From assembly GCF_010550675.1 (NCBI RefSeq), contig NZ_JAAGOA010000003.1, positions 186,001-250,000 on the forward strand: 64,000 nt of DNA. Direction: 5' to 3'. Below the pieces are notes generated by a model that saw only the letters and a program-made list of their open reading frames with translations, did not search any database and was not told the DNA's origin. This DNA comes from Phytoactinopolyspora halotolerans (GTDB lineage Bacteria > Actinomycetota > Actinomycetes > Jiangellales > Jiangellaceae). Positions within the stretch are counted from its first letter, which is position 1. Every line of letters starts with the position of its first letter. Position numbers and translations under genes: made by a program. This document shows, piece after piece, positions 1-64,000 of this stretch.

Positions 1-1556
1 CCGTGTTTGCATCCCGTGGACAGTGACTCGCTCTTGGACCGTCTGCCTGCGCCGCTCCAGTTCGCCATCCAAGGTGTGGCGACAAGGCGGTCTCCAAGTG
101 CCGCAACCTGTAACGGCCGTCGCCCGCCACCGCCTCCGTCGATGCGCCACAGCGCCCCGATGGCGCCGATGACTACAAAGAGCACCCCGACGAACGTCGC
201 GAAAGAGAAGGAGTCGAATGTGCCGCTCGCAAGTAAGCTGACCGGCAAGACGACGGCGAGTGCCTGAGCAAGGTGACGAGTCTCCTGATCCGCTCCCCGC
301 AATCGAAGGCTTCGCGCGACGAAATACGGCGCCAGGAAGAAGACGACAAGGGCGGCCAGACCGACCGCACCACCTTCGAGCAGTGTCATATAGAGCTGGT
401 TATCCAGAAGAATGTAACGTTCGGGCATGAACGTGCCGGCGCCCCTGCCGATCCACGGGCGCTCGGCCCAGAGCTCAAACACGTAATCGGTCCGTGCGAT
501 CCGATCTTGGACGCTTGGATCGTTCTCGACGTTGGCGAAGAGGGACTTGATGGTTCCTAACACTCCCCGCTGGACGACGTGGAACATTGCGATGGCGCAA
601 GCTGCGATGACGAGCGCGTTGTACCGCTGCCGCCATGGCCACACACTGAGCATCAGCACCAGCGCCAACCCCACCGCGAGCGTCGCGGAACGGGAGATGG
701 AGAAGGGAATGCCGACCGCGATGACGGCGACGGCCAGCCAGCGCCACACTCGCTGTCGCCGGACCGTGGCGAACAGCGCGTAGTGCAAGGCGAGCGGCAG
801 CACCATTGCTAGGACTACGCCGAACTCGATGTAGTGCGTTGCTGTCGAGGCGACCCGCGGGAATCCAGGTCCTCCGCGCTCAGCCACACCGATGAGCGCC
901 GCGTTGAGCCGGAGCCCAGGAATTCTCACATACTGGGTGATGTCCACCACCTGGGTGAACTGCAGTCCGCCGATCACCCCCATGACGGCCGCGAAGCCGA
1001 CCAACGCTCTGAGTAAGCGGTCCAGCTCGTGGCGTGTGCGCATCCCGTCGGCGGTGGCTAGGGCGACGCCAGCCATCGCAAACGTGAAGATGATCCACCG
1101 ATCGGCGCTGCTCGCCTCAATCTCTGGTAGTCCTCGATCGATTCCGACGGCATAGCCGAACAGCTGGAACGCTACGTATCCGCCGATGATCCAGCGGACA
1201 GGCTGTGCGCCGTCCGGGAGTCCTCGTCGAGTCAGGAATGCGAGCGTCCAGAGGAAGAAGAGAAGCAACCCGATCGCGACAGATGGCCGTCCGATGGCGC
1301 CCATACCACCGATGACGAGGCGCGCAGGGATGAGGAACTGCAGTGCCAGAAATATGACCAGCAAAATGAGGGCGGTCAGCGGACGTGATCCGATGATCAT
1401 GGGCTGCCAGTTATCGGAGCGCGTGGTCTTCGCCTTAGGCAACGATCGAAGGAGACTTGGCTGCCAGGCCGAGTAGCGGCCTTCGATCACGTGCGTGGTT
1501 GTATACCGTCCCCGATCGATTGTTTTGGCCAACAGGCTCGACCGCAACCCCATCAT
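1..1556 (-). CDS. O-antigen ligase/Wzy-like polysaccharide polymerase (3' end outside window)
   Basis: A minus-strand frame stays open from the ATG at 1556 past the left edge, giving about 518 codons without a stop. The product is a polytopic membrane protein with many hydrophobic segments. It carries typical Wzy_C/O-antigen-ligase features: a short SISRSAT stretch after a membrane segment, the loop ERPWIGRGAGTF, and DNQLYMTLLEGG. Such proteins polymerise or ligate lipid-linked repeat units at the outer face of the membrane. The ATGATG start overlaps the stop of the upstream chain-length gene (ATGA), so the two are probably translationally coupled. Polymerase versus ligase cannot be decided from sequence; in a Gram-positive surface-glycan locus polymerase is more likely. 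The C-terminus is not visible. Confidence 0.85.
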   Translation of the reverse strand, partial: MMGLRSSLLAKTIDRGRYTTTHVIEGRYSAWQPSLLRSLPKAKTTRSDNWQPMIIGSRPLTALILLVIFLALQFLIPARLVIGGMGAIGRPSVAIGLLLFFLWTLAFLTRRGLPDGAQPVRWIIGGYVAFQLFGYAVGIDRGLPEIEASSADRWIIFTFAMAGVALATADGMRTRHELDRLLRALVGFAAVMGVIGGLQFTQVVDITQYVRIPGLRLNAALIGVAERGGPGFPRVASTATHYIEFGVVLAMVLPLALHYALFATVRRQRVWRWLAVAVIAVGIPFSISRSATLAVGLALVLMLSVWPWRQRYNALVIAACAIAMFHVVQRGVLGTIKSLFANVENDPSVQDRIARTDYVFELWAERPWIGRGAGTFMPERYILLDNQLYMTLLEGGAVGLAALVVFFLAPYFVARSLRLRGADQETRHLAQALAVVLPVSLLASGTFDSFSFATFVGVLFVVIGAIGALWRIDGGGGGRRPLQVAALGDRLVATPWMANWSGAGRRSKSESLSTGCKH

Positions 1557-2560
1557 GACGGCTTGTTCAATCCCGGCTGTGAGGATTCGCCATGTTTCCG
1601 GGCTGCCGCCGGCTCCCAGTCTGCGTTCAGCTCAGATTCGGAGGCGTCGCTCGATGGCTCCTCCTCGACGGCCGCCGGGTGCTCCTCGTCGGACGGCTTC
1701 GAAGGACCTGTGTGGAAGTTCGCCTCGGCATATGCCTCCGCCAACAGCGAGGAGTGCGAACGGCTGGGGCTCAGCCGTGCGGGCCGGGCGATATGCGCAG
1801 GCGTCGTTGCGCCATTGTCCGTGGAGTGGGTGTTCCGAGGTTTCTCTGTGGCGTCGGAGTCGGGCTTGACTAGTTCCAGTTCGACTACCGGAATGTCGTC
1901 GAGGGTGAGCTGGTCTGGATTCTCCTCAGGGGTCTCGGTGAGCTTTCTGCTCGCTCGTCTGCGTCGCTTTGCGCGCGATCTGCGGTACAACCCGATGATG
2001 TCGTCGAAGACGACAGCAACGAGGATGGACAGGCCCGCGCCGAGGACACCGACGACTGCCTGTACTCGCACTTGGCTGGTCTCTACGGTCGCGATGACAG
2101 TCGGCGTCTCGAGCACTTCTAGCGTGTATTGCTCGCTCTCGGGCACCTCGGCCTCGTCTTGCCTGGTGGACAGTTCTTGCGCTGCCTTGTCAATAACAGC
2201 CTGGCCGACCTCTTCGGTGGCTCCTGGTGTCTCTCCGCGGGTCGTGATGTGGATGATCGTGCTTCGTGGAGGAGCGGCGACTTCGTAGCTCGCAGTGAGA
2301 CCATCGCTGGCGATCTGTCGCCTGGTCTCTGTTGCGTTCAGCACCAGGGGTAATGCCTCTTGCGCCCCGTTGATACTGCTGTACGGATTGGGAGCCTCCG
2401 GAAAGCCTCTTGAGGGCGACAGCATCACCGAGGCGCGTCCCTCGTACTCGGGTGCCGCCTGACCCTCCGCGGCCATCACAGCGAACCCGGTGAGCGCTAA
2501 GAGTGGAAAGAGAACGTACCAGCGCCGTAGCGCGGCAATGGTGATTCGCCAGACATCCAC
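1553..2560 (-). CDS. Wzz-like polysaccharide chain-length/co-polymerase protein
   Basis: About 335 residues. A membrane segment lies near residues 14-32 and a second near 168-192, bracketing an extracytoplasmic domain that begins with YEGRASVMLSP, the usual Wzz/capsule co-polymerase layout. A basic stop-transfer stretch follows, then a roughly 140-residue acidic, Ser/Pro-rich cytoplasmic tail. No Walker motif is present, so this is not a BY-kinase fusion. The frame extends upstream to 2662, but I choose the GTG at 2560 because AGGGGGG sits just before it (2564-2570) and the membrane anchor then starts at the N-terminus. The gene overlaps the downstream polymerase by 4 bases. Role inferred: control of polymer length. 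Confidence 0.8.
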   Translation of the reverse strand: MDVWRITIAALRRWYVLFPLLALTGFAVMAAEGQAAPEYEGRASVMLSPSRGFPEAPNPYSSINGAQEALPLVLNATETRRQIASDGLTASYEVAAPPRSTIIHITTRGETPGATEEVGQAVIDKAAQELSTRQDEAEVPESEQYTLEVLETPTVIATVETSQVRVQAVVGVLGAGLSILVAVVFDDIIGLYRRSRAKRRRRASRKLTETPEENPDQLTLDDIPVVELELVKPDSDATEKPRNTHSTDNGATTPAHIARPARLSPSRSHSSLLAEAYAEANFHTGPSKPSDEEHPAAVEEEPSSDASESELNADWEPAAARKHGESSQPGLNKPS

Positions 2561-2724
2561 GTGCCCCCCTAGCGCGTAGCAGCTGCGCCCCCAAGCGTCC
2601 TGCGCTGCTACGCGGTACCGATCAGACTGAATGTGCGCATTCGCGTTCATAGTACGCTTCAAGTGCGTAGTCGGCTAGCGGAGCTGTATCGCGCAAACGG
2701 GATAGGTCAGGCATACTGTCCAGC
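2561..2724. promoter_or_regulatory. Divergent intergenic promoter region
   Basis: This 164-bp gap separates the divergent wzz-like and pyruvyl-transferase units and must hold both promoters. The minus-strand side carries the G-rich Shine-Dalgarno tract of the wzz-like gene. I see no clear -35/-10 pair. Confidence 0.5.
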
Positions 2725-4008
2725 ATGGGGGGCATACAACTGTGCCTTGCCGGTGCCTCAATCGGCAATGGCAATCGAGGGGTGGAGGCGCTCGGGCGAT
2801 CAGTGCTCGACGTCATCGACACGGAGGCGCCCGGCTCCCGGCTGAGCGCTTTCGACGACGGGTGGGGTGTCCGGCCGGACAACTCCGGTCGTTACCGGCG
2901 GGCCGACGTCGAGTTCGTCGGCGTGCGCCTCTCGCGCCGATGGCATCGGTCAGAGAGCTGGGCGCAGATCCGAGTCGCTCAGCGACTGGGAGTACTGGGC
3001 AACCCGGCCGCCACACGGATAGCTCATGCCGACGCGGTGCTCGACATCAGTGGTGGAGACAGCTTCACGGACCTATATGGGCGGAGTCGGCTTCGTGCCG
3101 TCTCTGCGCCGAAAGAGGCGGCATTACGTGTGGGCCGCCCGCTGGTCCTGTTACCACAGACGTACGGGCCGTTTGACACGCCTGATGGGCGGCAGCGGGC
3201 GGAGAGGCTTGTACGGTCCGCAGCTCTCGCCTATGCACGCGACGCCGCGAGCTACGAGCGTCTTCTTGAGCTCGCCGGGTCGGCCGCTGATTTCTCGCGA
3301 CTTCGCAGTGGTGTCGACGTGGCGTTCGCGCTCGAGCCCAGGAGACCCATGAACGGAGTCGTGGAGCAGATTGAGGAGTTGACCGACGGCCCGATAGCCG
3401 GAGTGAACATCAGCGGTCTCCTTCGGGATGACGCGGCGGTCGGCCGATTCGGTCTGGCGGGTAATTACATCTCAACGATGACCGACCTGGTCCATGCGCT
3501 GGTCGATACGGGAGCCCGGGTCCTACTGGTGCCGCATGTGCACGTGCCTGGCGGTGGTGGGGAGAGCGACGTCGCGGCGATCGAGGCGGTCCTGGCCCGG
3601 CTTCCCGACGGCGTTAGCGCGCGGATCACAGTGGTACCCGCCGAGCTTGATGCTGCGGAGTTGAAATGGTGCATAGGTCAGTGCGACTGGTTCGTCGGAA
3701 GCCGCATGCATGCCACCATCGGAGCGCTGTCCTCGCGCGTACCGGCGTGCGGTTACGCGTACAGCGACAAGACCCGCGGAGTTTTTGAGACATGCGGCAT
3801 GGGCGACCACGTGGTAGACGCCCGGACCGTGTCCGGGGCGGCGGCGGTCGAAGCCATGACCGCTTCGTTCGCCATCCGTGCCGACGTCAAGCCTAAGCTC
3901 GACGCGCGGGTACCGAAGGTGGTCCGGCAGGCACGTGGCCAGATGATCGACATTCTCGCCGACGTGCGGGCCTGGAAATCCGGGCGAGCGTTGGGGGCCA
4001 TCGCGTGA
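2725..4008 (+). CDS. Polysaccharide pyruvyl transferase family protein
   Basis: 427 residues with a WcaK/CsaB-type pyruvyl-transferase layout: an N-terminal GASIGNGNRGVEAL nucleotide-binding-like loop, DISGGDSFTDLYG near residue 108, LPQTYGPF near 146, and the C-terminal GSRMHATI motif near 324 that is highly conserved in this family. These enzymes add pyruvate ketals from phosphoenolpyruvate to glycan hydroxyls, giving negatively charged surface polymers. It is first in a four-gene operon; its stop overlaps the next start (GTGA). The alternative N-terminal codons are not start codons, so ATG 2725 is retained although the G6 run lies just inside the gene. Confidence 0.82.
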   Translation: MGGIQLCLAGASIGNGNRGVEALGRSVLDVIDTEAPGSRLSAFDDGWGVRPDNSGRYRRADVEFVGVRLSRRWHRSESWAQIRVAQRLGVLGNPAATRIAHADAVLDISGGDSFTDLYGRSRLRAVSAPKEAALRVGRPLVLLPQTYGPFDTPDGRQRAERLVRSAALAYARDAASYERLLELAGSAADFSRLRSGVDVAFALEPRRPMNGVVEQIEELTDGPIAGVNISGLLRDDAAVGRFGLAGNYISTMTDLVHALVDTGARVLLVPHVHVPGGGGESDVAAIEAVLARLPDGVSARITVVPAELDAAELKWCIGQCDWFVGSRMHATIGALSSRVPACGYAYSDKTRGVFETCGMGDHVVDARTVSGAAAVEAMTASFAIRADVKPKLDARVPKVVRQARGQMIDILADVRAWKSGRALGAIA

Positions 4009-5270
4009 CGCCGCGAAACCTTGCCACCATCCAGGATGTCGTGGACGCGCACCTGTGCACCGGGTGCGGCGCCTGCGCGTATTTGGAACCGGACGCGCTA
4101 CGGATGGTGGACGTCCCTGAGTTCGGCCGACGGCCGCTGCCGGTCGTTTCCGTCAACGGCGCGAACGGAAATGGCATCGGTGCGTGTCCGGGGGCGCGGC
4201 TCCAGCACGACAAGGACGCGTTAGACGATGCTCCGTTCCGCGGGGAGTGGGGGCCGATCCTCGAGTTGTACGAATGCTGGTCCACGGATCCCGAGGTGCG
4301 GCACCGCGGTTCGTCCGGAGGAGTGATCAGTGCCTTGTCGGCTCATGCCGTTGCTTCCGGTTCGGCTGTAGGGGCGCTCCAGGTCCAGGCGAAGAAGGAC
4401 GCTCCGTTGGAGAACGAGACGGTCCTCAACCGCGGCTACGACGAGATCATCGGCGCTGCGGGTTCGCGCTACTCACCGGCCAGCCCGTGTGAACGGCTGG
4501 ACTTGGTCGAATCAGCCGATGGGCGGTGCGTCGTGGTCGGCAAGCCGTGCGACATCGCGGCTACCGTTTCGGCGTCGAAAGCCCGGCCCGCTCTTAGCGA
4601 TAAACTTGCCCTCACCATCGGCATCTTCTGCGCAGGCACGCCATCGACCCGTGGCACCGAGGAGGTCGTCCGGCGCCTGAAAACCGATCCGGCCGATGTC
4701 CGGCGCGTGGACTACCGTGGCGAAGGCTGGCCCGGACGGTTCCGAATCACGACCAAGAACGGCGAGACCAAGTCTTTCAGCTACGAGGAGTCCTGGGGCG
4801 AGACGCTGCAGAAGCATCGACAGTGGCGTTGCATGATCTGCCCCGACCACACCGGTGAGTTCGCCGACCTGTCGGTGGGTGACCCGTGGTACCGGAAGCT
4901 CGAAGAAGGCGAACCGGGCCGTTCCCTGGTGGTAGTGCGGACTGAGAATGGTCGAGAGGCCCTGCACTCAGCGCTGAGAGACGGAGCGCTCGAGGGCCAC
5001 CCGATTCCGCTCGAGCGGCTGCCACAGTCTCAGCCGAACCTCGCGAGCACCCGCGGCGCGGTATGGGCGCGCGTCTTGACGATGCGGCTCGTCGGGCTAC
5101 CGGCGCCAACGTTCTCTGGGCTCCCTTCCTTCCGCCCGTGGCTTCGGCTGGACCTTCGTACCAAGATTTCCTCGGTTGGTGGAACATTGAAGCGAATTAA
5201 GCGGCGCGGTTTGCGCGTACCGGAATCCAGGGCCGGTCAAGCGTCCGCTGAGGATGGGGCCGGCCGATGA
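4005..5270 (+). CDS. FrhB-like (coenzyme F420 hydrogenase beta-subunit family) iron-sulfur protein
   Basis: 421 residues. The N-terminus has a ferredoxin-like cluster motif CTGCGAC around residues 18-24 followed by a later GACPG, fitting a [4Fe-4S] site. The central part contains RGSSGGVISAL (about residue 102) and VVGKPCDIAA, and a further CMICPDHTGEFADLSVGDPW block, all typical of the FrhB N- and C-terminal domains. Family members use flavin/F420 or ferredoxin redox chemistry. In glycan loci they usually sit beside pyruvyl transferases, as here, and their substrate is unknown. It starts with GTG overlapping the preceding stop and ends overlapping the GT2 start, so it belongs to a coupled operon. 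Confidence 0.8.
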   Translation: MTPRNLATIQDVVDAHLCTGCGACAYLEPDALRMVDVPEFGRRPLPVVSVNGANGNGIGACPGARLQHDKDALDDAPFRGEWGPILELYECWSTDPEVRHRGSSGGVISALSAHAVASGSAVGALQVQAKKDAPLENETVLNRGYDEIIGAAGSRYSPASPCERLDLVESADGRCVVVGKPCDIAATVSASKARPALSDKLALTIGIFCAGTPSTRGTEEVVRRLKTDPADVRRVDYRGEGWPGRFRITTKNGETKSFSYEESWGETLQKHRQWRCMICPDHTGEFADLSVGDPWYRKLEEGEPGRSLVVVRTENGREALHSALRDGALEGHPIPLERLPQSQPNLASTRGAVWARVLTMRLVGLPAPTFSGLPSFRPWLRLDLRTKISSVGGTLKRIKRRGLRVPESRAGQASAEDGAGR

Positions 5271-6286
5271 GCGCCTCGACGACGAAAACGCAGGATACGA
5301 CACGCACGGCCGCCGTCGTGGCCCCCGACGCCGTGCGAGCTGCTGATGACCTGGGCGTGGATTCCGAGCCGGACGTCGTGGTAGTGGCGGTCACGTACAA
5401 CAGCGCGACGATTGTCGAGCCGTTCCTCCGGGCATTGCCGGCCGCATTGGAAGGGATCAGCACAGCCAGGGTGATCATCGTCGACAACGACTCCTCTGAC
5501 GCGACCGTGCGGTTGGTGCGAGAAATCGCGCCCTGGGCCACTGTTCTGAAAGCCGGTGGGAACATCGGTTACGGTGCAGGGATCAACCTCGGTATGCGAT
5601 GCTCGAACGGATCGCAGGGCGTCCTTGTCTTGAACCCTGACACCGTTCCCGCTCCGGAGTCCGTGAGCCGCTTGCTCGCGGCGACGCAAGCTGCTGGCGA
5701 CGTGGGTATAGCTGTACCACGGATTGTGGATCCCGACGGGCTGTTGTCATTCTCCCTGCGGCGCGAACCCACCCTTCTGCGTGCCCTCGGCGAAGCGGTA
5801 CTTGGCGGCAGACGGGCCGGACGGTTCTCGTCGTTCGGCGAGATGATCAACGATCGTGAGTATTACACCGACGGTGCGCGATCGGACTGGGCTACCGGCG
5901 CCGCCATGTTCGTGTCCAGGGCGGCGATCGACGCCGCTGGGTGGTGGGCCGAAGACTTCTTCCTCTACTCGGAGGAGACTGAGTACGCGCTTCGAGTGCG
6001 TGATGCCGGCTTCGGGCTGCGTTTCGTTGCGGATGCGGTGGTCGCGCATCAGGGCGGCGATATGCAGCGTTCGCCGTGGCTGTGGAGTCTTCAGGCGGTT
6101 AACAGGACGAGGCTGTACCGGCGCCGGCACGGGCGGGTGGCGAGCGCGGCATTCTGGTGCGTTGTCACGCTCAACGAGGCGCTCCGCGCGATCTTGGGTC
6201 GGCCAAAACACCGAGCCGCACTGCGAGCTCTCCTCCGCGGACACGAGGCGTTCGCACCGCACCGTTTCCAGAGTTCAGGCTCATAG
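5267..6286 (+). CDS. Family 2 glycosyltransferase (rhamnosyltransferase-like)
   Basis: 339 residues. A GT-A fold is visible: VVVAVTYNSATIVEPFL (about 36-52), the VDNDSSD nucleotide-binding acidic patch, GGNIGYGAGINLG, the NPDT motif acting as DXD, and WATGAAMFVSR followed by FFLYSEETEYALRVRDAGF, the acceptor-side signature of WcaE/RfbN-like rhamnosyltransferases. It has a Thr/Ala-rich N-terminal extension of about 30 residues. It probably adds one sugar of the repeat unit on the cytoplasmic side; dTDP-rhamnose made by rfbABCD in this window is a plausible donor, but the donor is not provable here. ATGA overlap with the FrhB-like gene. Confidence 0.87.
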   Translation: MSASTTKTQDTTRTAAVVAPDAVRAADDLGVDSEPDVVVVAVTYNSATIVEPFLRALPAALEGISTARVIIVDNDSSDATVRLVREIAPWATVLKAGGNIGYGAGINLGMRCSNGSQGVLVLNPDTVPAPESVSRLLAATQAAGDVGIAVPRIVDPDGLLSFSLRREPTLLRALGEAVLGGRRAGRFSSFGEMINDREYYTDGARSDWATGAAMFVSRAAIDAAGWWAEDFFLYSEETEYALRVRDAGFGLRFVADAVVAHQGGDMQRSPWLWSLQAVNRTRLYRRRHGRVASAAFWCVVTLNEALRAILGRPKHRAALRALLRGHEAFAPHRFQSSGS

Positions 6287-6793
6287 ATGCCGGCACGACG
6301 GCGGGTGTGGCTGGCCGTGGCGCTGGTCCTCGTGGCCGTCGTGCAGATTCGCGTATTCCTACTCCCGCCGACTGACGAGTCCGGCCAGGCCGACGCGATA
6401 GTGGTCTTCGGTGGACCGGGTGATCGCCTCGGATACGCCGCCGAGCTGATGGCCGACGGTTTGGCTCCCACATTGGTGATATCGACTGAGGACGTCAACA
6501 GATGCCCACCTGGTGCGGCCGGGGCCGAGGTTCTGTGCCTGACACCAGACCCTTTGACCACTCGTGGTGAGGCTCGGGCTTTCGCGGAGCTTGCCCGGGA
6601 ACGGGGCTGGGAGGAACTTCTAGTGGTGTCGACGGCGACGCAGAGCGTACGCGCTCGGATGCGGCTCGATCGATGCTACGCGGGCCATGCGACTTATGTG
6701 GCTATGCGGGAGAACTTCCTCAAGCAGATGTACCGGGTGGTCTACGAGAACGGCGCTATGGTGAAGGCGCTGTTCGTCGAGCGTGACTGTTGA
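6287..6793 (+). CDS. YdcF/DUF218-family membrane-anchored protein
   Basis: 168 residues. One N-terminal membrane segment (about 7-26) is followed by the DUF218 core: ADAIVVFGGPGDRLGYAAEL, a TRGEARAFAELARERGW segment, then VVSTATQSVRARM and a C-terminal RENFLKQMYRVVYENGAMVKAL helix. DUF218 proteins are often linked to envelope glycan or peptidoglycan metabolism, but the reaction is undefined for most. The ATG directly follows the GT2 stop, so it is the last gene of this operon. Convergent with the beta-helix gene. Confidence 0.78.
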   Translation: MPARRRVWLAVALVLVAVVQIRVFLLPPTDESGQADAIVVFGGPGDRLGYAAELMADGLAPTLVISTEDVNRCPPGAAGAEVLCLTPDPLTTRGEARAFAELARERGWEELLVVSTATQSVRARMRLDRCYAGHATYVAMRENFLKQMYRVVYENGAMVKALFVERDC

Positions 6794-6836
6794 CGGCGTC
6801 GTCGGGCGTTACGGGCCCTTGGTGAGCGCGGCCGCA

Positions 6837-7359
6837 TTTAGTCGATGGTGGTTCCGGTGTCTGTGTGGTTGTTGTTCCAGGTCCAGTTTGGGCCTTGGTC
6901 GGTGGAGGTGGGTCCGTAGGCCCAGGAGTTGTTGGTCCAGGTGTTGTTGGTGACGGTGATGTTGCGTGGGGCGCCGTGGCCGGTGCCTTTGTCGCGGAGG
7001 TAGAGGGTGTAGGTGCCTCCGGAGAGGAGGTTGTTTTCGATGGTGTAGGTGTCGACGGGGCCGTTGTTGCTTTGGATGATGATGGCTGAGGTTTGGCCTT
7101 GCCAGGGTCCTTCGATGCGGTTGCCGCGGATGGTGACGTTGGTTCCGCCGGTGGATTGGATGCCGTCGGAGTGTGATCCGGGTGGTGTGTGCAGGTCGTG
7201 GATCCAGGAGTTTTCGATGGTTTGGTTGCTGCCGACTTTGATGCCGTCTTCGAATGCGGAGATGTCGAGGTGGCGGGCTGTCCAGGAGCCGAAGGGTGCT
7301 ATTCCGGCTGATCGTTCTCCTGAGACGCCGATCAGTTCGGAGTGTTCGATCACCAGACC
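6837..7359. repeat. 523-bp perfect direct repeat, copy 1
   Basis: Line-by-line comparison shows 523 identical bases between this block and 8522-9044 (constant offset 1685). It covers the C-terminal beta-helix turns and the stop codon of the gene. Identity breaks for roughly 60 bases, then resumes with few differences over about 7420-7490. The clean identity of a fast-evolving secreted module suggests recent duplication or gene conversion. Confidence 0.97.
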
Positions 7360-8382
7360 TGATACGTTGCCGGCGCGGGCTGCGGGTATCGAGATTCCGT
7401 AGTGTCCGGTGCTGTGGATGCGGACGTTGCGGATGGTGACGTTGTTGTGTTCGACGGTGATGGATCCGGTGATCTCCAAGTTCTCGATGACTTGGCCGTC
7501 ACGTGTTGATGTGAGTGATCCGCTCGGTTTGAGTTGGGTGTCGTCTTGAACGCCTGTGTTCGACTCGTCGGGGAAGCCGTTCACCGACGGGGGGTTTGGG
7601 TTGTCCGGTGGTTCCGGATCCGGGTCGGGGTCCGTGGTCGGGTCCGGGTCGGGGTCCGTGGTCGGGTCCGGGTCGGGGTCCGTTGTCGGGGGCTGTGTAG
7701 CCGTGGGCGACGGGTTCGGGCCTGTTGGACTCGGCGTCGGAATAGCGGTCGGATCAGTCGGAGGACTCGATCGCGTGGGGATCGGGCTCGGCGATGCGGT
7801 ACTTGTGGGGCTTGGGCTGCCCGAGGGTGTCGGGGTCCTCGTCGCCTCCGGCAGTGGCGGTTCGGGGAGCACGTTGACCTCGTCGCCGTCGGCACGGCTG
7901 TCAACGATCACCGCAGGACTGCTTCCGGAGTACATGAACGAGTTGCGGCAGCCAGTCACGTCTACACGGCGGGCGGTATAATTTCCGAAGACTAGACCAT
8001 TGGTGCGTGATGGATCGCCGCACTCAATTTCTGAGTCCTCGATGATTGTGCCACTCACGCCAGGAAAAACTCTGACGCTGTGGTATCCGCGGTGCACAAC
8101 TCTCGTTCGCTTGATCGTCACGTTGTCGGCTTTGATCAATATGTACCCGTGCACTTCGAGTGCGTCGATGACCGTACCGGGTTCTGTAACGATGATCTGT
8201 TCACTCGGCGTGAGGTCGACGTCGTTGGGGACGCCGATCGCTTCCGCTTGTTGAGGCAGGATAGCTGTTCCGGCCAGGATTGTTGCGGCAACAACAGCGA
8301 GGATCGCCAATATCCGGAACCTGCGGCGACTGCGCTGTCTGGCGATACGAGCCGATTTCCGCGAGCTGGCGTGTTGGGACAA
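6838..8382 (-). CDS. Secreted right-handed beta-helix protein with PT/PDP-rich linker
   Basis: 514 residues. An Arg-rich N-terminus and hydrophobic segment ending QQAEA give a signal peptide (about 1-47). Residues around 60-170 form a first set of short beta-helix turns (VIDALEVHGYILIKADNVTIK). A Pro/Thr/Ser linker with three 24-bp TTDPDPDP repeats follows, then a second beta-helix of about 220 residues (NVTIRNV, GLVIEHSEL, TIENSWIHDL). Such helices act as glycan lyases, hydrolases or surface binders; no catalytic site is identifiable. The start codon is TTG, supported by AGGGG five bases upstream. The last 523 bp are identical to the next gene. Probably a cell-surface glycan-active or matrix protein. 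Confidence 0.8.
   Translation of the reverse strand: MSQHASSRKSARIARQRSRRRFRILAILAVVAATILAGTAILPQQAEAIGVPNDVDLTPSEQIIVTEPGTVIDALEVHGYILIKADNVTIKRTRVVHRGYHSVRVFPGVSGTIIEDSEIECGDPSRTNGLVFGNYTARRVDVTGCRNSFMYSGSSPAVIVDSRADGDEVNVLPEPPLPEATRTPTPSGSPSPTSTASPSPIPTRSSPPTDPTAIPTPSPTGPNPSPTATQPPTTDPDPDPTTDPDPDPTTDPDPDPEPPDNPNPPSVNGFPDESNTGVQDDTQLKPSGSLTSTRDGQVIENLEITGSITVEHNNVTIRNVRIHSTGHYGISIPAARAGNVSGLVIEHSELIGVSGERSAGIAPFGSWTARHLDISAFEDGIKVGSNQTIENSWIHDLHTPPGSHSDGIQSTGGTNVTIRGNRIEGPWQGQTSAIIIQSNNGPVDTYTIENNLLSGGTYTLYLRDKGTGHGAPRNITVTNNTWTNNSWAYGPTSTDQGPNWTWNNNHTDTGTTID
7621..7689. repeat. 24-bp tandem repeat encoding a TTDPDPDP linker
   Basis: Nearly three in-frame 24-bp units encode an 8-residue Asp-Pro linker between the two beta-helix domains. 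A related linker occurs in the SGNH protein at 19261-19402. Confidence 0.9.
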
Positions 8383-8522
8383 GGGAACCCCTAGGCCTCG
8401 AGTACAAATCGCCCGTAACGTTATACGATCGTTGTGAAAGATCGCTAGTGGGGAATGTAAAAGTCGAGAGTGGTTGTATGTCCAACAATATTGGCGTGAT
8501 TCTGATGGTGGATGAACGTCGT
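8383..8522 (-). promoter_or_regulatory. Promoter region of the beta-helix gene
   Basis: This 140-bp gap between two co-oriented beta-helix genes is visibly more AT-rich than its surroundings (stretches such as ACGTTATACGATCGTTGTGAAA), consistent with a promoter for the downstream gene. No single -10/-35 pair is certain. Confidence 0.4.
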
Positions 8523-9044
8523 TTAGTCGATGGTGGTTCCGGTGTCTGTGTGGTTGTTGTTCCAGGTCCAGTTTGGGCCTTGGTCGGTGGAGGTGGGTCC
8601 GTAGGCCCAGGAGTTGTTGGTCCAGGTGTTGTTGGTGACGGTGATGTTGCGTGGGGCGCCGTGGCCGGTGCCTTTGTCGCGGAGGTAGAGGGTGTAGGTG
8701 CCTCCGGAGAGGAGGTTGTTTTCGATGGTGTAGGTGTCGACGGGGCCGTTGTTGCTTTGGATGATGATGGCTGAGGTTTGGCCTTGCCAGGGTCCTTCGA
8801 TGCGGTTGCCGCGGATGGTGACGTTGGTTCCGCCGGTGGATTGGATGCCGTCGGAGTGTGATCCGGGTGGTGTGTGCAGGTCGTGGATCCAGGAGTTTTC
8901 GATGGTTTGGTTGCTGCCGACTTTGATGCCGTCTTCGAATGCGGAGATGTCGAGGTGGCGGGCTGTCCAGGAGCCGAAGGGTGCTATTCCGGCTGATCGT
9001 TCTCCTGAGACGCCGATCAGTTCGGAGTGTTCGATCACCAGACC
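8522..9044. repeat. 523-bp perfect direct repeat, copy 2
   Basis: Second copy of the block at 6837-7359, including the stop codon. Upstream of 9044 the two genes diverge within a few bases. Confidence 0.97.
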
Positions 9045-9464
9045 AGAGATCTCTTCGGAGAGTTCATGCGGCACGGCTATCGCGTAGTTGCCGGCGCCAT
9101 GAACGCGGACGTTGCGGATGGTGACGTTGTTGTGTTCGACGATGATGGATCCGGTGATCTCCAAGTTCTCGATCACCTCACTGTCGCGTGAGGACGTCAC
9201 CGGCTCGCTCTGTTCGAGGAGCGACTCGTCCGTCACACCCGTTGTGGACTCATCCGGAAAAGCACTGGCGTCCGCCGTCGCTGGAGACTGACCCCCGGAC
9301 GCTGCTCCGCTGGCACCGTCTGCGTCGGACGGAGTGCCGGGGTTCTGGTCTTCGTTCGCGCCGCCACCGGCGCAGCCGATTGGCACGGCGAGAAGCAGCA
9401 CCGCCACAAGCGACGTCAAGCCGCGCATTGCATGAGCCTGCCCGCCATCGCTGGTCTTGCTCAT
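8523..9464 (-). CDS. Secreted beta-helix protein, probable lipoprotein
   Basis: 313 residues. The N-terminus has a hydrophobic segment (about 14-30) ending VPIGC, a plausible but imperfect lipobox, then a Gly/Ser/Asp-rich spacer and a beta-helix with the same turns as the previous gene (VIENLEITGSI, NVTIRNVRVH, TIENSWIHDL). It lacks the first beta-helix domain and the Asp-Pro linker of its paralogue, so it is effectively the C-terminal module with its own export signal. ATG 9464 is preceded by AGGGGG. No catalytic residues can be assigned; a surface glycan-binding or glycan-cleaving role is inferred from context. Confidence 0.8.
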   Translation of the reverse strand: MSKTSDGGQAHAMRGLTSLVAVLLLAVPIGCAGGGANEDQNPGTPSDADGASGAASGGQSPATADASAFPDESTTGVTDESLLEQSEPVTSSRDSEVIENLEITGSIIVEHNNVTIRNVRVHGAGNYAIAVPHELSEEISGLVIEHSELIGVSGERSAGIAPFGSWTARHLDISAFEDGIKVGSNQTIENSWIHDLHTPPGSHSDGIQSTGGTNVTIRGNRIEGPWQGQTSAIIIQSNNGPVDTYTIENNLLSGGTYTLYLRDKGTGHGAPRNITVTNNTWTNNSWAYGPTSTDQGPNWTWNNNHTDTGTTID

Positions 9465-9549
9465 CCGTATCCCCCTCGTGCATCCTCGATGACGGCCGCC
9501 GAGCTGCTCTAGGACGCGTCAGAGCAGATTCGCGGATCACGGGCCGGCG

Positions 9550-11139
9550 TCAAGGTCCGCCGGATGTTACGCCCGGTGTGTGGACGGGCCCGGTGGCGCG
9601 GCCTCGTCTATGGCGCCCCGTGGACTTGGGCTTGAAGACCGTGGGCCATAAGACCGTGAACGGCCGACGGGCCAAGGGCTCGAACAGGACGGCCGTGCCG
9701 CCGATCACCACGACGGCCAGCGCTGCGACGACGATCGCGGACATCCATGCATTGCCGCCGGTGAAAGGTGACGTTGTCGAGATCAGCCAGGCGACCGACG
9801 CCCCGAGCGTCGTTGCTGCGAGCACGGGAACGACGGACTTGAGAACGTCTCGCACGGACAACCCGATCGTCTTGCGCCAGAGCGGGAACAGGATCAGTAC
9901 CGTCATGGCGGTGAACGTCAGTAGGCGGCTGCCAGCTATGCCGAGCACCTGTTCCTGCGTGCCGGTGCCCTGCAGAAGGAGTCCTGGAATGATGAAGGAC
10001 GCTGCGCTGAGCAATCCGGCTACCCACGTGGTCGCCGCGAGTACCCCCGGGCGGCCCATGGCCTGCAGAAGGGGGCCGGTATATGTGGCGAACGCTAAGG
10101 TCACTCCGAGGGCGCACAGAAGCTTCATGGGTCCGGCCGCGGCTGCCCACTCTGGTCCGATCAGGCGCATGAGCGGCTCGCTGCAGACAGCCAGCACCCC
10201 CAGCATCGGCACCGTGATAGTTGTCCCGAGCCGGATGATGGAGAGCGCCCGGTCCCGGAACGCGTGTGGATTCTCCTGATACCGCGACAGCTCCGATAGT
10301 GAGGTCGTCATCATGGCGCCGGTGGTGAGTTCAAGGACCATTTCGGTGAACCGCAGCGCCATTCGGTACAAGCCGACGGCGATAGGGCCGAAGAACAGGC
10401 CGATCAGCAAGGCGTCGGCGCGCTGGTAGAGAAATACACCGAACCCGGCGAGGGCTGAGTGGCCCGAGAATCCGAGCAGTTCCCGGGCTGCGGACCGGGA
10501 GAACCGTGGGTGCGGTCGCCAGTCGCTGACCACCCAGAGCAACGCGACCTCAACCGCGGCGGCAGCGAGCTGTTGGGCGACAAGGGCCCAGTACCCGGCG
10601 CCCGCAAATGCGGAGCCGACGCCGACTGCTCCGCCAAGCAGGACGGCGGCGTTGGCGCGAATAGCCAGCAGCCGGAACTCCATCTGGCGGCGCATGAGCG
10701 CCTCTGGAACAACGGACAGGCCCTTCATGATGAGCAACGGCGACAGCCCGACGACGACGGCTTGGAGGTCAGGCAGCCCGTTGACGGCCGCCCACCAGGG
10801 ACTGAGCACTAGGGTGATGGGAATGAGCACGACCATCGCCGCCAGCGTCATCCAGAACGCGGCGTCGAGGTGCAGATTGGTCAGGTTCGGGCGTTGGACG
10901 ATTGCCGCCACCAGGCCCTGGCGTACCACCATTTCGACAAAGAAGACGTAGACGAGGGCGATCGCGACCAACCCGTAGGCCTCGGGGCCGAGCAAGGCAG
11001 CGAGCACCAGAGAGACGACGAGGTTGACCACGACTCGGCCGCCCGAGAGCAGGTAAGACCACGAGAGCGCCCGGCCGAACGTCGTGGTGGGACGGGCGAT
11101 CTCGGGGGCGTCACTCGTGACCCGTGGCGGGTCAGGCAT
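9550..11139 (-). CDS. Wzx-like polysaccharide flippase (MOP superfamily)
   Basis: 529 residues with about 14 hydrophobic segments. The N-terminal SWSYLLSGGRVVVNLVVSLVLAALLGPEAYGLVAIA block and RADALLIGLFFGPIAVGLY near the middle are typical of PST/Wzx lipopolysaccharide-biosynthesis flippases. It would move the undecaprenyl-linked repeat unit across the membrane to the polymerase at the left edge. A basic, low-complexity cytoplasmic tail ends the protein. Its ATG overlaps the end of the preceding bifunctional gene by 8 bases (ATGCCTGA), so both are one transcript. Confidence 0.88.
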   Translation of the reverse strand: MPDPPRVTSDAPEIARPTTTFGRALSWSYLLSGGRVVVNLVVSLVLAALLGPEAYGLVAIALVYVFFVEMVVRQGLVAAIVQRPNLTNLHLDAAFWMTLAAMVVLIPITLVLSPWWAAVNGLPDLQAVVVGLSPLLIMKGLSVVPEALMRRQMEFRLLAIRANAAVLLGGAVGVGSAFAGAGYWALVAQQLAAAAVEVALLWVVSDWRPHPRFSRSAARELLGFSGHSALAGFGVFLYQRADALLIGLFFGPIAVGLYRMALRFTEMVLELTTGAMMTTSLSELSRYQENPHAFRDRALSIIRLGTTITVPMLGVLAVCSEPLMRLIGPEWAAAAGPMKLLCALGVTLAFATYTGPLLQAMGRPGVLAATTWVAGLLSAASFIIPGLLLQGTGTQEQVLGIAGSRLLTFTAMTVLILFPLWRKTIGLSVRDVLKSVVPVLAATTLGASVAWLISTTSPFTGGNAWMSAIVVAALAVVVIGGTAVLFEPLARRPFTVLWPTVFKPKSTGRHRRGRATGPVHTPGVTSGGP

Positions 11140-12523
11140 CGGCCGCGACCGCCAAGAGCGTGTTGCCCGTCAGCTTCGACGTGAGCCCTCCTGTGCCAAG
11201 CGGCTCACGTCGGCTGGCGTGCCGTCGATCCAAGGTGGTGATCCGGTATCCGGCGGACTCGAGCCACCCTCTTAGGGCCCGGGCGTCGGTCCTGTGCATA
11301 CCGTCGCGTTGCCAGGTCTCGGGAAGAACCCTTGCAGACCGCGGCATCAGTCGGTTGCGAAGCGCATAACGGCGATGATCGGGAACAGTGGTGACTATCG
11401 TCCCCCCAGCGCGCAGTATGGGTTTGACAGCTCGTAGGACCGCCACCGGATCCTCGAAATATGCGAGAACATCGAGAGCAAGGATCGTGTCGACCAAGGG
11501 CAGAGATCGGATCTCCACCTCAGTCGGGACACGGGGCGGGAGGACGTCGACACCGCGGCTCGCGGCGAGCTCCCCCTGTATGCAATCCACCGGGATCGCC
11601 GTGACGGCGATACCGGCCGCTGCCAATGTACTTTCGGTGACCCCAGACACCGTGCCCAGCGACAGGATTCGCTTTGGTTGCGTGCGCAGAACGCTGAGCA
11701 CCGGCGAAGCGGGTTGCGGGTACGTGTGCTTGCTCCAGGAGACGACGTGCGCCGGAAGCTGTGGTTCGATGAGCTGCGCGTCGTCGAGGTCACCACGGCC
11801 GAGCTTGATGGCCGCCTCGATCTCGAGCCGGAAGTCTTCCTCAGGAATGCCCAGCTTGCCCAGGTATACATCGGGGAGGTGGTGAATCAGGAGATCGTCG
11901 ATCTCTTCCAGGCACAGGACCTTCGTTAGACCGCAGGTGGTGTACGGATCGGTGGCGGCCGAGACGAGCATGTCGTACTCGCCTTCGTGTGGCGCCATCG
12001 GGTAGCCGCCCGAGTCCATGATCCGGCCCAGGTGTTCCCGGGTCAGCATGTAGCAGGCCGCATGATCGTTGGTGAAGCGCGCGAAAGTCCGGTTGTCCTT
12101 GACGAACACCGAACTGGGGTCCCACCGGTAGTAGCTGTGCACGGTGGACATTGAGCGACGGCCATCCGGCCATTCCTCGAACCGCATGAAGCCAGGGATG
12201 TAGGCGGCGGGGAGAGCCTCGGACAGTCGCAGGAACGCATCGACGTGGCGCTGTTCGATGAGCGTGTCGTCTTCGGCGTAGATGAACAGGTCATAGTCGT
12301 CGCGACGCTCGCGGAACAAGCTACGATGGGCGAAGGGAAGTGACCATGGGTTGGCGTTGGGCAGGCCGACCCGGACTTCGACGTCGTCCGCGATGTCCTT
12401 GGCGGTCTCCGCCAGTATGACCATGGTGACGTCGATATCCATGGACCGGAACTCCGCCAGCATGCGGTCGAGGTGGCGCCGATTCTTGGTTCCGTGATGC
12501 GCAATGGCTACGAGAGCGCGCAC
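11132..12523 (-). CDS. Glycosyltransferase-like / SAM methyltransferase-like fusion protein
   Basis: 463 residues. The N-terminal half (1 to about 270) looks like a GT-A glycosyltransferase: VRALVAIAHHGTKNR start, then DYDLFIYAEDDTLIEQRHVDAF with an acidic DXD-like site and NDHAACYMLTREHL. The C-terminal half (about 280-460) looks like a class I methyltransferase: ILSLGTVSGVTESTL in place of the usual glycine-rich motif I, then DTILALDVLAYFEDPVAVLRAVKPIL and GGTIVTTVPDHR. Motif I is degenerate, so activity is uncertain. The open frame continues to 13045 opposite the HAD gene, but GTG 12523 has AGGGGGG four bases upstream and is the natural start. It probably builds and methylates part of the glycan. 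Confidence 0.75.
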   Translation of the reverse strand: MRALVAIAHHGTKNRRHLDRMLAEFRSMDIDVTMVILAETAKDIADDVEVRVGLPNANPWSLPFAHRSLFRERRDDYDLFIYAEDDTLIEQRHVDAFLRLSEALPAAYIPGFMRFEEWPDGRRSMSTVHSYYRWDPSSVFVKDNRTFARFTNDHAACYMLTREHLGRIMDSGGYPMAPHEGEYDMLVSAATDPYTTCGLTKVLCLEEIDDLLIHHLPDVYLGKLGIPEEDFRLEIEAAIKLGRGDLDDAQLIEPQLPAHVVSWSKHTYPQPASPVLSVLRTQPKRILSLGTVSGVTESTLAAAGIAVTAIPVDCIQGELAASRGVDVLPPRVPTEVEIRSLPLVDTILALDVLAYFEDPVAVLRAVKPILRAGGTIVTTVPDHRRYALRNRLMPRSARVLPETWQRDGMHRTDARALRGWLESAGYRITTLDRRHASRREPLGTGGLTSKLTGNTLLAVAADA

Positions 12524-12696
12524 TGTTCCCCCCTGGACAGACCGCCTCGCCCGCGATGGCGGGCATTGGCAGCGTATCTCACTCAGGGAGTATTCATCCA
12601 CACTCGTCGGTTGGGAGATGAAAATCCGTATAGCGGCTAGAGTGTGACCTAGCGGGTAGGCGTTGTACCGCTGCGGGATAACTTTGCTGGGGGGCA
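12524..12696. promoter_or_regulatory. Divergent promoter region between GT/methyltransferase and HAD genes
   Basis: 173-bp divergent gap. Both flanking genes carry a G6 tract immediately before their starts (12528-12533 on the minus strand; 12689-12694 on the plus strand). The middle contains AT-richer stretches (GATGAAAATCC) fitting promoters, with no certain box assignment. Confidence 0.45.
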
Positions 12697-14829
12697 ATGA
12701 TCGTGGGGGACTCTCCAATGCGCCGGCGCGCTGCGTTTCGCGGGGCGTTGTCGCTTGATGAACTGGCCGGCTTACTCGGCGCCGGTTCGGTTCGGCCGGA
12801 CGTGTTGTCGGTCGATGTCTTCGACACGGTGTTGACACGTGCGTGCGGTGAGCCGTTCGATCTCTTCCACTGGCTGGGCCGCCGCCTCCGTCAGCGTGGC
12901 GTCCTGACGGTTGACGCGGAGGTCTTCGCTCGCGCACGTGTCGCCGCAGAACGCGCCGTGTGGCGCCGAGACGGAGGCCTCGACTCGCACGCCGGCCTGG
13001 GCGAGTTCTACGAGGAGACAGTTCACCGGTTGGGTATGGACCCATCGCTGGTGACGTCGATGGTCGAGGCAGAGTTGGAACTCGAGGCGGAGATCTCCCG
13101 CCCGGTACCCGCGGCGAAGTGGCTCCTGAAACTCTGCGTGGAGCAGAAACAGAAGATTGTGTTCACGTCGGACACTTACTTTCCGAGGGCCTTCATCGAG
13201 TCCCGTCTGCAGACCGCGGGCGTGTTCTCGTCGAATGCCCGCTGCCTTCTCTCCTCTGAATTGGCCGAGTCCAAGGCCTCAGGCCGACTGTTCACCCGGA
13301 TGCTGACCGACGGCCAGCCTGCCTCGGGCGTGTTGCATGTGGGTGACCATCCGCACTCGGATGTGGCGATGCCGATCAAGACCGGCATGCACGCGAGGTG
13401 GATTCCAGACGGGCGGCTGAACCGGTACGAGAAGAGCCTCGCCACCAGCTCGTATGGCACGGCGGGCCTAGGCTCAGCATTCGCGGGCGCGAGCCGCCTG
13501 GCCCGGCTCTCCACCGACGCCGGCAACCCACACGAGCGGGCCATCCGGGACGTCGCGGCCGGTGTCGCCGCCCCGGCTCTGGTCGGATACGTGCTGTGGA
13601 TCCTGCTCCGCGCGCAGCGGCTGTCGTTGCGCCGAGTGGTCTTTCTCGCCCGCGACGGCCAGGTCATATTGGATATCGCCCGCCGCCTGGTGAAGGCGTT
13701 GGACCTGCCGATCGAGCTCACATATCTCTACGTGAGCCGAAGATCCACGAACCTGGCCGCGACCTTCGGGGCCACCGAGGAAGAGACCGGCTGGGTCTTC
13801 CGTGACCTGAGTGTTCTGTCCCCGGACGAAGTCCTCGACCGGTTCGATCTCCAGTGGGACGATGTGCGCCATCTGCTGAGCGTCGATCGCACCGTGACGA
13901 GGCCGGTCTCCGGTGCCGCCGTCGGCGAGGCGATGCGGGAGCACCTGAAATACGACGGTCCGGTCAGGCAGATGGTTCTGGACCGTGCCGCCGCGCGCCG
14001 GGAGCTGGTGCTCGACTATCTGAAGCAAGACGGCCTGCTCGATGGCGAGCCCTACGGCATCGTCGATTTCGGCGGCGTGGGTAGTCAGGTAAGAGCGGTC
14101 CACGCGCTTGTCAGCGCGGCGGGAGCCGCTCCGCCCCGAATCTTCATGATGGGTCTTGACCGTCCGGAGGATGCCGGCCTGGTGACGCCGGACGACGAGC
14201 CGGCGTGGGTCCGGGACACGGAATGCTATCTGTACGATCACCGACGCGGACGCGGCATACGTCGTGCGCGGGGGTTCGGGACCTGCGTCCAGATGTTCTG
14301 TGCGGCCGATCACGGCACGGTGGTCGGCTATGGCAGAGAGAACGGGCGGGTGATCCCTGAGCTGGCGACACCGAGCGACGACGCCACAATGAGCTGGGGA
14401 CTGCTCACCATGCGCGCCGCTATCGCGAACTTCGTGGACAACCTGGTTCTGAATGAGGATCTGGTGGACCCGTATGCCGACGTCAGAGATGCCTCCTGCG
14501 ACGTGCTGGAAATGTTCTGGACCAGCCCGAGCGCGGGCGAGGCCGGGGCCTGGGGCTCCTTCCCGTTCGAGGGCGCGCAGGCTTCCGGGTCGGCTCCGCG
14601 GCCCCTTGCATATCGCTATACCTGGCGAACGGTCGGGAGCGAGATCGCGAGCGGGCGCTTCCCCAATCTCGGATGGCAGCACTGGTACGAAGGATCGCTC
14701 GCCTTGAGTTCACCTTTGGTCCGCTCGGCCGTGGAACGAGCGGAGACCATGTACCGGCGGTTCGAGCATACGGACAAACCAGGCGTATCTGCATTGATCG
14801 GGACAGTCCGACGATTGGCAGGTCGATGA
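12697..14829 (+). CDS. HAD-superfamily hydrolase-like protein of polysaccharide loci
   Basis: 710 residues. The first third is a HAD phosphatase-like domain: DVFDTVLTR (catalytic Asp40 and Asp43), FTSDTYFP for motif II, a Lys in ESKASG, and [11 protein letters not shown] for motif IV. The remaining 450 residues match the COG5610-type capsule-associated hydrolases ([41 protein letters not shown]) whose function is unknown. ATG 12697 follows TGGGGGG by two bases; ATG 12718, seven bases after GGGGGA, is an alternative that would remove seven residues. The stop overlaps the acetyltransferase start. Inferred role: phosphate removal or transfer during glycan assembly. Confidence 0.75.
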
Positions 14830-15533
14830 GAGCGCGTGTCAAAAAGGCAGCGGATCTGTTACTGCCGTCTGGCGTGCGGTACGTTTTGTCCCGCCGCCGT
14901 CTGAGGAGGCAATTCGGCCTTCGTTCCCTGGGGCCGGACTTCGGCTATGGCATAGCCGAGAACACGGCGTTCGAACCCAACTGCAGGATTGGTGGCCCGG
15001 CCTATATCGCAGGCTCTCATATCGGAGCCTTCACATACATCGAGGTCGGATCCCGCATTAGCCTGACTGATGTCGGCAGGTTCTGCTCGATCGCTCCTTA
15101 CTGCATCATCGGGCTCGCGGAACATCCGACCGACTTCGTCTCCACACACCCGGCCTTCTACCGTCACCTTCCGGCATACGGCTGGGACCTGGTCGCCGAG
15201 GACCAGCACCATGAGCTGACCAGGACGACGGTCGGAAGCGACGTGTGGATCGGAGCGGGCGCTGTTGTGAAGGGTGGCGTCACCATCGGCCACGGAGCCA
15301 TCATCGGCGCAGGAGCCGTCGTGACCCGGGACGTCCCGCCCTACGCGATCGTCGGTGGGGTCCCGGCACAGATCATCCGTTACCGGTTCGATCCTGCACA
15401 GATCAATGATCTCTTGGAGTCCCGCTGGTGGGAGCGGGACCTGAACTGGCTCCGGACTCACGCCGCCGACATGCGAGATGTCGCGAAGTTCATCGAGGTC
15501 ACCCGGGGCAGGCTCAACTCTCGCCCGAGATGA
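14826..15533 (+). CDS. CatB-like hexapeptide-repeat acetyltransferase
   Basis: 235 residues from ATG 14826, which overlaps the HAD stop as ATGA; the longer frame from 14673 lies inside the HAD gene and was not used. The body is a left-handed beta-helix: [23 protein letters not shown], an active-site-like [13 protein letters not shown], then [47 protein letters not shown], the hallmark of xenobiotic/sugar O-acetyltransferases. It probably O-acetylates the glycan or a sugar precursor. Its 3' end overlaps the convergent GT2 by 20 bases. Confidence 0.85.
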
Positions 15534-16461
15534 CAGCGGGGCTGTTGAGGGACTCCCCGCGTAGCCGCCGCTTCAGTCGGCCGCCATGGAAACGGATCAG
15601 CCGAGTCCAGTACACCCGGGGGACCACCATCCAAGCGCGTACACGCTGCCGCCGTCCAAGAGGTGCCCTGGCCGCCGCGCGGAACAACGCATAGGAGGTG
15701 CGTACGTCGAACGGAACCAAGGTTCTAAGCCGCACCCGGCGCGTGTCCCACCAAGCGACCGTTTCGCGCCTGCCTCCACCTCTGAGCTTGATGGCGCGCA
15801 GCGAAGCGTCGTCATGGATTCGCCGCTCGAACAGGACGTCGTCAAGGCAGACAATCGGTCCGTTGAGCGCGATCTCGGCGAGAAGGATCCAGTCGCTGGC
15901 CTCGTGCGGCGCAATGAGCTGCGTCTTCTCGAGCACATTTCGTGGGAACAGCCCGAAGACGGTGTTGGCGGCCCGCACGTTGCGGATCACATGCCTGAAC
16001 CGTGTCACGGGATCCTCGGCGTCAAGGGCCAGTTCGTCGGTGTCGGCGCGGATGAGTTCCCCCGATTCGTCGATGAGAACGGCCTTCGGATGCACCACTG
16101 CCGGCGTGTTCCCGCCTGCCTCGTCGAACGCGGCCATGCACTCTTCAAGGAACCGCGGTCGGCAGAGGTCGTCGTGTGCTGACCATTTGAAGAACTCACC
16201 AGTCCCGAGTTCGAATGTGCGGTTGTAGTTCGCCGCAGCTCCGACGTTTTCTGATTGACGCTCGTAGCGAATTCGGCTGTCCTTGGCCGCGTACTCCTTG
16301 CAGATCTGTGGCGTGTCGTCCGTCGATGCGTTATCACAGATGATGAGCTCGAAGTCTTCGAAGGTTTGGGCTAGGAGGCTGTCGAGTGTCTCTCGCAGGA
16401 AGCGCGCACCGTTGTAGACCGGGAGACCGACGGTCACCCTGGGGCGGTCGACTGGCGTCAT
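15514..16461 (-). CDS. Family 2 glycosyltransferase
   Basis: 315 residues with a clear GT-A fold: [28 protein letters not shown], the [11 protein letters not shown] acidic patch, [17 protein letters not shown] as the DXD-type metal site, and [13 protein letters not shown] downstream. The C-terminus is strongly basic, suited to membrane association. ATG 16461 has AAGGAG upstream. It lies between the SGNH gene (34 bp upstream) and the convergent acetyltransferase. Donor and acceptor are unknown. Confidence 0.87.
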
Positions 16462-16495
16462 GTGTGGGCTCCTTGGTACTTCGTTCGTCGCTGGT

Positions 16496-19400
16496 TCATT
16501 GAATGGGCTCGATGACCACGTTGCCGAAAGAGGCGTCGACGTGATGGGCGATCAGTGCGACGGCTCCGGAGGCCGTGCCGCCGTCGTAGACGATCTCCAT
16601 CTGCCATCCGGGTTCGGGCTCCGCAGCGGGCCACATCTTGTATCGGTATCGGTAGCCGCCGGTCACGGTTTCCACGGATGCCTTCATCACGTGTGGCACA
16701 CCGAGTGGCAGTGATACGTGATTGATCCGGTGCAGTGGCGTACCTCCGCTGCCCGTCAGTTCAGTACGCCCAGTCAGCTGCCACCGATACCAGGCGTATG
16801 CACCGACCGGATAGAAGCCCGTACTGGGCTGGCCGGAGCTGCCCGTAGTGTGACCGGGCCAGCGCAGACCCATGCCAACAAGCGGGGCACCGCTCTGCGG
16901 GGTACCGCTGTCGGGTCCGAGTGCGTGCACGGTCAGCGGCACTGTGACCTGATAGTCCGTCCACGAAATGTCGCCGAGCGCGACCACCCTGTCGTAGCCG
17001 AGCTCCGTCGGCCGCAGAGCACCCGAGTTGATAGACCACTTGCCGTCGACAATCTGTGCGACGTCGTTGATCGCGGCGGCGTCGCTCCAGTCCACCTGGA
17101 ACGGAAGACTCGGAACAGTGCTGGATTCCTTTGTCACGGTCACGGTGCGAGAGTTCTCGACACCTGAGGTGCTACGAGCAATGAGCTCCACCGTGTTCGC
17201 CCCTCCCGCCAGTTCCGCGTAGTCGAGCTCGACGTTGAAATCGCCCGCGAACTGCAGTCGCTGCAAGTCCGGCCCGATCTTCAGGTTGCGCAGCGGGCCG
17301 CCATTGAGGCGGAAACGCAGCCATGAGAGCCCGTCTGGGTGGCTGACGTTGCCGAGGACGTTCACCCACCGTTGGGGTCGACCGTTGGCGCCGAATGTCT
17401 GCTGGTTACCGTTCCACACGTCGATGGCAGGGCCGTCTCCTGGATCGGGTTCTTGGCCATCTTCGACGAAGGTGGCGGACACCGTGGTGTGGGAGCTCAT
17501 CGTGACCGAGGCAGGATTCGACGCGCCTGACAGCGCGCCGGACCACCCGGTGAAGGACCAGCCGTCCGCCGGCACGGCCTCCAGCTCCACCATGGCGCCG
17601 GCTGGATACGAAGTCTCGTCAGGGGTCGACACGATGCTGCCCTGGCCGATGGTCTGGGTGGTGAGCGTGTAATTCCCCGGTTCTGGCGGGTCGGGGTCCT
17701 CCGTATCGATCACGTAGTTGACACGTGCGGTGAACGCGGGCGACGCTGACGCTGGTGAATTGTGATTCGCTGCGAACGGACCGACGGATGTGACGTTGAG
17801 GGCGCGGGTGAACGAACCCGCCTCCGTCCACGAGACCCCATTGGCCGACCAGCTGTACGTCCAGGTCGAGCCGGTCCGCTTAACCCGCAGCCACATGGAC
17901 GTGGCCCCCGCCGGGATCACCTTGCTTATCTTGGCCGCTGAGCTGCCGCCTGTGGTCGACGCGGCGAACACGCGCAGGGACGTGCCGTCGAAGTATGTGT
18001 CGAAGCGGATCCAGTTGCTGGCGTCCTGCTGGACGATGACTCCCTGCATTTGGTATTTCGAGCTGGGCACGGAGTCGAAACGTACCTCTGCCTCGAAATC
18101 CTCGTTGGTTACGTCCTGCATCGCCCGCAGCGAGCGATTCGCACCCCAGGCGTCGTGAGACGTACTGGCGGGCACCGTCAGCTCGAGATGTGCGTCGTCG
18201 GTTCCCTGGCCGGCTACCTGCCAGGACCCATCGCCAATCGGGTCGACGACCGTCCAGACGGCGTCGTCGAGCCCGTTGGAGAAGTCATCCGAGCGAATGA
18301 CGGAGGACGAGGCATGCGGCCCCTCGTCGGGCGTCGTGAATGTCGCGTCGGCTGTGGTGGCGATATTGCCGGACTCGTCGGTGGAGATCACCTGATAGTG
18401 GTAAGTCGACGATGGTTGCAGGTCTGGGAGTGTAACGGTGTGGTCCGTGACCAGCGAATCGGCAGAGATGGTGCCGCTGCCGTAGGCCGCAGTGGCGCCG
18501 TGCGCCACTGCGGAGGTCGCAGGTTCGTTGGTCTGCCAAGTGATCGTAGCGGTTCCCGGCGCCATATCAACGTCGACGGTGGAGATGACCGGGGGAGTGG
18601 AGTCGCCCGTCTCGGGCGGCCCGTCGCCGACGTCCAGGAAGGTGTCCAGCGCCTCGGCCCACCGATCGGCTATGAGCCGGTCGCCCACGGCGTTGGGGTG
18701 GAGACCGTCGTAGGCATGTACCGCAACCTCGTAGCCGGTGTTCATATCGACCGTATGGATCGGGGACGCGCCCGAGGTGCGGTTTGCTGCCAACGTACGC
18801 AGCTCAGCGTTGTACGCGGTGACTTTGGCCGTATTCATCGAGTCCGGGGGGATTTCGGCGATCAGTATCGCGAGATCGGGCTTGACGTTGCGGGCTCTCG
18901 CGATCGCGGTATCGACCCGTTCGGCCGCGATTTCTGGCGTGATCGTGGCACCGCGGAGGTCATTGATGCCGATCAGCAGAAGAACGACGTCGGGATCGTG
19001 GTCCGTAACCCCGGCGGCGATGTTGTCGCGTAAGTGACCGGTGGTCCACCCCTGAACGGAGAGCGAATCGTGATCCCACTCGCCCTCAGCGAGGTGGTCG
19101 CCCGCCGGATGAGAATCGTAAGGACCGACGAAATCGAAATCGACCTCGCTGTCGTTCAGGTGATCGTCGAGGTAGTAGCGGTAGGTCCCTTGGATGCCAC
19201 TGCCCGCGCTCGTGGCGCCGCGCGTGATGGAGTCGCCGACGGGCATGATGCGCACGACGTCTGGGTCGGGTTCTGGGTCGGTCGTGGGGTCTGGGTCGGG
19301 TTCTGGGTCCGTGGTGGGGTCTGGGTCGGGTTCTGGGTCCGTGGTGGGGTCTGGGTCGGGTTCTGGGTCGGTCGTGGGGTCTGGGTCGGGTTCTGGGTCC

Positions 19401-20113
19401 GGTTGGATCGGCGCGGAGGTATCGATGACGTAGTCGACCTCAGCGGCGAACGCCGGCGAGGCTGACTTGGGTGAATTGTGGTTGGCGGCGAAAGGACCGA
19501 TGGACGTGACGTTCATCGATCGGGAGAAACTGCCCGCAGTGTTGAAGTTCTCGCCGTCGGCAGACCACTTGTAGGTCCACGTCGAGCCCGAGCGCGTCAC
19601 ACGAAGCCAGATTGAATCGGGCGAGGTCGTGATCGCTTTGCTGAGCATGCTCTTCGAACTGCCTGCCGTTGTGGAGGCGGCGAAGACGTAGAGCGACGAG
19701 CCATTGTGGTATGTGTCGAAACGTAGCCAGTTGCCGGCGTCCTGTTCGAATAACAGACCTTGCATCTGGAACTTGCCAGACGGGACGGAGTCGAACTTCG
19801 CTTCGATCTCGACGTCACCGTCTGGAACGTTCTGGACGGCACGCAGAGCGCGGTTGGTGCCCCATGGGTCGTGGGAAGTGCCCGCGGGCAAGGACAGTTC
19901 CAGTCGTGCGCTGGTTCCCGCACCAGCTACCCCTGACGTGCCGTCGCCGACAGGGTCGACGACTGTCCAGACTTCAGAATCGAGGCCCGCCGAGAAATCG
20001 TCCGACACGAATCCGGTGGTTGCCGCCGCGTTCGTGCTGTTCGCGATGAGCGCCGCTGCTGGAAGGAGCAGAGAGAGCACCAGCGCCGACGAGCGTCGTC
20101 TGAAGGTAGCCAT
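16496..20113 (-). CDS. Secreted multidomain SGNH-hydrolase protein with duplicated lectin-like domains
   Basis: 1205 residues. Signal peptide about 1-31. A DUF1349/concanavalin-like domain spans 35-232 and is repeated at about 607-804 with strong similarity (FDSVPS, QMQG, WTYSW/WTYKW, SIGPFAANHNSP). Between them lie an Asp-Pro linker (237-285), an SGNH/GDSL esterase domain (GDSIT with Ser295, GINDL at 382-386, DGLHPN with Asp469 and His472) and a fibronectin-III domain (about 505-595). After the second lectin-like domain comes an InlB-type bacterial repeat (815-883) and two further beta-sandwich regions. It is likely an exported glycan deacetylase or esterase that binds carbohydrate, acting on the surface polymer made by this locus. 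Confidence 0.82.
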   Translation of the reverse strand: MATFRRRSSALVLSLLLPAAALIANSTNAAATTGFVSDDFSAGLDSEVWTVVDPVGDGTSGVAGAGTSARLELSLPAGTSHDPWGTNRALRAVQNVPDGDVEIEAKFDSVPSGKFQMQGLLFEQDAGNWLRFDTYHNGSSLYVFAASTTAGSSKSMLSKAITTSPDSIWLRVTRSGSTWTYKWSADGENFNTAGSFSRSMNVTSIGPFAANHNSPKSASPAFAAEVDYVIDTSAPIQPDPEPDPDPTTDPEPDPDPTTDPEPDPDPTTDPEPDPDPTTDPEPDPDVVRIMPVGDSITRGATSAGSGIQGTYRYYLDDHLNDSEVDFDFVGPYDSHPAGDHLAEGEWDHDSLSVQGWTTGHLRDNIAAGVTDHDPDVVLLLIGINDLRGATITPEIAAERVDTAIARARNVKPDLAILIAEIPPDSMNTAKVTAYNAELRTLAANRTSGASPIHTVDMNTGYEVAVHAYDGLHPNAVGDRLIADRWAEALDTFLDVGDGPPETGDSTPPVISTVDVDMAPGTATITWQTNEPATSAVAHGATAAYGSGTISADSLVTDHTVTLPDLQPSSTYHYQVISTDESGNIATTADATFTTPDEGPHASSSVIRSDDFSNGLDDAVWTVVDPIGDGSWQVAGQGTDDAHLELTVPASTSHDAWGANRSLRAMQDVTNEDFEAEVRFDSVPSSKYQMQGVIVQQDASNWIRFDTYFDGTSLRVFAASTTGGSSAAKISKVIPAGATSMWLRVKRTGSTWTYSWSANGVSWTEAGSFTRALNVTSVGPFAANHNSPASASPAFTARVNYVIDTEDPDPPEPGNYTLTTQTIGQGSIVSTPDETSYPAGAMVELEAVPADGWSFTGWSGALSGASNPASVTMSSHTTVSATFVEDGQEPDPGDGPAIDVWNGNQQTFGANGRPQRWVNVLGNVSHPDGLSWLRFRLNGGPLRNLKIGPDLQRLQFAGDFNVELDYAELAGGANTVELIARSTSGVENSRTVTVTKESSTVPSLPFQVDWSDAAAINDVAQIVDGKWSINSGALRPTELGYDRVVALGDISWTDYQVTVPLTVHALGPDSGTPQSGAPLVGMGLRWPGHTTGSSGQPSTGFYPVGAYAWYRWQLTGRTELTGSGGTPLHRINHVSLPLGVPHVMKASVETVTGGYRYRYKMWPAAEPEPGWQMEIVYDGGTASGAVALIAHHVDASFGNVVIEPIQ
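19261..19402. repeat. 30-bp tandem repeat encoding the TTDPEPDPDP linker
   Basis: Four full 30-bp units plus a partial one, starting at 19261, 19291, 19321, 19351 and 19381, in frame inside the SGNH gene. They encode a 10-residue Asp/Pro/Glu linker. Copy number is likely to vary by slippage without changing the frame. Confidence 0.93.
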
Positions 20114-20154
20114 GATTTACCGTTTCCTCCCACACATGCGGGGCCAGGCGGTCA

Positions 20155-21360
20155 TCAGACCGTCACCACCTTAGCGACGACACCCAGCTGGGCGACTTGA
20201 TCGCAGATCTCGGCGTAGTAGACCGGGTTGGTGATCAGTACCTGGGATACCGCGCGGCCGGCCAGAGACTCGGGTAGCCCGACGCGGTGTCCAGCACCAG
20301 GCAGGTAGTGCCCGTCCTTGCGCGGATTCAGATCGACGACGGTGACCTGGCCATCGGGATCGACGGCGTTGACGAAGTTCACGCCCTTGGAGCCGGCACC
20401 CCACACCGCCAAGGACTCGCCGCGCTCTCGCAGTGTGACGACCTCGTCCTGCCAGCGGGCGACGGTCGACCGCCAGCGCTCGGCGAAGCTTCGAACCAGC
20501 GCGAGATGTGTCTCGACGTCGCCCGTGCGGCCGCTCGAGGACACGTCGGCACCGGTCCAGGTGGTGTCGGATGTGGTGATGCTGGACGAAGCGGCGTCGG
20601 GACGAGCACGCGCCTCGAGGGAGAGGAACTGCCCGTGGAAGGATCGGCGGAGCGAGACGATCTCGAAACCGCTACGCCTCACCAGTGCAGACAGTGATTC
20701 GGTGGAGAAGTACGAGACGTGCGGGTAGATGCAGTCCCAGAGCCCGTCAGGGCCGAAGTTGAACTCCGCCGACGGTACTTCGAAGTAGAACAACGCCTCT
20801 TGCGGAGCGGACTCCGCGAGTGACGCCAGCATCGCGGCCGGATGGTCCAGGTGCTCCAGCACATGCCGGCAGGCCAGCAGTTCATACTTCTCGACCTGGT
20901 CTCCTGGACTGAAGTAGTCCTGTACCAGTGTGACGCCCGGGATGGTGGTGTCTGGTGCGACGGTCGGGTCGTATCCGATTCCGGTGTTCCCGCCGGCCTC
21001 GCTCAGCGACGCGAGGAAGTCACCCTTGCCGGAGCCGATCTCCACCACGTGCTTGCCGCGGATGCCGCACTCGTCCACCAGCCGCGCCACCAGCTCGTCC
21101 GAGTACTGCTGGAACGTGGCGGAGAAGTGCAGCGAGTTGTCATAGCTGACGTCGTACTGGACGAGCGCCGGATCGAACGCAACGTTCTGCACATGGCCGC
21201 AGTCGAGGCATACGGCGAGGTCGAGGCGGCCACACACGGCGCCGCGCGCGGCCTCGCGCGTCGGGAAGAGCGCGCCGGTCAGCACCGGGGCGTCGCCCAG
21301 GTCGGCGACGGGATCCAGCCGGTCGTCACCGCATGCCAGACACGACGTCTGTGCCGTCAC
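20155..21360 (-). CDS. Sugar C-methyltransferase-like SAM enzyme (paralogue 1)
   Basis: 401 residues. An N-terminal zinc-type module has CLAC (about 8-11) and CLDCGHVQN (about 51), followed by a class I SAM domain with VVEIGSGKGDFLASL as motif I and CRHVLEHLDHP. The C-terminal domain contains VWGAGSKGVNFVN and ends in a Rossmann-like region with NPVYYAEI. This three-part architecture is that of TylC3/NovU-like NDP-hexose C-methyltransferases. It is last in a tightly packed operon with two paralogues (ATGA overlap at 21357-21360), an SDR and rfbF, pointing to a C-branched deoxysugar. Confidence 0.82.
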   Translation of the reverse strand: MTAQTSCLACGDDRLDPVADLGDAPVLTGALFPTREAARGAVCGRLDLAVCLDCGHVQNVAFDPALVQYDVSYDNSLHFSATFQQYSDELVARLVDECGIRGKHVVEIGSGKGDFLASLSEAGGNTGIGYDPTVAPDTTIPGVTLVQDYFSPGDQVEKYELLACRHVLEHLDHPAAMLASLAESAPQEALFYFEVPSAEFNFGPDGLWDCIYPHVSYFSTESLSALVRRSGFEIVSLRRSFHGQFLSLEARARPDAASSSITTSDTTWTGADVSSSGRTGDVETHLALVRSFAERWRSTVARWQDEVVTLRERGESLAVWGAGSKGVNFVNAVDPDGQVTVVDLNPRKDGHYLPGAGHRVGLPESLAGRAVSQVLITNPVYYAEICDQVAQLGVVAKVVTV

Positions 21361-22607
21361 ACCGCCTCCAAAGTGGTCTGCAGGTCCAGCCCGGCGAGGT
21401 CGTGGCCGATCTCGTCGAGGTATGCCGGGTTCATCGCGATCACCAGGTCAGGCTGGATCTCGGTCAGCTCCTTGGGCGCCACGATGCGGTGCCCGCTACC
21501 GGCCATGTACCGGCCGTGCTTGAACGGGTTGATGTCGACGGCGGCGTCGACCAGCGGAGCGTCGTCGCCCAGCGCGGCCAGGAACGCGACACCCTTGGAG
21601 CCGGATCCCCAGATGACGCTGCGACCGCCGGCGTCGGCCACCTCGCGCAGCCGCGTCTGCCAGCGGCCGATCATCTCCGCGTGCGCGGCGGCGAACCGAT
21701 CGGCGGCCTCCGACACCGCTGCGATGTCGTCCTCGATGAGCGCGAACACCGGGCTCAGGCCGCCCTCGCCGCTCGTCGTCGGGCGTGCCTCGATGATCAG
21801 GTACTGCTCGTCGTACGCGGTCCACTCGCGCAGGATCTCGAACCCGGTGCGCCGGAACAGCCGGGCCAGCGAGCCGGTGGTGAAGTACGAGCAGTGCTCG
21901 TAGTACACGTCCCAGAACGCGCCCTCGTCCAGCACCCGTCGCACGTCGGGCAGCTCGAACAACACGGCCGTGTCGGTGCGGTCCCCAATGGCGGCCCGCA
22001 CCGTCCGCATCCACTCCGCCACCGGTGCGATGTGCTCGAGGGTGTGCCGGCAGATCACCGCGTCGGCGTCGAGCTCGGGGTAGTCCTCCGGGAAGAACCC
22101 CTTCACCCAGGTCAATTTCTCCGCGACGTCGGCGTCGATGCGTTCCGGATGCACGCCCGGATCCACGCCGACGCCCGAGGCGACACCGGCCCGCACCATC
22201 TCGGCGAGGAACTCGCCCTTGCCGCAGCCGATCTCCACGACGCGCTTGCCGGCCAGGTCGTATCGCTGCACCCACTGTGCGGCCAGGTCGGCGATGAACT
22301 CCCGGAACAGTGGGGAGAACCCCTGCGTCTCCTCGTAGTCCGAGGAGTAGGCGTTGTGCGACGGATCGAACAGCCGGTTGAAGACGAAGCCGCACTCGGT
22401 GCACAGCGCCAGGTCCAGCTCACCGCGCGGGAACTCCAGCGCGGTCTGCTGGTCGTCCACCAGCAGGCAGCTGTGCACGGGGACGTCGCCGCACCGGTAG
22501 AACGCCCGTGTCGCGCCCGATCCGCACGCCGGACACGCCCCATGATCCTGAGCGCCGTGATCATGAGCACTTTCCGTGCTATATGGACGGTTACTGTTCA
22601 TGATCAT
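21357..22607 (-). CDS. Sugar C-methyltransferase-like SAM enzyme (paralogue 2)
   Basis: 416 residues. It has CPACG and CTECGFVFN zinc-ligand pairs, motif I VVEIGCGKGEFLAEM, CRHTLEHIAPV, the WGSGSKGVAFLA segment and a C-terminal NPAYLDEI region, closely parallel to the previous gene. The frame is open to 23228 inside the upstream gene; ATG 22607, whose ATGA overlaps the upstream stop, is preferred. The first 20 or so residues (rich in Ser, His, Asp, Asn) lack a counterpart in the paralogues and are encoded by a palindromic repeat at 22558-22606. Likely the same chemistry as its neighbours on a different sugar position or intermediate. Confidence 0.82.
   Translation of the reverse strand: MIMNSNRPYSTESAHDHGAQDHGACPACGSGATRAFYRCGDVPVHSCLLVDDQQTALEFPRGELDLALCTECGFVFNRLFDPSHNAYSSDYEETQGFSPLFREFIADLAAQWVQRYDLAGKRVVEIGCGKGEFLAEMVRAGVASGVGVDPGVHPERIDADVAEKLTWVKGFFPEDYPELDADAVICRHTLEHIAPVAEWMRTVRAAIGDRTDTAVLFELPDVRRVLDEGAFWDVYYEHCSYFTTGSLARLFRRTGFEILREWTAYDEQYLIIEARPTTSGEGGLSPVFALIEDDIAAVSEAADRFAAAHAEMIGRWQTRLREVADAGGRSVIWGSGSKGVAFLAALGDDAPLVDAAVDINPFKHGRYMAGSGHRIVAPKELTEIQPDLVIAMNPAYLDEIGHDLAGLDLQTTLEAV
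22558..22606. repeat. TGATCAT-bounded inverted repeat at a gene start
   Basis: Arms at 22558-22569 and 22595-22606 pair over 12 bases with one mismatch, and an inner CCGT/ACGG pair lies between them. It forms the 5' end of the methyltransferase frame. The same outer TGATCAT design occurs at 31023-31072 and 46494-46545. Confidence 0.7.
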
Positions 22608-23839
22608 GGGATCACTTCCGGGGTTGGGACGGGGCGGATGAACCGGCCGCCGCGCTGCCGGTACTCGTCCTGCTGCGCGAGGATCTCGTCGAGGAAGTTC
22701 CACGCCAGCACCAGCACGTAGTCCGGCTGCTCCTCCAGCAGCGCCTCCACCGGCCGGATCGGCACGTGCACACCCGGCATGAACTTGCCCTGCTTCCAGG
22801 TGTTCCGGTCGACGACGAAGTCCAGGATCTCGGTCCCGACGCCCAGGTAGTTCAGCATGGTGCTGCCCTTGGCCGCCGCCCCGTACGCCGCGATCGACGC
22901 GCCGTCGGCCTTGAGCCGGTCCAGCAACGTCAGCAGTTCGGACCTCGCGTCCTCCACCCGGTCGGCGAAGTCGGCGTAGTAGGCGAACCCCGCCACGCCT
23001 GCCGCCCGCTCCTCCGCCAGCATCCGGCGCGCGTCGGCCGAGATGTCCTCCCGCTTGCCGATATGCCAGCGCAGCGTGCCGCCGTGCAGGTCCGGGAAGT
23101 ACTCCACGTGGTTGAGGTACATGCCGTGCCGCCGCACCAGCGCGTCCACCGACGTGCACGAGTAGTAGCAGAAGTGCTCGTGGTAGATGGTGTCGAACTC
23201 GCCGTGGTCCACCAGGTCCTTCACCCACGGGTTCTCCACAGTGATCACGCCGTCGTCGGCGAGCAGCTCCGCCATGCCGCCGACGAAGTCGTTGAGCGCC
23301 GGCACGTGCGCCATCACATTGTTCGCGATGATCACGTCCGCCGGCCCATGCTCGGCGCGGATCCGTTTCGCCAGCTCCACGCCGAAGAACTCCTCGACGG
23401 TCGGCACACCGGCTTCGCGGGCGGCGGCCGCCTGGTCCGGCGCCGGGTCGACGCCCAGCACCCGCACCCCGTGCGGTGCGAAGTTGCGCAGCAGGTATCC
23501 GTCGTTGCTGGCCAGCTCCACGACGAAGCTCTCCGGTCCGAGCCCGCGGGCGGCGACCAGCCCGTCGACGTGCTCCCGTGCATGCCGCAACAGATGGTCG
23601 GAGAACGACGAGAAGTACAGATAGTTGTCCACGAACAGCCGCTCCGCCGGCACCTCCTCCAGGATCTGCACCAGCGCGCAGCCTGGGCAGAACGCGACGT
23701 CCAGCGGGAACGCCGGATCGACCTGGTCCAGTTGGTCCGCGGAAACGAGCGCGTCCGCCAGCGGCGTCTTACCCAGGGACAGGAACGGCTTGAGCCCGGC
23801 ACCGCCGCAGGAGCGGCACGGTGGCACCCGGTCATACAT
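22604..23839 (-). CDS. Sugar C-methyltransferase-like SAM enzyme (paralogue 3)
   Basis: 411 residues. CRSCGG near residue 8 and CPGCALVQ near 51 form the N-terminal metal module. The SAM domain shows [15 protein letters not shown] (motif I in the SNDGYLL form typical of TylC3-like C-3 methyltransferases), [14 protein letters not shown] and a YHEHFCYYS motif characteristic of these enzymes. The C-terminal part has [16 protein letters not shown]. It is the most canonical of the three paralogues. It overlaps the SDR gene by 8 bases and the next methyltransferase by 4. Expected reaction: SAM-dependent C-methylation of a keto-deoxy NDP-sugar. Confidence 0.87.
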
Positions 23840-24881
23840 GGTCGGCCCCCTTCTGCTGCACCACGCGCAGCTCGGAGTCGACCAACCCCTGCTCCTGCTG
23901 GGCGAGAATGTGCTTGATCCGCTGCAGATGCCCGCCGGTCAGCGTCGCCTCATTCAGCTCCACCTGCAGGTAGGCGTCGTACAGCTCCTCCACGCCGCGT
24001 CGCACCGTCCACTGCGGCTGGAACGTGGGCAACTCCCGCTCGATCAGCGAGCAGTCCACTCGGTAGTTGCGCTTGTCCGGGCCGGCCCCATCGGCGAAAC
24101 TCACCGTCGATCCGGGGATGACGTCGGCGACGATCTCGGCGACGTCGCGGATCCGGTACGTCTCATCGGTGCGCCCCACGTTGTACGCCTTGAGGTGCAC
24201 GAGCTCACGCGGCGCCTCGACGACGGCGAGGAACGCACGCGAGATGTCCTCGATGTGCACCAGCGGCCGCCACGGGCTGCCGTCGCTCTTGAGCAGCACC
24301 TGGCCGGTGGTGACGGCGTAGCCGACCAGGTTGTTCACCACCAGGTCTCCACGCAGCCGCGGCGAGACCCCGTAGGCGGTCGCGTTGCGCAGGAACGTCG
24401 GGCTGAAATCGTCGTCGGCGAGCTCGGTCAGGTCCCGCTCGCTGAACACCTTCGACTCGCCGTACGGCGTGACCGGCAGGAACTCGGCCGTCTCGTCCAG
24501 CACGTCGTCGCCGTGCGCGCCGTAGATGCTGCACGACGACGAGAACGCGAACCGCGTCACGCCGGCGGCCTTGGCCATCCGGGCGACGTGCAGCGTGGCG
24601 AGATGGTTGATGTCGTAGGTGGTCTCGGGGTTGAGGTCGCCCAACGGGTCGTTGGAGATCCCGGCCAGGTGGATCACCGCGTCGACGCCCTCGAAATGCT
24701 CTTCGCGCAGGTCGCGGATATCCAGCCACAGCTCGTGGTCGGGGCGCTCGAGCTCCGGGGTGAACCGGCACCGCGAGAACAGGCCGCTGTCGACGCCGAC
24801 CACCTCGTGGCCGGCGAGCTTGAACAGAGGCACCAGGACGGTGCCGATGTAGCCGTCGTGGCCGGTGACAAGAACACGCAT
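23832..24881 (-). CDS. NAD-dependent epimerase/dehydratase (extended SDR)
   Basis: 349 residues from ATG 24881, which has AGGA upstream and follows the rfbF stop by seven bases; the longer frame to 25121 is a shadow of rfbF. The N-terminal Rossmann motif [12 protein letters not shown] and a YGESK catalytic Tyr/Lys motif ([12 protein letters not shown]) with SSSCSIYG define an extended SDR of nucleotide-sugar metabolism. Position between a CDP-glucose-forming enzyme and C-methyltransferases suggests it oxidises, dehydrates or reduces the CDP-sugar. No typical CDP-glucose 4,6-dehydratase (rfbG) is visible in the window, so its exact step is open. Confidence 0.84.
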
Positions 24882-24888
24882 TGCTGTC

Positions 24889-25662
24889 CTACTCCCAGGT
24901 CTTCCAGGGCGCGTTCTCGGTGCGCCACAACTCTTCGAGGATGTGCTTCTCGCGCATGGTGTCCATGCACTGCCAGAAGCCGTAGTGCCGGTAGGCCATG
25001 AGCTGCCCGTCCTTGGCCAGCTCTTCGAGCGGTTCCTTCTCGAACTGGGTGTCGTCGCCGGCGATGTAGTCGAAGACGGCCGGCTCCAGGACGAAGAACG
25101 CGCCGTTGATCCAGCCCTCACCGATCTGCGGCTTCTCTGAGAACTCGACGATCTGATCGCCGTCGGTCACCAGGTGCCCGTAGCGGGCCGGCGGGCGGAC
25201 CGCGGTGAGCGTGGCGATCTTGCCGTGTGAGCGGTGGAACTCCAGCAACGTGTCGATGTTCACGTCGCTGACGCCGTCACCCCAGGTGAGCAGGAACGTC
25301 TCGTCGCCCACCCACGGCTGCAGCCGCTTGATCCGGCCGCCGGTGTTGGTCGACTCGCCGGTGTCGACGACGTTGACCGTCCAGTCCTCGTCGGTGTCGC
25401 GGCGGTGCAGCGTCACCTCGCCGTGCCGTGGCCGGACCGTCACGTCCGAGGCGAGCGTCGCGTAGTCCAGCATCCAGCGCTTGATGACCTCGCCCTTGTA
25501 ACCGGCGGCGATGACGAACTCGCTGTACCCGTAGCGCAGGTAGTGGCGCATGATGTGCCAGAGGATGGGCCGTCCGCCGATCTCCACCATCGGTTTCGGC
25601 TTGATCACCGTCTCCTCGGCGAGGCGGCTACCCAGGCCACCCGCAAGTATCCCCGTTTTCAT
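24889..25662 (-). CDS. rfbF: Glucose-1-phosphate cytidylyltransferase
   Basis: 257 residues, the usual length. [28 protein letters not shown] is the RfbF nucleotide-binding signature, followed by [26 protein letters not shown] and the C-terminal [10 protein letters not shown] block, all strongly conserved in this enzyme. It converts glucose-1-phosphate and CTP to CDP-glucose, the entry to CDP-deoxysugars. ATG 25662 is preceded by AGGGGGG three bases away and overlaps the GT4 stop (ATGA). It is second in the operon GT4-rfbF-SDR-three methyltransferases. Confidence 0.95.
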
Positions 25663-26975
25663 TGTCCCCCCTCCGTGGCTCCGGCCGGCGGAACCCGTCC
25701 GGCCGTCGGAGCCGCTGTCAGTTCGTGATACATCGCGACATAGGCCCGCGCCTGCTCAGGCCAGGCGAAGAGCCGCTCGATGCGCAGCCGTCCGATCAAT
25801 GCCATCTGGCGGCGGCGGTTCGGATCGTCCACGAGTGCGGCGATGGTCTTGGCCATCGCGTCCGGGTCGCCGTCCGGCACGTACTCGGCCGCCGGGCCGG
25901 CGCACCGGCGCGTCTCGCGGAGATCGGTGCTGACCACCGGCACGCCGTGCGCCATGTACTCCAGCGTCTTGTTCATGGTGGAGCGGTGGTTGAACTCGCA
26001 CGGCGGATCCGGTGTGACGCCGATGTCCGCAGTGGACAGCCAGCGGCCCAGTTCGGCCTGGTCGACCCGTCCGGTGAAGGTGGTGAACTCCTGGACGCCC
26101 AGCCGTTCGCGCTGCTGCAGCAGGGCATCCAGGCTGTCCCCGTAGCCCAGCAACGCGAAGTGGCAGTCGTCGCGGCCGAGGTTGTGGACGTAGTGCGCGA
26201 TCGCGTCGAGCAGCCGGTCCACGCCGTCCTGCGGTCCCATGATCCCGACGTAGCAGACCAGTCGGCGCCGACCGTTCCGCAGCGACGGGTCGATCGGTCC
26301 ACGGACCATCGCGGCCGGATCCGGCGAGCTCATGACGACGGCGGTCCGCTCGGGCGGGACGTGTCCGCGCTCGACGGCGATCTCCTGGTACGACGGGTTG
26401 GGGGAGACCACCCGGTCAGCGACGGCGTAGGTGGCCCGCTCCAGCAGGAGCAGCACCCGATGCAGCAGACCGCGCCGGCCGAACCTGGCCTCGTACACCT
26501 CGGGGCAGAGATCGTGCTGGTCATAGACGAACTTCTTGCCGCGCAGCTTCCAGAGCAGGCCGAGCAGCCAGTAGGTGTCCGGCGGGTTGCAGGCCTGCAG
26601 GACGTCGAAACCTTCGGCGCGCGCGGTGCGGACCGACAGCCGTGCCGTCCGCAGCCAGCAGACCACGAACTCGCGGACGTAGCTGAGCAGCCCCGACGTC
26701 GCCGGCGGCGCCGGATAGGAGCGGACCGTCGCGCCGTCGAGGTCGAACTCGTCCGGTTCCTCCGGCCCTTCCTTCGGGCAGATGACGGTGACGTCGTAGC
26801 CCGCACTGATCAGCGCCCGGCACTCCGACCGCACACGGCGATCGAAGCGCAGCGGGATGTTCTGCACGACGATCAGCACGCGTGGGCGGCGTCGTCCGCC
26901 GTCGCCGCCCACCGGTGTGTCGACCGCTTCTGGTCCGCGTCGCTGTCCGCGTATCGCGGTGACCAAACCCCCCAT
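25659..26975 (-). CDS. Family 4 glycosyltransferase
   Basis: 438 residues with a GT-B fold. The N-terminal half begins RPRVLIVVQNIPLRFDRRVRSECRAL and contains YDQHDLCPEVYEARFG; the C-terminal donor domain has VCYVGIMGPQDGVDRLLDAI, LLGYGDSLDALL, and RSTMNKTLEYMAHGVPVVSTD with the conserved Glu of the EX7E region. It is first in the operon; AGGGGGG lies four bases before ATG 26975. It probably transfers the sugar produced by the downstream enzymes. Confidence 0.88.
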   Translation of the reverse strand: MGGLVTAIRGQRRGPEAVDTPVGGDGGRRRPRVLIVVQNIPLRFDRRVRSECRALISAGYDVTVICPKEGPEEPDEFDLDGATVRSYPAPPATSGLLSYVREFVVCWLRTARLSVRTARAEGFDVLQACNPPDTYWLLGLLWKLRGKKFVYDQHDLCPEVYEARFGRRGLLHRVLLLLERATYAVADRVVSPNPSYQEIAVERGHVPPERTAVVMSSPDPAAMVRGPIDPSLRNGRRRLVCYVGIMGPQDGVDRLLDAIAHYVHNLGRDDCHFALLGYGDSLDALLQQRERLGVQEFTTFTGRVDQAELGRWLSTADIGVTPDPPCEFNHRSTMNKTLEYMAHGVPVVSTDLRETRRCAGPAAEYVPDGDPDAMAKTIAALVDDPNRRRQMALIGRLRIERLFAWPEQARAYVAMYHELTAAPTAGRVPPAGATEGGQ

Positions 26976-27004
26976 GGTGCCCCCCTCGACAGGCCTGGAG
27001 CGTC

Positions 27005-27523
27005 CTAGCCGCTGAGCGGCTCCTCAGACTCCGCGCCGGCTCTTCGAGACATGGCGTATGCGACCGCGCCCCCCAGCGCGAGTGCACCGCCGATGCCGGC
27101 GACGGTGGCGGCGTCGGAAGCACCCGTGTCCGGGAGCGCCGCCGTCGTGTCGTCGTCGCTCGGCTTGTCGCCGGGCTTCTTGCCTTCCGGCTTGTCCGGC
27201 TTGTCCGGCGGCTTGGTCGATGGAGGCTGCGTGCCCGGCGGCTGCGTCGACGGTGGCTGCGTGCCCGGCGGCTTGGTCGACGGTGGCTGCGTGCCCGGCG
27301 GCTCGCTTGGTGGCGGCTCAGTCCGTGGCGGCTCGCTCGGTGGCGGCGGCGGTGGTTTGGGCGGTTCGGTCGGCGGCGGCTGCGGGCCGCTCGGCGACGC
27401 AGCGTGTGCCGGCGTCAGCGCGATGGCCGTCACCGTCGGCGCCACCCATGCGGCCCCACCGGCCGTAAGTCCGGTGGCCAGCACCCTTCTCCGGCTAATA
27501 CCAGAAGAACTCGTATCTGCCAT
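27005..27523 (-). CDS. Proline-rich LPXTG-anchored wall protein
   Basis: 172 residues. The start carries a twin-arginine-like motif (SRRRVLATG, about 10-18) and a hydrophobic segment ending AHAAS, a Tat-type or twin-Arg-like signal peptide. Residues 45-110 are repeats of PPGTQPPST/PPSEPP. Then come a Lys/Asp-rich stretch, the sorting signal LPDTG (130-134), a hydrophobic anchor and the basic tail RRAG. Sortase would link it to peptidoglycan as an extended polyproline stalk without an enzymatic domain. No sortase gene is in the window. G6 lies nine bases before ATG 27523. Role in anchoring or spacing surface polymer is inferred. Confidence 0.75.
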   Translation of the reverse strand: MADTSSSGISRRRVLATGLTAGGAAWVAPTVTAIALTPAHAASPSGPQPPPTEPPKPPPPPPSEPPRTEPPPSEPPGTQPPSTKPPGTQPPSTQPPGTQPPSTKPPDKPDKPEGKKPGDKPSDDDTTAALPDTGASDAATVAGIGGALALGGAVAYAMSRRAGAESEEPLSG

Positions 27524-27678
27524 TTACTCATGCCCCCCAAGGCAATATCGCACGCCCCCCGTGCGACGCGAGTCATGCTACGGCAAACGAGGGCATTTGT
27601 CGCCACAAGTCCTTTCACGGCCCATTTCGTTTGCGCAAGCGTGACGTTCTCGGACGACTTGGCCGTATGCTGCTGGTT
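27524..27678. promoter_or_regulatory. Divergent promoter region, LPXTG protein / PqqD-like gene
   Basis: 155-bp divergent gap with two C6 runs (G6 on the minus strand) about 20 bases apart. No confident promoter boxes. Confidence 0.4.
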
Positions 27679-27984
27679 ATGGCAGACAGTGTGCCTATGG
27701 CCGACCCCTCGGTCCGTGAGATGGAGATCGATGGGGATATCACGCTGTTTCACGCCGCCACGCAGACCGCCCTTGTGCTCAACGGGACCGCCAGCGATGT
27801 GTGGCGGCTGATCGACGGCGAACGCACGCTGGAGGAGATCGTCGCGGCGCTCGACCAGGCGTATGACGCGGACCCGGAAACCGTCCGCGCCGGTGTCGAC
27901 TCCGCGCTGACGCAACTGCGCGAGCACGGCCTGCTCGCCAGCGGCAACTCCAGCATCAGCACCAACACCAGCAGCGGACGCTGA
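27679..27984 (+). CDS. PqqD-like RiPP recognition element protein
   Basis: About 101 residues from ATG 27679 (27667 is out of frame; 27631 and 27697 are in-frame alternatives). The core EIDGDITLFHAATQTALVLNGTASDVWRLIDGERTLEEIVAALDQAYD is a PqqD/RRE fold: beta-hairpin followed by winged helices. PqqD domains bind leader peptides of RiPPs, and stand-alone forms also occur next to HprK-like proteins in surface-glycan loci. The HprK-like gene follows after 12 bases. The C-terminus is a short Ser/Asn/Thr-rich tail. No precursor peptide is visible beside it. Confidence 0.78.
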   Translation: MADSVPMADPSVREMEIDGDITLFHAATQTALVLNGTASDVWRLIDGERTLEEIVAALDQAYDADPETVRAGVDSALTQLREHGLLASGNSSISTNTSSGR

Positions 27985-27996
27985 GAGGCGTCGTCT

Positions 27997-28632
27997 GTGC
28001 ACTCGCTCGCGTCGGCCATCGAGGAATCCGCCGATCTGTTGCTGCACGCCGGAGCGGTGGAGCGGGCCGGTCAAGCCGTGCTCTTCCCCGGCGAGTCCGG
28101 CGTCGGTAAGAGCACGCTGACGGCGGCGTGCCTGATCCGTGGGTTCGGCTACATCACGGACGAGGCGGTGGCGCTCGACCCGGACACCGGCCGCGTCACC
28201 GGGTTGGCGCGGCCGTTGATGCTCACGCCATGGTCCACCGAGGCGCTCGGGCTCGATCCGGCGCTCGGCGGCTGGTCCGACGAGTCCGCGGACAAGCTCG
28301 CGTTCACCGCGCAGTCCATCGGGGCGCGCGCGGTGACCGAACCCGTCGCGGTCGGCCACGTTGTGCTGGTACGCAGGAGCGGCGCGCGCTCGAACCCGGT
28401 GATCGAGCCGGTCGCGGCCGGGGAAGTGCTGGCGGCGGTACTCGCCGCGTCGTTCAACCACTACCGGCTGGGCGAGCGGGCCTGGGAGGCGGCGGCACGG
28501 CTGTCGACGCAGGTCCAGGGGTGGCGGTTGGACGCCGACGAGCCGGTGGCCGCCGCCGACGCGATCCTACGACTCCTGCCTCAGCGGCTAGAGGCCCCCA
28601 CCACTGCCGTAGAGGCCTCACCGGCACTGTAG
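27997..28632 (+). CDS. HPr-kinase-like P-loop protein
   Basis: 211 residues. A P-loop FPGESGVGKSTLTAA sits near residue 31, preceded by LLLHAGAVERAGQAVLF and followed by GFGYITDEAVALD, the pattern of HprK C-terminal-domain-like proteins; the HPr-kinase N-terminal domain is absent. GTG 27997 has GAGAGG about eight bases upstream. It forms an operon with the PqqD-like gene. Such pairs recur in actinobacterial glycan/RiPP loci, often with asparagine-synthetase-like or B2-protease genes that are missing here. The substrate kinase activity, if any, is unknown. Confidence 0.72.
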   Translation: MHSLASAIEESADLLLHAGAVERAGQAVLFPGESGVGKSTLTAACLIRGFGYITDEAVALDPDTGRVTGLARPLMLTPWSTEALGLDPALGGWSDESADKLAFTAQSIGARAVTEPVAVGHVVLVRRSGARSNPVIEPVAAGEVLAAVLAASFNHYRLGERAWEAAARLSTQVQGWRLDADEPVAAADAILRLLPQRLEAPTTAVEASPAL

Positions 28633-28641
28633 ACAGCGGTG

Positions 28642-28687
28642 ATGAAGACGATTCTGTGGCGCTGCTACGCCACAAAACCGTCTTCAT
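28642..28687. terminator. Long hairpin, likely terminator of the PqqD-HprK operon
   Basis: Twenty-base arms (ATGAAGACG... / ...CGTCTTCAT) with two mismatches surround a six-base loop CTGCTA, ten bases after the HprK-like stop. There is no T-tract, which is usual for high-GC actinomycetes. It could also be a dispersed palindrome. Confidence 0.55.
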
Positions 28688-28746
28688 AGGGTCGCGCGCG
28701 GCTTCACCGGGTGGCGCGCGCCGGGTCGAGTGCGGATACTGCACCC

Positions 28747-29799
28747 ATGCCTAGCATCGTCGTGCCTGCGCACAACGAAGAACCCGTCATCTCCCGGCTG
28801 CTCGACGCCCTCGCCGCGCCGACGACGGACGACGGTCCGTCCGTGCACCACAGAGAGCCGGACGCGGAAACCGAAGTCTCGGGTGCGGGCGCCGAAAAGC
28901 CGGAAGCGAGTGTCGGGGGTGTGGGTGTGGGTGCCGAAGGTCTGGGTGAAGAGCTCGAGATCATCGTCGTGCCGAACGGCTGTACCGATGCGACCGCCGA
29001 CGTCGCTGCCGGCTACCCAGGTGTGCGGGTGGTGCAGACTCCGGTGGCCTCGAAGGCCGAGGCGCTACGGCTCGGCGACGAGGCCGCGACCGGCTTCCCC
29101 CGGCTGTACGTCGACGCGGACGTCGTGCTCGGCCGGGACGACGTGGTGCGGCTCTGCCAGGCGCTGAGCACCACCGGCGTGCACGGGGCCGGACCCGCCC
29201 GAGTGCTGCCGATGGCCGGCGTGGCGTGGCCGGTCCGCTGGTATTACGACGTGTGGCAACGGCTCCCGGCGGTCCGCGAGGAACTGTTCGGCCGTGGTGT
29301 CATCGCCGTCGATGAGGCCGGGCACGCCCGCGTGGCCAAGTTCTTCACCGGCGACGAGCAGGTGATGGCGGACGACCTCGCGATCGCGTTGGCGTTCGAC
29401 GCGTCCGAGCGCGTCGTCGTGCCGTCGGCCCGGGCTCAGATCCGGCCGCCGCGGACGACGGCCGACTTGCTGCGCCGCCGGGTCCGGGCGATGACCGGGA
29501 ACGCGCGGCTGGCGGCGGCAGCCGACGGTCGGGCGCCCCGCACCGGTTCTGCCGACGGTCGGGCACCGCGCACGGGTCCGGTCGGCCGTGCGGCACCACG
29601 CACCGGCCTGGCCGAGTTGCGAGGCGTCGTTGCACGTGAGCGAAGCGTGCTCCGACGGGCCCGGATGGTGCCCAAGGTGGTGCTCTTCCTGACGGTTGCC
29701 GTCGTCGCCCGGCTGCGGGGGCGCCGCGCGATGGGCAGGAACGACACGAGATGGTTGCGCGACGAGAGCAGCCGTCAGCCCGGGCAACCGCGAACGTGA
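28747..29799 (+). CDS. Family 2 glycosyltransferase with low-complexity insertion
   Basis: About 350 residues from ATG 28747. It starts PSIVVPAHNEEPVISRLLDAL, but a roughly 45-residue Glu/Gly/Ser/Ala-rich stretch is inserted before LEIIVVPNGCTDATADVA, i.e. inside the nucleotide-binding half of the GT-A fold. YVDADVVLGRDDV supplies the DXD motif. Near residues 258-290 three 10-residue repeats (ADGRAPRTGS-like) are encoded by 30-bp repeats at 29521-29610. The C-terminus is basic with one hydrophobic segment. It follows the HprK-like gene by 114 bp that contain a hairpin, so separate transcription is likely. Confidence 0.78.
   Translation: MPSIVVPAHNEEPVISRLLDALAAPTTDDGPSVHHREPDAETEVSGAGAEKPEASVGGVGVGAEGLGEELEIIVVPNGCTDATADVAAGYPGVRVVQTPVASKAEALRLGDEAATGFPRLYVDADVVLGRDDVVRLCQALSTTGVHGAGPARVLPMAGVAWPVRWYYDVWQRLPAVREELFGRGVIAVDEAGHARVAKFFTGDEQVMADDLAIALAFDASERVVVPSARAQIRPPRTTADLLRRRVRAMTGNARLAAAADGRAPRTGSADGRAPRTGPVGRAAPRTGLAELRGVVARERSVLRRARMVPKVVLFLTVAVVARLRGRRAMGRNDTRWLRDESSRQPGQPRT
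29521..29610. repeat. 30-bp tandem repeat (three units) in the GT2 gene
   Basis: Three in-frame 30-bp units starting at 29521, 29551 and 29581 encode GRAPRTG-type decapeptides. The third unit has drifted. Confidence 0.85.
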
Positions 29800-29814
29800 C
29801 GGCCGGAACGTCAC
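29796..29814. terminator. Small hairpin after the GT2 gene
   Basis: GTGACG and CGTCAC arms (six pairs, seven-base loop) overlap the GT2 stop, in the convergent gap before rfbB. Weak evidence of a terminator. Confidence 0.3.
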
Positions 29815-29899
29815 CACTGCGACATCACGGTTGCGAACGACATTGTGGTCACGATCGCAGCCACGATGCATGCTCCTTGCCGTCGGCACGTCCTTGACG

Positions 29900-30880
29900 T
29901 CAGGAGCTGCCGTGCTTGAGCGGCTCCCACCAGTCGCGGTTCGCGCGGTACCAGGCGACCGTGTCGGCCAGGCCCTGATCGAACGGGGTCTTCGGGGCAT
30001 AGCCGAGCTCGGTGCTGATCTTGGTGATGTCGACCGAGTAACGCAGGTCATGCCCGAGCCGGTCCGCCACGTACTCGACCCGGTCCCAGCCGGCGCCGCA
30101 CGCCTCCAGCAGCAGCTTGGTGAGCTGCCGGTTGGTCAGCTCGGTGCCGCCACCGATGTTGTAGACCTCTCCGGCACGCCCACCGGCGCGCACTAGCTCA
30201 ATGCCGCGGCAGTGGTCGTCGACGTGCAGCCAGTCGCGGACGTTGGCGCCCTCGCCGTACAGCGGCACCGGCAGGCCGTCCAGCAGGTTGGTGACGAACA
30301 GCGGGATGACCTTCTCCGGGAACTGGTACGGGCCGTAGTTGTTCGAGCACCGGGTGATCACCACCGGCAGGCCGTGGGTGCGATGGTAGGCACGGGCGAG
30401 CAGGTCACCGGAGGCCTTGCTGGCGCTGTACGGCGAGTTCGGCTCCAGCGGATGGTCCTCCGGCCAGGACCCCTGCTCGATCGAACCGTAGACCTCGTCC
30501 GTGGACACCAGCACGAACCGCTCCACCTCGTGCCGCAGCGCAGCGTCGAGCAACGTCTGCGTGCCGACCACGTTGGTCACCACGAAGTCGCCCGGGCCGA
30601 CGATCGAGCGGTCCACGTGGCTCTCGGCCGCGAAGTGCACCACTTGATCGACCTGGGCCATCAAGGCGTCGACCGTCGGCCCGTCGCAGATGTCCCCCTC
30701 GACGAACCGCAACCGCGGCGAATCCGCCACCGGCGCCAGGTTGGCCTGGTTGCCCGCGTAGGTCAGCTTGTCCAGCACGACGACATCGGCGTCGGCGAGC
30801 TCGGCATAGTCTCCGGCCAGGGCGGAACGCACGTAGTGCGAGCCGATGAATCCCGCTCCACCGGTCACCAGAATCCGCAT
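29900..30880 (-). CDS. rfbB: dTDP-glucose 4,6-dehydratase
   Basis: 326 residues from ATG 30880. RILVTGGAGFIGSH (2-15) is the NAD site; STDEVYG and PYSASKASGD give the catalytic Thr/Asp/Glu and Tyr/Lys motifs; RCSNNYGPYQFPEK is diagnostic for RmlB. It makes dTDP-4-keto-6-deoxyglucose, second step to dTDP-rhamnose. The frame extends to 30991, and an ATG at 30889 lies one base after G6; 30880 matches the family start and places G6 ten bases away. Divergent from rfbA. Confidence 0.95.
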   Translation of the reverse strand: MRILVTGGAGFIGSHYVRSALAGDYAELADADVVVLDKLTYAGNQANLAPVADSPRLRFVEGDICDGPTVDALMAQVDQVVHFAAESHVDRSIVGPGDFVVTNVVGTQTLLDAALRHEVERFVLVSTDEVYGSIEQGSWPEDHPLEPNSPYSASKASGDLLARAYHRTHGLPVVITRCSNNYGPYQFPEKVIPLFVTNLLDGLPVPLYGEGANVRDWLHVDDHCRGIELVRAGGRAGEVYNIGGGTELTNRQLTKLLLEACGAGWDRVEYVADRLGHDLRYSVDITKISTELGYAPKTPFDQGLADTVAWYRANRDWWEPLKHGSS

Positions 30881-31022
30881 GTGTCGCATGCCCCCCATCG
30901 TCAGCCAGCGACCGCATCGGCAGCAGGAGGCGACTTTCCCGCGCACCTCGCGCTGCACGAACATCTTGCCTATCCGTCTCATTTGGGGCAAGGTGTCTTA
31001 GTCTGCATCCTATTCTGTCCCA

Positions 31023-31072
31023 TGATCATCAACCGTGATGCCGATGACGATGCGGCACACAGTTGATGATCA
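31023..31072. repeat. TGATCAT-bounded composite palindrome in the rfbB-rfbA gap
   Basis: Outer arms of 15 bases (31023-31037 and 31058-31072, one mismatch) enclose an inner TGCCG/CGGCA stem. It lies in the divergent gap 30881-31122, upstream of rfbA. Confidence 0.75.
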
Positions 31073-31122
31073 CCACGGGGTTCTGTGGGTGGGGTGCACG
31101 CTCTGAGGGGGGCTGAGCACGC

Positions 31123-32010
31123 ATGAAGGGGATCATTCTGGCCGGCGGTACCGGCAGCCGGCTGCATCCGCTGACCATCGGGGTCAGCAAGCAGCTCATG
31201 CCGGTCTATGACAAGCCGATGATCTACTACCCGCTGACCACGTTGATGCTGGCCGGCGTCGTCGACATCCTGATCATCACCACACCGGAGGACGCGGATG
31301 CGTTCCGTCGCCTGCTGGGTGACGGTTCGCAGTTCGGCGTCTCCATCCGCTACGCCAGCCAGCCGGAGCCGGACGGCCTGGCGCAGGCGTTCCTGATCGG
31401 CGCCGAGCACATCGGGCACGAGTCGGTGGCGTTGGTGTTGGGGGACAACATCTTCCACGGCCCCGGGCTCGGTACACAGCTGACCAAACACGCCGACCCG
31501 GACGGCGGGGTCATCTTCGCCTATCACGTCGCCGACCCGCGGGCGTACGGCGTGGTCGAGTTCGACGCCGAGGGCCGCGCCGTCTCGCTGGCGGAGAAGC
31601 CGGCCCAGCCGCGGAGCAACTACGCCGTACCCGGCCTGTACTTCTACGACAACCAGGTGGTCGAGATCGCCCGGCAGCTGCGGCCGTCCGAGCGCGGCGA
31701 GCTGGAGATCACCGACGTCAACTGGGCCTACCTGCGCAGCGGCGCGCTGCGGGTGGAGGTGCTGCCACGCGGGACCGCCTGGCTGGATACCGGGACGTTC
31801 GACACCTTGATGGCGGCCGCGGACTATGTTCGGGTGATCGAGGCCCGGCAGGGGCAGAAGATCGGATGCCCGGAAGAGGTCGCCTGGCGGCTGGGGCTGA
31901 TCGACGACGATCATCTGTGCCGACGGGGCGAGGAGCTCGGGCGGTCCGGCTACGGGGCCTACCTGCTGGACCTGCTCGACGCTGCGCCGTCACCGTCCGG
32001 AGCGTCGTGA
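31123..32010 (+). CDS. rfbA: Glucose-1-phosphate thymidylyltransferase
   Basis: 295 residues, the normal RmlA length. [36 protein letters not shown] is the classic RmlA nucleotide-binding block; [21 protein letters not shown] and [13 protein letters not shown] follow in the family order. It forms dTDP-glucose from dTTP and glucose-1-phosphate. ATG 31123 is preceded by AGGGGGG ten bases away. It is followed by rfbC in the same direction (85-bp gap). Confidence 0.96.
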
Positions 32011-32095
32011 CGCGCGTGGCGGGACCAGTGGCCGGAACCGCGGTCGGATCGGCGCGGAGTGCGAGTTGCGGAGTGCGAGTTGAGGTGAGCCCGAC

Positions 32096-32758
32096 GTGAG
32101 CAATGAGACTCCCAAGCTGGAGCCGATGGCGATCGGCGGAGCGTGGACGTTCACGCCCAGGCTCTTCGGCGACGCACGCGGCACCTTCCTGGAGTGGTTC
32201 CGTCAGGACGTGCTCGAGGCCGAGCTGGGGCACCCGCTGGATCTGCGGCAGGCGAACTGCTCCGTATCCGCCGCCGGGGTGGTGCGCGGCGTGCACTTCG
32301 CCGACGTTCCGCCCGGCCAGGCCAAGTACGTCACCTGCCTGTCCGGCTCGGTGCTGGACGTCGTGGTCGATCTGCGACGTGGGTCGCCGACGTTCGGGGA
32401 GTGGGACTCGGTGATGCTGGATGACGTGGACCGCCGCGCCGTCTACATCTCGGAAGGTCTGGGGCACGCGTTCATGTCACTGGCCGACTCGTCGACGGTG
32501 GCGTACCTGTGCTCGACGGAATACGCGCCGCAGCGCGAGCACGGCATCAACCCGCTCGATCCGCAGCTGGCCATCATGTGGCCGTCGGTGAACCGGGACG
32601 GGCTGATCATCCAGCATCGGTTGTCGTCCAAGGACGCGGACGCGCCATCGCTGGCGGACGCCGAGCGGCAGGGGTTGCTGCCGGAGTACGCCGCCACCGA
32701 GGCGTACCGGGCCGCATTGGTCGAGAAGCGCTGCGGCCGCCGGTCAGGGGGTGCGTAG
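32096..32758 (+). CDS. rfbC: dTDP-4-dehydrorhamnose 3,5-epimerase
   Basis: 220 residues with a cupin core. FGDARGTFLEWF, LRQANCSVSAAGVVRGVHFAD (the catalytic His is the H of GVHF), KYVTCLSGSVLDVVVDLR and ISEGLGHAFMSL are RmlC signatures. It epimerises the 4-keto sugar at C3 and C5. GTG 32096 follows GAG upstream. The last 15 bases overlap the convergent rfbD. Confidence 0.94.
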   Translation: MSNETPKLEPMAIGGAWTFTPRLFGDARGTFLEWFRQDVLEAELGHPLDLRQANCSVSAAGVVRGVHFADVPPGQAKYVTCLSGSVLDVVVDLRRGSPTFGEWDSVMLDDVDRRAVYISEGLGHAFMSLADSSTVAYLCSTEYAPQREHGINPLDPQLAIMWPSVNRDGLIIQHRLSSKDADAPSLADAERQGLLPEYAATEAYRAALVEKRCGRRSGGA

Positions 32759-33595
32759 CAGCGTGCGGGCCGCGTCGTCGAACGCGTCTCGCCAATGCCG
32801 CATCGGCGGCAGCGACGCACGCGCCCAGCCGTCGTGCGACAGCACCGAGTAGGCCGGACGGGGAGCGGGACGGACGAACCGATCCGAGGTGGTCGGGCGG
32901 ACCCGCTCCGGATCGTGGCCGAGCGCGGCGAACACCGCGCGGGCCAACTCATACCAGGTGGTCGCCCCTGCGTTGGTGGCGTGGTAGATCCCGCCGGGCG
33001 CGTCGGCCCGCACGACCTCGACGATCCGCCCGGCGAGATCACGGGTCCACGTCGGCTGGCCCTGCTGGTCGTCGACGACGTCAACGTGGTCGCGGGTCTC
33101 GGCGAGGTGCCGCATGGTGGCCACGAAGTTCTTGCCGTGTTCCCCGTAGAGCCACGCGGTGCGGAGGATGATCCCGGCGTCGGGCAGATGTTCACGGACC
33201 GCCCGCTCAGCGGCCGCCTTGCTTCGGCCGTAGGCGGACACCGGGTCGACCGGCTCGTCTTCCGGGTAGGGCTCGCGTGCCGTCCCGTCGAAGACGTAGT
33301 CGGTGGAGATGTGCACCAGCCGGGCTCCGTGGGTGCGGCATGCGCGGGCGACGTTGGCGGTGCCGGTCCCGTTCACTGACATCGCACCGTCCGGGTCGGA
33401 CTCCGCACCGTCGACGTCGGTCCAGGCGGCGAGGTGGGCGACGACATCGTGGCCGCGGACCGCGTCGTGGACAGTGTCCGCGTCCGTCACGTCCAGTTCC
33501 CGGTGGGTCGGCGCCGTGACAGCGTCGGCGGGCAACAGCGCCAGCAGGTCATGGCCGAGCATTCCGCCCGCGCCGGTCACGAGCCAGCGGATCAT
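32744..33595 (-). CDS. rfbD: dTDP-4-dehydrorhamnose reductase
   Basis: 283 residues. An N-terminal GAGGMLGHDLL NADP motif, HLAAWTDVDGAESDP, STDYVFDG, YGRSKAAAE (catalytic Tyr/Lys) and ILRTAWLYGEHGKNFV are typical of RmlD. It completes dTDP-L-rhamnose synthesis. It is encoded on the opposite strand to rfbAC and ends inside rfbC, so the rhamnose set is split over at least three transcripts. Confidence 0.94.
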   Translation of the reverse strand: MIRWLVTGAGGMLGHDLLALLPADAVTAPTHRELDVTDADTVHDAVRGHDVVAHLAAWTDVDGAESDPDGAMSVNGTGTANVARACRTHGARLVHISTDYVFDGTAREPYPEDEPVDPVSAYGRSKAAAERAVREHLPDAGIILRTAWLYGEHGKNFVATMRHLAETRDHVDVVDDQQGQPTWTRDLAGRIVEVVRADAPGGIYHATNAGATTWYELARAVFAALGHDPERVRPTTSDRFVRPAPRPAYSVLSHDGWARASLPPMRHWRDAFDDAARTLLRTP

Positions 33596-33716
33596 GGACA
33601 GAACCGTATCGCCCGGCCGACGCCGCGTCCATGTGTGTCGTTCCGTTCTCGCACGGCACCAAGGTCATGCACACGGCCTTCGGGGCAACGTGCGATGGTC
33701 GGCGTCGGCCTGAACC

Positions 33717-34202
33717 TCACCTTCGGCCCGCGGCGCGATCCTTCGAGTCGGTCGTGCGTTCCGGACTGGCGTGCGCATCGTATTTCTCGCGGTTGGCGAG
33801 CACCTCGTCCATATGCGCCTCGGCCCATCGCTTGATGCCGCGGATCGTCTCGTGCAGCGACAGGCCGAGTTCGGTCAACTCGTAGGTGACCGTCACCGGC
33901 ACGGTCGGCGTCACTGTCCGGGTGAGCAGGCCGTCGCGCTCCAGCGAGCGTAGCGTCTGCGTGAGCATCTTCTGGCTGACGCCGGCCAGCCGGCGCGACA
34001 GTTCGGAGTAACGCATCGACCGCGGCTCACCGGCGCAGTCTTCCCCGGGATGGGGGCCGTCGCTGCCGAGCGCGGCCAGGATCAGCGCCACCCATTTGTC
34101 GGAGATCCGGTCCAGGAGCTGGCGACTGGGACAGCCCGCCAGGAACGCGTCGTACTGCTCTTTGGCCTGCTGCCGCTGCTGCGCCGCCGTCATCGTCGGC
34201 AT
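33717..34202 (-). CDS. HxlR-family transcriptional regulator
   Basis: 161 residues from ATG 34202, which has AAGGAG six bases upstream; the much longer frame to 35228 is antisense to the oxidoreductase gene. A winged-helix domain is visible: ISDKWVALILAALGSDGP, MRYSELSRRLAGVSQKMLTQTLRSLERDGLLTRT and YELTELGLSLHETI. The one Cys near the N-terminus (GCPSRQL) is at the position typical of HxlR redox or quinone sensors. It is divergent from the quinone-oxidoreductase-like gene and probably represses it in response to electrophiles. Confidence 0.9.
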   Translation of the reverse strand: MPTMTAAQQRQQAKEQYDAFLAGCPSRQLLDRISDKWVALILAALGSDGPHPGEDCAGEPRSMRYSELSRRLAGVSQKMLTQTLRSLERDGLLTRTVTPTVPVTVTYELTELGLSLHETIRGIKRWAEAHMDEVLANREKYDAHASPERTTDSKDRAAGRR

Positions 34203-34316
34203 GGCTCGCTCCTTCGTACCCGGTGGTGACATACGCACTTCAAAGTGCCTACTTCCCATTGGAGAGTAACCCATCCATTGTGGAGCGGGAAGGAACGAAA
34301 CTCCAGAGGAGGAACC
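34203..34316. promoter_or_regulatory. HxlR operator candidates in divergent promoter
   Basis: Two adjacent dyads occur: GCACTTCAAAGTGC (34235-34248, perfect 6-bp arms) and TACT-N11-AGTA (34250-34268) with further internal symmetry. The second has the HxlR-type TACT/AGTA form. Both lie between the divergent regulator and oxidoreductase starts. Confidence 0.6.
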
Positions 34317-35225
34317 ATGTCCGCCACTTTCCGCACCGCGGTCGTCCGGGTTCCGGGCGGTCCGGACTCCATCGAGATCATCGACGTGCCGGTGCGCGAG
34401 CCCGGCCCGGGCCAGATCCGGGTCGATATCGCCGGCGCCGCGGTCAACCCCGTCGACCTCGGCGTCGCCGCCGGGTTCTTTCACCGGATGGGCCTGATCA
34501 ACCAGCCCGAGCACACCGGAATGGGCTGGGACTTCGCCGGCGTCGTCAGCGCAGCCGGCCCGGGCGTCGATCTCCCGGTGGGCAGCCGCGTCGCCGGACT
34601 CGTCGGCGGGTTCGACCGTGACTTCGGCACGTACGCCGAGCAGCTCATCGTGCCGGTGCGCGACGCCGCGCTCGTCCCCGATGGTCTCGATCTGGGCGAG
34701 GCCGCCACGGTCCCGCTCAACGGCCTCACCGCAGCTCAGATCGTCGACCTGCTCGGCGACGGGGCGGGCCGGAAGCTGCTGGTGACCGGCGCCGCGGGTG
34801 CTGTCGGCGGCCACATCCTCTCGCTCGCTCAGGAACGGGGATGGCAGGTCACGGGATTGGCCCGGGCGCAGGACGAGGCGTTCGTGCGTGGTCTCGGCGC
34901 CGGCTTCACCACCGAGGCGGCACCCGGCTGGGACGCGGTGGCCGACACCGCCACGCTGCAGGAGGAGGGTCTGGCACTCGTCCGCGACGGCGGTGTCTTC
35001 GTCGGTGTGCGACCGAACGCGGACCCGGCCGCGGAGCGCGGCATCACCGTCCGGGCGGTGGAAGTGCAGGCCGACGGTGCCCGGCTCGCCCGGCTTCTCG
35101 ACGCCACGGCGAGCGGCCGGCTGCCGGCACGGGTGCACGCGTTCCTTCCGCTCGACCAGGTTGCCGTCGCGCACCGCGCCGTCGCCAAGGGCGGGGTGCG
35201 CGGAAGGTACGTCCTGCAGCCCTGA
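34317..35225 (+). CDS. Zinc-free quinone-oxidoreductase-like MDR protein
   Basis: 302 residues from ATG 34317 with an AGAGGAGG ribosome site. N-terminal GroES-like domain (VREPGPGQIRVDIAGAAVNPVDLG, MGWDFAGVVSAAGPGV) and a Rossmann domain with LLVTGAAGAVGGHILSLA. Zinc-ligand cysteines are absent, fitting NADPH:quinone reductase/QOR-type enzymes. Expected substrate: quinones or other electrophiles, in line with the divergent HxlR regulator. Confidence 0.87.
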   Translation: MSATFRTAVVRVPGGPDSIEIIDVPVREPGPGQIRVDIAGAAVNPVDLGVAAGFFHRMGLINQPEHTGMGWDFAGVVSAAGPGVDLPVGSRVAGLVGGFDRDFGTYAEQLIVPVRDAALVPDGLDLGEAATVPLNGLTAAQIVDLLGDGAGRKLLVTGAAGAVGGHILSLAQERGWQVTGLARAQDEAFVRGLGAGFTTEAAPGWDAVADTATLQEEGLALVRDGGVFVGVRPNADPAAERGITVRAVEVQADGARLARLLDATASGRLPARVHAFLPLDQVAVAHRAVAKGGVRGRYVLQP

Positions 35226-35252
35226 CATCCATCAGTCTGGTGTCTCGATCGG

Positions 35253-35828
35253 TCAGTGGATCTGGTGTACCGACGTCTCCTGGTCAGCCCGCACCACCAG
35301 GTACCGCTCGCCGCGGCCGACCTTCCGCCCGATCGGAAGATTCTGCCGGCCGCTGCCGAGCCGACCGGCGAAGATCGGTGTCTGATGCATCCGGTAGAGC
35401 GGATCGAGCCGGTGCATCATGACGCCGACTTCCGCCGGACGGGTCATCATCAGCACCACGCGATTGTTGACCTGCTCGTACATTGCACTGGCAACTATCT
35501 TTTGGCCGCCGGATGGTATGCTTATTGCTTCTTGAATCTGCGCCACAATCAATGGCGGTATAGGCGCGAGCCCATCTACCACCTTGAGTGCCGGATTCTG
35601 GTCTTTAAGCGCCGTCACGACTGTTTCTCTCTTCGCGCCGCGCACGGCACGCCCGAGCGCCAGAACATCTACCGTTGTGGCATCGATACTGCTGGCTCGG
35701 TCGAGGTCTGTCTCCTGGATGACATCCATGCCGAGGTGCGTTAACGTGCGCCCCAGCTCATCGAGTACCCGGGCGCGCTTGCCGAGAAGTAGCACTCGCG
35801 CCACCTGCTGTTCTGCCTCCGCCGTCAT
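35253..35828 (-). CDS. Conserved-looking hypothetical protein with receiver-like N-terminal fold
   Basis: About 191 residues from ATG 35828 (GGGGTGG upstream); in-frame ATGs at 35852 and 35870 would lengthen it. Residues 9-100 alternate beta and alpha segments (VARVLLLGKRARVLDELGRTL, VDVLALGRAV, PALKVVDGLAPIPPLIVAQIQEAI), resembling a Rossmann or receiver fold, but no phosphoacceptor Asp context is recognisable. The second half has RVVLMMTRPAEVGVMMHRLDPLYRMHQTPIF and ends GERYLVVRAD. I do not recognise the family. Base composition is visibly lower in GC than its neighbours over about 35480-35720, suggesting transfer or relaxed selection. Confidence 0.6.
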   Translation of the reverse strand: MTAEAEQQVARVLLLGKRARVLDELGRTLTHLGMDVIQETDLDRASSIDATTVDVLALGRAVRGAKRETVVTALKDQNPALKVVDGLAPIPPLIVAQIQEAISIPSGGQKIVASAMYEQVNNRVVLMMTRPAEVGVMMHRLDPLYRMHQTPIFAGRLGSGRQNLPIGRKVGRGERYLVVRADQETSVHQIH

Positions 35829-36020
35829 AGGCCACCCCTGCCTGCGCCGCATTCCGCCGTCCCTTGACAAAAATCATGGGCATCCGTTTAGCCGAAAGTC
35901 ACGACCCCATCTCTCATGCTGAGACTCGTTCCCATTGCCGGGTCAATCGACGTCTGATGGTTACCGTTCATTCACGTTGGCATCGCCACGTCGCCATCGG
36001 CGGACCACAGCGTATATGTC

Positions 36021-37277
36021 ATGCGCGTCGCGATCATTACGGAGTCGTTTCTGCCGCAGATCAACGGGGTCACCAACTCCGTTTGCCGGGTGGTCGAGCA
36101 GCTCACCCGGCGCGGGCACGACGCATTGGTCGTCGCTCCCGGTGACGGGATCACCGAGTACCTGGGCGCGCCGGTGGTGCGGGTGCGCTCGGCCACGCTG
36201 CCCGGAAACCAGGACAGCGTCGTGGGGCTGGCGACGTGGCGCCGGGTGCGTGGCCCGCTCCGCGACTTCCAGCCCGACGTGGTGCACCTGGCGTCGCCGG
36301 CGTGGCTCGGCAAGGCCGGCATGCGAGCGGCGGCGAGCCTGGACATACCGACCGTGGCGGTGTTCCAGACCGACCTCGCCGGATTCGCCCGCGGGTATCG
36401 CCTGTGGCGGCTGGTGGGCGACGGCATGATCTGGTCCTGGCTGGGCCGGATTCACGAACAGGCCGACCGGACGCTGGCCCCGTCGTCGGCGACGATGCAG
36501 CAACTCGCGGCTCACGGCTTTCCGCGGCTGGCCCGGTGGGGCAGGGGAGTCGACCTGATCCGGTTCCACCCGAGCCACCGGGACGAGCGACTACGCCGGG
36601 AGATCGCCGGCCCGGGAGAGGTCATCGTGGGTTACGTCGGGCGCCTCGCGCCGGAGAAGCGGGTTTCCGCGCTGTCGGTGCTCCGCGACCTTCCCGGTGT
36701 CCGGTTGGCGATCGTCGGCGGCGGGCCGAGCGAGTCCGCACTGCGCAGGGAGCTTCCCGACGCCGCGTTTCTAGGGTTCCGCACCGGCGAGGACCTGTCC
36801 CGGGCATATGCCAGCCTGGACGTCTTCGTGCACACCGGGCCGGCGGAGACGTTCTGCCAGACCGTCCAAGAGGCGCTGGCGTCGGGCGTTCCGGTGGTCG
36901 GCCCCAACTCCGGCGGGCCGGTGGATCTGATCACCCCGGGCCGCAACGGCTTCCTCGCCGACCCGGACGATCCCGCGCAGCTACGCGCCGCGGTGCAGAA
37001 GCTGGCGACCGATCCGGAGCTACGTGCCGGCATGTCCACCGCCGCCCGCAGGTCGGTGCAGGGACGTTCCTGGGCGGCGATCTGTGACGAACTGCTCGGG
37101 CACTACACCGCGGCGATCGCTCGCCACACCGCGCAGCGCGCCTCTTCCGCACCCCCGACCGGGGCCGTCGGTACTGCGGCGGAGACGCACGACGCGCAAG
37201 AGCTGACGCGGCCGCGCACGGTGCAGGCTTCGCACCGTGCACAGAGCGCGCGGGTACGCAGGACGCAGCGCGCGTAG
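36021..37277 (+). CDS. Family 4 glycosyltransferase (MgtA/alpha-mannosyltransferase-like)
   Basis: 418 residues, GT-B fold. MRVAIITESFLPQINGVTNSVCRVVEQL is the N-terminal signature of GDP-mannose-dependent alpha-mannosyltransferases; FQTDLAGFARGYRLWRL, VGYVGRLAPEKRV, LAIVGGGPSESALR and the EX7E motif ETFCQTVQE follow. Such enzymes mannosylate lipoglycan precursors at the membrane. The last 60 residues are Ala/Thr/Arg-rich and dispensable-looking. No convincing Shine-Dalgarno precedes ATG 36021. It lies outside the main glycan locus, next to sdhCDAB. Confidence 0.85.
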   Translation: MRVAIITESFLPQINGVTNSVCRVVEQLTRRGHDALVVAPGDGITEYLGAPVVRVRSATLPGNQDSVVGLATWRRVRGPLRDFQPDVVHLASPAWLGKAGMRAAASLDIPTVAVFQTDLAGFARGYRLWRLVGDGMIWSWLGRIHEQADRTLAPSSATMQQLAAHGFPRLARWGRGVDLIRFHPSHRDERLRREIAGPGEVIVGYVGRLAPEKRVSALSVLRDLPGVRLAIVGGGPSESALRRELPDAAFLGFRTGEDLSRAYASLDVFVHTGPAETFCQTVQEALASGVPVVGPNSGGPVDLITPGRNGFLADPDDPAQLRAAVQKLATDPELRAGMSTAARRSVQGRSWAAICDELLGHYTAAIARHTAQRASSAPPTGAVGTAAETHDAQELTRPRTVQASHRAQSARVRRTQRA

Positions 37278-37503
37278 GGACTCGCGTAGGGACTTATGTC
37301 ACACGGCAGAGGTGAGATTCACCACGGATCTCGCCTCTATGGCCAGCTACGATGAACGCCGGTCGCAGCCAGATTGCTGCGGCTGGGCGTACTCGGACGA
37401 GCTACCCGGCGGCGTACACGGGGAGGGCGTTCCCCTCGATGCGGCGCGGCCGGAGTCCATGATGGTGCGCCCCGAACTCGAGACATGCGAAAGGTGACCT
37501 CCC

Positions 37504-37881
37504 GTGCCCAAAGCGCCGGCAGGCACGCTCTATCGCGGCCGTGAAGGCATGTGGTCGTGGGTGGCCCACCGGGTCACCGGCATCGGCATCTTCTTCTTCC
37601 TCTTCGTCCACGTGCTCGACACCGCGTTGGTCCGGGTCTCCCCAGAGGCCTATAACGACGTGATCCACACGTACCAGACGCCGATCGTCGGCCTGCTGGA
37701 GGTCGGTCTGGTCGGTGCGGTGATCTTCCACGCCTTCAACGGCGTCCGGATCATCCTGGTGGACTTCTGGGGCAAGGGCCCGCGGTATCAACGGCAGATG
37801 CTGGCCGGGGTGCTGATCATCTGGGTCGTCCTGATGGTGCCGTTCATGATCCGTCACCTCTCTCACGTGTTCGGAGGCTGA
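37504..37881 (+). CDS. sdhC: Succinate dehydrogenase cytochrome b556 subunit
   Basis: 125 residues, three membrane segments. WSWVAHRVTGIGIFFFLFVHVLDT carries the quinone-site Ser/Arg pattern and a haem-ligand His; IFHAFNGVRIILVDF is the conserved second-helix block of SdhC. It anchors the complex and reduces quinone. The start is GTG 37504 with AAAGGTGA upstream. First gene of sdhCDAB; a 226-bp leader (37278-37503) upstream should contain the promoter. Confidence 0.92.
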   Translation: MPKAPAGTLYRGREGMWSWVAHRVTGIGIFFFLFVHVLDTALVRVSPEAYNDVIHTYQTPIVGLLEVGLVGAVIFHAFNGVRIILVDFWGKGPRYQRQMLAGVLIIWVVLMVPFMIRHLSHVFGG

Positions 37882-37887
37882 TCACCC

Positions 37888-38352
37888 ATGGCTGCTACCA
37901 CGATCGCCGCGCCACGTTCCCCGCGCTCGCCACGTTCTCCGCGCCGGATGCGTGGCCGCACCAACACCGAGCTGTACGCCTGGCTGTTCATGCGAGTCTC
38001 CGGTGTGCTGCTGATGGTGCTGGTCTTCGGGCACCTCTTCGTCAACCTGATGGTCGGCGAGGGCATCAACGCACTCGACTTCGCGTTCGTCGCCGGTAAG
38101 TGGGCCGATCCGTTCTGGCAGGTCTGGGACCTGCTCATGTTGTGGCTGGCGATGATCCACGGATCCAACGGGCTGCGCACCATCATCAACGACTACGCCG
38201 AGCGCGACCAGCTTCGGATGTGGCTGAAGGTCGGGCTGTACACGGCCGCGGCGATCACCATCGTCCTCGGCACGCTGGTCATCTTCACCTTCGACCCGTG
38301 CCCCGCCGACGCGGCGGCCGAGCTCCTGCCGTCGTTCTGCCCGGCGCCGTAG
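37888..38352 (+). CDS. sdhD: Succinate dehydrogenase membrane anchor subunit
   Basis: 154 residues. A basic N-terminal extension with a [10 protein letters not shown] repeat precedes three membrane helices: AWLFMRVSGVLLMVLVFGHLFVNL, LLMLWLAMIHGSNGLRTIINDY and a C-terminal helix. The Arg/Ser and His residues of the quinone and haem sites are present. It follows sdhC by six bases. Confidence 0.92.
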   Translation: MAATTIAAPRSPRSPRSPRRMRGRTNTELYAWLFMRVSGVLLMVLVFGHLFVNLMVGEGINALDFAFVAGKWADPFWQVWDLLMLWLAMIHGSNGLRTIINDYAERDQLRMWLKVGLYTAAAITIVLGTLVIFTFDPCPADAAAELLPSFCPAP

Positions 38353-38377
38353 TCGCGCGAGAGAGTAAGGACATCTG

Positions 38378-40132
38378 ATGCAGACACACCAATATGACGT
38401 GGTGATCGTCGGAGCCGGGGGAGCGGGGATGCGCGCCGCCCTGGAGGCCGGGCAGCGGGCTCGCACCGCCGTGATCACCAAGCTGTACCCGACCCGTTCG
38501 CACACCGGCGCCGCCCAGGGCGGTATGTGCGCCGCGCTGGCCAACGTCGAGGAGGACAGCCCGGAGTGGCACACCTTCGACACGGTGAAGGGTGGCGACT
38601 TCCTGGTCGACCAGGACGCCGCGGAGATCATGGCCAAGGAAGCCATCGACGCGGTCCTGGACCTGGAGAAGATGGGGTTGCCGTTCAACCGCACCCCGGA
38701 CGGCACCATCGACCAGCGCCGGTTCGGCGGGCACACCCGTAACCACGGCGAGGCGGCCGTGCGGCGCGCGTGCTACTCGGCGGACCGCACCGGCCACATG
38801 ATTCTGCAGACGCTCTACCAGCAGTGCATCAAGCACAACGTGGACTTCTTCAGCGAGTTCTACGTGCTGGACCTCATCTTCAACGAGGTCGACGGGGAGC
38901 GGCGCACCGCCGGCGTGGTCGCCTACGACCTGGCCAGCGGCGAGATCCACGTGGTGCGGGCCAAGTCCGTCGTCTTCGCCACCGGCGGCGCCGGCAAGGT
39001 CTACAAGACGACGTCCAACGCGCACACCCTGACCGGTGACGGCATGGCGATCGCGTACCGGCGCGGGGTGCCGCTGGAGGACATGGAGTTCTTCCAATTC
39101 CACCCGACAGGGCTGGCCGGGCTGGGCATCCTGCTCTCCGAGGCGGCGCGCGGCGAGGGCGCGATCCTGCGTAACTGCGACGGCGAGCGGTTCATGGAGC
39201 GGTACGCGCCGACGCTGAAGGACCTGGCCCCGCGCGACGTCGTCGCTCGTGCGATGGCGAACGAGGTGCGCGAGGGTCGTGGCGCCGGGCCGAACAAGGA
39301 CTACGTGCTGCTCGACCTGACCCACCTGGAGCCGGCGCACATCGATGCGAAGCTCCCGGACATCACCGAGTTCGCCCGGACCTACCTGGGCATCGAGCCG
39401 TACACCGAGCCGGTACCGGTGTTCCCGACGGCGCACTACGCCATGGGAGGCATCCCGACGACGGTGGAGACCGAGGTGCTGGCGGACAACGAGCGGGTGA
39501 TCCCGGGGATGTTCGCCGCCGGTGAGGTGGCGTGTGTCAGCGTGCACGGCGCGAATCGGCTGGGCACGAACTCGCTGCTGGACATCAACGTCTTCGGGCG
39601 TCGGGCCGGGATCGCGGCCGCGGCGTTCGCGGCGAAGGCGCCGTGGGTGGAGCTTCCAGAGTCGCCCGAGGCGGACACGGTTGCTCTGCTGGAGGGCATG
39701 CGCGAGCGCGAAGACGGGGAGCGTATCGCCGACATCCGGCGCGCCTTGCAGGAGACGATGGACGCCAACGCGCAGGTCTTCCGGTCCGAGGCGACGCTGA
39801 AGCAGGCGCTGGCCGACATCGCGTCGTTGCGTGAGCGGTATGACCGCGCGTCGGTGCAGGACAAGGGGCGGCGGTTCAACACCGACCTGCTGGAGGCGGT
39901 CGAGCTCGGCTTCCTGCTGGATCTGGCCGAGGTGATCGTCACCGGTGCGCTGGAGCGCAAGGAGTCCCGCGGCGGGCACTTCCGTGAGGACTACCAGAAC
40001 CGTGACGACGTCAACTACATGCGCCACACCATGGCGTACCGCACCGAGAACGCCGACGGAGGAGCCGCGGTCCGGCTGGACTTCAAGCCCGTCGTCGTCA
40101 CCCGTTACCAGCCGATGGAGCGTAAGTTCTGA
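38378..40132 (+). CDS. sdhA: Succinate dehydrogenase flavoprotein subunit
   Basis: 584 residues, full length. The FAD Rossmann motif [18 protein letters not shown] is followed by [16 protein letters not shown], whose His carries covalent FAD. Substrate-site blocks [39 protein letters not shown] and [12 protein letters not shown] are intact. It oxidises succinate to fumarate on the cytoplasmic side. The stop shares a base with the sdhB start (TGATG). Confidence 0.97.
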
Positions 40133-40896
40133 TGACCGTGACCACCGAGGCTCCCGTCAAGGAGACGCCTGATGCCGGCGGTGTGCCGTCGTTCCAGGTG
40201 ACGATGCGGCTGCGGCGCTTCAACCCGGAGTCGGACACCGAACCGCGCTGGGAGGACCACACCCTCACCATGCACGGCACCGACCGGGTGCTGGACGCGC
40301 TGCACAAGATCAAGTGGGAGATCGACGGCTCGCTGACGTTCCGGCGCTCCTGTGCACACGGCATCTGCGGCTCGGATGCAATGCGGATCAACGGTCGCAA
40401 CCGGTTGGCCTGCAAGACGCTGCTGAAGGATCTGCCCCTGGACAAGCCGATCAGCGTCGAGCCGATCAAGGGTCTGGCGGTGATGAAGGACCTGGTGGTC
40501 GACATGGAGCCGTTCTACGCGGCGTACAAGTCGATCATGCCGTTCCTCATCACCACCGGGAACGATCCGAGCCGGGAGCGGCGGCAGTCGCCGGAGGAGC
40601 GGGAGCGCTTCGATGACACCACCAAGTGCATCCTGTGCGCGGCGTGCACCACGTCGTGCCCGGTGTACTGGTCCGACGGGCAGTACTTCGGGCCGCAGGC
40701 CATCGTCGGGGCGCACAGGTTCATCTTCGACAGCCGGGACGAGGGCGCCGAGGAGCGGCTGGAGATCCTCAACGACCGCGAGGGCGTGTGGCGCTGTCGG
40801 ACCACGTTCAACTGCACCGATGCCTGCCCGCGCGGCATCGAGGTGACCAAGGCGATCCAGGAGGTCAAGCAGGCGCTGCTGTTCCGCCGCGTCTGA
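40132..40896 (+). CDS. sdhB: Succinate dehydrogenase iron-sulfur subunit
   Basis: 254 residues. The N-terminal ferredoxin domain has RSCAHGICGSDAM and NRLAC for the [2Fe-2S] cluster. The C-terminal domain has CILCAACTTSCP ([4Fe-4S]) and CTDACPRGIEVTKAI ([3Fe-4S]). It passes electrons from SdhA to the quinone site. Last gene of the operon; a large palindrome follows at 40922-40990, and a short copy of its 3' end occurs at 41197-41229. Confidence 0.97.
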   Translation: MTVTTEAPVKETPDAGGVPSFQVTMRLRRFNPESDTEPRWEDHTLTMHGTDRVLDALHKIKWEIDGSLTFRRSCAHGICGSDAMRINGRNRLACKTLLKDLPLDKPISVEPIKGLAVMKDLVVDMEPFYAAYKSIMPFLITTGNDPSRERRQSPEERERFDDTTKCILCAACTTSCPVYWSDGQYFGPQAIVGAHRFIFDSRDEGAEERLEILNDREGVWRCRTTFNCTDACPRGIEVTKAIQEVKQALLFRRV

Positions 40897-40921
40897 CGTC
40901 GCGTCGGTCGGTGCCGCGCCC

Positions 40922-40990
40922 ACTTCCTGAGCGTAGGTAACGTATAGGGCCCGTGTTGGGTGCCCGACGCGTTACGTACGCTCAGGAAGT
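40922..40990. terminator. Large inverted repeat after sdhB
   Basis: Arms of 21 bases (ACTTCCTGAGCGTA... and its complement ending at 40990) match with one mismatch. A central loop contains GGGC/GCCC. It starts 26 bases after the sdhB stop, so it can end or stabilise the sdh transcript, but the long arms also fit a dispersed palindromic element. Confidence 0.65.
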
Positions 40991-41165
40991 CCGACCAGCC
41001 CGGGTTCAGGTGGGGCTGGCTGAGGAACTCGGCGCGGGCAGCAGCCTTGCGTAGCAGGAGCGTGCAGAGCGCATGCGGGCCAATGGTCAGCCTTGCAAAC
41101 GTGGCCTAGGACATCGGCGAGGCGCCGTTGGCGCGCCGAAGTTCGGTAAGGTCATTTAGCTGTTC

Positions 41166-41181
41166 GTTTGGTATACCAAAC
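41166..41181. promoter_or_regulatory. Perfect 16-bp palindromic operator candidate
   Basis: GTTTGGTATACCAAAC is its own reverse complement. It lies 114 bases upstream of the ECF sigma start, where a repressor or activator site would be expected. The cognate regulator is not obvious. Confidence 0.6.
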
Positions 41182-41196
41182 TGGCCGCTGCCAGGC

Positions 41197-41229
41197 CATC
41201 GAGGTGACCAAGGCGATACAGGAAGTCCT
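41197..41229 (+). pseudogene. Remnant matching the 3' end of sdhB
   Basis: About 32 bases repeat the sdhB segment encoding IEVTKAIQEV (around 40838-40870) with only two or three changes, in the same orientation and 300 bp downstream. The flanks are not clearly sdhB. It is too short to code and is best read as a scar of a partial duplication. Confidence 0.6.
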
Positions 41230-41294
41230 CGGCCGTCGACGATGTCCGCGCGCCGGCGCGATTCCTCTGGGTCGTTTCCCTGGTCCATATATGT

Positions 41295-42377
41295 GTGACC
41301 CCCACACACGTACAGAATCGAGAAGCGGCGACGCCGGATGACGGCGAGTTCGCTGCTCGCACCGAACCGTTCCGGCGCGAGCTCCTTGCGCATTGCTATC
41401 GCATGCTGGGCTCGGTGGATGAGGCCGAAGACCTGGTCCAGGAGACGTACCTGCGAGCGTGGCGGTCGTACGGCGGCTTCGAGGGCCGGTCGTCGCTGCG
41501 CAGCTGGCTCTATCGGATCGCGACCAACGTATGCCTGACAGCGCTTGAACGCCGCGATCGACGCCCACTTCCATCCGGCCTTGGCGATCCGACCGAGGAC
41601 GCCGCCGGCGTGTCCCTCGAACCGGTGCGCGACGGCGTGACCTGGCTTCAGCCGGCACCGGATGAGTGGCGGAGTCCCCTGACCGCGGATCCGGCGGCGG
41701 TCACCAGCATGCGAGGCAGCCTCCGGCTGGCGCTCGTCGCCGCCTTTCAGCATCTATTGCCCCGGCAACGGGCCGTGCTGATCCTGCGGGACGTGCTCGA
41801 CTGGCCGGCGGCCGACGTCGCGGACATGCTCGGCACCACGACGACGGCCGTCAAGAGCACCCTGCAACGAGCCAGAGCACAGCTGAACGCGGTGTCCCCG
41901 GCCGAGGACGGGATCGTTGAACCGCCGCGGACAGATACCCGTGAGCTGCTGGAGCGGTACATGAAGGCGTTCGAAAACGCCGACGTCGATGGGCTGACGC
42001 GGCTCCTCCGCAAGGAAGCCACCTTCGAGATGCCGCCGTTCTCGGAGTGGTTGGTGGGACGGGATGCAATAGGGCGGTTCGCCGCAGCGCGAATCTTGGG
42101 CTCGCCTGGCACGGTTCGCATGGTCGCCACGGCCGCCAACGGTCAGCCGGCCGCCGCGGCCTACCGGCTGGCCGACGACGGCGCCTACCGCGCTCATGCG
42201 CTTCACGTGCTGACCGCGACGCCGACGGCGATCGCCGGGGTGGTGGCATTTCTTGAGCCAGGGCTGTTCGCGCATTTCGGCCTGCCCCCGAGGTTGCCGT
42301 CAGCATCAGCCTCGGCTCTGGCCGCCGCGGCGAACCCGGAGCCGAGCGCTGTGGCGAATCCGGAGCCGTCGCGGTGA
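41295..42377 (+). CDS. ECF sigma factor, SigG-like with SnoaL-type C-terminal domain
   Basis: 360 residues. Region 2 is FRRELLAHCYRMLGSVDEAEDLVQETYLRAWRSY; region 4 is LLPRQRAVLILRDVLDWPAADVADMLGTTTTAVKSTLQRARAQL. From about residue 215 a SnoaL/NTF2-like domain follows (LLERYMKAFENADVDGLTRLLRKEATFEMPP), as in SigG/SigJ-type ECF factors, where the extension controls activity in place of an anti-sigma factor. The end is an Ala-rich tail with NPEPS repeats. GTG 41295 is the called start; its region can fold as GTGTG/CACAC. It is coupled to the exporter by GTGA overlap. Confidence 0.87.
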   Translation: MTPTHVQNREAATPDDGEFAARTEPFRRELLAHCYRMLGSVDEAEDLVQETYLRAWRSYGGFEGRSSLRSWLYRIATNVCLTALERRDRRPLPSGLGDPTEDAAGVSLEPVRDGVTWLQPAPDEWRSPLTADPAAVTSMRGSLRLALVAAFQHLLPRQRAVLILRDVLDWPAADVADMLGTTTTAVKSTLQRARAQLNAVSPAEDGIVEPPRTDTRELLERYMKAFENADVDGLTRLLRKEATFEMPPFSEWLVGRDAIGRFAAARILGSPGTVRMVATAANGQPAAAAYRLADDGAYRAHALHVLTATPTAIAGVVAFLEPGLFAHFGLPPRLPSASASALAAAANPEPSAVANPEPSR

Positions 42378-43819
42378 CCGCGCCATCTGCCCAGACGGGC
42401 GTGGTGTCGGACGTCGCTCGCGGCGGCACCGTGCGTTCGCGTCCCGGATGGACGCTGGTCCTGGCCGGGCTCGGGGCGTTCCTCGCGTCGCTCGACGTCG
42501 TCGTTGTTGCCACGGCCCTGCCGACGCTGCGGGTCGATTTGGGTGCGAGCCTGTCGGACCTCGAGTGGACGATCAACGCCTACAACCTGGCCTTCGCCTG
42601 CCTGATGCTGACCGGCTCGGCGATGGGGGACCGCTTCGGCCGGCGCCGGATCTACGTCGTCGGCCTGGCCGTCTTCAGCCTCGCCTCCGCTGCGTGCGCG
42701 CTGTCGACCGGGGCCGACGCGCTCATCATGGCGCGAACCGTCCAAGGTGCCGGAGCGGCTCTGGTCTTGCCGTTGACGCTGACCCTCATCAGCGACGCCT
42801 TCCCGATCGAGAAGCGAGGCGCGGCGATCGGTGTCTGGGGCGGCATCACCGGCCTCGGCGTGGCGGGCGGGCCGGTGCTCGGCGGTGCGATCACCGAAGG
42901 TATCGCCTGGCAGTGGATCTTCTGGATCAACGTACCGATCGGCATCGCGGTGATCCCGGCGTGCATGCTGTGGCTGCGTGAAAGCCGTGGTCCCCGCCCG
43001 CACCTGGACATCACCGGTCTTGTGCTGGTGGCACTCGGGCTGTTCGCCCTGACCTGGGCGCCGGTGAGAGCCCCGGTCGTCGGCTGGAGCAGTCTGGAAG
43101 TCGTCGGCTCGCTGGTGGCCGGAACGCTTCTGATGGTCGCGTTCCTGCGATGGGAACGGAGGGTGCCGCATCCGATGTTGCCGTTGGCGTACTTCCGGCT
43201 TCGTGGCTTCTCCGCCGCGAACGCGGTGATCTTCTTCCAGTTCCTCTCTCTTCTGGGTGCGCTGTTCATGATCAGTCAGCTGTTCCAGGTCGGGCTCGGC
43301 AACAGTCCCTGGGAGGCCGGCCTGCGCATCCTGGTCTGGACGGGCATGCCCATGCTGGTCGCGCCGATCGCCGGTGCGCTGGCCGACCGCCTCGGCGCCA
43401 AGCCGTTCATGCTGAGCGGCCTGATCCTGCAGTCGGTCGGGTTGGGTTGGCTGGCAATCGTGGCGGAACCGGGAGTGGCGTACGGCACCTTGGTTCCGTC
43501 CCTGGTCATCGCCGGCGCCGGCATCGGGATGATCTTCGCCACGACGGCGAGCGCCGCGACGTCCGCCGTCCCGATCGACGACACCGGTGTGGCGGCCGGG
43601 ACCAACACCGCGCTGCGGGAGGTCGGCGGCGTATTCGGCGTCGCGATCCTCGCGGCCGTGTTCGCCCACTACGGCGGGTACGCGTCGCCGGAGGCGTTCA
43701 TCGACGGGTTCACGTCCGCCATGTGGGTCGCTGCGGCCGTGCCGCTCGCCGGCGTCGTCGCGGCCCTGTTCGCGCCGTCGAGGTCCGAGGGCACGCACCC
43801 CACTCAGCTGCGGCGGTGA
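42374..43819 (+). CDS. DHA2-family MFS drug exporter
   Basis: 481 residues with about 14 hydrophobic segments. FLASLDVVVVATALPTLRVDLG (helix 1), GDRFGRRRIYVVGLAVFSLAS (motif A) and GGPVLGGAITEGIAWQWIFWINVPIG (motif C) place it in the EmrB/QacA group. It would export a toxic compound by proton antiport. Co-transcribed with the ECF sigma factor, which may control it. Ends 42 bp before the convergent ECF42 gene. Confidence 0.9.
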   Translation: MTAPSAQTGVVSDVARGGTVRSRPGWTLVLAGLGAFLASLDVVVVATALPTLRVDLGASLSDLEWTINAYNLAFACLMLTGSAMGDRFGRRRIYVVGLAVFSLASAACALSTGADALIMARTVQGAGAALVLPLTLTLISDAFPIEKRGAAIGVWGGITGLGVAGGPVLGGAITEGIAWQWIFWINVPIGIAVIPACMLWLRESRGPRPHLDITGLVLVALGLFALTWAPVRAPVVGWSSLEVVGSLVAGTLLMVAFLRWERRVPHPMLPLAYFRLRGFSAANAVIFFQFLSLLGALFMISQLFQVGLGNSPWEAGLRILVWTGMPMLVAPIAGALADRLGAKPFMLSGLILQSVGLGWLAIVAEPGVAYGTLVPSLVIAGAGIGMIFATTASAATSAVPIDDTGVAAGTNTALREVGGVFGVAILAAVFAHYGGYASPEAFIDGFTSAMWVAAAVPLAGVVAALFAPSRSEGTHPTQLRR

Positions 43820-43861
43820 CGTGGATACCTCCGCTCTCACGGGCGCTGAGCTGAGCGGCGT

Positions 43862-45100
43862 TCACCCTGGCAGATGAGCCCGTACGTCGGCCAGGCGCCG
43901 GGTGAGAAACGCGTGCTCGACGTCGTTGCCGGTGAGCGCGAGTGCCTCTTCGTAGGCGGCCGCGGCTTGGCTCCACTGGCCGAGCCGGCGGAGAAGATCG
44001 GCACGGGCGGCGCTGAGGTAGCTGTAGGTGGCCAGCGCCGGCTCGGCCGCAAGCGGGGCGAGCGCATCCAGGCCGGCTTGAGGGCCATCGCGTAGCCCGA
44101 TCGCGACGGCGCGGTTGAGCCGGACAACCGGGGAGGGCCACATCCGCAGCAGCGTGTCGTACAGCCCGACGATCTCGGACCAGTCGGTCTCCTTCCAGCT
44201 CGGAGCCTCGGCGTGCACGGCGGCGATTGCGGCTTCCACGGCGTAACGCGTGGGTGGCCGGCGGCGTAGCGCGCCGGTCAGCAGGGTGACGCCCTCATCG
44301 ATGAGCGTGCGGTTCCAGCGTGTCCGGTCCTGCTCGGACAGGAGCAGCAGCCGACCGTCGGGTGACAGACGGGTGTCGGCACGAGCGTCGTTGAGCAGCA
44401 GGAGCGCGAGCAACGCGGCCACGTCGGCGTCGACCGGCATCAGCAGATGCAGCATGCGTGCCAGGCCGATGGCGCTGCCGGCCATGTCCCGGCGGGTCAG
44501 CCGTTCGCCGGATGGAGCGGTATGGCCGGTGGTGAAGATCAGGTAGACCACCTCGAGGACGGCGCTGACGCGCTCCGGCAACTCGTCCGGAGACGGGACG
44601 CGGTACGGGATCCGCGCGGTCGTGATCTTCTTCTTGGCGCGGGTGATCCGCGCAGCCATCGTCGGCTCCGACACCAAGAACGCGTGCGCCACGTCCGCGG
44701 TGGACAGGCCGCAGACGAGCCGCAGGGTCAACGCGACCTGTGCCTCCCTGGACAAGGCGGGATGGCAGCAGGTGAAGATCAGGCGCAGCCGGTCGTCGTC
44801 GAGGGTGTCTTCCGGAGCGGGCGCCGACGTGTCGGTGGCCAGCAGCGGCATCGCCCGCCGGAACGCCGACTCTCTTCGCAGCACGTCACGAGCCCGGTTG
44901 CGCGCGATCGTCGTCAACCACGCGCCCGGCCGTGCCGGAATGCCCGTCTGCGGCCAGGTCTGTAGCGCCTGAGCGAACGCGTCCTGGGTGCACTCCTCCG
45001 CCAGATCCAGATCCCGGGTCAGTCGCGCGGTCGTCGCGAAGACTTGGGGCCAGTCGCGGCGGTGCGCCAGCTCCACCGCCGCGACAACCTTAGGGTTCAT
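43862..45100 (-). CDS. ECF42-type sigma factor with TPR-like C-terminal domain
   Basis: 412 residues. Region 2: VFATTARLTRDLDLAEECTQDAFAQALQTWP. Region 4: LTLRLVCGLSTADVAHAFLVSEPTMAARITRAKKKI. The long C-terminal part has LIFTTGHTAPSGERLTRRDMAGSAIGLARML, a DUF6596 hallmark, and TPR-like helices (ATYSYLSAARADLLRRLGQWSQAAAAYEEALAL). This layout is specific for ECF42, which is regulated through its own C-terminus and partnered by a DGPF/YCII protein, found directly upstream here. Confidence 0.92.
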   Translation of the reverse strand: MNPKVVAAVELAHRRDWPQVFATTARLTRDLDLAEECTQDAFAQALQTWPQTGIPARPGAWLTTIARNRARDVLRRESAFRRAMPLLATDTSAPAPEDTLDDDRLRLIFTCCHPALSREAQVALTLRLVCGLSTADVAHAFLVSEPTMAARITRAKKKITTARIPYRVPSPDELPERVSAVLEVVYLIFTTGHTAPSGERLTRRDMAGSAIGLARMLHLLMPVDADVAALLALLLLNDARADTRLSPDGRLLLLSEQDRTRWNRTLIDEGVTLLTGALRRRPPTRYAVEAAIAAVHAEAPSWKETDWSEIVGLYDTLLRMWPSPVVRLNRAVAIGLRDGPQAGLDALAPLAAEPALATYSYLSAARADLLRRLGQWSQAAAAYEEALALTGNDVEHAFLTRRLADVRAHLPG

Positions 45101-45134
45101 CGGTGCTGCACCGTTCGTTATCCGTGGACCAGCG

Positions 45135-45491
45135 CTATCCGTGGTCCACGACCGGACGGATCTCTACCCCGCTGTGCGAGGCGTGCGCCTCCGGCAGCTG
45201 CGACGCCAAGCCGATCACCTCGTCGAGGTCGGCCGCCTCGAGCAGGTAGAACCCGCCCAGTGCCTCCTTCGTCTCCAGGAACGGCCCGTCCGTCGTGGTC
45301 ACCCGACCGGCTTCGTCCGAACGCAACGACGTCGCCGTCGTAGACAGTTCCAGCTCCTCGCCGCCGACGATCTTCGAGCCGGCCTTGGTTCTGAAGGCGG
45401 CGTGTGCGGCCTCGTGAGACTCCCGCTGCGCCGAGGTCATCGCCCCCCACTCCTGGGCGTCTCCGTAGATCAGGACCATGTACTTCGTCAT
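45135..45491 (-). CDS. YCII/DGPF-domain protein, ECF42 partner
   Basis: 118 residues. MVLIYGDAQEWGAMTS, TTDGPFLETKEALGGFYLLEAADLDEVIGLASQLP with the DGPF motif, and GVEIRPV at the end define the family. It precedes the ECF42 gene by 34 bp in the same direction, the standard pairing. Biochemical function is unknown. Confidence 0.92.
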   Translation of the reverse strand: MTKYMVLIYGDAQEWGAMTSAQRESHEAAHAAFRTKAGSKIVGGEELELSTTATSLRSDEAGRVTTTDGPFLETKEALGGFYLLEAADLDEVIGLASQLPEAHASHSGVEIRPVVDHG

Positions 45492-45644
45492 GTCTCCATC
45501 CCATCACTCCGCGGCCCCGGTTGGGACCTTCTACCTCACCGACGAACGGCACTGACGCTGGATCGACAGCCGGTTGCGGGATTCTGGCGCCTGGACTCAC
45601 GTAGCCCTTGGGTCGTGTCGGCGTCGAGCGCTCCAGGCGAGCGA

Positions 45645-46001
45645 TTACGGGGTGAGCGGCCACATGCCGTTGGCTTTGGCCGCGTCGATCATGGCTTGAC
45701 CGCGCTCGGTCATCAGGCCGAGTCCGATCAACTTCTCCGCTCGCTCACGGTTGAGGGGGCTCCACGAACTGCGCTTCCGCCGCGGAGTGAACCGCAGCCT
45801 TGAGCTGGTGGCGTCGTGCTTGCGGTGCAGGCCGTCGATCCACCCGAAGCACAGTGCCTGCTCTACGGCTTCGTGGTAGCGCGGGCTCGGAATATCGCTG
45901 TTCTTGTGCTGGATCACGAGCCAGACCTCGTTCTCGGTCGCACTGTTCTGAGCGAGCCATTCGCGCCATTCGGCGGCCGTGCGCACAGTTATAGTCGTCA
46001 T
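45645..46001 (-). CDS. YdeI/OmpD-associated family protein
   Basis: 118 residues from ATG 46001; GTG 46010 is an in-frame alternative. Core: EWLAQNSATENEVWLVIQHKNS, YHEAVEQALCFGWIDGLHRKHD and RFTPRRKRSSWSPLNRERAEKLI, the YdeI bacteriocin-protection/DUF1801-related signature. Homologues are linked to peptide or stress resistance, without a defined reaction. It begins one base after the VOC stop, so the two are coupled. Confidence 0.85.
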   Translation of the reverse strand: MTTITVRTAAEWREWLAQNSATENEVWLVIQHKNSDIPSPRYHEAVEQALCFGWIDGLHRKHDATSSRLRFTPRRKRSSWSPLNRERAEKLIGLGLMTERGQAMIDAAKANGMWPLTP

Positions 46002-46002
46002 C

Positions 46003-46419
46003 TCACGCACCCGCCTGCGCTGTGCGGACGTCCAGATAGTGCTGGCTATGCATCACTCCGAGGACGTTGCCGAACGGGTCAACCACGGAGGCGGTGGTGA
46101 AGCCGGGTCCTCGTTCGATCGGCTCCTGATGGACGGTGGCGCCGAGGGACAGCAGCCGCTGGTAGCTTGCCTGAACATCGTCCACGGCCCAGTACATCAC
46201 CGCGCCGCCGGCCTCGCCCGATCGACTGTGCGGTGCGAATCGGCTGTCGAGGATGCCGAGCTCGTGTTGGTAGTCGCCGACGCGGAACTCGACGTACGCG
46301 GGCGTTCCGTCGACAGGGCGGGCGAAGTACGGCTCGATGCCGAGTACGTCGGTGTACCAGGCGACGGCCGCCGGCACGTCGTCGGCGAAGTAGGTGATGG
46401 TGGTGAGTCCTCGCAACAT
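46003..46419 (-). CDS. VOC (glyoxalase/bleomycin-resistance) family protein
   Basis: 138 residues forming two beta-alpha-beta-beta-beta modules: TITYFADDVPAAVAWYTDVLGIEP and VDDVQASYQRLLSLGATVHQEP, ending VVDPFGNVLGVMHSQHY. Metal-ligand Glu/His positions are present but no substrate can be assigned. ATG 46419 has GAGGAG upstream. Divergent from the WYL regulator and followed by the YdeI gene. Confidence 0.87.
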   Translation of the reverse strand: MLRGLTTITYFADDVPAAVAWYTDVLGIEPYFARPVDGTPAYVEFRVGDYQHELGILDSRFAPHSRSGEAGGAVMYWAVDDVQASYQRLLSLGATVHQEPIERGPGFTTASVVDPFGNVLGVMHSQHYLDVRTAQAGA

Positions 46420-46493
46420 CGTTGCTCCTCTTTGCGTCTGAGGCCCTGGTCGTGGACCACTCGGATGGCGGTGTCGCGTCGGCTCTCGGGCCC

Positions 46494-46545
46494 ATGATCA
46501 TCGAGGATCTGGGGCGTGTGGACCCCCTGGATCCTCGATGATCAT
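46494..46545. repeat. TGATCAT-bounded composite palindrome
   Basis: Perfect 16-base arms (46494-46509 and 46530-46545) with an inner GGGG/CCCC pair. It lies in the divergent VOC-WYL gap. Same outer design as the elements at 22558 and 31023. Confidence 0.8.
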
Positions 46546-46589
46546 CGGACGTGGGAGCCGACGCTGTGTTGATTTCCATCATTGGCCCT

Positions 46590-46614
46590 AAAGTGCTCAC
46601 CAACTGAGCACTTT
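46590..46614. promoter_or_regulatory. Perfect inverted repeat upstream of the WYL regulator
   Basis: AAAGTGCTCA and TGAGCACTTT form perfect 10-base arms around a five-base spacer, ending 18 bases before the regulator start. This is a strong autoregulatory operator candidate that could also serve the divergent VOC/YdeI unit. Confidence 0.7.
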
Positions 46615-46632
46615 TTCTGCCAGTCTTGAATC

Positions 46633-47607
46633 ATGCGTGCGGATCGGCTCGTAGCGGCCTTGTTGCTGATGCAGTCTCGTGGGCGGGTGACAGCGGCTGA
46701 GCTGGCCGACGAGCTCGAGGTCTCGGTCGCGACGGCGCGCCGGGACCTGGAAGCGATGTCGGCCGCCGGAATCCCGGTGTACCCGCAGCCGGGTCGGGGC
46801 GGCGGCTGGGCCCTGGTGGGCGGCGCGCGGACCGATCTCAGCGGCTTGTCGGCGCCGGAGGCTCAGGCGCTGTTCCTGCTGGTCGGCCCAGCCGCGGCCG
46901 TCTCCGATGAGGCGAAGGCCGCGCTGCGCAAACTGGTGCGTGCACTGCCGCAGACCTTCCGGGCCGATGCCGAGGCCGCCGCGAGCACCACGATGATCGA
47001 CCCCACGCGGTGGGGCGAGCGTGACCGTCGGCGCCCGGAGGTGGTGGACCTGTTGCAGTCGGCCGTCGTCCGCCGGCGCAAGGTGCGTCTGGCCTACACC
47101 AGCGGTTCGCGGGAGCGGAGCGAACGGCTGGTGGATCCGTGGGGTCTGGTCGACAAGGACGAGGTCTGGTACCTGATCGCGGGTACCGAGCGCGGACAAC
47201 GCACCTTCCGGGTTGACCGGATCGACCATGCGGAGCCGACGGACGAACCCGCCGAGCGGCCGGACGACTTCGAGCTCGCCGCCGCCTGGAACAGGGTCGT
47301 CGGCGAGATGGAGCAGCTGCGCTCGCGCACTTGGGCGACCGTGCTGATCGAGGAGCGATACGTGCCGATTCTGCGTGACCATTTCGGGCGGCACTGCGAG
47401 GTCGACGGAGCGGGCGGCCGCGATATCGACGACGGGCGCACCCGGGTCCGCGTCGGCGCACCGACCCCGCTGGACATCGCCCGCAACCTGGCCGGCTGGG
47501 GCGGGGCGGTCGAGGTCCTCGACCCGCCGTCGGTCCAGGACGAACTGGGCCGGATCGGTGCTGAACTGGTCAGCCGTTACGGCAGCGAAGCGGGGCGGAA
47601 AGGCTGA
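46633..47607 (+). CDS. WYL-domain helix-turn-helix regulator
   Basis: 324 residues. N-terminal HTH: MRADRLVAALLLMQSRGRVTAAELADELEVSVATARRDLEAM, then the GGGWALVGG wing. The WYL domain follows, with VRLAYTSGSRERSERLVDPWGLVDKDEVWYLIAGTERGQRTFRVDRI, and a WCX-like C-terminal part. These regulators sense nucleic acids or small ligands. It is divergent from the VOC/YdeI pair, with a perfect dyad in between. Confidence 0.9.
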   Translation: MRADRLVAALLLMQSRGRVTAAELADELEVSVATARRDLEAMSAAGIPVYPQPGRGGGWALVGGARTDLSGLSAPEAQALFLLVGPAAAVSDEAKAALRKLVRALPQTFRADAEAAASTTMIDPTRWGERDRRRPEVVDLLQSAVVRRRKVRLAYTSGSRERSERLVDPWGLVDKDEVWYLIAGTERGQRTFRVDRIDHAEPTDEPAERPDDFELAAAWNRVVGEMEQLRSRTWATVLIEERYVPILRDHFGRHCEVDGAGGRDIDDGRTRVRVGAPTPLDIARNLAGWGGAVEVLDPPSVQDELGRIGAELVSRYGSEAGRKG

Positions 47608-47613
47608 GAATGC

Positions 47614-47643
47614 CTACTGTTCGGGTGGGTCTGGACCCAGTAG
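47614..47643. terminator. Imperfect hairpin after the WYL gene
   Basis: CTACTG and a CAGTAG-like arm with an inner GGGT/ACCC pair, starting seven bases after the stop. Possible terminator. Confidence 0.4.
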
Positions 47644-47700
47644 GGTGTGTTGCGCCGATCGCGCGATTCCTGCTGAGCTGCACGACGAAAGGGCTGCCGG

Positions 47701-48177
47701 GTGAGACGATTCCTCGTTGGCGTTGCGGCGGTAGTGGCCTTGCTGGTCGGGGTGGCCCCGATGGCCCATGGCGGTGGAAACTCCACACTGCCGTCGCCGA
47801 ATCCGAACGCGGTGCTGCTGGCCGGTCCGTGCGGCTCGTCGTACAGCCACACCGGCCATTACGCGATCAAAGCGTCGGGTACCACGATCGGCCATCTGGA
47901 CGTGTACTGGTCGTCAAGCGCCAAGCGGAACTGTCTGGTGACCAACCACTCCGGGCCGTCATACGGGGTGCGCGCGTACACGGAGGCGAGGATCCGTCCG
48001 AGCGGGTACAGCTGGCCGAGCTGCCCGTCGAGCACCGGCTGTGACGGGGGCTTCTACTCGTACTATGCGGGCCCGGTGTACACGCCGCGGGGCGTCGACA
48101 TGTCGAACCGATGCATCGACATCACCGGAACCGTCGACTGGTCGTCACGGACGCTCACCCGGGTGCACTGCGGCTGA
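47701..48177 (+). CDS. Spore-associated-protein-like secreted protein
   Basis: 158 residues. A signal peptide (about 1-24, ending MAHGG) precedes a small beta-rich domain with four or five cysteines (GPCGSSYSHTGHYAIK, CLVTNHSG, YYAGPVYTPRGVDMSNRCIDITGTVDWSS, VHCG). The YYAGPVY...C...G...V...HCG pattern resembles Streptomyces spore-associated protein A. Function is unknown. GTG 47701 has AAAGGG eight bases upstream. Confidence 0.75.
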   Translation: MRRFLVGVAAVVALLVGVAPMAHGGGNSTLPSPNPNAVLLAGPCGSSYSHTGHYAIKASGTTIGHLDVYWSSSAKRNCLVTNHSGPSYGVRAYTEARIRPSGYSWPSCPSSTGCDGGFYSYYAGPVYTPRGVDMSNRCIDITGTVDWSSRTLTRVHCG

Positions 48178-48235
48178 CGCCCGTCACCGGCGGCCCGTTG
48201 CCCGGGCGGCTACAGGCGCCGGGCGGGGCCGTCCC

Positions 48236-50638
48236 CTAGAGCTTCTCGATCGGGGCGAAACGCAGCATCAGCGTCTTGAGCCCCTCGTCGCCGAAGTCGA
48301 CCGTGACCTGAGCCTGTTCACCCTCACCCGAGGTCGCGACGACGGTGCCGAGACCGAAGGCATCGTGGTTGACGCGGTCTCCGGCGGAGAGCATCGGTAC
48401 CGCACGGGCCGGCGCGCTGTTCCGGCCCAGACGGGGCGCCCTCGGTGTGGTCCAGCGGGACTGATCCGCTTCGGTGCGCTTCCAGTCGATCAACTCGTCC
48501 GGAATCTCGCCGAGGAACCGCGACGCCGGGTTGTGGCTCGGCGCACCCCAGGCGCTGCGCACCGTCGCACGAGAGAGATAGAGCCGCTCGCGCGCCCGGG
48601 TGATCCCGACGTAGGCCAGGCGGCGCTCCTCCTCCAGCTCGCGCGGTTCGCCCAGAGCCCGTTGGTGCGGGAAGACGCCGTCCTCCATGCCGGTGAGGAA
48701 CACCACCGGAAACTCCAGACCCTTGGCCGTGTGCAGCGTCATGAGTGTGACGACGCCCTCATGGTCGTCGCCTTCGGGGATCTCGTCGGCGTCGGCCACC
48801 AGGCTGACCCGCTCCAGGAACCCGGTGAGCGTGCCCACCTCCTCGTCGGCCTGGCTGACGTCGTACTCGGCGGCGACGGCGATGAGCTCGCGGAGGTTGT
48901 CCACCCTGGTCTCGTCCTGCGGATCGTCCGACTCGTCGAGCTCGGCCATGTAGCCGGTCCGCTCCAGCACGGCCTCCAAGATCGCCGCGGGGTCATGGTC
49001 GTCGTCGACCATCCGTCGTAGTTCGTCGGCGAGTGAGACGAAGCCCTCGATCGCCTTGACCGACCGTGCCGCGATGCCGGGGGCGTCGGCCGCACGTCGC
49101 AACGCCTGCCAGAACGTGATCCGCTCGCGCTGCGCGAGGGCGTCGATCATCGCTTCCGCCCGGTCCCCGATGCCACGCTTCGGGACGTTGAGAATGCGCC
49201 GCAGCGAGACCGTGTCTTCCGGGTTCGAGAGGAAGCGCAGGTAGGCGAGGGCGTCCTTGATTTCTTTGCGCTCGTAGAAGCGGACCCCGCCGACGACCCG
49301 GTACGGCAGCCCGACGCGGATCAGGATCTCTTCCAGTACCCGCGACTGCGCGTTCGTCCGGTAGAAGATGGCGACATCGCCCGGATTGGCCTGCCCCTCG
49401 TCGCTGAGCCGGTCGATCTCCTCCGCGATGAACTGCGCTTCGCTGTGCTCGTCGTCGGCGACGTATCCGACGATCTTCGCACCGTCGCCGCTCTCGCTCC
49501 ACAACCGCTTCGGCTTGCGACCCTCATTGCGCGAGATCACCGCGTTGGCGGCGGAGAGGATGGTCTGCGTGGAGCGGTAGTTCTGCTCCAGCATCACGAC
49601 GTGCGCGTCCGGATAGTCCTTCTCGAACTCCTCGATGTTGCGGATGGTGGCGCCGCGGAAGGCATAGATCGACTGATCCGCGTCGCCGACCACACACAAC
49701 TCGGCCGGCTCCACCGCGTGCGCGTCCGCGTCGCCGGAGCCACCCGGGGCGGCCGCCGTCCCTGCGCCGCCTACCAGCTCACGCACCAGCACATACTGGG
49801 CGTGGTTGGTGTCCTGATACTCGTCGACCAGGATGTGCCGGAATCGGCGGCGGTAGTGCTCGGCGACGTCCGGGAACACCTGCAGCAGGTTGACCGTGGT
49901 CATGATGAGGTCGTCGAAGTCGAACGCGTTCGCGTCGGTCAGCCGCTGCTGATACATCGCGTAGGCCTCGGCGATGGTGCGCTCGTGGTGGTTGCTCGCC
50001 TGGGCTGCCGCCGTCTCGTGATCGATCAACTCGTTCTTGAAGTCACTGACGGCGTAGCTGAACTTCTTCGGCGGGTACCGCCGCGGATCCAGGTCGAGGT
50101 CGCGGCAGACCAGCGCCATGAGCCGCTGCGAGTCCGCCTGATCATAGATGGTGAACGACGAGGTGAACCCGAACCGCTTGGCCTCGCGGCGCAGGATGCG
50201 CACGCAGGCGGAGTGGAACGTGGAGACCCACATGATCTGTGCGCGTCGCCCGACCAGTTCGGTGACCCGCTCCTTCATCTCACCGGCGGCCTTGTTGGTG
50301 AAGGTGATGGCCAGGATCGAACCCGGATGGACGTTGCGCTCCGCCAGTAGGTAGGCGATGCGGCGGGTGAGTACCCGTGTCTTGCCCGACCCGGCTCCCG
50401 CGACGATCAGCAGCGGGGGACCGTGGTGCGAGACCGCCTCGCGCTGTTGCGGGTTGAGCCCGTCCAAGATGGACTCCGGGTCGGCGCGCCGCCCCTCACC
50501 ACCGCCGCCGTCGGACGACTTCCCCGACGGCCCGGCCGTTGTCGCGGCTCGCGAGCGGGCAGGGGACGGCTCCTTTCCGGGCACCGGAACGGATGCCGGG
50601 GGCGGCAACAGCGCGGGCTGTTCTGTGGGTGTGCTCAT
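48236..50638 (-). CDS. pcrA: ATP-dependent DNA helicase PcrA/UvrD-type
   Basis: 800 residues. A disordered N-terminal extension of about 55 residues precedes LNPQQREAVSHHGPPLLIVAGAGSGKTRVLTRRIAYL (Q-motif and Walker A at 81-87). FTNKAAGEMKERV, DEYQDTNHAQYVLVREL, GDADQSIYAFRGA, EQNYRSTQTIL, TLHTAKGLEFPVVFLTGMEDGVFPH and VGITRARERLYL are superfamily 1 motifs Ia-VI. The C-terminus has the Tudor-like RNA-polymerase-binding tail (GDRVNHDAFGLGTVVAT). It unwinds DNA in repair and plasmid replication. Monocistronic, with a repeat-rich gap upstream. Confidence 0.95.
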   Translation of the reverse strand: MSTPTEQPALLPPPASVPVPGKEPSPARSRAATTAGPSGKSSDGGGGEGRRADPESILDGLNPQQREAVSHHGPPLLIVAGAGSGKTRVLTRRIAYLLAERNVHPGSILAITFTNKAAGEMKERVTELVGRRAQIMWVSTFHSACVRILRREAKRFGFTSSFTIYDQADSQRLMALVCRDLDLDPRRYPPKKFSYAVSDFKNELIDHETAAAQASNHHERTIAEAYAMYQQRLTDANAFDFDDLIMTTVNLLQVFPDVAEHYRRRFRHILVDEYQDTNHAQYVLVRELVGGAGTAAAPGGSGDADAHAVEPAELCVVGDADQSIYAFRGATIRNIEEFEKDYPDAHVVMLEQNYRSTQTILSAANAVISRNEGRKPKRLWSESGDGAKIVGYVADDEHSEAQFIAEEIDRLSDEGQANPGDVAIFYRTNAQSRVLEEILIRVGLPYRVVGGVRFYERKEIKDALAYLRFLSNPEDTVSLRRILNVPKRGIGDRAEAMIDALAQRERITFWQALRRAADAPGIAARSVKAIEGFVSLADELRRMVDDDHDPAAILEAVLERTGYMAELDESDDPQDETRVDNLRELIAVAAEYDVSQADEEVGTLTGFLERVSLVADADEIPEGDDHEGVVTLMTLHTAKGLEFPVVFLTGMEDGVFPHQRALGEPRELEEERRLAYVGITRARERLYLSRATVRSAWGAPSHNPASRFLGEIPDELIDWKRTEADQSRWTTPRAPRLGRNSAPARAVPMLSAGDRVNHDAFGLGTVVATSGEGEQAQVTVDFGDEGLKTLMLRFAPIEKL

Positions 50639-50750
50639 CGTGAGAACTACCCTATGCGGACGGACCGACAGCGACGAGTCGGCCGGTTGGCGGCGGGCGC
50701 GGCGCCAGCGCCGTGCCGTTCACTCCCGGTCCCCGCCCCGGCACCTCTCC

Positions 50751-50856
50751 GCACGACAGACGACACGGTCTGGCGGGAACCGGCACGATGTCGCACGACA
50801 GACCGCACGGTCTGCCGCAGGCCGGTTCCAGGTCACACGACAGACGACACGGTCTG
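50751..50856. repeat. Three 42-bp tandem repeats with internal dyad
   Basis: Units start at 50751, 50793 and 50835. Each begins with RCACGACAGAC and contains CAGAC-N6-GTCTG. Weaker units follow at 50878, then in inverted orientation near 50902, 50944 and 50995. Confidence 0.85.
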
Positions 50857-51132
50857 CATGGTGAGCGGCCGTCCGTCACACGACGGCTCACACAGAGGGG
50901 TCGTGTGGGCGGTTGTGCGCGTGCCGGCCGATAGACACCGGGTTGTGTGAGCGGTCGTGCGAACCGGGGCCGCTAAATGCCGCGTACCCACGACTGTGCG
51001 AGCTGTCGTGTGCGTCTTGACCGCCCAGAGCGGTCAGACTGATCACGACACAGTTCACGACTCGATCGAGCGGCCGAAACTGACACAACTAATCGCACGA
51101 CAACGGCGACGCGGCCGGTCGGCGACCACAAC

Positions 51133-51202
51133 GACGATGCGGCTGGCCCGGGGGCGACGACGATGCGGCTGGCCCGGGGGCGACGACGATGCGGCTGGCC
51201 GG
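51133..51202. repeat. 26-bp tandem repeat
   Basis: Two full units and a truncated third, with the GATGCGGCTGGCC core starting at 51136, 51162 and 51188. Confidence 0.9.
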
Positions 51203-51463
51203 ACGACAGCGACAACGACGCATCCGGCCGCACGGCTCGAGTGACGGCGTCCGCCTACGCCACACGCCGTCGCACTTGCCGTGGTGGCTGATCTGCCGGA
51301 GTTGGCACACGCTGCCACGGGACTCGAGTCGCGACGCCACCCCGCATGTGACCTGCGCAAACGCACCGTAAGGAGCAGAACACGCCAGAGAGGGTACACA
51401 CACGCACTTTGCCGCTAGCCAGCCGTTGATCCGGCGACACCGCTTGCGCGGGTGCCAACGTGA

Positions 51464-51498
51464 AAGGCCCCGGTCGGATCTGATCCGGCCGGGGCCTT
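51464..51498 (-). terminator. Strong hairpin terminator of the precursor gene
   Basis: Sixteen-base arms beginning AAGGCCCCGG on both sides with one wobble position, and a minimal loop. Read on the minus strand it starts 18 bases after the precursor stop and is followed by TTTCACG. Confidence 0.8.
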
Positions 51499-51516
51499 GA
51501 CGGTGGAGCCTGACGA

Positions 51517-51687
51517 TCAGGAGAAGCCGCCGTTGTCTCCGTTGGCGGAGCATTCCCCATGCTGGTCGATGTGGTGCGGCACGTCAGGGCTGTCCTTGGG
51601 CGGCGGGCCCGACAGCGACGGGTTGCACCGGCTGAGCGTGAGCTCGACGACCGATCCGATGACGGTGATCTCTGGGCGCTGATACAT
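51517..51687 (-). CDS. Lasso-leader RiPP precursor peptide with atypical core
   Basis: 56 residues: leader MYQRPEITVIGSVVELTL then SRCNPSLSGPPPKD... ending DNGGFS. Tyr2, Pro5, Ile7, Gly11 and Thr17 match the lasso leader pattern YxxPx(L/I)xxxGxxxxxT that is bound by B1/RRE proteins. With Thr17 at position -2, the core would start at Ser19, but residues 7-9 of that core are Leu, Ser, Gly, with no Asp or Glu to close a lasso ring. Two Cys (21 and 46) and a PPP stretch are present. ATG 51687 has AAGGGGGGAGG upstream and a strong terminator downstream. It is divergent from an asparagine-synthetase-like gene. Confidence 0.75.
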   Translation of the reverse strand: MYQRPEITVIGSVVELTLSRCNPSLSGPPPKDSPDVPHHIDQHGECSANGDNGGFS

Positions 51688-51811
51688 GGAGCGCCTCCCC
51701 CCTTTGCGAGACTGCGTTGTCCCGCCCTCACTCCTCGAGGCATTCGATGCCTCCTCTAATGGAGGCGGATACTATCATGTCGCCAAGGGGTTGGCGACTG
51801 AGGGGGATGTC
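51688..51811. promoter_or_regulatory. Divergent promoter region, precursor / cyclase
   Basis: This 124-bp gap drives both genes. AAAGGGGGGAGG serves the precursor and AGGGGG (51801-51806) the cyclase. An AT-richer block near 51750-51780 (GAGGCGGATACTATCATGTC) is the likeliest promoter core. Confidence 0.5.
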
Positions 51812-53605
51812 ATGGCGGTCGGGGCGATTGCTGGTGCGATATCGCGGCAGGTCAAACTCGATCCGGGAGTCGTCGTCCGGATGCTTGACGAGGTGCCGCA
51901 CCGCGGCACCGTGGTCCAGACATTGGAGCGTGGCAACGCGGCTCTGGGCGTGGTGGGCGACGGGATCCACAGCGTATCGAGCCTTGGTGTCCACGGGCGT
52001 ATGTCGTGCGCCCTGTTGGGCCCGCTCGACAACGTCGCCGAACTCGGGCGCGAACTCGGGCTGCACGGCGAACCCTTGGGGCAGCAGGACGCCGCACGGG
52101 TGGTGGCGGCTGCGTTCGTGCGCTGGGGAGCGGCCGCCGCGGGCAAGCTCCGAGGCGCGTTCGCGTGCATCGTCACCGACGGTGAGCGTGCATGGTCGTT
52201 CCGGGACCATATCGGCGGCCGGCCGTTCTTCTTCCGCGACGACGGCCACACGTGGTGGGGAGCCAGCGAAGCCAAGCAGGTGGTGGCCGGCGCCGGACTC
52301 GACCGGCGACCGGACCTGGACGCGATCGCCACGACGTACTTTCGGGGCGTCTCCTCCGACGCCGCGCTGAAGGGCGTGTCCAGGCTGCGTTACGGCAGCA
52401 TCCAGACGGTCGGTCCGCACGGCAGCACCGAGGACCTGCACTGGAACCCGGGACCCGAGATGCTGGAGACTGCACGGCTGTCCGTCGACGACGCCGTGGA
52501 TGAGCTCACTGAGGTGATGCGGCGCGCGGTGGAACGTACCGTGCACGGCGCGGACGCGGTGGCGCTCAGCGGCGGGATCGACTCACCGGCGGTCGCGGCG
52601 TTCGCGGCACCGCGGCACCAAGAGCTGGCAGGGATTCCGCTGCACGCGTACACCTACGTGTATCCGCATCAGTCGACGGTCGACGAGAGCCCGTACACCA
52701 GGGCGGTGGCCGAGCAGCTGGGCATTCCGCTGAAGGAGTTCGAGGTGACCTCCGGTCCGCTGGACGAACTGGACACGTGGGTGGCGCTCGCCGACGGGCC
52801 GTGGGACAGCCTGCCGATGGCCACGGCGGCCTACGGGTACCGGGTGGCGGCTGGGTTCGGTGCGACCCAGGTGCTGACGGGCACGCTCGCGGAGTACGTG
52901 TTCACGATCAACTCGTTCCTGCTCGGGCATCTCGCCTCGCACGGCCGCTGGCGAGCCCTGGCCGACCAGATGTCGAAACGGCGGGCCGCTGGGATGGGCC
53001 GGCGGCGGCTCGCCCGGCGGCTGGTATGGGAGCTGACGCCCGCTCCGGCCGGAAAGTTCAAGGCGTGGGCGGTCCGCAGACGGTCGAACTTCTTCCCGCT
53101 CTGGACGGACATGACGGTGGTCGGTGGCTACCGGTACGAGACTGCGCTGCTGAACCCGGTGCGGAAACGATGGACGACGCCCACCCTGCAAGCGGCTCGG
53201 GGCACCACCACGACCTCGGAGGCGATGGAGATCTGCGCCGCTGCGGAAGGCGTGACGGTGCGTCAGCCGCTGGCTGACCGGGACCTGTGGGAGTGGTTCC
53301 TGCGGCTGCCGGCAGAGGTTAAGTTCCCCGATACGGTGCCGAAGTCGATCGTGCGCAGGGCGCTGCGCGGGCGGGTGCCTGATACGGTGCTGGACCGTCG
53401 TGACAAGACGTTGTTCGACGAACACGTCATGGACACGGTGCCGTGGGATCGGCTGCGGCATTACCTCAGCGACACCGACTACCGGATGCCAGGGATCGAC
53501 TATGCGATGCTGCTCGACCGGGTGGATCGCAAAGCGCTCCGCCCGGTCGAGCTCATCTGGGCCTACGACCTGTGCGGCGTGCACGCGTTCGTCAAGACGT
53601 TCTAG
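51812..53605 (+). CDS. Asparagine-synthetase-like cyclase (lasso C-protein-like)
   Basis: 597 residues from ATG 51812, five bases after AGGGGG; the longer frame to 51686 overlaps the precursor. The N-terminal half is a glutamine-amidotransferase-like domain (AWSFRDHIGGRPFFF, WWGASEAKQVVAG), but the second residue is Ala, so the nucleophilic Cys is missing. The C-terminal half has the ATP-pyrophosphatase loop LSGGIDSPAVAAFAA (SGGIDS at about 253-258) and DRRDKTLFDEHV. This fits enzymes that adenylate a carboxylate and close an amide or macrolactam, as in lasso cyclases, rather than a true AsnB. It is divergent from the lasso-leader precursor; no B1, B2 or dedicated transporter is adjacent. Confidence 0.8.
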   Translation: MAVGAIAGAISRQVKLDPGVVVRMLDEVPHRGTVVQTLERGNAALGVVGDGIHSVSSLGVHGRMSCALLGPLDNVAELGRELGLHGEPLGQQDAARVVAAAFVRWGAAAAGKLRGAFACIVTDGERAWSFRDHIGGRPFFFRDDGHTWWGASEAKQVVAGAGLDRRPDLDAIATTYFRGVSSDAALKGVSRLRYGSIQTVGPHGSTEDLHWNPGPEMLETARLSVDDAVDELTEVMRRAVERTVHGADAVALSGGIDSPAVAAFAAPRHQELAGIPLHAYTYVYPHQSTVDESPYTRAVAEQLGIPLKEFEVTSGPLDELDTWVALADGPWDSLPMATAAYGYRVAAGFGATQVLTGTLAEYVFTINSFLLGHLASHGRWRALADQMSKRRAAGMGRRRLARRLVWELTPAPAGKFKAWAVRRRSNFFPLWTDMTVVGGYRYETALLNPVRKRWTTPTLQAARGTTTTSEAMEICAAAEGVTVRQPLADRDLWEWFLRLPAEVKFPDTVPKSIVRRALRGRVPDTVLDRRDKTLFDEHVMDTVPWDRLRHYLSDTDYRMPGIDYAMLLDRVDRKALRPVELIWAYDLCGVHAFVKTF

Positions 53606-53655
53606 CTGCCAGTCGGGGCGTGTCACCTGTCCGGCGGCGGTGATTGTCCGGCGAC

Positions 53656-53703
53656 GCCGGCCGTCAGGCGTGCCGGCCGTCAGGCGTGCCGGCCGTCAGG
53701 CGT
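53656..53703. repeat. 16-bp tandem repeat at the MFS stop codon
   Basis: Three exact copies of GCCGGCCGTCAGGCGT at 53656, 53672 and 53688. The MFS stop lies in the middle copy; as 16 is not a multiple of three, copy-number change would alter the C-terminus. Confidence 0.93.
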
Positions 53704-55005
53704 AGGGGGTGACGTGCTCGGCCGGCCGTGCCCGCGCCGCGCCCGGACCAGGAGCAGCGCGATCAACCCGTACACCGCGGCCCATCCGGCGAACAGCGTG
53801 CCATGGCTTGCCACCGTCGACGCCGCACCGTAGACGACGAAAACGCCGATGGTCGCCACCTCGGTTCCCAGCCCTGCCACCGAGGTGACGGTCGAGCGAG
53901 CCGCGCCGCTGATCGTGCGCTGAAGCCGGGCGTCGGCGGCGATCTGCACCATCTGGAACACACAGAAGGCGGCACCGATCAGCGCGAACCCGACGAGCGC
54001 GGCGGTCGCAACGGTCGTCCCGGCCGCCGCTGATACGCCATCTGCCGACGCCCCGCCCGCCGGCACGCTGCCCGCCAGCGCCCTGCCTGCCAGCACCCCG
54101 CCCGCCGCCAGCGTCGCTGCCGCGAGCGTGAGTGTGCCGGCGATCAATGGACGCGGCAGACGCCCGGCGACCTCGCCCAGCAAACCTCCCGCGGCTACTC
54201 CGGCGTAGACAAGCAACAGGAGCAACGGGACCGACGCGGTCGACACGCCCGCGTCGACGGCGAGCAGCGCGAGAAACTCGTCGAGCGCGCCCCAGACCGC
54301 GGCGACCGCCACCAGGAACACGATGGCGACACGGACGCTGCGTCGGGTGCGGACCTCAACCATGCCGGCCCGAAACACCTGCGCGAAGCCTGGGCCGGTG
54401 CTCTGTACCGGGTCGCGGTCACGGTGCTCCGGTAGTCTCGTTGCGACCATCGCGCAGGCCAGGCAGGCCGCCACGCTGGCGGCGCCCACCGCGGGGTAGC
54501 CACCGACGGCGAAGACGGGCCCTGCCGATGCCATCGCCACCGCGGCTGCCACCGTGCTCGCGGTCTGCGTGCGTCCGATCACCCTCGCGTACCGGTCGGC
54601 GGATTCGAGCCGTTCCAGCTCGGTGTAGACCAGCGCCTCGAACGCCCCGGACCGCAGAGCGCTGTGCGCACCCCACAGGACGAAGCCGACGGCGAACGCG
54701 GGATAGGAGGGTGCCAGGACCCAGAGCGCGTATCCGGTGCCGGCCAGCAACGGTCCGATCGTGAGCAGGGTGCGCCGGGAGACGGCGTCGGCCAACACAC
54801 CGGAGGGGACCTCCAGCAGGATGTTGGCTGCCGACCAGATGACGAACAACGACGATATCTGCGCGGTGGACAGCCCAGATTCGGCGAACAGGACCGCGTA
54901 CAGCGGATAGAGCAGGATGAACTCTTCCAAGAACGCGTACAGGTAAAGACGACGAGCCAACCGGGCCGCGGACACACCACGGCCACGTGAAATGCGAGCG
55001 AGCAT
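53680..55005 (-). CDS. MFS transporter
   Basis: 441 residues with about 12 hydrophobic segments. AANILLEVPSGVLADAVSRRTLLTIGPLLAGTGYAL is motif A; LWGAHSALRSGAFEALVYTELERL follows, as in the YfmO/tetracycline-type DUF894-like exporters. The substrate is unknown. Convergent with the asparagine-synthetase-like gene, 74 bp apart, so it could export its product, but there is no operon evidence. The Pro/Thr-rich C-terminus ends inside a 16-bp repeat. Confidence 0.85.
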   Translation of the reverse strand: MLARISRGRGVSAARLARRLYLYAFLEEFILLYPLYAVLFAESGLSTAQISSLFVIWSAANILLEVPSGVLADAVSRRTLLTIGPLLAGTGYALWVLAPSYPAFAVGFVLWGAHSALRSGAFEALVYTELERLESADRYARVIGRTQTASTVAAAVAMASAGPVFAVGGYPAVGAASVAACLACAMVATRLPEHRDRDPVQSTGPGFAQVFRAGMVEVRTRRSVRVAIVFLVAVAAVWGALDEFLALLAVDAGVSTASVPLLLLLVYAGVAAGGLLGEVAGRLPRPLIAGTLTLAAATLAAGGVLAGRALAGSVPAGGASADGVSAAAGTTVATAALVGFALIGAAFCVFQMVQIAADARLQRTISGAARSTVTSVAGLGTEVATIGVFVVYGAASTVASHGTLFAGWAAVYGLIALLLVRARRGHGRPSTSPPTPDGRHA

Positions 55006-55323
55006 GAGACCTTCCTGATGAGGAGCCGGAGCGGACGCGGAGCGTGCGAGCTCGGAGGTCCGCGGGCTCTCGCACCGGGGAGGTCTATCGGCTCAGATCA
55101 ACATCGCCAGGTCATGCCAGACATCATAGCCAGACACCGCCATGGCGCCGAGCGGCTTTCGGCGTCGCCGCCGTGTGGTTTCGGGGTCGCTGGGCGGCTT
55201 CGGCCGTCGGTGGCGAGACCAGCCGGCGATCGCCGTATCCACCGATCGGTTGATACGGCAATCTACCGATCGCTGACCTCGGTGGGCGATCCGTCATCGC
55301 GCCGCGACGGCGATTCTCGAGTC
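55006..55323. promoter_or_regulatory. 318-bp divergent region with TetR-type operator candidate
   Basis: It separates the MFS gene from the ABC/two-component operon. A 22-bp palindrome GTATCCACCGATCGGTTGATAC (55235-55256, one mismatched pair) lies 67 bases before the ATPase start, and an extra ACCGATCG half-site follows near 55265. Direct repeats GCCAGACA occur at 55116 and 55129. The frame open through this region from 55018 has no ribosome site and is not called. Confidence 0.6.
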
Positions 55324-56235
55324 ATGGCGATCATCGAGGTAACCAACCTGCATAAACGCTACGGCGACACGGTGGCTGTCGACGACGTCTCGTTCAGTGT
55401 CGACGAAGGCGAGATCTTCGGGATCCTCGGCCCCAACGGCGCGGGCAAGACCACGACGGTCGAGTGTGTGGAAGGTCTGCGCGTGCCCGATCGGGGCACG
55501 GTCACCGTGCTCGGCCATGACCCGATTCAGGACCGAGGAGAACTCCGGCAGCAGGTCGGCGCGCAGCTTCAGGAGAGCCGGCTGCAGGACAAGCTGACGG
55601 TGGCGGAGGCGTTGGACCTGTACAGCTCGTTCTACCGGCAGCCCGCGGACTGGAACCGGCTGCTCGAGGTACTCGGGCTCGCCGACAAGCGGAACACCCA
55701 GTACCGGAAGCTGTCCGGCGGCCAGAAACAGCGTCTCTCGATCGCGTTGGCCCTGGTGGGGAACCCGAAGATAGCGGTGCTCGATGAGCTGACCACCGGC
55801 CTGGATCCACAGGCGCGCCGGGACACCTGGGATCTGATCGAACAGGTCAGGAACTCGGGCGTCACGATCGTGCTGGTCACGCACTTCATGGACGAGGCCG
55901 AGCGGTTGTGCGACCGGCTCGCCCTGATCGACTCCGGGCGGATCGCCGCATTGGACACGCCGGCCGGGCTGGTGTCCCGGGCTGCGCAGGAGCAGCGGGT
56001 GCGGTTCCGTCCCTCCGCGCCGCTGGACGATGACCTTCTGACCGGATTGCCCGAGGTGACGGCGGTCCAGCACAGCGGTCAGCAGACAATCGTGACCGGA
56101 ACCGGGAACCTGTTGCATGCCGTGACGTCGGTCCTTGCGCGGAACCAGATCGTGGCGGCCGACCTGCGTGTCGAACAGACCACTCTCGACGACGCGTTCA
56201 TCGCCCTCACCGGTCGCCGGCTCGACACGGAGTGA
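55324..56235 (+). CDS. ABC transporter ATP-binding protein (DrrA/NatA-like)
   Basis: 303 residues from ATG 55324. Walker A GPNGAGKTTTVECVEGL, Q-loop QLQESRL, signature LSGGQKQRLSIALAL, Walker B IAVLDELTTGLDPQARR and switch His in THFMDEAERLCDRL are all present. Walker B has Leu where Pro is common. The DrrA/CcmA-type C-terminal extension (VRFRPSAPLDDDLL) follows. It powers the permease encoded next. Operon: ATPase, permease, histidine kinase, response regulator. Confidence 0.93.
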   Translation: MAIIEVTNLHKRYGDTVAVDDVSFSVDEGEIFGILGPNGAGKTTTVECVEGLRVPDRGTVTVLGHDPIQDRGELRQQVGAQLQESRLQDKLTVAEALDLYSSFYRQPADWNRLLEVLGLADKRNTQYRKLSGGQKQRLSIALALVGNPKIAVLDELTTGLDPQARRDTWDLIEQVRNSGVTIVLVTHFMDEAERLCDRLALIDSGRIAALDTPAGLVSRAAQEQRVRFRPSAPLDDDLLTGLPEVTAVQHSGQQTIVTGTGNLLHAVTSVLARNQIVAADLRVEQTTLDDAFIALTGRRLDTE

Positions 56236-56321
56236 CGGCCCCGCCGGACCGGACCGCTGAGTGACAGCACGATCGACCACTGACCGTGGAACAACTGATC
56301 CGTAGAACAGGAGCAACGTCC

Positions 56322-57113
56322 ATGTCCACGCTGCAGAACATGTCCACCCTGCAGAAGGTGACCCTCGTCGAGGGCAAGCTCTTTCTCCGTGAGCCGATGT
56401 CAGTGATCTTCGGCGTATTCTTCCCCACCGCCCTCCTGCTCGGCTTGGGCGCGATCCCCGCGCTACGCGAGCCCTCGGAGGAGTTCGACGGCGCACGCTT
56501 CGTCGAGGTCTGGGCTCCGACCGCCTTGGTCCTGGGGATCGGGATCTTGGGGCTTCAGCACATCCCGAACGTCGTCTCCTCGTACCGGGAGAACCGCATC
56601 CTGCGTCGGATCTCCACAACGCCGGTGCACCCCGCCACGCTGCTGGTCGCGCAGCTCATCGTCGCCCTGGCGGCTGCGGTCGCGGCCGCGGTGCTGCTCA
56701 TCGTCGCGGCATGGCTGGTACTCGACGTTCCGTTGCCGCAGGAGCCGTTGTGGTTCACGGTGGCCTTCCTCGTCGGTTTCGCCGCGGTGCTGGCGATCGG
56801 CATGCTCATCGCCGCTGTCGCCCCGAACACGCGCCTCGCCAACGGCTTGGCGATGGTCGCCTACATGGTCGCGATGTTCGCCGGCGGCGTCTTCCTGCCG
56901 CGATTCCTGTTGCCGGACGCCCTGGTACGCATCGGCGACTACACTCCGCCCGGGGTTCAGGCGCTGCTGGATGCATGGTCGGGGGACGAGGCGGTGGCGA
57001 GCGCCGTCGGCGTTTCGTCGGCTGGACCTCCTGAGCTCCTGCAGCTGGGGATAATGGCCCTGATCGCGGTGGTGGCCGGTTGGGCAGCGGCCCGGCTGTT
57101 CCGCTGGGAATGA
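56322..57113 (+). CDS. ABC-2 type permease
   Basis: About 263 residues from ATG 56322 (AGGAG upstream; ATG 56286 is an alternative). Six hydrophobic segments; LVEGKLFLREPMSVIFGVFFPTALLLGLG and NVVSSYRENRILRRISTTPVHPATLLVAQLIVAL are typical of DrrB-like ABC-2 exporters. It forms the channel for the upstream ATPase; the substrate may be a lipid-like or antibiotic compound. Ends 19 bp before the kinase. Confidence 0.9.
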   Translation: MSTLQNMSTLQKVTLVEGKLFLREPMSVIFGVFFPTALLLGLGAIPALREPSEEFDGARFVEVWAPTALVLGIGILGLQHIPNVVSSYRENRILRRISTTPVHPATLLVAQLIVALAAAVAAAVLLIVAAWLVLDVPLPQEPLWFTVAFLVGFAAVLAIGMLIAAVAPNTRLANGLAMVAYMVAMFAGGVFLPRFLLPDALVRIGDYTPPGVQALLDAWSGDEAVASAVGVSSAGPPELLQLGIMALIAVVAGWAAARLFRWE

Positions 57114-57132
57114 GGACCGGGAGCATGGGACG

Positions 57133-58380
57133 ATGAGCAGCGAGCAGGTGCGGGAGAAGTGCACTCCCGACTGGGACCGGTGGTGGGGGAGGGTGCTGTT
57201 CTACATCCCCTGGGTGCTGCTTGCTCCGCCGACCGTGATCAGCCAGCTGCCCACTGACCAGACCTGGTCCGAGCGGGCCGTCACGCTCGGTCTGGTCGCC
57301 GTCGCCGCCGGTTGGGTGTTCTTCGGGAACACCCGGGTTCCGCAGGCTCGCCGGGATCGCGGGTACCTGTCGATGGTGTACTTCGCCGGTTTGCTGGTGC
57401 TCTTCGTCGCCCTGATGAGCCGCGACCTCGTGTTCGTGCTCTTCACCATCACCGGCTTCTTCCACGCCTACCTGTTGAAGCCGTGGCCGCGAGGCGTGGC
57501 GGCGATCTTCGGCACGTCCGTGGTGCTGAACACGATGACGATGGGCCCTCCGGAGGCGAGCGCCGAATGGATCGGGACGTACGTGGGCGTGATCGCCATC
57601 CAGACGGGAGCGATCGGTCTCGGGATCGTGTTCTCCGAGAAAGGAGCCGAACACGACCGCAAGCGCGACGAGCTGGTGACGAAACTGGAGGCAGCGCTGG
57701 AGGAGAACGCCGGGTTGCACGCCCAGCTGCTGACCCAGGCACGCGAGGCCGGTGTGCTCGACGAGCGGCAGCGCATGGCTGGTGAGATCCACGACACGCT
57801 GGCTCAGGGTCTGACCGGCATCGTCACTCAGGTACAGGCTGCGCAACAGGTATGGGACCGTCCGGATCAGGCGCGACCGCACCTGGACCGTGCGTTGAAC
57901 CTGGCCAGGGAGAGTCTCACCGAAGCCCGCCGCTCGGTGCAGGCGCTCCGACCGCAGGAGCTCGACGAAGCCCACCTACCGGACGCGCTCGGCGATCTGG
58001 CCAAGCGATGGGCAGAGGACACGGATGTTGCCATGCACGTCGACGTCACGGGCGACCGGGTCCCGCTCAGTCCGGCGATCGAGGTCGCCATCTTCCGGGT
58101 CGCTCAGGAAGCCCTGACCAACGTGGCCAAACACGCCAACGCCTCGCGCGTCGGGCTCACGCTCTCGTACCTGGGCGACGTCGTCCTGCTCGACGTCCGC
58201 GACGACGGCACGGGCATGCCGAGCGGAGACAGCCGCGGCTTCGGGCTGAACAGCATGACGCACCGGATCAGGAGTGTGGGAGGCACACTGGAGATCGAGA
58301 GCGCACCGGGCGACGGGACGGCCATCAGCGCCAGCGTGCCGGCGATCACGGTGTCGGAATGGAACGGTGCGACGCCATGA
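57133..58380 (+). CDS. NarL-type sensor histidine kinase
   Basis: 415 residues. Five or six membrane segments fill residues 20-170, followed by a coiled linker. The HisKA_3 motif is ERQRMAGEIHDTLAQGLTGI (His220), and the ATPase domain has FRVAQEALTNVAKHANA (N box) and LDVRDDGTGMPSGDSRGFGL. With almost no extracellular loop it fits intramembrane-sensing kinases that watch the adjacent ABC exporter or membrane damage. Its stop overlaps the regulator start. Confidence 0.92.
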   Translation: MSSEQVREKCTPDWDRWWGRVLFYIPWVLLAPPTVISQLPTDQTWSERAVTLGLVAVAAGWVFFGNTRVPQARRDRGYLSMVYFAGLLVLFVALMSRDLVFVLFTITGFFHAYLLKPWPRGVAAIFGTSVVLNTMTMGPPEASAEWIGTYVGVIAIQTGAIGLGIVFSEKGAEHDRKRDELVTKLEAALEENAGLHAQLLTQAREAGVLDERQRMAGEIHDTLAQGLTGIVTQVQAAQQVWDRPDQARPHLDRALNLARESLTEARRSVQALRPQELDEAHLPDALGDLAKRWAEDTDVAMHVDVTGDRVPLSPAIEVAIFRVAQEALTNVAKHANASRVGLTLSYLGDVVLLDVRDDGTGMPSGDSRGFGLNSMTHRIRSVGGTLEIESAPGDGTAISASVPAITVSEWNGATP

Positions 58381-58997
58381 TCCGGGTGCTGATCGTCGAC
58401 GACCATCCGATCGTCCGTGACGGCCTGCGCGGTGCGCTGACCAGCGAGCCGGACATCGAAGTGGCCGGTGAAGCCGCCAACGGACGTGAGGCCGTCGACC
58501 GAGCGATCGGCATGGGGGTCGATCTGGTGCTCATGGACCTGCGGATGCCGCAGATGGACGGCGTCCAGGCGATCGCCGCCTTGCGGGAGCGATCGCCCGA
58601 CACCCGCGTGCTCGTCCTCACCACGTTCGACAGCGAGAGCGACGTGTTGCCCGCGATAGAAGCGGGCGCGACGGGTTACCTGCTCAAAGACGCGCCGGCC
58701 GCGGAACTGCTGCGCGCGGTACGGGCGGCATATCGTGGCGAGTCGGTGCTGTCGCCATCGGTTGTCGGCACGCTGATGGGTCAGGTTCGTAAGCCGTCCG
58801 GCCTTGCCCTCAGCGACCGCGAACTCGAGGTTCTGCAGCTGGTCGCCGATGGTGCGTCGAACCGGGAGGCCGCGTCACGCCTGTTCATCAGCGAGGCGAG
58901 CATCAAGACGCACCTGCAGCACATCTACGACAAGCTGGGCGTGCGTGACCGCGCCGCAGCTGTGGGCGAAGCCTACCGTCGCGGATTGTTCGGCTGA
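58377..58997 (+). CDS. NarL/FixJ-family response regulator
   Basis: 206 residues from ATG 58377 (ATGA overlap with the kinase; the frame from 57852 is a shadow). Receiver: VLIVDDHPIVRDGL, phosphoacceptor Asp54 in LMDLRMPQMDG, Lys in LLKDAPAAEL. LuxR-type HTH: LSDRELEVLQLVADGASNREAASRLFISEASIKTHLQHIYDKLGV. It probably controls the ABC operon, which has an imperfect 22-bp palindrome upstream. Confidence 0.94.
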   Translation: MIRVLIVDDHPIVRDGLRGALTSEPDIEVAGEAANGREAVDRAIGMGVDLVLMDLRMPQMDGVQAIAALRERSPDTRVLVLTTFDSESDVLPAIEAGATGYLLKDAPAAELLRAVRAAYRGESVLSPSVVGTLMGQVRKPSGLALSDRELEVLQLVADGASNREAASRLFISEASIKTHLQHIYDKLGVRDRAAAVGEAYRRGLFG

Positions 58998-59065
58998 CGT
59001 CGCCCGGACGTCGCCGATACCCCGGTCACTGCCGGTTGACGACGGGCGTCCGATGCGCGAGGTCT

Positions 59066-59425
59066 CTACCAGAAGACGGCGACGATGACGTTGCCGACGG
59101 ACAGGCCGAAGATCAGGTAGTACAGGCCGTCCGGGATGCTGGAGCGGCTGCGGTTGATCCAGGCGAGCACGGTGACGACGAGCGCAACGACCAGCTTGAC
59201 GCCGATCCGCCCGTGGTTCGGATCGATGTCCAGGGAGTCCGCCATCTCCTGCATGGCTACCAGCAGCAAGCCGCTGACCACCTGCGTGAGCGCGCCGTGC
59301 AGCATGGCCATGTTGATCACACGTTCGCCGCCGGCCGTTCTCATCTGCACCAGGGCGCCGCCGATCAGGCTCGCCAGCCCGAGGAAATGCAGGACCACCA
59401 GCAGGTTGTACAGGAAGTCGACCAT
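59066..59425 (-). CDS. Small four-helix integral membrane protein
   Basis: 119 residues from ATG 59425 (AAGG upstream). Four hydrophobic stretches: LLVVLHFLGLASLIGGALVQM, MLHGALTQVVSGLLLVAM, GVKLVVALVVTVLAWI and YLIFGLSVGNVIVAVFW. A conserved His in the first helix and HG/TQ in the second recall small DUF2269-like or cytochrome-like membrane proteins, but I cannot assign a function. Confidence 0.7.
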   Translation of the reverse strand: MVDFLYNLLVVLHFLGLASLIGGALVQMRTAGGERVINMAMLHGALTQVVSGLLLVAMQEMADSLDIDPNHGRIGVKLVVALVVTVLAWINRSRSSIPDGLYYLIFGLSVGNVIVAVFW

Positions 59426-59743
59426 CGCCATCCTTACCATCGAGCGTGCGTCAGGGCACACGCTACTACGTCGCGTCGTACGACTGTCCGACCGGCACAG
59501 GCGCGTCGCGCGAGAGATATCGACGAGGGCATCCTCGGGAGGCCGCGGTGGTGGGCAGAACCGTGGTTATGGGCAAGAGTTGCGCGAGCCGCTCGCCCGG
59601 ATCGTCGCCAGTTTCGGTGCTCGCCCGCGTGACCTCGCCGGTCGCCGGCTCCCCGTCGCCGTCGCTTAGCGGCCCGCCGATGCTTGGTCACGAAACAGGG
59701 ATTTCCGCTGCAAGCGGAACCAGACGTTTCCTAGAAGACACTG
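59426..59743. other. 318-bp intergenic region
   Basis: No gene is supported. The only structure seen is TTCCGC-TGCAA-GCGGAA at about 59707-59723, a small hairpin downstream of the response-regulator stop at 59744 that may end that transcript. Confidence 0.55.
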
Positions 59744-60439
59744 CTAGATCAAGCGACGATCGGTGGCCCAGCGGGTGAGCTCGTAGCGGTTGGACAGCTG
59801 CAGCTTGCGCAACACCGCCGAGACGTGCGTCTCCACCGTCTTGACCGAGATGAACAGCTCCTTGGCGATCTCCTTGTACGCGTACCCGCGCGCGATCAAC
59901 CGCAGCACCTCGCGTTCCCGCTGGGTGAGGCGATCCAGATCGTCGTCGACACTCGGCGCCTCGGAGCCGGCGAACGCATCCAGCACGAACCCCGCCAACC
60001 GCGGCGAGAAGACAGCGTCGCCGTCGGCCACCCGGGCGATCGCGTCCACCAGGTCCTCACCGGTGATGGTCTTGGTCACGTACCCGCGGGCGCCGGCACG
60101 GATGGTGCCGATGACATCCTCGGCAGCATCGGACACGGACAGCGCCAGGAACTTGACCTCGGGCAACTTCGCATGCAGCTGCTGCAAGACCTCGACGCCG
60201 CCACCACCCGGGAGGTGCACGTCGAGCAGCACCACGTCGGGACGTGTCTGGGCGATGACTGTGATGGCCTCGGCGGTGTCCGCCGCTTCCGCCACGACGT
60301 CGACGACGTCGCTCGATTGGCCGAGCTCAGCACGGACGCCGGTGCGGAACATCGCGTGGTCGTCGACCAACACGACTCGGACCGGTTCCGTCCGGGCGCC
60401 GCCGTTGCCGCTGTCGTTGCCGGCACCGGGCTCGCTCAT
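59744..60439 (-). CDS. LuxR-family response regulator of the PspC-kinase pair
   Basis: 231 residues from ATG 60439, five bases after GGAGG; GTG 60451 is a weaker alternative. Receiver: VVLVDDHAMFRTGVRAEL, Asp73 in LLDVHLPGGGG, Lys in YVTKTITGEDL. HTH: LTQREREVLRLIARGYAYKEIAKELFISVKTVETHVSAVLRKLQL. It follows the PspC-kinase gene by 185 bp in the same direction and should be its partner, controlling an envelope-stress response. Confidence 0.93.
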   Translation of the reverse strand: MSEPGAGNDSGNGGARTEPVRVVLVDDHAMFRTGVRAELGQSSDVVDVVAEAADTAEAITVIAQTRPDVVLLDVHLPGGGGVEVLQQLHAKLPEVKFLALSVSDAAEDVIGTIRAGARGYVTKTITGEDLVDAIARVADGDAVFSPRLAGFVLDAFAGSEAPSVDDDLDRLTQREREVLRLIARGYAYKEIAKELFISVKTVETHVSAVLRKLQLSNRYELTRWATDRRLI

Positions 60440-60624
60440 GTTGGCCTCCACTACTCGTCACCTCTCCGGTGTTCTCACCGTACCGGCTGCGGGCCGCCTC
60501 GACCCACGCAGGCAAGGTCCGCTGCGGAACGAATGACGGTGTGGTCGCCGGAGCGACCAGAATGTCGCTTCGTTGTCGGACGGCTTCCCACCTGTCGACG
60601 GCCCGTCGGTCCGCATCCCACTCC

Positions 60625-62055
60625 TCATGTCGTGGTCGAGAACAGCCGGACCTCCGTGCCCTCTCCGGGCGCGGACCTGATCTGGGCGCTTCCGCCATGG
60701 CGCTCCATCCGGTCGATGATCGAGCGCCGTACCCCCAGTCGATCCTCAGGGATCTGATCCATGTCGAAGCCGGCCCCGCGGTCCCGGACGAACACCTCGA
60801 CGCCGTCCTCGGTCGCCTCGAAGAAGATGTCGATCTTGTCCGCGCCGGAATGCTTGGCGGCGTTGACGGCCGCCTCGCGCGCCGCCTTGAGCAGGGCGTT
60901 CCCGATGCCGTCGATGGGTGCATCGCCGACCGTCACGACTTCGACCGGGACACCGAACGAGTCCTCTACCTCGGCCCCGGCCTTGGTCAGCGCCGCCGCC
61001 AGGGAGGACTCGTCCTCGCCCTGGTCGCCGTAGAGCCAGCTGCGCAGGTCCCGTTCCTGGCTGCGTGCGAGCTTGACGACGGCACGCGGATCGTTCGCCT
61101 GCTTCTGGATCAGTGCCAGTGTCTGCAGCACCGAGTCGTGCAGGTGAGCGGCCATGTCGGCGCGTTCTTGGGTGACGATGCGTTGACGCCGTTCCGTCTC
61201 CGCCGTACGCCATAGCTGCCACAGCCACGGCCCGAGGATCAGCGCGATGCCGACCAGGAGCACCACGATGCCGGACAGCGCGTTGACCGTCGCGTCCAGC
61301 TCACCCTGTCCCGCCAGGAAGACGACGGTACCGATGACCACCACGAGCACACCCGCGGTGACCCGCAGCAGGGCGATCCGCCCACCGGCGCTGATCGCAC
61401 CCAGCAGCGGGAACCGGGGCGACAACGCCGCCATACGCTGCCGCTCCTTGGCGTCGGCAGTTCGCCACATGAGCGTGAGGCCGCCCGCCACCAGCATCAT
61501 CGGTACGACGTACTCCGGGCTAATGCCGAGTGGAGTCTGGCCGAACGCGAAGATCGTTCCGGTACCGAGGATGACGAGCGCGGCCAGCTGCCCGAGATCC
61601 CCGGAGCGTTGTGCCAGACTCCGGCGGCGGCGCATGTTCGCGCGGCTGGCGGCGGCGATCCCCGCGGGTGCGGCGTCTTCGGCCTGCTTGGCCAGCGTCT
61701 GGTCCGACGGAGTGAAGATCCACAACGCCAGGTAGAGCACGATGCCGAACCCGGAGAACGAGGTCAGCAGCGTGAACGCGATCCGCACCGTGATCGGCTG
61801 CAGCCCGAAATGCCGGGCCACCCCGGACGCGACCCCGGCCACGAGCCTGCCGTCGGAACGGCGAGCGAACCTCGGTGTGGTGGTGCCGCGCCCGCCGCCA
61901 TGGCCTCCCGCACCGGTGGTACCTGCCGCGCCTGCCGTACCCGCGGTGCCTGCCGTACCCGCGGTGCCTGCCGTACCCGCGGTGCCTGCCGTACCTGAGC
62001 GTGCGCCGGTGCCGTCCGACCTGGAGGCAGACGACGGTTGAGGTGCAGCGCTCAT
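60625..62055 (-). CDS. PspC-domain sensor histidine kinase
   Basis: 476 residues from ATG 62055; the frame open to 62157 has no better site. A Gly-Thr-Ala repeat tail (about 20-40) is encoded by 18-bp repeats. The PspC domain is RRSDGRLVAGVASGVARHFGLQPITVRIAFTLLTSFSGFGIVLYLALWIF. More membrane helices follow, then HisKA_3-like ERADMAAHLHDSVLQTLALIQKQA with the phosphorylatable His, and AAREAAVNAAKHSGADKI and VRDRGAGFDMDQIPEDRLG for ATP binding. The MacS/LiaS-like sensor should detect membrane or wall stress together with the divergent PspC/LiaF-like protein. Confidence 0.9.
   Translation of the reverse strand: MSAAPQPSSASRSDGTGARSGTAGTAGTAGTAGTAGTAGTAGAAGTTGAGGHGGGRGTTTPRFARRSDGRLVAGVASGVARHFGLQPITVRIAFTLLTSFSGFGIVLYLALWIFTPSDQTLAKQAEDAAPAGIAAASRANMRRRRSLAQRSGDLGQLAALVILGTGTIFAFGQTPLGISPEYVVPMMLVAGGLTLMWRTADAKERQRMAALSPRFPLLGAISAGGRIALLRVTAGVLVVVIGTVVFLAGQGELDATVNALSGIVVLLVGIALILGPWLWQLWRTAETERRQRIVTQERADMAAHLHDSVLQTLALIQKQANDPRAVVKLARSQERDLRSWLYGDQGEDESSLAAALTKAGAEVEDSFGVPVEVVTVGDAPIDGIGNALLKAAREAAVNAAKHSGADKIDIFFEATEDGVEVFVRDRGAGFDMDQIPEDRLGVRRSIIDRMERHGGSAQIRSAPGEGTEVRLFSTTT
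61930..61994. repeat. 18-bp tandem repeat encoding Gly-Thr-Ala units
   Basis: Units of GCCTGCCGTACCCGCGGT start at 61930, 61948 and 61966, with a partial fourth. In frame; slippage would change the length of the kinase N-terminal tail. Confidence 0.9.
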
Positions 62056-62174
62056 ATCTCGATACTCACATGCCGAAGCGCCCGTTGCCATGAGGGAAGC
62101 CCCTGAGGTCTTCCGGGTGTCTTCAGGGTGATCCCCGATGGTGAACGGCCGTTCCACGAGGCAGTATCGATGTC
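62056..62174. promoter_or_regulatory. Divergent promoter region of the PspC module
   Basis: 119-bp gap between the PspC-kinase and the PspC/LiaF-like gene, which should hold the shared promoters and a binding site for the response regulator at 59744-60439. No clear dyad was seen. Confidence 0.4.
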
Positions 62175-63974
62175 ATGAGCGAGATGCCATCCCAACCGTC
62201 GCAACCGGGGCGCTCCGGCACCGCCACCGCCGGCATGACGGAGGAGCTGCGGACGCTGCGGCGTAGCCAGGAGAACCGGGTGATCGCCGGTGTGCTCGGT
62301 GGCCTGGGCCGTCGACTCGGCGTGGACCCGCTGGTCCTGCGGATCATCACCGGCGTGCTGGCCCTCTTCGGCGGCGTCGGGCTCTTGCTGTACGCGCTGG
62401 GGTGGCTGTTCATCCCTGCCGAGGAAGAACCGGCATCCGTGCTCGACCAGGCCATCGGGAGGCGTGACGTGCGCGATGCCGCGTCCGTCCCGCTGGCTTT
62501 GGCGCTGGGTGCCGTGATCGTCATCTCGTCCGGTGTGATCATCGGCTCCTCCTGGAACTCCTGGTTCCTGTTGCTGCTGGCGGCGTGCGGGCTGTATCTG
62601 CTGGTGAAGCGGAGGAACGACGACGGGGCCACGCCGGATCCGGCGCCCGACCTCGGATACGAACCGCCGGTCGGACCGGTATACGAGCCATGGTCGACGC
62701 TGCACGAGCCCGGTACCGCGCCGACCGGTTCGCCGTATCCCGGAGCGGCAGGCGCTGTGCCCGGAGATACTCCTCCCGGTGATGCCGCGTCCGGCGATGC
62801 CGCGCCCGGTTGGGGAGAACCCGTGCCTGAGACGGAACCAGAGGCCGGCGGGGGCCCGGGACGCGTCGGCGTGGACGGTCGCGCATGGCTTCCGCCCGGT
62901 ACCGATCAGCCGACCGCGCCTGACGACGAAGACGCCGGCGCCGCCGCCGACGACGAGGCCGGCTCGGGTTCCGCAGTGGGAGGAACCACCGAGAGTTCGC
63001 ATCCAGACGCACGTGCCGGCCACGCAGGTCCCGCCGGGCCAGCCGGGCCAGCCGGGCCAGCCGGGCCAGCCGGGCCCAGGGTGTCCACTGGGCCGATTGT
63101 GCCGCCCGGGCCCGCCGGTCCGGTGGGGCCACGTGGTCCGGTAGGGCCGCGCGGTCCGTACACCGGTTCCGGATGGCCCGAAGGACCTGACTGGAATGCG
63201 CCGGGTGGCCCGCGCTCCCCGTACGACGACATATATGCCGTTCCCGGTGAGGGTCCGATGCGGCCCGCGCAACCGGTCAAGAAAGAGAAGACCCGCTCGG
63301 TACTCGGGCTGCTGACGGTCTGCTGCGCTCTGATCTCTGTGGGCATCGTGGCGCTCGTCGAGCACGCGGGCGGCGTCGACCCGGGTCCGGCGTACATCGC
63401 CGTGCCGCTGGGCGTCGTGGCGCTCGGACTGATCGTCGGAACCTGGTTCGGTCGTTCCCGCGGTCTGATCTTCCTGGGCTTCCTGCTCATCCTGGCGCTC
63501 ATCCCGGCGACGATCTTCACTCGCTGGGACGTCACCGCCGGCGAACGAGAGTTGCCGCCGCCCACCACGGTCGCCGAACTGCCGACGGAGACGGTCAGCC
63601 ACGGCGCCGGGCCATTCAGTTACGACCTCTCCGGCCTGGTGCTGGCCGACTCCGACGATGTCAGCATCTCGATGGAGCTCGGCATGGGAGAACTGAGCGT
63701 GGTCGTCCCGGAGGACGCCGACGTGGTGGTCAACAGCAACGTCGGCATGGGGTCGGTCGAGGTCTTCGACTATTCGGGCGGTGGCGTCGGCTTGGACAAC
63801 CAGACGACCGACTACGGCGCTGACGGACCAGGCCAAGGCGGTCGCATCGAACTCAACCTCGATCTCGGCATGGGCAACGTGACGGTCACTCGCGCCGACG
63901 GCACCGCGCTCGATACAGTCCCAGGCGGCGACCAGCCCACACCGGGCGCACGTGAGACGCAGGAGGTCCGATGA
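62175..63974 (+). CDS. PspC-domain protein with collagen-like linker and LiaF-like C-terminus
   Basis: 599 residues. PspC domain [51 protein letters not shown] (about 29-80), more hydrophobic segments to about 145, then a long Pro/Gly/Asp-rich region with (GPA)n collagen-like triplets near 285-310. Three further membrane helices (about 375-450) precede a C-terminal domain with [36 protein letters not shown], the cell-wall-active-antibiotic-response/LiaF beta-solenoid. It likely holds the divergent kinase inactive until envelope stress. Its stop overlaps the next start. Confidence 0.87.
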
Positions 63975-64000
63975 AGCGCCACGAGGCGGACGTCACGTCC
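63971..64000 (+). CDS. Start of an unidentified gene (cut by right edge)
   Basis: ATG 63971 overlaps the preceding stop (ATGA) and has AGGAGG six bases upstream, so a coupled gene of the PspC operon begins here. Only [10 protein letters not shown] is visible. Confidence 0.7.

Follow-up and report, generated by a model that had tools for sequence, protein, structure and literature searches.

Two genes, named A' and C' below, are divergently transcribed in the window (the whole stretch of 64,000 nucleotides that was analysed), with 124 bp separating their start codons. Their neighbours are a UvrD/PcrA helicase gene and an MFS gene, and three tandem arrays lie close to the pair. The features of the locus are as follows.

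51464 to 51498, no strand assigned: GC-rich hairpin 3' of A', 17-nt arms, candidate terminator without a T-run
51517 to 51687, minus strand: A', precursor peptide with a lasso-type leader, 56 aa, MYQRPEITVIGSVVELTLSRCNPSLSGPPPKDSPDVPHHIDQHGECSANGDNGGFS, taken from the ORF list
51520 to 51633, minus strand: predicted core of A', residues 19-56, from core composition and a dN/dS of 0.14
51634 to 51687, minus strand: leader of A', residues 1-18, YxxPxIxxxGxxxxxT with Thr at -2, from invariant residues and the spacing of resident leaders
51688 to 51811, no strand assigned: spacer between the two divergent start codons, holding the ribosome sites of both genes, from the sequence and from similarity to P. 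alkaliphila, which spans the region
51812 to 53605, plus strand: C', AsnB-like cyclase, 597 aa, best start ATG at 51812

The original prediction of a 56-residue gene with a lasso leader and its own ribosome site was borne out. The frame at 51517-51687 carries Tyr2, Pro5, Ile7, Gly11 and Thr17 in a leader (YQRPEITVIGSVVELT) that is spaced as lasso leaders are, and the ribosome site, GGGGGGAGG, is seen directly in the sequence of the minus strand, 6 nt before the ATG. The spacing of Y2, P5, I7 and T17 is that of two lasso leaders encoded by a resident cluster of the same genome (see below), and Thr17 would by this reading occupy position -2. A' scored 18.4 bits on the NCBIfam model lasso_leader_L3 (NF033521), slightly short of the 19 bits required. 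The terminator claimed for A' was recovered in part: the hairpin is present, and a comparable one is visible 3' of A' in the sequence of P. alkaliphila, but the scan gave no T-run terminator. No sigma-70 promoter was found by scan of the A'/C' region, and Rfam gave no match on 51000-54000.

C' matches the asparagine synthase family (PF00733, 1.5e-31) and, more weakly, the amidotransferase family (PF13537, 2.2e-10). As had been proposed, the glutaminase Cys is absent, since the N-terminus reads MAVGAIAG in place of the MCGLSGEY of the AsnB of the same genome, with Ala replacing the Cys. Together with this absence, a score of 132.4 bits on TIGR01536, where 267.1 are required, indicates that C' is not a glutamine-dependent asparagine synthetase. 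It also stays below the cut-offs of the lasso cyclase model NF033535 (130.6 bits, 525 required) and of NF033561 (56.2 bits, 300 required), and two of its relatives score 100 and 121 of 525 on the former. NF033535 is a strict test that does not do justice to every lasso cyclase, because the short cyclase C of the resident lasso cluster fails as well, with 20 of 525.

For comparison, the C' proteins were aligned to seven AsnB and 21 lasso cyclases, of which 19 are of the short type. The PP-loop SGGxDS is kept in C' (SGGIDS in the window copy) and the C-terminal Lys region is intact, so that ATP-dependent acyl activation would be expected. Where others read TGxGGDE, the window copy has LTGTLAEY. 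The Asp of this loop (TGEGGDE, SGQGADE or similar) is present in 28 of the 28 lasso and AsnB rows, and LTGxxAE is found in all five C' rows. The loss of this Asp could point to a different reaction; the same site is Gly in four further AsnB-fold proteins of the genus whose function is unknown (x_ rows). The C' proteins form one clade (100/100), separate from that of the short cyclases (100/100), in a tree that excludes the x_ rows, contains several long branches and leaves the nearest neighbour of the C' clade unsettled. A PDB sequence search with C' gave one weak relative, 7ylz (E 1.4e-11), and an AlphaFold model built from a two-row alignment was set aside (mean pLDDT 33).

A scan of the genome collection with two exact seven-residue patterns, which reaches close relatives only, gave one match, P. 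alkaliphila CGMCC 4.7225. This genome carries the A'/C' pair, with both genes about 85% identical to those of the window (E 2.3e-29 for the A' homologue). The reading frame of A' is conserved, as the original prediction required of a real gene, with a dN/dS of 0.19 (leader 0.28, core 0.14; rough values, as the gene is short and the sites are few), and C', with a dN/dS of 0.12, is under purifying selection. This recurrence under purifying selection, together with related pairs in three distant genomes, makes the A' reading more than chance. A search for C' in 148 relatives at 1e-20 returned the genome itself, P. alkaliphila (G004) and G134 only; the matches in G134 and in G312 were read as ordinary AsnB of polysaccharide loci. 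Of the weak matches to A' (E 0.005 and above), eight were read and rejected, one of them, in G092, being an ordinary lasso precursor and the other seven not precursors of the A' kind. Viral contigs and plasmids gave no relative.

Between the two species, DNA similarity covers the pair from the stop of A' to the stop of C' and nothing else (window 51517-53604, 78.6%), no further match being found between window 49500-56000 and P. alkaliphila L034 7000-12000. In P. alkaliphila the pair is flanked by genes for a sugar transferase and a cysQ-like protein of the inositol-phosphatase family, a junction that exists without the pair in the present genome and in G002. A'/C' is a pair at two different loci in two species. 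No direct repeats bracketing it were found in either Phytoactinopolyspora genome at the settings used. The ABC transporter 3' of C' (ATPase at 55324-56235) was rejected as a part of the cassette: C' of P. alkaliphila lacks this neighbour, and the ATPase is 28-31% identical to the cluster ATPases, which share 54-56% among themselves.

In a phylum sample of 396 genomes, three relatives of C' were found (G588, G446 and G549), 37-42% identical to it; G588 and G549 belong to one class and G446 to another, both different from that of the window. A fourth match, in G416, is an ordinary lasso cyclase, with 761 bits on NF033535 where 525 are required, and was discarded. All three relatives have a lasso-leader precursor nearby on the same strand, directly before C' in G588 and G446, and about 2.2 kb from it in G549, where B1 and genes of an ABC transporter intervene. 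The proposed check was for divergent precursor/AsnB pairs: the pair of P. alkaliphila is divergent, but in G588, G446 and G549 both genes are transcribed in the same direction, which counts against the reading preferred below. C' is thus beside or near a leader-bearing precursor in five genomes out of five. B1 is near C' in all three distant genomes (by reading and BLAST, and by Pfam PqqD in the two tried), and B2 is present in all three (Pfam Transglut_core3). Kinase relatives were found there by BLAST to the resident kinase, two of them being given to Pfam without a match; recognition of the ABC genes rested on reading and on a BLAST of one ATPase. For G549 the contig end cuts C', and the kinase and B2 genes lie on another contig, which we take to be the continuation of the first. 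Further samples of 27, 24, 393 and 375 genomes added no member; these samples overlap, so their sizes cannot be summed.

No B1 or B2 gene lies beside A'/C' in either Phytoactinopolyspora genome, and the claim that they are not adjacent is correct locally. Both are nevertheless encoded on the same contig, about 56 kb from A', in an ordinary lasso cluster at about 177.4-181.2 kb of the contig (the window spans 186001-250000 of it) that contains B1, two precursors, C, B2 and an HPr-kinase-like gene. Family searches of the genome ruled out a complete lack of B1/B2, and the lack is only local, since a complete lasso cluster with the same leader spacing exists on the same contig. An ordinary lasso cluster is found about 4 kb after C' in P. 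alkaliphila, so that both carriers of A'/C' own a B1-A-C-B2-kinase cluster. In the genus, a kinase could reach A' only in trans. Searches with PF13471 (B2) and PF05402 (PqqD-like RRE) were each positive in 4 of 5 genus members. The idea that a PqqD protein of the window belongs to mycofactocin was dropped, because the protein adjoins an HPr-kinase-like gene in a sugar-nucleotide locus.

The resident cyclase is of a short type found in 19 of the 393 genomes of the class sample at 1e-25. With a strict leader motif, 30 ordinary precursors were collected from 18 of 20 short-C loci (none in L082 and L083); their agreement in leader spacing is by construction, as the motif demands that spacing. Counted from Thr(-2), core position 9 is Asp in all 30, many of which are close relatives of one another, and all 30 have a terminal Ser and no core Cys. 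A' shares with them the leader spacing, the terminal Ser and the host genome, but it has no Asp9 and does have Cys, and the cyclases of these clusters differ from C' in their length of about 400 aa, the absence of the amidotransferase-like domain and a clade of their own.

Lasso rings usually comprise 7 to 9 residues. With the core counted from Ser19, residues 7-9 of A' are Leu-Ser-Gly, as predicted, both in the window and in P. alkaliphila. The acids of the A' core are at positions 14, 17, 23, 27 and 33, and the core also contains Lys13, Cys3, Cys28 and a C-terminal Ser. After Thr(-2), an Asp or Glu at position 7, 8 or 9 occurs in one of the five A' relatives (G446, Asp7). On the proposed check for conservation of Asp/Glu, four of five are without an acid at 7-9, and no shared ring acid is established. 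Each of the five cores has two Cys, at least one Lys, a Lys no more than two residues from an acid, and a Glu one to four residues ahead of the second Cys; a C-terminal Ser is found in four. G446 ends in Asp instead of Ser, and on this point as well as by its Asp7 it runs against the reading that we prefer below.

Across the five A' relatives the invariant columns are M1, Y2, P5, G11, S12, T17, P23, G27 and E45 (window numbering), of which Y2, P5, G11, S12 and T17 mark the leader. Only five members were found, and two of these are near-copies of each other. By core shuffling, the window core gave p = 0.03 (uncorrected) with G549, 0.17 with G588 and 0.92 with G446; the pair G446-G549 alone stands out (p = 0.001). 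An unrelated control pair, the A' core of P. alkaliphila and an ordinary core, gave p = 0.02. Because the control did as well as the window-G549 pair, the cores of the genus cannot be said to resemble those of the distant genomes, and consequently no ring acid is proven common to the A' cores; the positions shared by these cores are suggestive only.

Given a conserved pair under selection at different sites, resident B1, B2 and kinase genes and a C' clade with an altered motif, the reading we tentatively prefer, at a little under even chances, is that A'/C' is a portable cassette of a divergent lasso-type branch, one that forms an isopeptide ring on an Asp/Glu outside the canonical positions and relies on enzymes provided in trans. 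B1, the RRE protein of the resident cluster, would bind the A' leader, and B2 of the same cluster would cut it after Thr17-Leu18. C' would then activate with ATP the side chain of a core Asp or Glu outside positions 7-9, the best candidates being Asp14 beside Lys13 and Glu27 beside Cys28, and the amine of the N-terminal Ser19, or core Lys13, would close the ring. A cut after Thr(-2) would give a product whose ring clearly exceeds nine residues, or one crosslinked through Lys13. The two core Cys may form a disulfide, and the C-terminal Ser of A' would probably be phosphorylated by the resident HPr-kinase-like protein. In paeninodin-type clusters, phosphorylation falls on the C-terminal Ser (PMC9266682). 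Against the preferred reading, similar kinases can act elsewhere, BsfK on core Ser3 (PMC10368454) and LppK on Ser3 (PMC13381572). The preferred reading is weakened by the control core pair and by the Gly of the x_ rows. Doubtful, in our view, is its broader form, namely that two-gene cassettes move and plug into resident B1/B2/kinase sets, and that the LTGxxAE clade closes rings of more than nine residues (at 14 or 27 here), making a new class of macrocycle.

The claim of a core unable to form a lasso depends on leader removal after Thr(-2), and fails if the cut is after Pro23. A cut after the aligned Pro23 would leave Asp at position 9 (window, P. alkaliphila and G588) or 8 (G549), that is in 4 of 5 members. 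Rings of 8 and 9 residues are mentioned in PMC13352647. A' would then be an ordinary lasso precursor with a 9-residue ring from Ser24 to Asp32, and C' a divergent lasso cyclase. Pro23 and Gly27 are invariant in the alignment, and such a cut would put Ser, Asn, Pro, Gly and Gly first in the five peptides, Asn1 having recently been reported for metanodin (PMC12670498). G446, however, would be left with acids at 4 and 11 only, Pro would become residue 1 in G588, and the number of residues from Thr to Pro differs among the five (5, 5, 3, 3 and 7), against an Asp9 counted from Thr(-2) in 30 of the 30 ordinary precursors. The Thr(-2) cut is preferred on two grounds, the constant Asp9 of the ordinary clusters and the variable distance from Thr to Pro; we consider the ordinary lasso, the main rival, unlikely.

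Quite unlikely, too, is another AsnB-type chemistry for C', either amidation or nitrile formation on a carboxylate or a Lys-Asp/Glu side-chain crosslink, with no N-terminal lasso-like ring. AsnB-fold enzymes do act on ribosomal peptides, by amidation (TsrC, ScdTA) or nitrile formation (PesC), as described in PMC13060819. This chemistry would suit the LTGxxAE motif, in which the Asp common to lasso and AsnB rows is missing, and the Lys within two residues of an acid in every A' core. The three enzymes modify the C-terminal carboxylate in the same account (PMC13060819), whereas C' has a lasso-leader partner and no glutaminase Cys, which makes an intramolecular amine more natural than ammonia. 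This last argument is not decisive, as PesC also takes ammonia (PMC13060819). The precursors also retain the lasso leader with Thr(-2).

A linear phosphopeptide of the LPP type, with C' vestigial or acting elsewhere, appears very improbable. According to PMC13381572, LPPs are found alongside lasso clusters and employ a YxxP leader together with an RRE and an HPr-type kinase; A' has a terminal Ser, and kinase genes exist in the genome. In the same source, though, LPP clusters contain no cyclase, use a signal-peptidase-like enzyme and follow another leader consensus, YxxPxVLxHQ (PMC13381572). The A' leader differs from this consensus and C' is present, so by leader and cyclase A' does not classify as an LPP; C' moreover is under purifying selection and near a leader-bearing precursor in all five genomes. 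A chance ORF or a decayed lasso cluster, which the few relatives, the lack of adjacent B1/B2 and the lack of the usual ring acid would suit, can practically be dismissed in view of the conserved frame and pairing and of a dN/dS that, on few sites, is lower in the core than in the leader.

The leader, the probable partners and the enzyme class in general are already known. Paeninodin-type lassos have in common with A' the YxxPx(I/L)...T leader, the C-terminal Ser and the B1, B2 and HPr-kinase-like enzymes, which would reach A' in trans and are encoded near C' in the distant genomes. They differ in that A' has two Cys and no Asp/Glu at core 7-9 after a Thr(-2) cut, and in that C' belongs to another clade and scores far below the lasso-cyclase cut-off. 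LPPs likewise use a lasso-like leader and an RRE outside ordinary lasso chemistry, with coexisting lasso clusters, but with a leader peptidase resembling signal peptidase I and, according to PMC13381572, no cyclase, where A' has its AsnB-like partner. With this precedent, the Cys-less partner and the four of five relatives without the ring acid, the proposal of a RiPP branch that employs a lasso-type leader for an altered chemistry is a fair reading. Nothing seen in the analysis spoke for the other suggestion, attachment of the peptide to a surface polymer. The literature searched, to which subscription journals mostly did not belong, held no description of the C' clade, of this core type, of two-gene mobility, or of RiPP enzymes shared in trans with a precursor and cyclase that lie apart from their leader peptidase.

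The C' clade and its precursors without the usual ring acid would mean either a wider ring rule or an unexpected leader cut, both of which the five natural precursor/cyclase pairs make directly testable. The cassette also suggests that RiPP enzymes can be shared in trans, with precursor and cyclase encoded apart from the leader peptidase. The lasso cluster of G416 (L115) shares several core features with A', namely the lack of an acid at 7-9, a pair of Cys with an Asp immediately ahead of the second, a PPP run, a Lys and a terminal Ser; its cyclase, which passes NF033535, sets it apart from the A'/C' system.

Unusual cores also occur beyond the clade of the Cys-less AsnB-like enzyme C': an ordinary lasso cluster of genome G416 (locus L115) has one. 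Besides its cyclase, this cluster encodes B1 (RRE protein), B2 (leader peptidase) and a kinase.

7504-7710 (L115), minus strand: lasso precursor, whose core was compared with those of A' precursors
7860-9857 (L115), minus strand: lasso cyclase (NF033535, 761 bits; cut-off 525)

The L115 core resembles most precursors of the C' clade (4 of 5) in having no acid at positions 7-9. It also carries two Cys, PPP, a Lys and an Asp ahead of the second of these Cys, and it ends in Ser.

In the window genome, the resident lasso cluster, delimited by locus reading, encodes two precursors. Its cyclase, at about 400 aa, lacks the amidotransferase-like domain. In the tree, 19 short cyclases of this type group as one clade.

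5370-9163 (locus L057): resident lasso cluster

Three short tandem repeat arrays are spread over the intergenic DNA on the two sides of the A'/C' pair.

50738-50857: 42-bp unit, A' side
51097-51213: 26-bp unit, A' side
53656-53703: 16-bp unit, C' side

Elsewhere in the window, a sugar-nucleotide/glycosyltransferase locus contains a PqqD-like RRE gene followed immediately by an HPr-kinase-like gene, adjoined by a gene for a predicted exported protein.

27005-27523, minus strand: predicted exported protein, proline-rich repeat, LPDTG-like end
27631-27984, plus strand: PqqD-like RRE gene
27997-28632, plus strand: HPr-kinase-like gene

The RRE/kinase pair resembles clusters for linear polyphosphorylated peptides (PMC13381572); a motif scan of the window gave no convincing YxxP precursor near it. 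Such a gene pair is also present in P. alkaliphila (L116), with a partial homologue of the exported protein in the corresponding place.
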